Source: a virus
Virus record (IMG/VR): IMGVR_UViG_3300030110_002484
Location: 1 to 30,761 of that record
Length of the DNA: 30,761 nt
Reading direction: 5' to 3' (one strand)
Shown in pieces: positions 1-30,761 of the stretch. Numbering within the stretch: the stretch's first letter is position 1; each line of letters starts with the position of its first letter. The position numbers and the translations under genes are program-made. Below the pieces are notes generated by a model. That model was not told the DNA's origin. It searched no databases and saw only the letters and a list, made by a program, of their open reading frames with translations.

Positions 1-3000
1 GTATGTTTAAACCATTAGCTTTTAAAAAATCAAATATAGCTTTAGCTGCTTGTGGTGGTCTAGCTGTTAGCACGAACATATTATTAGGTCCAAACTTGTT
101 TTGTAACTTTAATGCTTTATTAAACAAAGGAGCAACTTTACCTTTTACAACTCTGTTAAAATCAGAAAAGTCAAATTTATATCCTTGATCTTGCAGGTCT
201 TGATATGTATTGGCAAACTGCTCTGCGTTTAAAGTTCCAGTTTTACCATCTGGAGTCGTATACTTAACTAAAGATTTAGTTGTAGCTAGTGTATCATCAA
301 AATCTAAAACACTAATACCTTGTGATTTGTTATTAGATCTAGAAAACATTATAGCATTATTAAGCTTGTTAAATTCTTTTAATTTTGGTTTTAACAACTT
401 ATTAGCTTTAGCAAAAGACTCTACAAGTTTTGGAACTTTATTTGTTCCAACCTCTACAACTAACTCTATTCTTTTATCTGTTAAAGTTTTGTCATTATAA
501 TATCTAAGTAAAGAGGAATCATTTAATGATTGATTTTCTGCTAATACAGACTGATAACCAGCGTCTGTAATAGCTTTATCAAAATTTTTATTAATAATAG
601 CTACGTCGTAATTAGCTAAAAAATTATCTATATTTTCTACGCCGTTACGGTTTACATGAGCATCTACTAATTTTATAAGAACAGCTACTCTAGGTTGCAT
701 ATGTTCATACCTAGCGTTTGCAGCCTTAATTCCAGGTTCAATGTATTTTAAAGCAGCTGCTCTAGCTAAAACACTATTCATGTTAGATAATAAGCTATTC
801 ATCATTAACATAATATCGACGTTGTCTTGTAAGCCTTCTTCATATCTCGCCACATTATGAGCAATATATTCGTTTAACACTTTTCTAGCGTGTTTTTCGT
901 GTTTTCTTCTTTGTTTTAAAGAATCTGAATTTTTGTGGTCTTTAATAGCACTAGTGCTTGATTGAGCGGCTTTTGTAATTGGTATTTCTTTTAATCCATT
1001 TGCTTTAGCAGTTGCTTTTACATTTAAAGAACCATTTTTATTATAAACTGGTTTTATACCAACATTATTTAAATGATAATTGTAATAATCTCTTGAGTTT
1101 TTATAAAATTGACCTCTTCCATCTCCAATTTTAGCGCTAGTAAAAGAACTACCTCCTAACATAACTAAATCTGCAATAGCTTGTTCTTTATTTTTTTTAA
1201 ATTTTTTGTCAAAGAAAACAGCGTCAGATTTTCTTCTGTTTTCTTGTCTTATTAAATCGTTTTGAGCTTTTGCTGCTGTTACATTGCTACCAGTAAATTT
1301 AGCTATTTTTATAGCAGAATCTTCAGTTGATTTTATAATTGCCTCAACTATTTTTTCTTGTTTTATTACGTTTTTAGTTTTAGCTGGAATTTTTAATTTA
1401 GATACTGTTTTAATTATTTGATCAGCTATATTATCTAAAGTTTTTTCAGATATAACGTCACCATAAGTACTTCTTAAAGCGATTTTAACAGCATCTACAT
1501 CTTGAGTTAATAAAATTTCATTTTTTTGAGTATCACTCATTTTAGCTTCATTAACACCAACATATGTAGAAACAAGTTCTGGTAAATTATCGTGAAATAA
1601 AGTTTGTTCTTCTTTAGATAACAAAGAGTTTATGCCTCCAAAAACATTTTTCAACACAGGATTTTGATCTATATTTAAAACATCATTTTTACTAAACATA
1701 ATAGAAGTTTTACCGTCTGATATTCTTGTTATGTTTTCTGCCATTAATGGATCATTGTCTTTTATTAGCTGCTCTCTAACAGCTTGATTTGTCATCATTT
1801 TACCAGTTATATTAGCTAGTGCTAATACTCTAGCCGATGTATTTCTATCTGTACGGTCTGGTTTGCCGTCTATAATTCCAAATACTTTTAAAAAATCTTT
1901 TCTGCTTATATTTGGTTTTTTAACTTGAACAGTTAAACCTGCTTTTGTACCTGTTTTAGCCATTTTAGCTCTTTCGCCTTTTGTATAAAATTCATTTAAT
2001 AAACTTCTAGGCACCCCAGTGGCTGTACCACCTGCGGTAGTGCCTTCTGGTAGCATTTTTATTAATAAATCAGCGTTTTTATTAATAAACATTTGAGCAG
2101 ACTGAAGTTCTCCTTTAGTAATATTAGCGCCGCTAATAATTTTTTTAGGAGATATACCAAATAGTTCACCTGTAATTTCTGGTGATTGATCTTTTAAAGT
2201 TTTAAAATTTAGATTTTTAATATCTAACTTAGATAATTTTTCTTTAATAACTTTATCAACTTTTTCTTTAACGCCTAACTTATCTGCTAAAACTATTTTT
2301 TTAGGCTTACGAGTTGTAACTTCTGTAGTAACTTCTTCTGCTGCTACATCTACTTTTTCAGTTACATCTTGTGTAAATTCTTCACCTAATACTCTTTGCG
2401 ATGCTTCAATAGCTCTTGCTGGTAAAAACTTATTTATATAAGCAGCTAAAGGTACACCAGACTCAGGTTTATATTCCCTAATTAAATCAAATATACCACG
2501 CTTACCAGTTTCTATTTCATCTGTTAATAGTTGTCTATCAAAATTAGGCGCATCTTTACGTTTATCTACTATTTTATTAACTATAGGTTTAAACTGATTT
2601 ATTATATCCATAGCTCCAGCCTCGCCCTGTTTTTCGTATATTTCTTGAACTTTGTTAGAAGCATCTTTAGACATTTTAACAGTAGTTTCTGGAGTAGCTT
2701 TAGTTTCAACTAATCTACCTTTAGCGCCTTCTTTTGCTACTTTTAATATAGCTTTACTTATTTTTCCTTCTTTAACACTTTTACTATAATCTTTTACAAA
2801 ATTATAAACGTCTCTTCCAGTGTCAAATGTAATTTCTTTACCTAAAACATTTTGAGAAAAACGTCTAACAATATCACCAATTTTAGTAAAAAAGTTTTCT
2901 TCAAACTTTAAACTACCATCTATAATAGATTCAGACATTATAGTTATAGCTTCTTCACCAAAATTATCATCTCTTATAAATTCATTGTTTTCATTATACT

Positions 3001-6000
3001 TACCGTAAGCTGATAATCTTTTACCTAATATGCTCTTGTCTCCACCAAGCTCTGACGCATGTTCAATTAATGCGTTACCTAAATTATCTTGTGTAACTTT
3101 ATTAGCACCAATAGTTTTATTTAATACAGCGTGCATAAACTCATGAGCAGCGGTACCAGTCATTGGTTTATCTTTGTTTAAAAATATTTCAAAACTACCA
3201 TCAGTTGCTTGCGCTATAAAACCATATTCTTTATCAGCTTTACTTATAGCATCTAACTCTGATTCAAAAGCTGCTTTTTCTTTTTTATTTTTACTATTAT
3301 CAATTTCAGCTCTTAACTCTGCTTCTCTTTCTAACAAACCTTCTGATATTTCTTGACTAGTTACTTCAGTTACACCGCCTTCTAAATTACCTTCTTTTAT
3401 AGCGGTTTTAATTGTAGTTTTAATTTTTTCTGTTTGCTTTTTTTCTGTTTGTTTAATTAATGAATCAGATATTTGTTTGTCAATTTCTTTTATTTGATTA
3501 TCTATATCTACAGAAAAAGCCTTGTCTTTTCCTTGTTTTTGATTTACAAGTTCTTGTTTTTTTATTAACAAGTCTATTTGATCATCGGAAACATTTTCAG
3601 GTGAAGAGTTAATTGCATTAATTATACTTTGACCGTAGTTTTTAGCATCATTAATTTGATCAATAGTTGATTGATGTATATCTTTAGATTTTTGAGTTCT
3701 AGCTCTTTTTAATTTTCCTTCAGAAACTTTTAAATTGTCATCTAAAAGATTTATAATATCTTGACCATTAGTTTTGTACTGGTTGTATATTTCTTTTTTA
3801 GTATTTTTAATGTCATTAGCAGTACCTATTGTACCTAAACTACCAGACAACATTAAAGTAGCGGCTACAGTTTCTTTTTGCGTTCTAATATCTAAAATAT
3901 CTGGAGAATGTGCTAGTCCAACAGAGTATTTAGCTATATCTCCAAAAAGTAACTCTGTTTCTTCTTCTCCAAGCTCTTTAACTATATTAGTTGTAAATCT
4001 TTTAGTTGCTTCTCCTATTGCTTTTTTTGTTGTAGCTCCTTTTAAATTAGCTACAAAACCGTTTAACAGTGTTTTTCCAGTAGCACTACCTAAAAAATTT
4101 ATATCAGGCATTATTGCTTGAGATATACCAGTACCTAAAGAAACCAGGTGGCTAAACGCGTATGCTTTTGAATCATCAAGACCTAAAGCTTTTCCTTCAT
4201 GAAAATTATCGTTAACAGTCATTCTATAAGAGGCATCCATCATTCTTAAAGTTTGTTTACCTTTACTTGAAGTCAAAAAATTAGGAGCAATAGTGTTCCA
4301 TAGGTTTTTTGTTGGTTTAAAATCACCTTTTCTAGCAGAAAGTATAACACCAATAGTAAACGGTAACATTTCAGCGATAGTTTTACTTGTTGATCTAGCG
4401 TTTATAGTATAATTACCGTTTTCATCTAATATATCAGCGCCAGCATCTGAAACTCCAGTCCAATTATATTTAGCATAGTTCTTATACCAATCTTGAATCA
4501 TGTCATGACCATTATAATATTTGTCGTCTTCATTAAACTTATTATCCATTAAACCAGCTAACCAAACGCTTGTACCTATAGTTGCGTCAGCAGCTATATT
4601 AACGCCTTCTTGAACTAGTGTACCAATAGCATCGTAAGTTCCACCCCAAAAACCTCTTTCTTTTATATGTTTATCTTTCCATTGTTGGTACTGGTTAGTT
4701 ACTTTAAAGTTGTTTGCAAAAGTTTGGTCAATAGCATTATAGCCTAATTCAATACTAATATCTTGCAGTCTAGTTTGAGCAGAGCTTATTATATCGTTAA
4801 TATTTTTTCTTTCATCACTTAGACCATTATATTCTTTTAATAAATTATTATAAGTGTTAAGATCTTGTTGATTGTCAAACAAAATATTACCTTCATCGTC
4901 TTTTTTAGCGTTATTTTGAATTTTTTCTATACGCTGTGTTAGTTTTTCTTCTCTATCTTTAAAATCAACAACAGTAGCGCTATTAAATATTTCGTTAGCT
5001 TTTTCATATTCAGAATTTAAAACTTTACTTTTTGCATTAAGTATTACTTGTTCTTTTTCTTGAAGAGTATAGTTTTTTTCAGCAGCTCTACCCATTTCTT
5101 TAATGGAAAGATCTTCTATTATTTGTTTTTCTACTAATTTGTTTAATTCAGTTACTTCATCGCCTTCCATATTAAAAGCAGAATAATCATCACCTTCTCT
5201 TGCTATAGAAATTTCTTTTAAAGCTTTATTAATAATTTCAGTTTCATATTTAGCTGTATTAACTCTAGTTTGCTCTGGATTATTTTTTTCGTAAAACTTT
5301 ATTTGCTCGTTAACTTCTTTTTGACCACCGCCAGTAGCAACAACTCTGTCAGTAATTTCCATTATTTTATTATTATGCTTTTGCAATATATCTATATTGT
5401 TTTCATAAGATTTAAATTTTGGATCAACCCTAGATTCAGTAGTAGCAGCTTTAATGCTTTCTATTTCTTTTAATATATCAGCAGCTTCTTGAGACATAGG
5501 TTTAGCTAGTTTTAACTTAGCTTCTAGTTCTTTAATCTTCTTGTCTCCTCCAGACTGAATTAATTGTAAATCTGTAGTTATATCGCTAACTTCTTGATCG
5601 CTAAAAGGTTCTTGTACATCGTAGTTTTCTACAGCTAAATCAAGTTTTGATTTTGTTTTCGTAAACCAACCTTGTATTTTTTTTGCTAATTTTGGAAAAA
5701 AAGATTTTTCTCCTCCTGGAGGTCCAGCTATAGGATCTCCTTCTTTATATTCAACTTCTTCTTTTTCTTCTACTATATTATTAGGCACTACTTTCACTTC
5801 TGGCATTACACCAAAAGAATATGACAAATTTTCTATTAATTTATCATTTTGTTTTAATGTTTTTGATGTACCATCTGTAAAATTAAAAGTTATAGTACCA
5901 TCATTATTTTTTTTCTGACTAAATACCATTTTGTTTTGTAACTCCAAAGAAGTATCTTCCGACGTTGATTCCGTACCTGTAGATACTGTTTGAGGCTCTG

Positions 6001-6232
6001 CAGTCACGTCGGTTTTCTGAGAGCCTTCTGTCTTTCCCATTACATTAGCTGTCCAGTCTTGCTGTTCGCTTTGTGTTAGGTTGTTTTGTTTAAGATAATT
6101 GTATACATTAGTTTGTATTTCTTCGTTTTCGGCAAAGTTATTTTTCCAAGTTTCAAAGTCTGGAGCTTTAACTTCAACGTTAGGATCATTACTTAATGTA
6201 TTCCAAATATTTTGTAATATTTCTTCGTTCAT
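1..6232 (-). CDS. Giant polyvalent virion protein (HExxH protease + HAD phosphatase), C-terminus outside window
   Basis: The frame is open from ATG at 6232 to base 1: 2077 codons without a stop. Seen in order: an acidic, Ser/Thr-rich N-terminus (about 60-160); a long charged, probably coiled-coil region (about 190-500); hydrophobic or Gly-rich segments near 525-560, 613-634, 691-727 and 788-808; a zinc-protease motif HEFMH at 1030-1034, with E1093/E1094 downstream as candidate third ligand; a Gly/Thr-rich segment near 1380-1400; a helical region about 1770-1935; and a HAD-type domain from about 1973 with motif I DFDDT (D1977, D1979, T1981) and motif II VLTARP (T2056). Known: fused polyvalent proteins of this kind occur in large marine phages, and huge internal proteins such as T7 gp16 are ejected with the DNA. 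Inferred: an internal virion protein delivered into the host, with protease and phosphatase activities. Catalysis is unproven, and HAD motifs III and IV lie outside the window. Confidence 0.85.
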   Translation of the reverse strand, partial: MNEEILQNIWNTLSNDPNVEVKAPDFETWKNNFAENEEIQTNVYNYLKQNNLTQSEQQDWTANVMGKTEGSQKTDVTAEPQTVSTGTESTSEDTSLELQNKMVFSQKKNNDGTITFNFTDGTSKTLKQNDKLIENLSYSFGVMPEVKVVPNNIVEEKEEVEYKEGDPIAGPPGGEKSFFPKLAKKIQGWFTKTKSKLDLAVENYDVQEPFSDQEVSDITTDLQLIQSGGDKKIKELEAKLKLAKPMSQEAADILKEIESIKAATTESRVDPKFKSYENNIDILQKHNNKIMEITDRVVATGGGQKEVNEQIKFYEKNNPEQTRVNTAKYETEIINKALKEISIAREGDDYSAFNMEGDEVTELNKLVEKQIIEDLSIKEMGRAAEKNYTLQEKEQVILNAKSKVLNSEYEKANEIFNSATVVDFKDREEKLTQRIEKIQNNAKKDDEGNILFDNQQDLNTYNNLLKEYNGLSDERKNINDIISSAQTRLQDISIELGYNAIDQTFANNFKVTNQYQQWKDKHIKERGFWGGTYDAIGTLVQEGVNIAADATIGTSVWLAGLMDNKFNEDDKYYNGHDMIQDWYKNYAKYNWTGVSDAGADILDENGNYTINARSTSKTIAEMLPFTIGVILSARKGDFKPTKNLWNTIAPNFLTSSKGKQTLRMMDASYRMTVNDNFHEGKALGLDDSKAYAFSHLVSLGTGISQAIMPDINFLGSATGKTLLNGFVANLKGATTKKAIGEATKRFTTNIVKELGEEETELLFGDIAKYSVGLAHSPDILDIRTQKETVAATLMLSGSLGTIGTANDIKNTKKEIYNQYKTNGQDIINLLDDNLKVSEGKLKRARTQKSKDIHQSTIDQINDAKNYGQSIINAINSSPENVSDDQIDLLIKKQELVNQKQGKDKAFSVDIDNQIKEIDKQISDSLIKQTEKKQTEKIKTTIKTAIKEGNLEGGVTEVTSQEISEGLLEREAELRAEIDNSKNKKEKAAFESELDAISKADKEYGFIAQATDGSFEIFLNKDKPMTGTAAHEFMHAVLNKTIGANKVTQDNLGNALIEHASELGGDKSILGKRLSAYGKYNENNEFIRDDNFGEEAITIMSESIIDGSLKFEENFFTKIGDIVRRFSQNVLGKEITFDTGRDVYNFVKDYSKSVKEGKISKAILKVAKEGAKGRLVETKATPETTVKMSKDASNKVQEIYEKQGEAGAMDIINQFKPIVNKIVDKRKDAPNFDRQLLTDEIETGKRGIFDLIREYKPESGVPLAAYINKFLPARAIEASQRVLGEEFTQDVTEKVDVAAEEVTTEVTTRKPKKIVLADKLGVKEKVDKVIKEKLSKLDIKNLNFKTLKDQSPEITGELFGISPKKIISGANITKGELQSAQMFINKNADLLIKMLPEGTTAGGTATGVPRSLLNEFYTKGERAKMAKTGTKAGLTVQVKKPNISRKDFLKVFGIIDGKPDRTDRNTSARVLALANITGKMMTNQAVREQLIKDNDPLMAENITRISDGKTSIMFSKNDVLNIDQNPVLKNVFGGINSLLSKEEQTLFHDNLPELVSTYVGVNEAKMSDTQKNEILLTQDVDAVKIALRSTYGDVISEKTLDNIADQIIKTVSKLKIPAKTKNVIKQEKIVEAIIKSTEDSAIKIAKFTGSNVTAAKAQNDLIRQENRRKSDAVFFDKKFKKNKEQAIADLVMLGGSSFTSAKIGDGRGQFYKNSRDYYNYHLNNVGIKPVYNKNGSLNVKATAKANGLKEIPITKAAQSSTSAIKDHKNSDSLKQRRKHEKHARKVLNEYIAHNVARYEEGLQDNVDIMLMMNSLLSNMNSVLARAAALKYIEPGIKAANARYEHMQPRVAVLIKLVDAHVNRNGVENIDNFLANYDVAIINKNFDKAITDAGYQSVLAENQSLNDSSLLRYYNDKTLTDKRIELVVEVGTNKVPKLVESFAKANKLLKPKLKEFNKLNNAIMFSRSNNKSQGISVLDFDDTLATTKSLVKYTTPDGKTGTLNAEQFANTYQDLQDQGYKFDFSDFNRVVKGKVAPLFNKALKLQNKFGPNNMFVLTARPPQAAKAIFDFLKANGLNI

Positions 6233-6250
6233 GTTTTAATTTAATTTTAT

Positions 6251-7477
6251 TTATCCTAAATTGTCCGTAGTAGTAGTAGCAGTAGTTTCAGCCATTGGAT
6301 TTAAATTATTATAATGATTTTTTAAATTTTGCGTTTGCATATCTATATAATATTCTTTTAGTTGTTCTGCAAATTCAGGGCTTTTATATAACTGAAAGTT
6401 TTCCATATATTCTTTGTTTCCTTTTCCTGTTCTAGCGCCAAAACTACCATATTCTTTTTTATAATCGCTAAAACTTTTTCCTTTATTACTTGGAGATAAT
6501 GACCAAGTAGTAAACGAAGGTGATTTTTTTCTTCCTGTTGAGAACTCATACCATTCATCACTACCATATTCAATGCCTTTTTCTTGCGCAATATACATGT
6601 CTATCATAGGGTTTTTGCCTTGATAAAATTCATTAATAACAGCGTTAGGATCATTTCCTAACACGCTTTCAACATGTTCTTCCACATCTAATCTAGCTTT
6701 TGACTCTATGAATTCATTTTTTCCTCTTGCCTTATGAGTTTCTGCGTTAACACCTACTTCTTTCATTTCTTGGTTGACTAAATTACTTAAAACACCAGTG
6801 TACTGGCTACCAAAACTTAAATCACTATAAGGCACTTTTCTACTAACTATATACTTACCATCTTCATAAGCATTAACATCTTGCTTTGAATACAACAAAC
6901 CATCTTCTCCAATGCTAAGATTAAGTCCGTTTCCATCATCATCTAGTTTAAAATTACCTTGCACTATATTTTGGATATTTTGATTTTGTTCATCAGAGTT
7001 AGAGCCACCTGCTTTCCAGTTTTGACCATGATATTTACTTTGATCAGCAGATATTTGCATTATTTGTTGATCTAAACTAGTAAAAGCTGCTTTTACTGAA
7101 TTCATTTTATCAACAGCATCCTGGTATTGTTTAGAACTAACATCTACATTTTGATTAGATACAATTGCAGCCGCTTTATTATATTCGTCAGTTCTTGCGT
7201 TTAACCAAGGTTGAATTTCACCGTCAAAAACTTTTAGTGCAAACGCTCTATTTTCAGCAGTTAACCCAGGTACTGGATTATCACTCATAAAGTTATTATA
7301 ATTAGCTTCGTTTTTAGCTCTTTTATTTGCTAAAATAGTCGCAGTATCTGTTATGTTTTTCATAGCAGGTTTAATATCTACATAACCTGATGTAGTTTCT
7401 GCTGCTGCAGAAGCACCTAAAGCACGGCCTATCCTATAAAAACCGCCACCTGTTGTTGTTGTTTTTTTCTTTGCCAT
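6251..7477 (-). CDS. Probable internal virion protein, 408 aa, unknown function
   Basis: I cannot assign a family name. The start is followed by a KKK-TTTT-GGG stretch, and the protein ends in another threonine run, so both ends look flexible. The N-terminal third (about 35-160) is mainly helical and rich in Asn, Lys and Ala; the C-terminal half is polar with many aromatic residues. No signal peptide, clear membrane segment or catalytic motif is visible. It starts 2 bases after the stop of the coiled-coil 268-aa gene and ends 18 bases before the giant protein gene. This placement suggests that the three form an internal or ejected protein set. That role is inference from position and composition only. 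Confidence 0.75.
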   Translation of the reverse strand: MAKKKTTTTGGGFYRIGRALGASAAAETTSGYVDIKPAMKNITDTATILANKRAKNEANYNNFMSDNPVPGLTAENRAFALKVFDGEIQPWLNARTDEYNKAAAIVSNQNVDVSSKQYQDAVDKMNSVKAAFTSLDQQIMQISADQSKYHGQNWKAGGSNSDEQNQNIQNIVQGNFKLDDDGNGLNLSIGEDGLLYSKQDVNAYEDGKYIVSRKVPYSDLSFGSQYTGVLSNLVNQEMKEVGVNAETHKARGKNEFIESKARLDVEEHVESVLGNDPNAVINEFYQGKNPMIDMYIAQEKGIEYGSDEWYEFSTGRKKSPSFTTWSLSPSNKGKSFSDYKKEYGSFGARTGKGNKEYMENFQLYKSPEFAEQLKEYYIDMQTQNLKNHYNNLNPMAETTATTTTDNLG

Positions 7478-7479
7478 AT

Positions 7480-8286
7480 TTATCTATTTCCTTTTGGTTT
7501 GCCAAATCCACCACCCATCGCAAACATACTTAAACCACCTGTAACTCCACCTAGAATATCTGAAATACCTGATGACATTTGTTGTTGTGCTTGCAACTTA
7601 GCATCGACAGCTGATTGTAATTGACCTGCTCTTAACTCCATCATGCTTTGTGTTTTTTGATATTCTAATCCTCTAGCTGCTTCTTCTCCAGCTAATCTAG
7701 TTTTTTCTGCTTGAGCTTCGCCTGCAAGTATTTGTTGTTCTCTAGCTGCTTCCATTTGTTGTACGCTTGCCGCACCTCGTGCTGCCGCCATTTGATTAGC
7801 CGCTTCTTGTTGTCCTATAGATGCTGAAGCTTGTTGAGCTGCTAATTGACCTTGGTTGGCCATAGTTTGCGCTAAAGCAGCTATACCACTACCACCTGCA
7901 GCGCCTGATAAGTTTTGCATTATATTTGCTCTTTGCTGTGCACCTTGCTCAGCCATAAATCGAGCTTGCTGTTGGTTAACAGTTAAATCTTCATATACAT
8001 TTTCAAACTCAGTTTCCATACTAGCATAAGGATTTCTTACGTTAGCATATATATTACTAGTATCTAAATCTTGGTAATCCGCTATTTGTTCGTTTAAAAG
8101 TCCTTGTGCTTCTTTTCTTTGTTCTTCAGCTTCGTTTCTAGCTTTTCTACCGCCAAAGTAATTAAATAGTCCACCAGCTACACCTGTTACAGCGCTAGCA
8201 ATACCACCAATAGCCATGCCAGATAAACCTTTAGGAGGCTTTGCCTGTTTAAGAGGACTAAAATTTATTTTTTCACCTATAGCCAT
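7480..8286 (-). CDS. Coiled-coil internal (ejection-type) virion protein, 268 aa
   Basis: A Gly/Ala-rich hydrophobic segment at about 22-46 precedes a long Ala/Gln/Glu-rich helical region (about 47-235) that looks like coiled coil. A second Gly-rich hydrophobic tail follows (about 238-262). This hydrophobic-coil-hydrophobic pattern resembles short-tailed phage ejection proteins such as T7 gp14, which enter the host envelope with the DNA. The match is one of architecture, not of sequence identity. It lies between the 597-aa virion protein and the 408-aa and giant proteins, which fits a module of ejected proteins. The leader before the ATG is A/T-only with no Shine-Dalgarno. Confidence 0.7.
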   Translation of the reverse strand: MAIGEKINFSPLKQAKPPKGLSGMAIGGIASAVTGVAGGLFNYFGGRKARNEAEEQRKEAQGLLNEQIADYQDLDTSNIYANVRNPYASMETEFENVYEDLTVNQQQARFMAEQGAQQRANIMQNLSGAAGGSGIAALAQTMANQGQLAAQQASASIGQQEAANQMAAARGAASVQQMEAAREQQILAGEAQAEKTRLAGEEAARGLEYQKTQSMMELRAGQLQSAVDAKLQAQQQMSSGISDILGGVTGGLSMFAMGGGFGKPKGNR

Positions 8287-8334
8287 ATTTATTTATTTTA
8301 TTATTTATAATCACAGTTTTTACTATTTTTTTAC

Positions 8335-10128
8335 TTATTGGGCTGTTAAGAAGCGTTCTACATCAAAATACAATACAGTATCGCTAATAGCCATTTTTTC
8401 TATTTCTAAAGTACCTGTTATAGTTATAACGTTACTTGCTCCGTCAAAAAATATAGTTTGACCACTTTCTAATGTTTGAGCAGCACTAACTACAACATTA
8501 GCACTTCCAGTTGCCACGCTTTTAGATACTACAGTTGGGTTTGCTGCAGAAGCATCTATACCAACACCTCTTACTGTCATGCCTACTGATATATTACCAG
8601 CTTCAGCAACAACAAGTGTCGTGCTATTACTACTAGCACTTTCTAATACAGTTGATACTTGAGTCGGTGTTAAAGTTATATCACTTAAATAAACTTTAGC
8701 ACCTGTTATAGCTTCTATATTTTCAGATCCATAACCAAATATCCTAACGTTAGAATCTGCTTTTAAAGCATCAACTTGTTGCGTGTTAAATGTTATATTA
8801 CCAGCTTGAGCTGTAACAGCACCAGTTCTATCTATAGTAGATACATCGTTATGAAGAGGATCAACGCCTGGTTTGTATACATCTTGTATTTCTATATCTT
8901 TAAAATCAGTGTAGTATTTATTTTCAACAATTTCTTGTATTGTAACGTTAGTTCTATATTCACTTATTCTAGCCTTATGTGTAGTGTTAGCTCCAGTACC
9001 ACTTCTTGCTGGGTCTAAAACCATACCTTCTCTTAAACCAGCAATATTATTAACGGGAAATCTATGAAAAACAGTATCACTACTTGTATTTTCTCCTTCA
9101 ATAGCATTAGCACTAGCGCCAAAAGTAACAAGTTTAACAGCGCATAAATCTTCTATTGTTGGTGTTTTAATAATACTAAATGTTCTACTAGAAAGAGCTG
9201 TACAGGTTATAGTAAATTTTAATTTTGTATTTTTACCTGAAGCTAAATTATCAGAAGTAAAAGCACCAGTAGCACTTTCAGTGTAATGAGGCGTCATGCC
9301 ATTAAACGGTGGAGTAAAAGTTAGTGTATCATCATTTGTAGCGCTATCTGCAACAGATATTTCAAATTCGTTTGCATCATTATTATCTGGGTTTATTTTA
9401 GTTATTATAGCATGTACTGACGCGGCTATACCTGTACCAGTTACTTTATCACCTATTGCGTATAAATGAGGGTTACCGGCTAAAGTTTGACCATCTACAA
9501 CTATTCTATTAGAACTACTTGTAGCGCCATTTACAGTACTAGTACTTGTTAAATATAAAGAAGGCGCAACACAAGATAATTTAATTTGTTTTACTGTATC
9601 TTGATAAAGAATTTTTTGTACTATATCAGATTTAGAACCTACACTATTATTTAAATCTATAGTGCCATCTGGAAATACAGCTTCAATATGATCAGCATGT
9701 TTTGTTTTTATATTAAAAGCTGTTTCTGCATAAATATTTAAATAGTACGTTTTTAAACTTCCACCTTCATTATTAGGAAATTTTACAGAAAAATTATAAG
9801 TACCATTAGATTCTACTTTTTCTAATCTATATTTTGTTGTTGAAAAGGTTTTATTTTTAAAATTGTAATAATTATTACCTTCATATATTTCAATACTTAA
9901 TATAGCGCCTGCATCTGTAGTTATTGAAAAACTTCTATTTTCACCAAAAACACTAACATCAGTTGTATCTACACTTATGTTTTTTACTTTCTTTTCAATA
10001 TAACCAAACATAGCAATATGATCAGCATCAGACATTAATTTTCCATTAGGCATATAATGAAAACCAGCCGGAGCTTTTACGCCGTTTTTTATTTTTAAAA
10101 AAGGTTGTTTATTATCTGTATATGACAT
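8335..10128 (-). CDS. Beta-rich virion protein, 597 aa (tail or head decoration candidate)
   Basis: Rich in Thr, Ser, Asn and Val with few charged clusters, as in extracellular beta-sandwich virion proteins. The N-terminus carries a PAGFHYMPNGKLMSDADH segment (about 20-37) that I recall from marine phage structural proteins. Near the C-terminus a stretch around VGMTVRGVGI matches a beta-repeat also found in the 438-aa connector, and a looser copy (GDKVTGTGI) lies mid-protein. No enzyme motif is visible. It starts 1 base after the 138-aa gene stop and belongs to the tail gene run. An adhesion or decoration role is plausible, but there is no direct evidence of a receptor-binding function. Confidence 0.7.
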   Translation of the reverse strand: MSYTDNKQPFLKIKNGVKAPAGFHYMPNGKLMSDADHIAMFGYIEKKVKNISVDTTDVSVFGENRSFSITTDAGAILSIEIYEGNNYYNFKNKTFSTTKYRLEKVESNGTYNFSVKFPNNEGGSLKTYYLNIYAETAFNIKTKHADHIEAVFPDGTIDLNNSVGSKSDIVQKILYQDTVKQIKLSCVAPSLYLTSTSTVNGATSSSNRIVVDGQTLAGNPHLYAIGDKVTGTGIAASVHAIITKINPDNNDANEFEISVADSATNDDTLTFTPPFNGMTPHYTESATGAFTSDNLASGKNTKLKFTITCTALSSRTFSIIKTPTIEDLCAVKLVTFGASANAIEGENTSSDTVFHRFPVNNIAGLREGMVLDPARSGTGANTTHKARISEYRTNVTIQEIVENKYYTDFKDIEIQDVYKPGVDPLHNDVSTIDRTGAVTAQAGNITFNTQQVDALKADSNVRIFGYGSENIEAITGAKVYLSDITLTPTQVSTVLESASSNSTTLVVAEAGNISVGMTVRGVGIDASAANPTVVSKSVATGSANVVVSAAQTLESGQTIFFDGASNVITITGTLEIEKMAISDTVLYFDVERFLTAQ

Positions 10129-10129
10129 A

Positions 10130-10546
10130 TTATTTACTATTTATAGTTACTTCACTTCCAACCATAAATAATTCAGCTTTTTCTGGAGAATTATTTACAA
10201 ATTTAGCTTTAGCATAATACCCTTTAACATTGCCAGCAGATTGATCCCATTTTGAAAACATTATAAAATCATTAGCGTTAGGATAATACGGGTTAAAACC
10301 CATACTAGCTATTTCCTGGTCGTCAACATCTAACAAATACTGAAAAGCATTTATATTTTGAGAAACTTGTATTCTTCTTAATATACCAACTAATTGAGGC
10401 GAGCCAGTGTCTATAGAATTAAAACCAACTGTTGCTTGAGAATCATCAGCGCCTGGTTGTGTTTCAGTACCTCTTGCATAAATAGCATCTCCAACTTGCA
10501 AAGATATATTTATTTTTTTATCTGTATTTAAAGTTAGTGTTATCAT
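10130..10546 (-). CDS. Small conserved virion protein, 138 aa, unknown function
   Basis: A compact, predicted beta-rich protein with a hydrophobic N-terminal strand, a LQVGDAIYARG turn (about 16-26) and a C-terminal NNSPEKAELFMVGSEVT segment. I recall this pattern from uncultured marine phages but cannot attach a function. It lies between the 2197-aa tail protein and the 597-aa virion protein and is separated from both by short A/T-rich gaps. The size and location would suit a tail-assembly or adaptor subunit; that is a guess from context. Confidence 0.65.
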   Translation of the reverse strand: MITLTLNTDKKINISLQVGDAIYARGTETQPGADDSQATVGFNSIDTGSPQLVGILRRIQVSQNINAFQYLLDVDDQEIASMGFNPYYPNANDFIMFSKWDQSAGNVKGYYAKAKFVNNSPEKAELFMVGSEVTINSK

Positions 10547-10557
10547 TAATATTATTT

Positions 10558-13500
10558 TTAATATTTAGAAGGTTTTATTTCTCTACCAAATAAAGTTTTT
10601 CCTTTTATTGGTTTCTTCGGCAGTGCTTTTGTTGGCGTAGGTTTTGCTAGTGTAGCCGCAGGTAAAGCTTTAGGCTCTACAATTGTTTCACTTCTTGTTT
10701 CGCCTCGTGTTTCTACAGCATCATCATCTGCTTGACCGTTATCACTTGGAGGTGGTGGTGGTCCGGCAAACACGCAAGAACCATCATCTACCGTAGCATT
10801 TGGATCGTAATTACTAGCAGAAGGATTAGTACAACCATAAACTATACCAGTTGGTATAACACAACTTCCATCATCAACGTTTACATTAGGATCATAATTA
10901 GTAGCATTAGGATTAGTACACCCAAGTATAGGTTCAAACACAGCTATACTTTGACATGTATATATGCCTTGTGGCCACACAAAATCTACTGTCAATGTCC
11001 ATCTTCCGGATCCTTCATTAACTATATCTTGATATGAAAAAGAAGCACTCATGCCCATTGATCCACCAACATCAAGAGCTCCAGTTGGAGAAGTTAACAA
11101 CCAAGTATAACTTTCATAACCGTTTATAGCAACAGGATCTGGTATTAAAAAGCCAAGACCTGATCTAATATTATAACTAAAAGTAGGTGTTGGACAAGCA
11201 GGTGAAGTGCCAGAACCTTGAGCTAAAGCTATACTGCTAGAAAAACCTAAACCTTGAAAAGTAAAATCAGCTGTATCTGCTTTTGATAAATCTAGCTCAA
11301 CATTTTTTCTAATGTTATTAAACCATTTACCTTCTTTTTCTTTAAACTCTTTAACATAGCCGTCTTCTTTATCTGTTATAATAGACTCTACAAGCCAACC
11401 TTCTTTATCAAATAAATTATAATATTTTTGATCAGTATAATCTGTTTGTGGTTGATAAGGTAAATTTTTTGTTTCAAAGGTAAACTTATCTACTTTTGCT
11501 TGAGTACCTTCGTAATTTAATGTGTTAAAGTTTTTAATAGCAGAAGGTTCGTCATTTAATACAACTTCAAAAGAAGAAGGCTCACGTGTTCCATAAAAAG
11601 TATTTCTATCTTGCTCTTCGTCATAATGCTTATATAACATACCTAAATCATCAAAAGTATAATAATCATTACCCATACTAATACCTGACTGCATTTTTGT
11701 AAAAGATTTAAAACTAACCCATCCTTTAACTTTTTCATTAAAACTTAAAACTTTAGATTCATCAACACCCTTTTTTTCTATTTGTAGTTTAATATTATAC
11801 TCATCATTTCTATCATCAAAACTACCAATAGCTTTAGTTGCTAATTTAAAATTATCTCTAAACCAATCTTTCATACCAGCATCTGATATAGGTGTTAAAC
11901 CATCTCTTGATAATCTTAACACGACGCCTCTAACTTTATCTGTAAAATAAGCTCTATAAGATTCTGATGCAAATGATTCTGGATTTGTTGATATACCATA
12001 TTCGCCCACATAAGGAACTGTTTGACCTAAAACTCTTTCGTTTGCGGTTAACTGCGCGTTTCCATCAGCGTTAAACACAGCGTCTTTATTTGCTAATATT
12101 TTTAAAACTTTATCTTCACAAATAGCTATTAAATCGGTATCTCTTGCGTGGAGCTTTTGAATACTACCGTATACAGGGTTTACATCTTTGGTTATTTTTT
12201 CAGCTTGTATAAATTGATTTAAATTATTTACACCTGTTGTAGAGTTGTATAAGCCTGAGTATATTAAACCGTATTTTCTATGCTCTTCTTTATATTCTGT
12301 TTCTAGAGTTGTAGAAACTTTTACACCGTTAGATATAAATGGTAAGTTAAAATTATCTCTAATTCTATTTGATTCAACACCATTACCAAAAGCAAAACAA
12401 TTATGCCAGTCTAAAATAAAGTTATTTGTATGATAGTTTTCAAGATCAACTTCTACTGTGTTAGTGCTATTATCAATAGAAATAACCTCAACTTCTATAA
12501 TTGATCCATCAGGTCTAAAAAATGGCGCGGCAGCACCTATAGTAGAAGTAAGAGGTTGATCAAAAATTAATTTTACACCATCATATCCAATTAATTTAGA
12601 AGCTGTAAGAGTAAAGCCAGATAAGCCGTATAATACAGTTCCTATAGGAAAAGCTTCGTGTATATTATCTTTATTAACTTTTATTGGTATTGCAGCGCTA
12701 GCCTCATAATATATATCTAAGTCTTTTGTTTCTTTAGGTTCTGTTTCAAATATTGCAGGGTTTTCTGATAATACCTCTTCTTGTTCTAGCTCATCTACAA
12801 ACTCTAATGTATAACCTACAGCTCCAATTTTACCTAATTTACAAGATGCAGCTGTCCAAGATAAATCACCACAAGAAACATTTACATTAAATTCTGAATT
12901 AGGACTCCAACCATTCATACCAACTTGAACAAATTGATAAGGCTGTCCAATTGTAGGTATTTTAGTTGTTGTTATTGTAGTGTGTGTAGTTTGTAAAACA
13001 GGTTTGTCATATCCTCCTAATAACAACTCATAATAAGTTACCACGTTAGGAGCAACTCCACTTGTGATTTTATTTATTTTTGTAATAACTAAAAATTCAT
13101 TTGCATTACTACCTAAATGACTTTGTAAATCATTAGCAGAACCTCCTGTAGTATATTTTTTTAAAGCCATGCCTTCGTGAATAGTAGCTGTTTCATCTGT
13201 TGTAGCGTCTGTACCAGATAACTCTTTTACATATATAGTTATAAATTCACTTATTGTGCTACCTTGAACTGTATTACCACCAGTTGTTCCACCAGCGCTA
13301 TTAATAGCGTTTAAAGATATATCAAGTCCACCTGGTATTTGGCCTTCTGTTGTAGGGTCCCAAGTTAACGCAGGTTCTATACCGGTTATTCTCCAACCTT
13401 TTGTAAAATTAAAACTTAAGTGTTCAGCCATAGAAAGCTTTTCATCTACAGGAACCGTGTCTTGAAAAGCAAACATTCCAGTTGTTGTTGTTGCTCCGCT

Positions 13501-16500
13501 TCCAGTACCACCAACGTGGATTTTATTTTCTTTATTTGGACTATGTCTTATTAATCTATCGTAATTTTCACTAACGCCACCAGCTATAGTATATATTGTT
13601 TGATTTGGATCTTCTTTCCACCTAAATTTAAAACCAGGATTAATGTTTCTAACAAAATTTTCTACATCAGACGTGTTGTAATTAGGATTTACATCAGCGT
13701 TTGTAGTAGCGTTCCAGTTTGCGATATTAAAAAATCCACTAGTTGAAGTAATACCATCGTCACCTGGATATCCTTGATTACCAGGATCAGAACCTCTTAT
13801 ACCTCCAAAAGCAAGTGTCATATTATAACCACTACCATATTCTTGTAAACCTGGAGCGTCTTTAGGTGGACTATGAGTGGTAATACCACCCCAATATAAA
13901 CCGTTACTAGAACTTCTATTACCAGCATAAGGACCTCCGTCTATAAACCAAACTTCTGTATCTCTAGCAGAATCATCAGATTCTAAAACATGTGTAACGT
14001 CTTCGTTAAAAGAAAGTTCAATATTACCAAGGCTTGGCAAAACAACATTACCGAAAAAATTAGCGGTATATCCAGGTGTACCACTATTTACACCTACTCG
14101 AAGTATTTTATCACCATCTCCTGACCAAGAACTCCAAGGAACATTTCCAAATTCTTCAACTGCTTTTGGATGTTTATCCCAACCTTGACCATCTTTATCA
14201 ATGTAAATTGGGTTACTACTACTTTTTTCTAAATGAAATAATCTAGAAAATGTATTAGGCCCAGCATATCTCTCAAGCATTTGATATCTTCTAAAATAAA
14301 AAGCAAAAGCATGAAATTTGTGAAAAGTATAATAACCCATCATAGCATCATTTGCATGGTTGAAACTCCAAAGACTATTACCATATCCAGACGTGTGAGG
14401 GTGGTTGTTTACTAATAAATGATTTAAATCTCTTGCGTTCTTATCATAGTGCGTATCACCAGGCTTCATAATATAAATTCTTTTACTTTGAGTTGTTCTT
14501 AATTCAAGACCATCTTTAAAGCTTTTACTTATATTATTTCTAAATGTTTCGTCAAAATATATTTTTACAAAAAATCTACCATCAAATTTAGGAGAGTTTT
14601 CAACTTCATATTTATAAACATTTACTACAGTACCGTTTTCTATTTTAGTAGGATTTGCACCTGTTGGATCATCTGTAATAAAATTAACATCATCACCCAA
14701 CTGTTCTTCTAGTTGTATACTGTACTTAGCATCATCTACAGTGCCTGATGTACCATCCCAATCATTAGTTATTGAAGATATTCTATATCTATCTGATTTT
14801 TGATCAGTTGATTGTTGTGCAAACTCAATGTATAGTTTATTACCAGGCTCTGCTGCAAACTCAGCTAAATTTTGTGCCGCAGTTGCAAAGAACGGAGAAT
14901 AATTCATTTTAAACTCATCATTACCAACAAGAGGTGATTCATTTAATCCAGTGCCAAATATATCGGTAGAAGTAGTGAAATGAGGTACTGAACCAGCTAG
15001 TCTTTTTGCTGTTTTTATAAAATCAGGCGCTTCGTTTTCAATTGCTAATACTTTATACCTAGCAGATTCTTCAACTAAATTATCACTATCTGTACCTTTT
15101 TTTAATATTAAAAATGTATCAATATCAATTTTATTTCTATCTGACGAAGGAAAAGCCAACCATATACCACCATCTTCTGCATGGTAAAATCTATCCATTG
15201 CCATGTTATAGTATTCACCAGAAGTTTCTTTAATAAAATATTTAAAGTGTGATAGTACTTGTGGGTATTCAAACTCTGTTAACTTAACTCTAATTTTATT
15301 TCCTTTATCAGCTTCTTGTTTTTCTAACTTAATAGTACCAGAAGTATTTGATAAAACAGGTGTTTCTCTTCCGTGCTCGTCTATAAACACAACACCTAGT
15401 TGGTATTCTCTTAATGATTTTATAGATTTAGTTGCACTAACTCCAGTAGGTGGACCACCACGAAGTGATACAGCAAAGTTAGGTGTAAACTTTTGCTCGT
15501 TGCTAGTTAAAAGATTGTAATTTTGAATATAATTTCCATATATTATTCTGCTACCACTAATATCTTGAGCAAGAGCTTTTCTTGGAACATTATCCCAAGG
15601 CCTTAACAATTGATTAGAAGGAACAACACTATTTATTGTTTCTTTTTCAATAACAAAATCAGCTTGATTATTTAAAATATTATTCCATAAATTACCAGTA
15701 CCAGGATTGTAATCATTAGGGCTTATGGTATCTACAACATATATGTTTGGAGAAGGCTCATCTTTAAATAGTATATCAATAGAAACTACATCTTTAGGGG
15801 TATACTGTGTTATTAAGTTTTTAAAAATAACTTTTTGTAATCTATTAGTCATACCTAGATTATAACCTTTTCTAGGATGGTAATCAAAAGAACCAGGAAT
15901 AAATGCTACTTGTGTAAAAGGAGCAAACGTAGAATACTCACTATCTTCATATTTATATCTATAAGAAAATCTAGGAAATTTAAATTCAAATAGGTTTTCA
16001 TCTTCTTCATATAAATCTATAGCGTATTTTAACTCAGTGTCTCCAGGTGGTACTACTGGCGCAAAACCGTCTATGGCTGTAACTTTAATTTTTATACCTC
16101 TAGTGTATGCTTCTTCTATAACTCCTTTTAATGTAAAATCTGTAATTGGTATTCCAGGTACATCACCATCATCACTATATTCTTTTAAAACAACTTTAGT
16201 ACCTATTTTAGGTAAATTAGTATTTGGATCTAACCAACCTGTTATAGCAGGCGCGTAACCGTCTGGAGATGCTGTGGTTGTAATATCTATCTCTTGACCA
16301 AAAGAATTTAATGCAGTAGGTAGTTGTACTTGAAATGTATTACTACCTTCTTGAGTTGTTATATTAGAAAAATTTATAAAGGGATTAGTATTAAATGCAG
16401 CACCATAAAAATCATTACCTAAAGTAGCAAAACCGTTGTTATCAACAGAATTAACATCAGAACCATCACTTATTTTTATAATAGCAGTGTATATTAAACT

Positions 16501-17151
16501 TGGGTCTCTATCAGTCTCAAGAGACATATTTAAAGGAGAAGTTGGTCCTCTTTTAATTACAGTTACATGTTCTTCTTTTATAGGCTCACCTATACCAGAA
16601 GCTGTATTAACTAATTGTGTGTGATCAAAATGAGGTGTTCCAGAAATAGAACGTGGAATATTTATTTTTTTTGGTTCTGAATTATTGTCAGTCCAAAATA
16701 TCATATCATCTATAATGTTTATACCGGTAACGGTATATTCAGGATCAAATTTTAAAACAGAAGGTATTTGATCGCCATTGCTATCAACTCTAGTTTTATC
16801 ATCTATAAAAATAATTTTAGCAATAGCATCGTTTCTTTTGTAAGATATTATAAAGTTACGGTCTTGTGTCCATAACAAATAATATAACATATCTTGTTTT
16901 TCATCAGCAATAGCACCTATAACTTTAGCATTTGTTATATTTAAAAATACAGCTTCTTGGGTATTTCTATCTAAATAACTTATTCTAATATTTGAATTAC
17001 CTAGTATGTTTTGAATAGTACCAACATCAGAATCTTCTGAAGTTGCAACTTGTACATTCATTGCATCTCTATATTGACCGTTTGGAACTAATCTTTCGTC
17101 AAGATCCTTTTCCATTTTACCACCGGTAAACTGATGTTTAATCTCTGGCAT
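10558..17151 (-). CDS. Giant tail (muzzle/nozzle-type) protein, 2197 aa, with two Cys-rich C-terminal repeats
   Basis: The N-terminus (GGKMEKDLDERLVPNGQYRD, about 10-29) is a signature I associate with large short-tailed-phage tail proteins, placed like T7 gp12 or P22 gp10 and the crAss-like muzzle protein. Most of the chain is rich in beta-type residues, Asn, Thr and aromatics, with no visible enzyme motif. Near the end two 22-residue repeats occur at 2077-2098 and 2106-2127, each GCTNP-x-A-x-NYDPN...DDGSCV with flanking cysteines. A run of five prolines and a basic, Pro/Lys-rich tail follow. It directly follows the 438-aa connector gene (3 bases apart). A structural tail role is likely. The repeats may be exposed on the virion, with possible disulfides or metal binding, but this is inferred. 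Confidence 0.8.
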   Translation of the reverse strand: MPEIKHQFTGGKMEKDLDERLVPNGQYRDAMNVQVATSEDSDVGTIQNILGNSNIRISYLDRNTQEAVFLNITNAKVIGAIADEKQDMLYYLLWTQDRNFIISYKRNDAIAKIIFIDDKTRVDSNGDQIPSVLKFDPEYTVTGINIIDDMIFWTDNNSEPKKINIPRSISGTPHFDHTQLVNTASGIGEPIKEEHVTVIKRGPTSPLNMSLETDRDPSLIYTAIIKISDGSDVNSVDNNGFATLGNDFYGAAFNTNPFINFSNITTQEGSNTFQVQLPTALNSFGQEIDITTTASPDGYAPAITGWLDPNTNLPKIGTKVVLKEYSDDGDVPGIPITDFTLKGVIEEAYTRGIKIKVTAIDGFAPVVPPGDTELKYAIDLYEEDENLFEFKFPRFSYRYKYEDSEYSTFAPFTQVAFIPGSFDYHPRKGYNLGMTNRLQKVIFKNLITQYTPKDVVSIDILFKDEPSPNIYVVDTISPNDYNPGTGNLWNNILNNQADFVIEKETINSVVPSNQLLRPWDNVPRKALAQDISGSRIIYGNYIQNYNLLTSNEQKFTPNFAVSLRGGPPTGVSATKSIKSLREYQLGVVFIDEHGRETPVLSNTSGTIKLEKQEADKGNKIRVKLTEFEYPQVLSHFKYFIKETSGEYYNMAMDRFYHAEDGGIWLAFPSSDRNKIDIDTFLILKKGTDSDNLVEESARYKVLAIENEAPDFIKTAKRLAGSVPHFTTSTDIFGTGLNESPLVGNDEFKMNYSPFFATAAQNLAEFAAEPGNKLYIEFAQQSTDQKSDRYRISSITNDWDGTSGTVDDAKYSIQLEEQLGDDVNFITDDPTGANPTKIENGTVVNVYKYEVENSPKFDGRFFVKIYFDETFRNNISKSFKDGLELRTTQSKRIYIMKPGDTHYDKNARDLNHLLVNNHPHTSGYGNSLWSFNHANDAMMGYYTFHKFHAFAFYFRRYQMLERYAGPNTFSRLFHLEKSSSNPIYIDKDGQGWDKHPKAVEEFGNVPWSSWSGDGDKILRVGVNSGTPGYTANFFGNVVLPSLGNIELSFNEDVTHVLESDDSARDTEVWFIDGGPYAGNRSSSNGLYWGGITTHSPPKDAPGLQEYGSGYNMTLAFGGIRGSDPGNQGYPGDDGITSTSGFFNIANWNATTNADVNPNYNTSDVENFVRNINPGFKFRWKEDPNQTIYTIAGGVSENYDRLIRHSPNKENKIHVGGTGSGATTTTGMFAFQDTVPVDEKLSMAEHLSFNFTKGWRITGIEPALTWDPTTEGQIPGGLDISLNAINSAGGTTGGNTVQGSTISEFITIYVKELSGTDATTDETATIHEGMALKKYTTGGSANDLQSHLGSNANEFLVITKINKITSGVAPNVVTYYELLLGGYDKPVLQTTHTTITTTKIPTIGQPYQFVQVGMNGWSPNSEFNVNVSCGDLSWTAASCKLGKIGAVGYTLEFVDELEQEEVLSENPAIFETEPKETKDLDIYYEASAAIPIKVNKDNIHEAFPIGTVLYGLSGFTLTASKLIGYDGVKLIFDQPLTSTIGAAAPFFRPDGSIIEVEVISIDNSTNTVEVDLENYHTNNFILDWHNCFAFGNGVESNRIRDNFNLPFISNGVKVSTTLETEYKEEHRKYGLIYSGLYNSTTGVNNLNQFIQAEKITKDVNPVYGSIQKLHARDTDLIAICEDKVLKILANKDAVFNADGNAQLTANERVLGQTVPYVGEYGISTNPESFASESYRAYFTDKVRGVVLRLSRDGLTPISDAGMKDWFRDNFKLATKAIGSFDDRNDEYNIKLQIEKKGVDESKVLSFNEKVKGWVSFKSFTKMQSGISMGNDYYTFDDLGMLYKHYDEEQDRNTFYGTREPSSFEVVLNDEPSAIKNFNTLNYEGTQAKVDKFTFETKNLPYQPQTDYTDQKYYNLFDKEGWLVESIITDKEDGYVKEFKEKEGKWFNNIRKNVELDLSKADTADFTFQGLGFSSSIALAQGSGTSPACPTPTFSYNIRSGLGFLIPDPVAINGYESYTWLLTSPTGALDVGGSMGMSASFSYQDIVNEGSGRWTLTVDFVWPQGIYTCQSIAVFEPILGCTNPNATNYDPNVNVDDGSCVIPTGIVYGCTNPSASNYDPNATVDDGSCVFAGPPPPPSDNGQADDDAVETRGETRSETIVEPKALPAATLAKPTPTKALPKKPIKGKTLFGREIKPSKY
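10771..10923 (-). repeat. Two GCTNP...DDGSC protein repeats at the C-terminus of the 2197-aa tail protein
   Basis: Two 66-base in-frame units at 10858-10923 and 10771-10836 each encode 22 residues starting GCTNP and ending DDGSCV. They differ at only a few positions and are separated by 7 residues. Each has two cysteines and three invariant aspartates (NYDPN, DDG), which suggests a small disulfide or cation-stabilised unit. Related repeats are, from memory, common in secreted proteins of marine Bacteroidota. Confidence 0.8.
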
Positions 17152-17154
17152 GTG

Positions 17155-18471
17155 CTAGTGTTTTATCGACTTAGATTTACCTCTAAGTATTTGAGTTAAT
17201 TCTTCTAGTTTAATATTTGATAATCTTAATTTAGCCTGTCTTACAGCCGCAAATTTTTCTTTTTTAAGTCTTGGTACTAATTGTTGTGTTTGTACACGAC
17301 CAGAAGCAACAGCGTGTAGTATTGATCTATACATTGCTTCTTCAGCAAACTTATGTACTTTCATTTCGTCTTCTGTACCTAAACCATCGCTTATATATTC
17401 TAATACAACTGTTTTTCCAGATATATTAGAACTAAAATGTATTTTACCATTGTTTAAATCTATATAAAAACTACCATTAACTTGAGCATAAGAAGGTTCT
17501 AGCCCATATCTACCACCTTCATTTGGCCAATATATATCGTCTTCGTAATCGTCATTGTTAATACTGTTTTCAGAAGGTGTTGCAGATTTATATTTTGACC
17601 AAGTGTTAGTATCTTTATCAAGATCAACAAAAACTACTTGACCAGCATTAGCAGCCATATCATCTGTAGCGTCTTGATCTAATAATATAGTCGTTGTAGT
17701 AATGTTTGCTATTTTAGTTCCAACTGGAAAATCTTCATGATATACTAACATACCTATTTCTAAGCTAGAAATATCAGAAACACTATTAGCGGTTATGGTA
17801 TTACCACCACTAGTCCAGTCTAAATCACCAACTACATGAGTAGCGTTTTCAGGTGTTAATAAAGAACCATTAGTATTTGCAAATTGTAATATAACAGTAG
17901 CGTCAGCGGTAGCATTGTTTGTAATTGTAATAGTAGTAGAGCTAGTAGCATGAGATACAGATTCAACGGTAGTATCATCTGGTATATCTAAACCAGTAAC
18001 AGCCATACCAACTAAAACATTTTCTGTTCTATTAGTTAATGTTATACTATCACTACCACTAGCAATTGTACCCTCTGCTTCTAATTTAAAATTACCATCA
18101 CTGTCTTGTAATGGGTTTAACATAGGGTTTAAAGTATCTTTAACAGGATATAGCCGGTGTTGTATACCAGCATCATCAACGGAAGATATTTTAGTATAGT
18201 TAACATAGTCTTGCGGTAGTATCATTTGCAAAGTTGCTGGAACTTCTATTTCTTGTGATTTATGAGATTTAAATGTATCAAAAGATAATTCAGCTAAAGC
18301 TCTTTGAGCATGAAAAGCAACATCTAGTCTTTTTGCTTTTTGAATTATTTTATCTTCGCCAACATATATTAACATAAATTGATTTATTATATCTTTTAAT
18401 GAAACAAATTGATAGTTACCAAAATCATTACCATCATAATATGCTTGTTGTGTACTATTTACTAATGCCAT
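17155..18471 (-). CDS. Head-tail connector / tail accessory protein, 438 aa (P22 gp4-like position)
   Basis: The N-terminal part (about 24-116) is helical and carries LIYVGEDKIIQKAKR and HAQRALAELSFDT; the C-terminal part (about 370-438) is strongly basic and helical. Both parts look like a conserved connector core. Between them (about 130-290) is a Thr/Ser/Val-rich insert with two copies of a VGM-V-G...TTI beta-repeat, which looks like an added surface domain. Known: crAss-like and related short-tailed phages encode P22 gp4/T7 gp11-type adaptor proteins between capsid and nozzle genes. The gene lies exactly there, after the 244-aa gene and before the 2197-aa tail protein. The general role is fairly likely; the exact ring it forms is unknown. 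Confidence 0.75.
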   Translation of the reverse strand: MALVNSTQQAYYDGNDFGNYQFVSLKDIINQFMLIYVGEDKIIQKAKRLDVAFHAQRALAELSFDTFKSHKSQEIEVPATLQMILPQDYVNYTKISSVDDAGIQHRLYPVKDTLNPMLNPLQDSDGNFKLEAEGTIASGSDSITLTNRTENVLVGMAVTGLDIPDDTTVESVSHATSSTTITITNNATADATVILQFANTNGSLLTPENATHVVGDLDWTSGGNTITANSVSDISSLEIGMLVYHEDFPVGTKIANITTTTILLDQDATDDMAANAGQVVFVDLDKDTNTWSKYKSATPSENSINNDDYEDDIYWPNEGGRYGLEPSYAQVNGSFYIDLNNGKIHFSSNISGKTVVLEYISDGLGTEDEMKVHKFAEEAMYRSILHAVASGRVQTQQLVPRLKKEKFAAVRQAKLRLSNIKLEELTQILRGKSKSIKH

Positions 18472-18474
18472 ATG

Positions 18475-19209
18475 TTATTGTTTTTCTAATTGATTTTGAG
18501 TTTGTTCTAGTGTTTGACCTATTTGTATCATTTCTGGTGATTTTAAGTTTACACCAGCTAATTTTAATATTTTATAAACCAACTCTGTTTCTTCAGATTG
18601 ATGTAGTTCAAAATCTACAGCTATGTTAGGATTATACAAAGGCTTGTCATTAACAACAACATAAGCCCATTGTACTTCAGCAGGTCTAGCTATATAACTT
18701 ATGTTCATTGTAAAATCACCTGGAGTTGCAAACTCATTTTTTGCCACAGCTACTCTTAAGCCTTTGCTTGTCAAAGTGCCTATAGGTCTACTGTTAGTTG
18801 GAGCAGTTAGTGGTGAAATCATAGCAGCGTCAAAATCTTTAGTATTCATTAACTCAACTTGATTATCACCTATTCTCACAGTACCAATTTTGTATATTTC
18901 GCTTGGTATCTGCATGTAGCTTTGCAACGGCGCTGGAAGTGTTGGCATATTGGTTATCATCCAAGCGTTATCTTCTTCTTCTTCAAACAAACCAATTTTT
19001 TCGTGTAATATATTTAGCATATCAGAATACTCAGTTGCATTACCAGGTATTCTGTTAAATTGTTTTACATCATAAAAGTATTGCTCGAATATTTCCATTT
19101 GAGCATGATTTGCTAACAAGTTAAATTCTTGAGGCGTTATATATCCTCTTTGTTCTTTACTTGCTAGTGTTAAAACTCTTTGATATACTGTATCTATACT
19201 TACCGTCAT
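18475..19209 (-). CDS. Conserved connector/structural protein, 244 aa
   Basis: The N-terminal helical block contains KEQRGYITPQEFNLLANHAQ (about 18-37) followed by a Glu/aromatic-rich helix. I recall this block as a highly conserved marker in marine phages and crAss-like relatives. The middle is beta-rich and the C-terminus ends in a Gln/Glu-rich helix. No enzymatic motif is present. It starts just after a GC-rich tetraloop hairpin and a run of nine A on the coding strand, and ends 3 bases before the 438-aa connector, so the two are probably made and assembled together. A head-completion or connector-ring role is inferred from position. Confidence 0.75.
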   Translation of the reverse strand: MTVSIDTVYQRVLTLASKEQRGYITPQEFNLLANHAQMEIFEQYFYDVKQFNRIPGNATEYSDMLNILHEKIGLFEEEEDNAWMITNMPTLPAPLQSYMQIPSEIYKIGTVRIGDNQVELMNTKDFDAAMISPLTAPTNSRPIGTLTSKGLRVAVAKNEFATPGDFTMNISYIARPAEVQWAYVVVNDKPLYNPNIAVDFELHQSEETELVYKILKLAGVNLKSPEMIQIGQTLEQTQNQLEKQ

Positions 19210-19221
19210 AATTTTTTTTTA

Positions 19222-19260
19222 TTGTAGTTACGATCGCCCCGTAGGGCGACCGCTCTACAG
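19222..19260 (-). promoter_or_regulatory. GC-rich C(UACG)G hairpin between the 278-aa and 244-aa genes
   Basis: On the coding strand 19251-19244 pairs with 19239-19232 (8 bp including one G-U) around a UACG loop closed by C-G, a member of the very stable UNCG tetraloop class. An outer 5-bp stem (19259-19255 with 19227-19223) extends it across a small internal loop. It lies just after the 278-aa stop and is followed by an A run, not a U run, before the next ATG. It is therefore probably not a standard intrinsic terminator; an mRNA-stabilising, processing or translational element is more likely. Confidence 0.6.
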
Positions 19261-19265
19261 TTTGA

Positions 19266-20102
19266 TTAATTTAATCGTTTTTCTATATTTGAATATATTT
19301 CCATACCTTCATCAGTTTTAAACCAAGCGGCTAAAGCTGTATAAGGATGCTCATCAAATGGTATTGTCATTAATTTTCTATCGTTAGATCCCCATAAAAA
19401 ATTTCTTTGATTATTAGATAATTTAATAATACCAAGTTCAGTTGCTTTAATACCAAAATTTCTAAGTTGAACATTATCATCAGAAGCTAATTCTAACAAT
19501 AAAGCAGGATTATTTCGAGCAAATACTAATAAATCTCTTTTAAGCTCTTTAGAACTCATCTTAGACACCTCAGAACCTTTTTCTACACGTAGTATAGCTT
19601 CTACCATATCTATATCCATTTCTCTGGCAGCTAGTATCGCGTCAGCTTCTAACTCTAAATATTCTATTTGGTTTTCAGCTATAGCAACAGGGTTAAACTC
19701 TTCGTATATTTTTTCTCTATGAGGATGATACAAAGATAATAATTTTTGTAAAGTAGTTTTTTCTTTTTCAACAAATAAATTACCACTTCTAAAAACTATA
19801 TGCTCTAATCTTTGATCTCCTACCATTTCATCTACAAATGGTGTTCTTTGATTTTGACAGTATTTTAATTCTCTTTCATAACCTTTTTCTTCGTCAAAAT
19901 AATAAACATTAGAAGTTTTTAACATATAACTTAAAGGTTTTTTACTGCCTTTTAGTTTGTATACTCTATCTCTTACCTCCCAGTTAGTTTTTTTGTTTTC
20001 AACTTTTTTAGGTTCAACTTTTTTAGGTTTTGGTGTTTCAACAACTGGTGTTTCAACAACAGGTACCTCTACCTCTTTTTTTGTTTCTTGTTTTTTTGCC
20101 AT
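19266..20102 (-). CDS. Conserved virion-region protein downstream of the capsid gene, 278 aa
   Basis: The first 40 residues are a low-complexity Lys/Glu/Pro/Val arm with tandem VVETP and KKVEP units; the rest looks globular and helical. The C-terminal half (about 180-278) has a dense, conserved-looking core including LASDDNVQLRNFGIKA and PYTALAAWFKTDEGMEIY. I recall this block from marine phages in the same position after the major capsid gene, but it has no assigned function. The gene is bracketed by two UNCG-loop hairpins, so its mRNA level may be set separately from the capsid gene. A capsid-accessory or head-completion role is inferred. Confidence 0.7.
   Translation of the reverse strand: MAKKQETKKEVEVPVVETPVVETPKPKKVEPKKVENKKTNWEVRDRVYKLKGSKKPLSYMLKTSNVYYFDEEKGYERELKYCQNQRTPFVDEMVGDQRLEHIVFRSGNLFVEKEKTTLQKLLSLYHPHREKIYEEFNPVAIAENQIEYLELEADAILAAREMDIDMVEAILRVEKGSEVSKMSSKELKRDLLVFARNNPALLLELASDDNVQLRNFGIKATELGIIKLSNNQRNFLWGSNDRKLMTIPFDEHPYTALAAWFKTDEGMEIYSNIEKRLN
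20001..20060 (-). repeat. Four 15-base tandem units encoding the VETP/VEPKK arm
   Basis: On the plus strand, 20001-20015 and 20016-20030 are near-identical 15-mers (aacttttttaggttc and aacttttttaggttt), and 20031-20045 and 20046-20060 are identical 15-mers (tggtgtttcaacaac). They encode repeated VEPKK-type and VVETP-type pentapeptides in the N-terminal arm of the 278-aa protein. The units stay in frame, so copy number could change without breaking the gene. Confidence 0.8.
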
Positions 20103-20120
20103 AATATAATATATAATAAA

Positions 20121-20161
20121 ATTAATAAAATAAAAGGCCGAGGCCGAAGCCCCGGTCTTTT
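20121..20161 (-). terminator. Intrinsic terminator after the major capsid gene, C(UUCG)G loop
   Basis: On the coding strand 20161-20149 pairs with 20144-20132 as a 13-bp stem with one A-C mismatch and one G-U pair. The loop is UUCG closed by C-G. The 3' arm ends in UUUU and continues into an AUUUUAUU tract. It begins 10 bases after the capsid stop, in a genome region otherwise almost free of GC-rich stems. This is a typical strong rho-independent terminator and probably limits transcription beyond the capsid gene. Confidence 0.85.
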
Positions 20162-20170
20162 AAAAAGTGT

Positions 20171-21682
20171 TTATTTTAATAACATAAAGTTATTAGCACC
20201 TTGAGTAATTAAACATCTTTCTGATAAGAAGTGTAATTGCATTGCATCTAAAGCAGATGTAGCAGCACCAACCGAACCAGTAACCCAAGTCTTCATTCTT
20301 CTGTCATCAGTTTGAGAAGCTCTATATCTTACATGTAAGAAAGGACGTCTCATACTAGCGCCAACATTTTGGTCATAAACAGTAGAAGTACCAGCAGGTA
20401 TCATAACTCCTCTAAGTGCGTTAGCACCAGCAGTTAAGTTAATACCACCTCTAGTAGCTTTGTCATTTAAGTATCTAAAGTCAGACTTATAGAAGTCATA
20501 AGAACCTCTTCGGAAACCTGAGAAACCTAAGTTAAGCGCCATATCTTCAGAGTTGTTAAATACTCCGTAAGAAGTACCACCAGCTCCATAAGAGTTCATT
20601 GAAGCTAACATATCATCAATAGCTAAACTAGTTGATCTGTTAACAAACATCATGTACTCTTCAATTGCACCTTGCTTATCAAACTCAGCTAATATAGCGT
20701 CAAACTCAGCTAAATCAGTTGCCGCGTTAACACCAGTAACACCAGTAGTGATATTACCTCTAGTTTCAATAGCAGAGAATAAACCTTCAGTACCCGTGTT
20801 TTTAGTAGTATCATTGGCAGTAACGTTACCGTCGCTCATAACACCAGCTTCTTCAGTAAGGTCATTACCAGCTCCACCTTTTTCAGCTTCTAACATTGCC
20901 ATTTCAATGTAGTCAGTGAAACGAGATCTAGTGTCAGCTTCAGCTTTTAAATACCATAAGTATCCAGAAGCACCTCCTTCAGAAGAAACTTCAACCCAAC
21001 CAATTCTAGAAGCGTCAGAACCTGATACCTCGTAGTAATCTTTCATTATGATTGGCTTGTTGTTAAATGATTTGAAAGAAGGTTCGTTAGCTCCTCTTCC
21101 ATCAGCTGTACCTGTACCAGCAGCTGTAAAGTACTTTGAAGCTTTTGGAAACTCAGAACCATAAACTAATACAGTTGTTGCGCTACCAGAAGTTGTACCT
21201 GATAAAGCTGCAGCACCATATACAGCTACATCAATTCTATCAGTTGCTACTGTTACTACTAAACCTTTTTTAACACCGTTAGTAGGATCAGAAATAATAA
21301 CAGTATCATTAACTCTTATACCGTGATTACCAGACGCTACGTCAGTGTTACCATCAATATCAGAAATAATATCTATTTGAGACGTTGAATCAGCACCACC
21401 AGCAGTAGAGTGAACGTGTCCTAAATAAGATAAGTGTAAACGACCTTGCTCAGACCAAACAACTTGGTCAGCAGTCATCGCTTCTTCAGCTCCAACTTGT
21501 GATAAGAAACCTGAAATAGTCCTAGGACCAAACACTTCAGCTTCTCTCTCCATTAGATCTGGTACATATTGTTGCGCCCATCCAGCTCCCGCTGTTGACG
21601 CTAAATCTAGATAGTTGTTTTGTAGTGTTTGCTTTATTGGAGCGGGTACACTATTTAAACTACCTCCTGCAGTAATTGCCAT
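20171..21682 (-). CDS. Major capsid protein, 503 aa
   Basis: It lies directly after portal and scaffold-candidate genes and before connector genes, is about the length of crAss-like capsid proteins, and is followed by a strong terminator, as expected for the most abundant virion protein. The N-terminal region (NNYLDLASTAGAGWAQQYVP, about 23-42, then REAEVFGPRTISGFL) and the C-terminal region rich in Arg, Gly and aromatics suit an HK97-fold shell protein, but the fold itself cannot be seen from sequence. Residues about 100-190 form a Thr/Val/Gly-rich beta segment that could be a surface insertion. The leader is A/T-only with no Shine-Dalgarno, even for this presumably very highly expressed gene. 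Confidence 0.85.
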   Translation of the reverse strand: MAITAGGSLNSVPAPIKQTLQNNYLDLASTAGAGWAQQYVPDLMEREAEVFGPRTISGFLSQVGAEEAMTADQVVWSEQGRLHLSYLGHVHSTAGGADSTSQIDIISDIDGNTDVASGNHGIRVNDTVIISDPTNGVKKGLVVTVATDRIDVAVYGAAALSGTTSGSATTVLVYGSEFPKASKYFTAAGTGTADGRGANEPSFKSFNNKPIIMKDYYEVSGSDASRIGWVEVSSEGGASGYLWYLKAEADTRSRFTDYIEMAMLEAEKGGAGNDLTEEAGVMSDGNVTANDTTKNTGTEGLFSAIETRGNITTGVTGVNAATDLAEFDAILAEFDKQGAIEEYMMFVNRSTSLAIDDMLASMNSYGAGGTSYGVFNNSEDMALNLGFSGFRRGSYDFYKSDFRYLNDKATRGGINLTAGANALRGVMIPAGTSTVYDQNVGASMRRPFLHVRYRASQTDDRRMKTWVTGSVGAATSALDAMQLHFLSERCLITQGANNFMLLK

Positions 21683-21701
21683 AATTTTAAATTTTTAATT
21701 G

Positions 21702-22877
21702 TTATTTATTGTTTTTAATTTTAAACTTAAAATCAGAAGAATTATCACCTAATACTTTTACTTTTATACCATCTGCAGATATTTGTCCATGAGCTTGTCT
21801 TGGATTCATATTAACATTTTTAGCTTTAGCAACGCTGTCTTTCATAGCATCAGCTTTACCTTGTTCATAAAAGTGTTTTGCAATAGCATCAGCATTCATT
21901 GCTGTGTATAAAGATTTATGATAACCCGCTGCATCTGACATTTCATTATTTTCATTCAAAAACTTTTTGACAAAATTATTAATATCGCTTTGAGCTTCTT
22001 TAACCTCATTAGCATTGTTTACATTAAACCTGTATTTTTTATCACCGACATTGTATTCAAAACCTTTGAACTTATCGTTAAAAACATTACTTGTTTTATT
22101 TAAAAAAGTACGCGTTTGTTTTTCTGCTATTTTTTGATTTGCTTCTGATTCTTTGTTGTATCTATTAAAGAAATCCATAGCTTTTTGTTGTTCAGGCGTA
22201 AGCTTTGAACCAGCTTTAATTTCTTCATAGTATCTGGATTTTTGCCCTTCCAGGTGGGCTCTAGCGCTGGCAACTTGCTCTTTTAACGCTAATTTTTTTC
22301 TTCGTATATCTTTATCTTCATCAGCTTCTTCATCATAAGAAAACGAATCTTCCATAAGGAAGTTAATTTCTTCTGTGTTTAAATGAGGCTTTGTTTGCCT
22401 ATAATATTCATATAATAAATCTTGATTGTCTAATTTACTATAATCTTGATTAAGCTTAACATAATCATTTAAATCACCACCAGTTTCTTCTATAAAATCC
22501 ATTAACTTTTGAATATTTTCTGGTAATGGTTTACCGGTTGCTTCTGCTTCAGCTACAGCTTCTTCAATTTTTTCTTCTACTTCAGCAACGGCTTCTTCAG
22601 TAGAATCTTCAGTAATTTCTTCTAATACTGGGGTTTCTTGTGTTTCTGCTTCCGGTTGTACTTCTTCTTGTTTTTCTGTGGACTCGGTGTTTTCAGACTT
22701 TGCAACCACTCCGCTGTCGTCAGCGTTATCTTCTTTAGTTTCATTTTCTTCTGGTTTTACTGGTTTATCTAAATTTACTTTTACAATGTTTTCTTCTTCT
22801 TGAGTATTTTTAATCTCAACTTTAGTAACATTATCTTGTGTAGTTTCTTCAACTACGTTTTCTTTGTTTTCTTCCAT
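21702..22877 (-). CDS. Probable capsid scaffolding protein, 391 aa
   Basis: The first 125 residues are extremely Glu/Asp-rich and low in complexity; the rest is mainly charged helix with a short, more basic C-terminus. This shape (acidic and helical, without hydrophobic core segments) is typical of phage scaffolding proteins, which shape the procapsid and then leave or are degraded. The position between portal and major capsid genes is the classic scaffold site. No protease motif is visible in it. If it is cleaved during maturation, the enzyme might be one of the HExxH proteins in the window, which is speculative. Its A/T leader closely resembles that of the 278-aa gene. Confidence 0.7.
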   Translation of the reverse strand: MEENKENVVEETTQDNVTKVEIKNTQEEENIVKVNLDKPVKPEENETKEDNADDSGVVAKSENTESTEKQEEVQPEAETQETPVLEEITEDSTEEAVAEVEEKIEEAVAEAEATGKPLPENIQKLMDFIEETGGDLNDYVKLNQDYSKLDNQDLLYEYYRQTKPHLNTEEINFLMEDSFSYDEEADEDKDIRRKKLALKEQVASARAHLEGQKSRYYEEIKAGSKLTPEQQKAMDFFNRYNKESEANQKIAEKQTRTFLNKTSNVFNDKFKGFEYNVGDKKYRFNVNNANEVKEAQSDINNFVKKFLNENNEMSDAAGYHKSLYTAMNADAIAKHFYEQGKADAMKDSVAKAKNVNMNPRQAHGQISADGIKVKVLGDNSSDFKFKIKNNK

Positions 22878-22905
22878 AATATAATATAATAATAATTAAT
22901 AAATT

Positions 22906-25323
22906 TTAACTAGGCTCAAATTTTCCAAGTCCAAAGTCACCACCTAATATATCATTACCTGAAGACTCAAAGTTTTTAGGTGGTTTTTTATTATTTCTTT
23001 GATCTATAAGTTGACTTTGTTGAGAAGCTTGCATTCTAGTTCTTTCATCTTTTCTATCTTCTTTCATTGTTTCTTTCATATCAATACTCTGCATGTTCAT
23101 TTGCTGTAGCTGTTGATTAATTTCAAACTCAAATTGCATTAATTTCATTTTATGCTGAACTTCTAGCTCCATTTGTTGATTTTTTATTTGAGCTTTCATT
23201 TGTTCTAATTGAGCTTGCATTTGTGTGTTAGCTTGATTTTTTTGTACCTCAGCTTGAGCAGCTACTTGTTGTGTTTGTGCGTTAGCTTGAGCCTGTGCTT
23301 GTATATTTTGTTGTTGCACCATTCTGTCGTTAGCCATTTTCTTTTTTCTTCTAATCTTTAAAACTTGATTAGCTAATTTTACGTTTCTTATTTCTCTAAC
23401 ATCTATAGCGTCTTCTAAATCTATAGTTTTTTGCTGCAATGCCATTTGTATATTGTTTTCAAGCATTAACTTTTCTTCTTCATCAGGCTGTAATTCTAAA
23501 AATATACCAAAGTCATATAAATGTAAACTAGAAAGCTCTTCAAGAGTTGCTAAATTATGACCGCCTATAGCTTGCATAAAAGCGTCTCTTGATGGAGAAT
23601 ATTCTAATATATCTGATATTCTAAGAGAAAGAGCTTCGCAAGTTTCTACAGTTAAAAATAAACCCGCCTGTAATATATGTCTTGTTGCTGTATTTGAATT
23701 TGCTGCCGCTAATTTTTGTACACCTACTAAAGCGTTTTTATCTGGTATGCTACCATCTCTAGCTTCATTAAGCCCCGTTACATCTCTTATCATTTGTAGA
23801 TAATAATTGTAATTACCTATAAGAGCCTGCATTTTATTACCACCACTACCAGATGTAATTTCTTGAATAGGTACTTTACCTGGATTCATATCACCCTCAG
23901 AAGTAAACGATCTACCAATTACAGATCCAGTTTGAAAGAACATGTTTAAAGCTTCTTGTGGATTATAGTTAGTTCCATTACCTAAGTCTATTTCAGCTAA
24001 ACCATCAGCGTCTAAATAAACACCGTCTGGTACCATACGCGCCATCACTTGTTGTATTTTTAAATGTGTTAACTGTATCATATCTGCAAAACCAGTAATA
24101 CGTTTTACTAATGAATCAATTTTATTATCATATATTCTAGGCGCAACTATATTATAATTCATTTTAACTTTAGTATAATCGCTTTTTGGTCTTAGCATGT
24201 TTTTAGCCATTTCCCATTTAAGCAATTTTTTAGTACCTAAAATTAAAGCGCCATCATATAAAACTTCTATTGATCTTAATAATCTTGAATAACCACCTTC
24301 TTTGTTTTCAGGTGGATCAAAAGTGTCGTCTTTAGGTATTATTTTATCAGCGCCAGTACCAGTTTCTTTTATTTTGTAAACCTCGTTCATGTAAGTCTTA
24401 TAGTTAAAGTATAAAACTTGTACTGTATTAACATCTTCTTTATCTACAGAATATCTTGTATTATAATTATTTCTATTATAATTTTTATTTTTCATTATAT
24501 CTTCAAGATCTTCTCCTGTTAAATGAGGAAACTGTTTTGCTAATTCATTTACAGGTATAGACTTTACTTCACCAACATAATATATATCTTCAAAATAAGG
24601 TGAGTCAGTATAAGAGTAAACTAAGTTAGCTGGATCAACATAGTCTACAACTACACCTTCAGAAGTTGTAAAACTAGTTTTAACAGCACCAATACCAAGT
24701 ACTGTTAAATCATAATAAAATCTTTTCTTTATTAAATCATACTTATTTCCTTCTAACAAAGTGTTTATAGCTTGCTCTTCTGCTATTTCTGAAGCTTGTT
24801 TATATGTAAGCTGCATATGAAGCCCTAACTCTTCTACAGAATCAGGTAATTTTTCTTCTTCATGAGCAGATAATTTTATACCAAAAGCTTGTTTAGAAAA
24901 TTCATTTAATTCTTTTGTACGCATATCTCTTAACATAGACTCCATATATGCTGTACGTTTACTAACGCCATATGGATCCTGAGAAAAAGCTTTTATATCA
25001 TACATTTTTTCTGACATACCATTTACAACTATATCTACAAACTTAGATATAATAGGCACTGGCTTCCAGTCTAAATTTAAATAGGACAAATCACCGTTTA
25101 TAGATAACTCATCCTTATACTTTTGTATTGATTGTTCGCCTCTAGCATACAACCTTAATTTATGAAAATCTTTTAAATTGCTTCTATATCTATTAGTACT
25201 TCTATCTTCATGAAACCATTCTGCTTCTATAGCTTTAGCTACTTTTAAACCATAATCGTAACTAAGCTTTTCAGCATCGCTCACGGTTTGGCTTGGAAAA
25301 TAACGTTTACTAGAATATGCCAT
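22906..25323 (-). CDS. Portal protein, 805 aa
   Basis: It sits directly downstream of the large terminase gene, with 1 base between them, and matches the length of crAss-like portals, which are larger than most. The segment LDWKPVPIISKFVDIVVNGM (84-103) is the characteristic entry helix region of portals. The middle has the expected stem, wing and clip-like mixture of helix and Lys/Asp/aromatic-rich sections. From about 663 to 770 the protein is extremely Gln/Met-rich and helical, a probable long C-terminal barrel or coiled coil reaching into the capsid. Known role: twelve copies form the DNA entry and exit channel and bind the terminase. The identification is strong; the function of the Gln-rich barrel is inferred. 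Confidence 0.85.
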   Translation of the reverse strand: MAYSSKRYFPSQTVSDAEKLSYDYGLKVAKAIEAEWFHEDRSTNRYRSNLKDFHKLRLYARGEQSIQKYKDELSINGDLSYLNLDWKPVPIISKFVDIVVNGMSEKMYDIKAFSQDPYGVSKRTAYMESMLRDMRTKELNEFSKQAFGIKLSAHEEEKLPDSVEELGLHMQLTYKQASEIAEEQAINTLLEGNKYDLIKKRFYYDLTVLGIGAVKTSFTTSEGVVVDYVDPANLVYSYTDSPYFEDIYYVGEVKSIPVNELAKQFPHLTGEDLEDIMKNKNYNRNNYNTRYSVDKEDVNTVQVLYFNYKTYMNEVYKIKETGTGADKIIPKDDTFDPPENKEGGYSRLLRSIEVLYDGALILGTKKLLKWEMAKNMLRPKSDYTKVKMNYNIVAPRIYDNKIDSLVKRITGFADMIQLTHLKIQQVMARMVPDGVYLDADGLAEIDLGNGTNYNPQEALNMFFQTGSVIGRSFTSEGDMNPGKVPIQEITSGSGGNKMQALIGNYNYYLQMIRDVTGLNEARDGSIPDKNALVGVQKLAAANSNTATRHILQAGLFLTVETCEALSLRISDILEYSPSRDAFMQAIGGHNLATLEELSSLHLYDFGIFLELQPDEEEKLMLENNIQMALQQKTIDLEDAIDVREIRNVKLANQVLKIRRKKKMANDRMVQQQNIQAQAQANAQTQQVAAQAEVQKNQANTQMQAQLEQMKAQIKNQQMELEVQHKMKLMQFEFEINQQLQQMNMQSIDMKETMKEDRKDERTRMQASQQSQLIDQRNNKKPPKNFESSGNDILGGDFGLGKFEPS

Positions 25324-25324
25324 A

Positions 25325-27538
25325 TTATTTTATTATTTGTGAATTAGTTCCAGTATTACTATACTTGGAAATATTTATGTTTAATTTTGGTTTTTCAACC
25401 TTAACGTTTGGAGCGTATAAATGTCTATTATTTGCCATTATAGCTAAGCCGCTGCTTATAGACGCATCAAACTTTGTTCTTTTATTTATGTCAAACTTAG
25501 CCCAATCATTTAATAGCTCATTAAAATATAAATCTCCAAAACTACCATCTTGCTTCATGCCTACATGATTTTGTATATACATTTCAATAGCTGCTGCGTG
25601 AGCTTGTTTTATATCTTCACTAGAGTTTGGTATACCACCTACTTCTTTTTCTGCTGTTGATAGTTTATTCCAAACTTTATCAGGTCTATTCATACTAAAA
25701 CCTCTATAACCTCTTCTTCTTAAATAATATAAAAGTCGAGGCTTGTTGTTCTCTGCAAGTATTGGCATGCCATAAAAAACTAAAGCCATTAACACATCTT
25801 CAAAGAATATTTCAGCTGTAGGTGGTCTCGACAAGTATTCTAAAAAAAAGCTATTCGCAGGAGCGTCCTCCATACTAAACCTGGTTAAGCCGTGTAATGC
25901 TCCTTTAGAACCTTTACCATCTACAGTCCCTGATATATCATAAGAGTCACAACCAAATGCTCCCATGTGTTCATTACCAGGATATTTTATACCGTTTTTA
26001 AGTACCACTCTATTTTGTAATTGCTGAGGTGGAACCCAGCTAAGTTTAAATCTACCTTTTGGATCAGGGTAATAAATAACTTGTGTATCTTTTACTCCAT
26101 TAACCCACTGAAAATTTCCAGTAGTAACGCCTAACGTTCTAGACATTTCTTCGTTGTAATCAATTTGTTCGTATAATTTAACTAAGTTAAATATACTATT
26201 TTTTGTTTCATCTCTAAATGCGTGTTCTTCAGTTCTTGGAAACTGTCTGTAAAACTCATTTAAAGCATCTTGATCACCTTTTAAACCTTCTGCTTCGTTC
26301 TGCCAGTGATCTATTACACCTATATCTATTAGTTCACCATCTGGGGCAAACACGTCGATGTCAGGAGTAACGAATACTGGAACTCCGTACTCATCAATAA
26401 ATCCTTCGTAGTTCCATTCCATTGGGATAAACAAAGAATATAAACCAGATTTTGTCTGACCATTTCTATTTCGCTTAGTGACATCTGATGCATTGTATAA
26501 TTTTTTAAAATTTTCTCCACCTTTATCTAATGAATTTGAGGTTGAACCCATCATGCACTTACCTATAATCCTACTACCTAATCGTAAACATGTTTTTGTT
26601 ACCCTCCAGTTATTTAATATATTATCAGGTCTTTCCCATTTACCACTTTCATCATGTACTAATAATGCTAACTTTTCACCGTCATAACTATTATCACCTG
26701 TATTTTTCCAGTCAATAGTAGTATCTAATCCTTGTATATCTTCTAGTTGTTCGTTAGCTGTAATTTTTTTACGTGTAAATTTGCTAGCTGGTACTCTATA
26801 CGCAAGCTCTGATTTTGGCCTGTCCATACCATCTTGTATTGGTTTAAAGAAAAACGGGTAGTTAATACTAATAGGTACTACTTTATCTGTAAACATTTTT
26901 TTAGCATCAGCACCTGTTTTAGATAGTATACCATATCTACTATCACTTGAAATAGTAGCTAAATTAACTGTTTCAGCGCTACTCATAAAAGAAAAACCAC
27001 TACGACGGTTTTTAAGGTAACACATGCCGTAACATCTTTTATCTGCTTTACAAGCTTCCCAAAATATATAAAATAATCTATTTGCTTCTCTAAAGTCAGG
27101 CGCACCTACATCTATTTTACTCCATTGAAGATACATATAATGAGCACCTGTTATATAGGTTGGTTCACCATTATTTGTAAACCAAAACCCTTCATCTCTT
27201 CGTTTAAACTCTTCGTCTATATAATCAAACCATTTTTCTTTTTGATCTTCAGGATAAGCTCTCCAATCAAATATATTTTTTAATCTACCTAATTCTTTTG
27301 GGTACTCTATTTTTTGCCACTTGCCTTTGGCGTTGGTGTGCACGTGCACTGGTTCCATTGGCAAAGCAATGCGCAACCCTTGTATTTCAAGTATCTTCCC
27401 AATTCTACCAGTTTTTGATATAATAACGATATCGTTTTCTTTATTGTATCCATATTTCCATTTTTTAGATTTGTTAAGCCGACTAATAGTCGTGCGTTTA
27501 ATAGGTTCTATTATTTTAACTAAACTTTGCTCGTACAT
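25325..27538 (-). CDS. terL: Terminase large subunit, 737 aa
   Basis: The DNA-packaging motor: ATPase plus headful nuclease. Seen: an unusual Walker A-like loop LKNRRSGFSF (175-184), a Walker B ALLVHDE (291-297, D296/E297), a coupling-type GSTSNS (331-336), and a nuclease-like acidic centre with GCDSYD (529-534) and E580/D581. The N-terminal block YITGAHYMYLQW (128-139) is one I recall as typical of crAss-like and marine metagenomic terminases. The start codon overlaps the preceding stop (TAATG at 27540-27536), implying translational coupling with the small upstream gene. It is about 100-150 residues longer than many terminases because of an N-terminal extension of about 90 residues. Confidence 0.9.
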   Translation of the reverse strand: MYEQSLVKIIEPIKRTTISRLNKSKKWKYGYNKENDIVIISKTGRIGKILEIQGLRIALPMEPVHVHTNAKGKWQKIEYPKELGRLKNIFDWRAYPEDQKEKWFDYIDEEFKRRDEGFWFTNNGEPTYITGAHYMYLQWSKIDVGAPDFREANRLFYIFWEACKADKRCYGMCYLKNRRSGFSFMSSAETVNLATISSDSRYGILSKTGADAKKMFTDKVVPISINYPFFFKPIQDGMDRPKSELAYRVPASKFTRKKITANEQLEDIQGLDTTIDWKNTGDNSYDGEKLALLVHDESGKWERPDNILNNWRVTKTCLRLGSRIIGKCMMGSTSNSLDKGGENFKKLYNASDVTKRNRNGQTKSGLYSLFIPMEWNYEGFIDEYGVPVFVTPDIDVFAPDGELIDIGVIDHWQNEAEGLKGDQDALNEFYRQFPRTEEHAFRDETKNSIFNLVKLYEQIDYNEEMSRTLGVTTGNFQWVNGVKDTQVIYYPDPKGRFKLSWVPPQQLQNRVVLKNGIKYPGNEHMGAFGCDSYDISGTVDGKGSKGALHGLTRFSMEDAPANSFFLEYLSRPPTAEIFFEDVLMALVFYGMPILAENNKPRLLYYLRRRGYRGFSMNRPDKVWNKLSTAEKEVGGIPNSSEDIKQAHAAAIEMYIQNHVGMKQDGSFGDLYFNELLNDWAKFDINKRTKFDASISSGLAIMANNRHLYAPNVKVEKPKLNINISKYSNTGTNSQIIK

Positions 27539-27816
27539 TACTTAGATCTGCCTTCTGCGAATCCTTTAAAGACTTTTTTCTTTGCCTCTTCAGGTGTTTT
27601 TCCCTCAAGCAGGTTCTCTTCTTCTTGGATTCTGTTAAGTATTTCAAATGCGTCAAATATAGCTAGTTTTTTAGTAGCTGCTGCGTTTTTTAATCTATCA
27701 GCTGATACATCATCTTCTGTATTTGTAATAATCTTTTCTTCTGCAACTTTAATCAGCTCATTAACCGCCTTGCGCCCAGCTAGGATTATATTCTTCTTCG
27801 TTTCCTTGATATTCAT
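27538..27816 (-). CDS. Candidate terminase small subunit, 92 aa
   Basis: A small Lys/Glu-rich helical protein ending in KGFAEGRSK, with its stop overlapping the large terminase start. This position, size and helical content fit a small terminase subunit, which recognises phage DNA, but no recognisable DNA-binding motif is certain. I chose ATG at 27816 (MNIKETKK) over the in-frame ATG pair at 27867 because the longer version would overlap the 196-aa gene by 107 bases. Even the chosen start overlaps it by 56 bases in another frame. No Shine-Dalgarno is visible at either start. Confidence 0.6.
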   Translation of the reverse strand: MNIKETKKNIILAGRKAVNELIKVAEEKIITNTEDDVSADRLKNAAATKKLAIFDAFEILNRIQEEENLLEGKTPEEAKKKVFKGFAEGRSK

Positions 27817-28351
27817 ATTTAATTGTAATAAATTTAGATAAAACTCTATATAGTCTTTCACCATCAACTATAAACTCGTATTCACTATTAGGAGTAAAAC
27901 CTACAAGTTCATTTAGCTTTACAGTACCATCAGAGTATTTAACTACACCTTGCAAAGGTTTTTCTTGTTCTATGTTAAACTTGTTTATAGCTTTTAATGG
28001 CTTTACAAAACAATAACCTTTTGGAGCTAACCACTTATTATTTCTTTTATATAAAAATATTTGATCGTGGTTTACAAAATAAGTAGACTCATCAAAATAG
28101 CTTCTACTATTTTTTTCTACACCTTTAACGTTGTGCCATCTTCTAAATACATTATGATGTAATATAACTATATCTCCAGCTTGTATATCAGTATGTCCCG
28201 CTATAGGGGTAGATATAACTTTTGCTTCTCTATTTACATATTGATGATTAAAAATTTCAGTGTTAAGTATTAACTCTGAATCTCCAACTTTTTTAGTATT
28301 GTTGTATCTATCTCCATTAGGTGTTACAACAAAGTTGTGAACACTTTTCAT
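27761..28351 (-). CDS. Conserved late protein, 196 aa; possible GroES-like co-chaperonin
   Basis: The mixed beta protein contains two segments that loosely follow the GroES pattern of a GD-I/V turn followed by strands: QAGDIVILHHN near residues 57-67, and the C-terminal part with LNELVGFTPNSEYEFIVDGE followed by LYRVLSKFITIKYE. Phage co-chaperonins such as T4 gp31 help fold the capsid protein, so a place next to terminase and capsid genes would make sense. The resemblance is weak and from pattern memory only; it could equally be an unrelated beta-rich virion factor. It starts with a TAATG overlap on the 73-aa gene and its 3' end overlaps the terminase small-subunit candidate. Confidence 0.6.
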   Translation of the reverse strand: MKSVHNFVVTPNGDRYNNTKKVGDSELILNTEIFNHQYVNREAKVISTPIAGHTDIQAGDIVILHHNVFRRWHNVKGVEKNSRSYFDESTYFVNHDQIFLYKRNNKWLAPKGYCFVKPLKAINKFNIEQEKPLQGVVKYSDGTVKLNELVGFTPNSEYEFIVDGERLYRVLSKFITIKYEYQGNEEEYNPSWAQGG

Positions 28352-28572
28352 TAGTACTCTAGATTATACTCTATAGATACTGCCATGTTTTTGTTAAAGT
28401 CTTTCCAAGGTAACACATCTTTATTTTTTTTAATATAAATAGAATATTTATCTTTTTCTTCTAATATATCACAAATAGTATGTCCACCGTAAACTTCTTG
28501 ACCAACAGCGTAGTGCATGGCATCGTTTTTGTAGTCTTTACCTACACTAATCTTTCTTATTAGCTTTGCCAT
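28351..28572 (-). CDS. Conserved small phage protein, 73 aa, unknown function
   Basis: A short basic protein with GKDYKNDAMHYAVGQEVYGG (about 11-30), a segment I recall from related marine phages but without function. It probably folds as a small beta barrel or strand-rich unit; there is no membrane segment or cysteine cluster. Its start lies 26 bases inside the 95-aa gene and its stop overlaps the next ATG by one base (TAATG), so it is probably translated by coupling with both neighbours. Confidence 0.6.
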   Translation of the reverse strand: MAKLIRKISVGKDYKNDAMHYAVGQEVYGGHTICDILEEKDKYSIYIKKNKDVLPWKDFNKNMAVSIEYNLEY

Positions 28573-28834
28573 TTTCTTTGTAGTTTATCGTTCCGTCTGT
28601 TATATTTATATCACAAGTACCGTACTCTTTTTCAAACTCTCCTTGCATTAAAGCAATACCATCTCTTAGTTTAGCTACCTGATGCATCATTTCATGCTTT
28701 CTAATCTCGTTCATACCTATTTCTAGTTGAGATTTATTTATAGCATTAACTGTATCTTGTAATTTTTTTAACTGATCGTCAGTAATTTTTTCTGCCTTTG
28801 GTTTTAAGTCTACTATTTCTTCTTTTTTTGTCAT
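28547..28834 (-). CDS. Small helical protein, 95 aa, unknown function
   Basis: Mostly charged alpha helix (about 15-70) with Lys, Glu, Gln and Met in coiled-coil-like spacing, then a polar C-terminus ending in Lys/Asp. It contains HEMMH (about 47-51), which formally fits HExxH, but this sits within a small coiled-coil protein lacking any further metal ligand, so I do not treat it as an enzyme. The gene is preceded by an A/T-only 30-base leader and overlaps the next gene by 26 bases. An assembly-chaperone or structural role is possible; nothing proves it. Confidence 0.6.
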   Translation of the reverse strand: MTKKEEIVDLKPKAEKITDDQLKKLQDTVNAINKSQLEIGMNEIRKHEMMHQVAKLRDGIALMQGEFEKEYGTCDINITDGTINYKENGKANKKD

Positions 28835-28864
28835 TTTATTTAATTTAAGTTAATTTAATTTATT

Positions 28865-29635
28865 TTATCTTTCAAACGATAATATTATTTTCATTGGATT
28901 TGGGTTAAAAAGCTCTTTATTGTCAGCAACCGCTTCAGCTATTCCTGCTGAAAAACCAAGCGCCTGGTTATTTGTAGCAAAATCAGCAATAGATGTAAGT
29001 GTTCCTAAAACATCACCATCAGCTGAATGAATAGTATCGCCAATTGCAAAAACGTTTTCTGCGTTTGGATCATCGTCACTACCAGCATCAGTTGGAACTG
29101 AAGTAGCTTCAGCACTAGCAGAGCCTCTTGTTATTACAGTTGTGCCAAAATCAAAAGATCCACCAGCAATACCACCTATATACAAAGTATCAAATCCTAC
29201 GTTATCTCCACTGTCAGGTTCTCCTTGTAATACCATGTTGGGTACTAAACTAGCGGCCGCTCCAGAACCTGTTTGTGCTACTGTTCCAAAATCAAATCCT
29301 GCTTGACCATAATCTCCTCCACTATCAAGATGTGCCATACCTATTATATGATTAAATACAATTGGCGCAGCAACTACAGTAGCGTTTACAGTACCTAAAG
29401 TTGTTGGTGCAGTTCCATCTATAGTTTTTGCAAAAACCAAATCTACATCTCTTGCTGTTTGTGTAGCACCGTTAGCGGATCTAAACGTCGCGTTTACAGA
29501 GAGTAGTTTGTTGGCTCCTTTAGGTACTTGAAAAGAAGTCCAATCAAAAAGAACGTCTTTATTTGTAAACTGATTTGCTTGAGTGCTTGCTGTGATAATA
29601 GGTTTTATTTCTACTGAAAAATATTTTCCTGCCAT
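28865..29635 (-). CDS. Beta-rich virion (decoration or head-fibre candidate) protein, 256 aa
   Basis: The N-terminal part (VLFDWTSFQVPKGANKLL, about 28-45) is a sandwich-like beta domain; the rest is rich in Gly, Ala, Thr and Asp in alternating strand patterns. The ending, PMKIILSFER, reads like a closing strand. I recall close relatives in uncultured marine phages but no proven function. There is no enzyme motif, signal peptide or membrane segment. It lies between the holin-like gene and the small helical genes, upstream of the packaging genes. A virion surface protein such as a decoration or head fibre fits best, by composition only. Confidence 0.6.
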   Translation of the reverse strand: MAGKYFSVEIKPIITASTQANQFTNKDVLFDWTSFQVPKGANKLLSVNATFRSANGATQTARDVDLVFAKTIDGTAPTTLGTVNATVVAAPIVFNHIIGMAHLDSGGDYGQAGFDFGTVAQTGSGAAASLVPNMVLQGEPDSGDNVGFDTLYIGGIAGGSFDFGTTVITRGSASAEATSVPTDAGSDDDPNAENVFAIGDTIHSADGDVLGTLTSIADFATNNQALGFSAGIAEAVADNKELFNPNPMKIILSFER

Positions 29636-29639
29636 AATT

Positions 29640-30026
29640 TTATTTTTTTACTTTTTCTAGTGATCTTCCGCCAAAATAAGCACCGATCACAGTTATTAAT
29701 ACTAATTGAAGTAAATCAACCCAGCTAGATTTAACTTCAAAATTTAATGCACCTGCGTCTATAAATATTAATAGCATGGTGCATACTATTAAAAATATTA
29801 ATACTAATGGCCTAACGTTTTTACTTAGCCATGAGTCTGATTTTAAGTCTACTTCCCATCTCGCTGTTATATTCTTTTCCATCTCTACCTGATAGTTAGC
29901 GACTAATTCTTTTATTTTTCTTTCTGCTTCTAGTTTTTCTTCGGCAGAAGTATGTAAGTTATCTATAACTCCACCTACGCCTTTTACTAAATCTGCAGCT
30001 CCTGCAGAGAATAATTTACCTAACAT
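29640..30026 (-). CDS. 3TM holin-like protein, 128 aa
   Basis: Holins form the lesion in the inner membrane that lets lytic enzymes reach the cell wall. Seen: a hydrophobic/amphipathic N-terminal helix (about 8-21), a charged helix (about 27-62), then a conserved-type DSWLSKNVRPLV entry into transmembrane segment 72-90, a short polar loop, and a second segment 104-118 ending in GAYFGGRSLEK. This order matches the 3TM holin family known from gene transfer agents and many marine phages. It follows another small membrane protein gene by 3 bases, and a peptidase-like gene lies just beyond. Confidence 0.75.
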   Translation of the reverse strand: MLGKLFSAGAADLVKGVGGVIDNLHTSAEEKLEAERKIKELVANYQVEMEKNITARWEVDLKSDSWLSKNVRPLVLIFLIVCTMLLIFIDAGALNFEVKSSWVDLLQLVLITVIGAYFGGRSLEKVKK

Positions 30027-30029
30027 ATT

Positions 30030-30260
30030 TTATTTTTTTATTTTTTCAAACGCACTAATACCAAAACATCCTAATGTTACCATTACAAAAGAATTATATA
30101 TAGTGTCGTTAATTTCTAATTCTCCACCTCCTACGTACCCCATGTATATAATGGCAGTAGCTAAATCTATAATAGCAAATAATACCATTACAGCAAAAGA
30201 TATAAAACCAACTATATTTTTTTCATTTATATCGTTTTTATTTTTAAATAACTTCCACAT
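30030..30260 (-). CDS. Small two-helix membrane protein, 76 aa (second holin or antiholin candidate)
   Basis: I chose ATG at 30260 (MWKLFKNKND) because the upstream stop is TAG at 30264-30262 and the junction reads TAGTATG; the longer in-frame start at 30347 would lie inside the upstream gene. The protein has a basic start, a long hydrophobic helix (16-41), a Gly-rich turn, and a second hydrophobic helix (54-71) ending in Lys. Its size, topology and position directly before a 3TM holin suggest a partner in lysis, such as an antiholin or second holin. This is inferred from context, as no family is recognised. Confidence 0.65.
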   Translation of the reverse strand: MWKLFKNKNDINEKNIVGFISFAVMVLFAIIDLATAIIYMGYVGGGELEINDTIYNSFVMVTLGCFGISAFEKIKK

Positions 30261-30261
30261 A

Positions 30262-30696
30262 CTATACTGTTCCGTTATCGTTACCGTTATTAGCATCATC
30301 TTCCCAAGGAAAACCTTCGTCACCCGCTTCTTTCCAACTACCATCAACTAATATCATATCTTTACCGTTTCTAGTTTCTCTTAAAAAAACTTCACCGTTG
30401 TAAGTTATACTATTATCATCGTAAGCTAATTTACCAAGCTTCATATCTGTAGCATGACGCATTTCATGATTTATAACTTGTTTATATTCTGGGCTGTTAG
30501 GATCTATATTTTCATTAACAAATATACTACCATCCATATTAGCTTCGCCAAGTATTCCTTCTGCTAATGGCACCCTAACAACAGGCGTGCCAGGTACAGA
30601 GCCTTCTTCACCTGATTGTTTACCAAAACGCATTTTTGTTTTGATTACACCACCGCTAGCTTCTAAACCTCTATTTTTACCTAGTTTAAATCCCAT
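30262..30696 (-). CDS. Small HExxH zinc-metallopeptidase-like protein, 144 aa
   Basis: The sequence INHEMRHATD (75-84) contains HExxH at 77-81, with D84 or the later acidic YDDNS cluster as possible third metal ligand. The N-terminus is Gly/Lys-rich and the C-terminus is acidic and low-complexity. There is no signal peptide. I recall relatives with the same HExxHxxD and Y-x-D-N-x-x-T-Y-N-G pattern in marine phages, all uncharacterised. The start overlaps the previous stop (TAATG), and two membrane proteins follow at once, so it could be the lytic peptidase of a lysis cassette. A virion-maturation protease is the alternative. Confidence 0.65.
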   Translation of the reverse strand: MGFKLGKNRGLEASGGVIKTKMRFGKQSGEEGSVPGTPVVRVPLAEGILGEANMDGSIFVNENIDPNSPEYKQVINHEMRHATDMKLGKLAYDDNSITYNGEVFLRETRNGKDMILVDGSWKEAGDEGFPWEDDANNGNDNGTV

Positions 30697-30761
30697 TATC
30701 TATCTTTATCTTTTATCATATCATCTATAGCTTTATTGTAAACTTTATCTGTATATGATTT
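30696..30761 (-). CDS. 3' end of a gene cut by the window edge
   Basis: The last 21 codons and stop (TAA at 30698-30696) of an open frame entering from beyond base 30761. The visible tail is Lys/Asp-rich and ends in a KDKDR-type stretch. Its stop overlaps the ATG of the HExxH gene by one base, the same TAATG junction used elsewhere here, which supports it being coding. The product is unknown. Confidence 0.5.
   Translation of the reverse strand, partial: KSYTDKVYNKAIDDMIKDKDR

Follow-up and report, generated by a model that had tools for sequence, protein, structure and literature searches.

Introduction

Polyvalent proteins, described from phages and conjugative elements, are giant chains assembled from swappable domains; those of portal-terminase phages are thought to be packaged and injected. 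Their commonest domain is a zincin, for which a role in processing the chain has been suggested (Iyer et al. 2017, PMC5512222). The virion RNA polymerase of phage N4, gp50, is an ejected protein of ~3,500 residues that contains an HExxH zincin domain and remains in the ejectosome (PMC12633501). For phicrAss001, which has the same gene order as the locus described here, a cargo-ejection model has been put forward (PMC10172136). In crAss-like phages the virion RNA polymerase block (gp065-gp067 in phi14:2; gp47, gp49 and gp50 in phicrAss001) encodes giant proteins, packaged according to MS/MS, and follows the muzzle and ejection-type genes. Giants of the Pervagoviridae, Pachyviridae and elemoviruses are represented by phi38:1 gp101, phi18:3 gp123 and elemoA gp21, the second of which owes its virion annotation to experimental MS/MS. 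The MS/MS annotations reportedly originate from Holmfeldt et al. 2013.

Here we analyse a virus-derived stretch of 30,761 nucleotides (the window; IMG/VR record IMGVR_UViG_3300030110_002484) in which a giant gene occupies the slot of these crAss-like, Pervagoviridae, Pachyviridae and elemovirus proteins. A sequence-only reading had regarded its product as a dual-enzyme effector of a kind non-standard for phages, but polyvalent proteins (PMC5512222) and N4 gp50 (PMC12633501) are of exactly this kind. The ejected multi-domain class is thus already described, and the window giant, with a HAD phosphatase and a possible sigma mimic, is a new version of it; the main text of the polyvalent survey mentions no HAD phosphatase, polynucleotide kinase or sigma factor (PMC5512222).

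A giant gene closes the virion operon

The genes relevant to the analysis are as follows.

25325..27538 (-), terminase large subunit (phrog_6681, 4e-173)
22906..25323 (-), portal protein (phrog_6547, 8e-149)
10558..17151 (-), Crassvirus-type muzzle protein, 2,197 aa (Pfam crAss_MUZ 5e-15, crAss_MUZ_C 1e-10; phrog_14478 2e-135)
10130..10546 (-), 138-aa virion protein (E 9e-14 to its homologue phi18:3 gp115, which MS/MS places in the virion)
7480..8286 (-), 268-aa virion protein, probable ejection or cargo protein (homologues phi38:1 gp099 and phi18:3 gp120)
6251..7477 (-), 408-aa orphan ORF between the giant and the 268-aa gene (position as phi18:3 gp121)
2..6232 (-), giant ORF, 2,077 codons, open at the contig end

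The operon runs from the terminase and portal through structural genes, the muzzle and small genes to the giant, which stands last, and this order is identical in phi38:1, elemoA and MW202828. By terminase, which is 63% identical to that of MW202828, the nearest records are Flavobacterium, Cellulophaga and Tenacibaculum phages, and isolated phages of these three hosts also have a giant gene at this position. Both crAss_MUZ and crAss_MUZ_C score above their cut-offs, identifying a Crassvirales-type tail. The marine phage is a crass-related podovirus that probably infects Bacteroidota.

Both neighbours of the giant had been read as ejection-type proteins. This stands for the 268-aa protein, which is present in 86 relative loci and has virion relatives in phi38:1 gp099 and phi18:3 gp120 (E 2e-7 and 6e-6; gp120 MS/MS-detected), but the 408-aa ORF is an orphan for which a search for relatives returned none. 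By analogy with phi18:3 gp121, itself an MS/MS virion protein, the ORF is the putative positional equivalent of an ejection protein.

The place of the giant at the end of the virion operon supports the earlier proposal of a protein that crosses the envelope with the phage DNA and brings enzymes with it. Its slot is that of the MS/MS-annotated phi18:3 gp123 and of the packaged RNA polymerase of phi14:2, whose proteins were detected by MS/MS. Like the window giant, phi14:2 gp065 has an HExxH motif; profile comparison of the window domains with gp065-gp067 gave no match, and homology to the phi14:2 polymerase proteins was rejected.

The giant is open to the window edge over 2,077 residues, as the sequence-only reading had it. 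Complete relatives measure 2,032-3,378 aa (median 2,721) and extend 840-990 residues beyond HAD motif I. Judged by these, about 850 residues are missing, comprising the rest of the HAD domain and a large helical region, and sequence comparison suggests a probable full length of about 2,800-3,000 aa. That the chain is truncated, ~850 residues short, had been overlooked earlier.

Profile searches recovered the relatives that had been called for: a layout of zincin, core, HAD and C-terminal domains is common to at least 129 distinct giants from marine viruses. Of the 129, HAD motif I occurs in 118, HExxH is found in 75 of the 80 that have the core profile, and another 48 combine the zincin profile with a homologous divergent core. 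Scanning with the HAD domain alone returned at least 482 related stretches in marine virus contigs. Such giants are therefore common in marine virus contigs while lacking a Pfam or PHROG name; scans of the window giant against both collections gave no family above cut-off, and no LPD family exceeded the Pfam threshold, with a weak LPD14 match in a single relative (L014). Among named phages, tblastn with the conserved part of the giant found no match, and a C-terminal pattern search of bacterial genomes was likewise negative, giving no hint of a copy in a host or prophage.

The chain carries zincin and HAD phosphatase domains

Along the giant we distinguished the following features.

4676..6232 (-), variable N-terminal region, aa 1-519, charged, helical or coil-like (low conservation)
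3233..4675 (-), exchangeable mid module, aa 520-1000 (differing versions among relatives)
2738..3220 (-), zincin-like metallopeptidase domain, aa 1005-1165 (HExxH and the Glu of the third ligand conserved)
3131..3145 (-), HEFMH zinc-binding motif, aa 1030-1034 (conservation in alignment A4)
2951..2953 (-), predicted third zinc ligand Glu1094 in helix GEEAITIMSE (invariant column 575 of A4)
1703..2677 (-), helical core domain, aa 1186-1510 (conservation; predicted structure)
2381..2605 (-), sigma-70 region 2-like segment, aa 1210-1284, within the core (hhalign; Foldseek)
2..316 (-), first 105 of ~170 residues of a HAD phosphatase domain, aa 1973-2077 (motifs I and II; fold)
287..307 (-), HAD motif I LDFDDTL, aa 1976-1982 (every aligned relative has DFD[DE]T)

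Two or more disparate domains are joined in one chain beside the virion genes of a portal-terminase phage, both of them features of polyvalent proteins, and a giant multi-domain build with a zincin is common to both (PMC5512222). In overall architecture N4 gp50 resembles the window giant, having an N-terminal delivery part, an HExxH zincin and a large helical C-terminus; N4 gp50 bears an RNA polymerase where the window giant has HAD and sigma-like domains instead. We consider it very probable that the window giant is polyvalent cargo that the phage ejects and that bears zincin and HAD domains.

The N-terminal region is the charged coil noted previously, and its match to a relative (L010) is limited to aa 3-76. 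The mid module occurs in different versions. That of most relatives is homologous to the MS/MS-detected virion giants (phi18:3 gp123, E 9e-22; elemoA gp21, 1.7e-30; phi38:1 gp101, 8e-24), whereas the window version, over aa ~535-840, is shared by one relative only (L069) and has no counterpart in these giants (the best i-E, 9e-5, falls in low-complexity sequence). Mid-module homology to phi18:3-type giants as a general rule thus fails for the window's own version, and packaging of the window giant is argued from synteny and relatives because its own module is unmatched. The elemoA giant is matched by the zincin profile as well (E 2e-7). Neither tblastn nor profiles found core, HAD or C-terminal domains in the Pervagoviridae, Pachyviridae and elemovirus giants, save a weak C-terminal match in Gundel_1 gp074. 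The reading of several Gly-rich hydrophobic segments as membrane segments finds no support: no 19-residue stretch of the window giant reaches a mean hydropathy of 1.3, and Gly accounts for 9% of aa 520-860, a region of very low structure prediction confidence.

The zinc-protease signature read from HEFMH is supported by the alignment of 55 relatives (A4), where H1030 and H1034 are invariant and the catalytic Glu is at least 90% conserved. Together with a Glu in the next helix, the HExxH helix forms the zincin signature, and the domain is predicted to consist of beta strands and an active-site helix (pLDDT mostly 75-94). HExxH is lost in a small group of relatives (L023, L026, L027 and L028), and the protease is therefore dispensable in some cases.

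The HAD domain had likewise been placed in the same chain, and motifs I (LDFDDT) and II (LTAR) lie inside the window; the other two, an invariant Lys and an acidic motif (FADD), fall past its edge and are present in relatives, in which all four motifs (I DxDx[T/V], II T/S, III K, IV acidic pair) are invariant or nearly so. AlphaFold modelled the HAD block of a homologue (L003) as an alternating alpha/beta, Rossmann-like fold (pLDDT mostly ~74-89). Foldseek matched the HAD phosphatase Ceg4 (6aok) at probability 0.91 but with E 0.39, and a PDB sequence search with core and HAD profiles gave chance matches only. Four relatives (L018, L021, L055 and L069) carry a P-loop kinase within the HAD cap (Pfam Zeta_toxin/AAA_33, E values 2e-7 to 2e-12), which points to nucleic-acid end repair.

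The giant might instead be chiefly an internal structural protein of the virion or ejectosome, like T7 gp16, its enzyme-like domains serving maturation or being relics with no effector role in the host. Structural protein is the only annotation of the syntenic giants, the C-terminal ~750 residues are wholly helical and highly conserved, and some members lack HExxH. However, the HAD catalytic residues are invariant even in very divergent members, both zinc-ligand histidines are invariant across the aligned relatives, and accessory kinase domains have been gained; we regard a chiefly structural role as rather unlikely. An immune-evasion effector (anti-restriction or anti-CRISPR) delivered with the DNA, also raised by the sequence-only reading, found no specific evidence. 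The polyvalent class does include anti-defence factors (PMC5512222), but the Pfam and PHROG scans revealed no known anti-defence domain and the conserved domains indicate processing and nucleic-acid metabolism, making such a role highly improbable.

A conserved core with possible resemblance to sigma-70 region 2

With the HAD domain, the core is the best conserved portion of the cargo chain. Here the conserved helical blocks seen earlier reappear, at 60-72% identity and with pLDDT mostly 80-97, and the fast-diverging cores of other giants are homologous to the window type (hhalign prob 98.6). Fold search and profile comparison are suggestive, not proof, of a resemblance to sigma-70 region 2. 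Aligned with real sigma factors, the core segment scored 28.5 in hhalign (P 5e-4), with a top score of 17.2 among 300 column shuffles. A second core subfamily aligned with the register unchanged (P 0.007). When pooled, the more divergent core family did not reach significance (P 0.16), and the HH probability of the resemblance was 31% at most. Several sigma factors were among 58 PDB fold matches returned by Foldseek for the core, which were weak (E 0.05-4) and given without the aligned residues, and a phage sigma factor was matched at prob 0.99 in the viral library. Vinculin and transporters, which headed the fold matches, were set aside as helical noise, long helices diluting whole-model fold searches.

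One reading of these data is that the core is a virion-delivered sigma-like factor that would recruit host RNA polymerase in place of the packaged polymerase of crAss-like phages. The controlled profile match, its recurrence in an independent subfamily and the sigma factors among the fold matches speak for it, as does the slot, identical to that of the phi14:2 virion RNA polymerase. RNA_pol_Rpb1_2 (PF00623) was moreover absent from 20 long relative contigs and present in 14/14 control genomes, but this profile possibly misses crAss-type polymerases, and a search for single-subunit RNA polymerases was uninformative, its control being silent. Against a sigma-like factor, hmmscan gave no Pfam sigma match for the core, no region 4 was matched in its second half, and the promoter-melting aromatics of region 2.3 are not conserved (TYATWW aligned with AAYINK). 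We therefore treat this as a tentative reading.

Discussion

We propose that the giant travels inside the particle and exits, partly unfolded, via the portal, tail and muzzle, either together with the DNA or slightly ahead of it. Its N-terminal half would be exchangeable and serve delivery; its C-terminus, long and helical, would probably anchor it in the capsid or ejection complex. After entry, the zincin would most likely cleave the chain and release the other domains. The sigma-70 region 2-like core would then most likely dock host RNA polymerase at the incoming DNA, although, taken alone, docking by the core is doubtful. The HAD phosphatase, with the P-loop kinase in some relatives, may act on nucleic-acid ends or nucleotides.

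Should the sigma-like domain prove to bind host RNA polymerase, this would explain how transcription starts in crass-related phages lacking a packaged polymerase, and the domain would be the first virion-delivered sigma mimic of which we know. It is a distinctly speculative proposition that this phage group swapped the crAss-like packaged RNA polymerase for a packaged, proteolytically freed sigma-like domain chained to an end-repair phosphatase/kinase; were it true, host RNA polymerase would be seized at the moment of DNA entry. The HAD/kinase payload also offers a way to test whether an injected protein carries out early nucleic-acid repair.

Genomic setting and probable length of the giant protein

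The giant ORF spans positions 2..6232 of the minus strand (2,077 codons) and, as the sequence-only reading had claimed, runs open past base 1, where the 30,761-base virus record ends. 5' of it, the same strand encodes the terminase, the portal, structural proteins of the virion and a muzzle protein of 2,197 aa, in which both Pfam crAss muzzle domains score above cut-off.

10558-17151, minus strand: muzzle protein, 2,197 aa
aa 1005-1165 of the minus-strand giant: zincin, defined by ligand conservation
aa 1186-1510 of the minus-strand giant: core, defined by conservation and predicted structure
from aa 1973 of the minus-strand giant: HAD domain, defined by catalytic residues and fold

The closest named terminase relatives are those of the spring podovirus MW202828 (63%) and of the flavobacterial podoviruses Elemovirus, Cellulophaga phages and Tenacibaculum phage Gundel. 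Complete relatives of the giant, taken from IMG/VR, measure 2,032-3,378 aa (median 2,721) and continue for a further ~840-990 residues downstream of HAD motif I, a stretch that completes the HAD domain and adds a conserved C-terminus made up entirely of helices. Since no more than 105 residues of the HAD domain fall within the window, the full-length giant is probably ~2,800-3,000 aa long. The muzzle protein exceeds its relatives in length (1,324 aa in phi38:1) and ends C-terminally in two GCTNPxAxNYDPxAxVDDGSC repeats, where it is 60% identical to marine virus AG-345-P14.

Relationship to virion proteins

Residues 1-1000 of the giant are variable and exchangeable. Profiles of the mid module (aa 520-1000) common to most relatives match elemoA gp21 (E 1.7e-30), phi38:1 gp101 (8e-24) and phi18:3 gp123 (9e-22), as well as Gundel_1 gp074 and phi46:3 gp120. 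The window giant carries a different version, common only to the relative L069, and this contains no segments of membrane strength, which does not support reading the previously noted Gly-rich hydrophobic segments as membrane segments. Phi18:3 gp123 occupies the same slot as the giant and is annotated as 'structural protein, experimental MS/MS proteomics analysis'; the 268-aa and 138-aa neighbours in the window are homologous to phi18:3 gp120 and gp115, both MS/MS-detected, and the 268-aa gene is found beside the giant in 86 relative loci. The phi14:2 genes after the muzzle are likewise MS/MS-detected, the catalytic RNA polymerase among them, and the equivalent block of phicrAss001 is cargo proposed to exit the virion partly unfolded (PMC10172136). 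For these reasons, the window giant is very likely packaged in the virion.

A 408-aa ORF adjoining the giant (6251-7477) has no relative in the 86 loci that keep the 268-aa gene, suggesting a fast-evolving or replaced ejection gene.

Zincin and HAD domains

Both enzyme domains proposed from sequence were borne out at the level of conserved residues. H1030, H1034 and, in the second helix, Glu1094 are invariant across 55 sequences, a ligand pattern agreeing with that of polyvalent-protein peptidases (PMC5512222); one group of relatives has lost the motif. HExxH motifs also occur in the phi14:2 RNA polymerase-associated virion protein gp065 (L291:40997-45262; one) and tail protein gp070 (L292:10360-12141; two); crAss cargo may often include domains of the zincin type.

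The HAD catalytic residues are kept throughout the relatives, 18 of 19 HAD members match Pfam DUF2608 weakly, and among the fold neighbours Ceg4, a HAD phosphatase from Legionella, stands out most clearly, with prob 0.91 although at E 0.39. Four relatives carry a zeta-toxin/AAA_33-type P-loop kinase at the cap position, directly after HAD motif I:

L018:10593-11375, P-loop kinase insert
L021:10368-11057, P-loop kinase insert
L055:10158-10895, P-loop kinase insert
L069:9987-10709, P-loop kinase insert

A kinase inside a HAD phosphatase may be a novel way of pairing the two enzymes for the repair of nucleic-acid ends. Further insert domains separate the HAD domain from the helical C-terminus in some giants (L055:11298-12680, L077:10446-11693, L071:10998-11450), one matching Pfam DUF6934 (2.8e-8) and another DUF2963; the payload is modular.

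Resemblance of the core to sigma-70

The core is 60-72% identical in close relatives and its structure is well predicted; giants without the first core profile carry fast-diverging versions (hhalign prob 98.6, E 1e-15). By eye, aa 1210-1284 tracks sigma-70 region 2 nearly gap-free. When this block was compared in hhalign with genuine sigma factors, aligned from five bacterial genomes and 80 RpoD loci, it scored 28.5 (P 5e-4), compared with 11.9 for the reversed sigma profile, at most 17.2 for 300 column-shuffled profiles and 11-22 for other blocks of the same giants, the sigma P-values being optimistic because the hypothesis came from the same sequence on which it was tested. A separate subfamily (L215, L216, L225, L253), which played no part in forming the idea, aligned in the same register (P 0.007; ..NYDPKKG-AFSTHVYNNI.. 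to ..KFDxxRGxxFSTYAxWWI..). The divergent core family taken whole gave no significant match (P 0.16). Foldseek comparison of the window model with the PDB returned several sigma factors among 58 matches (E 0.14-4), and in a viral library a cyanophage sigma factor matched with prob 0.99 (E 0.046). A Pfam search for sigma domains gave no match, HH probability was low, the promoter-melting aromatics of region 2 are absent from the core, and no region 4 was found. We lean slightly towards a sigma2-like ancestry of the core; that it binds RNA polymerase seems rather doubtful.

A putative mechanism and its precedents

Architecture, conservation, synteny and homology to virion proteins are direct observations, and all activities of the giant are putative. 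The packaged giant would be ejected via portal, tail and muzzle, with its N-terminal and helical C-terminal parts as components of the ejection complex. The zincin would free domains of the giant, the sigma-like core might dock host RNA polymerase on the incoming DNA, and the HAD domain, with the kinase in some relatives, would act on nucleic-acid ends or nucleotides. Precedents for every proposed step come from T7 gp16, for which recruitment of the host RNA polymerase at the inner membrane has been reported, and from N4 gp50, which combines a delivery part, a polymerase, an HExxH domain and a helical C-terminus (PMC12633501). A crAss-type virion RNA polymerase was rejected as an identity for the giant: profiles gave no match to phi14:2 gp065-gp067, and PF00623 was not found in 20 relative contigs.

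The earlier view that such a protein falls outside standard phage descriptions does not hold, as the giant fits the polyvalent proteins, an ejected multi-domain class (Iyer et al. 2017, PMC5512222); it appears to work like them and shares their multi-domain chain, their setting among virion genes and their zincin, and it would probably be delivered in the same way. The main text of that survey mentions no sigma factor, no HAD phosphatase and no polynucleotide kinase, which would make the giant a variant of the described class that is new in domain content; a literature search combining the three returned only PMC5512222. The elemovirus giant elemoA gp21 (L032:30564-41645) contains DUF3293 (E 1e-12) and a zincin block (E 2e-7), and isolated phages therefore hold other payloads within the same frame.
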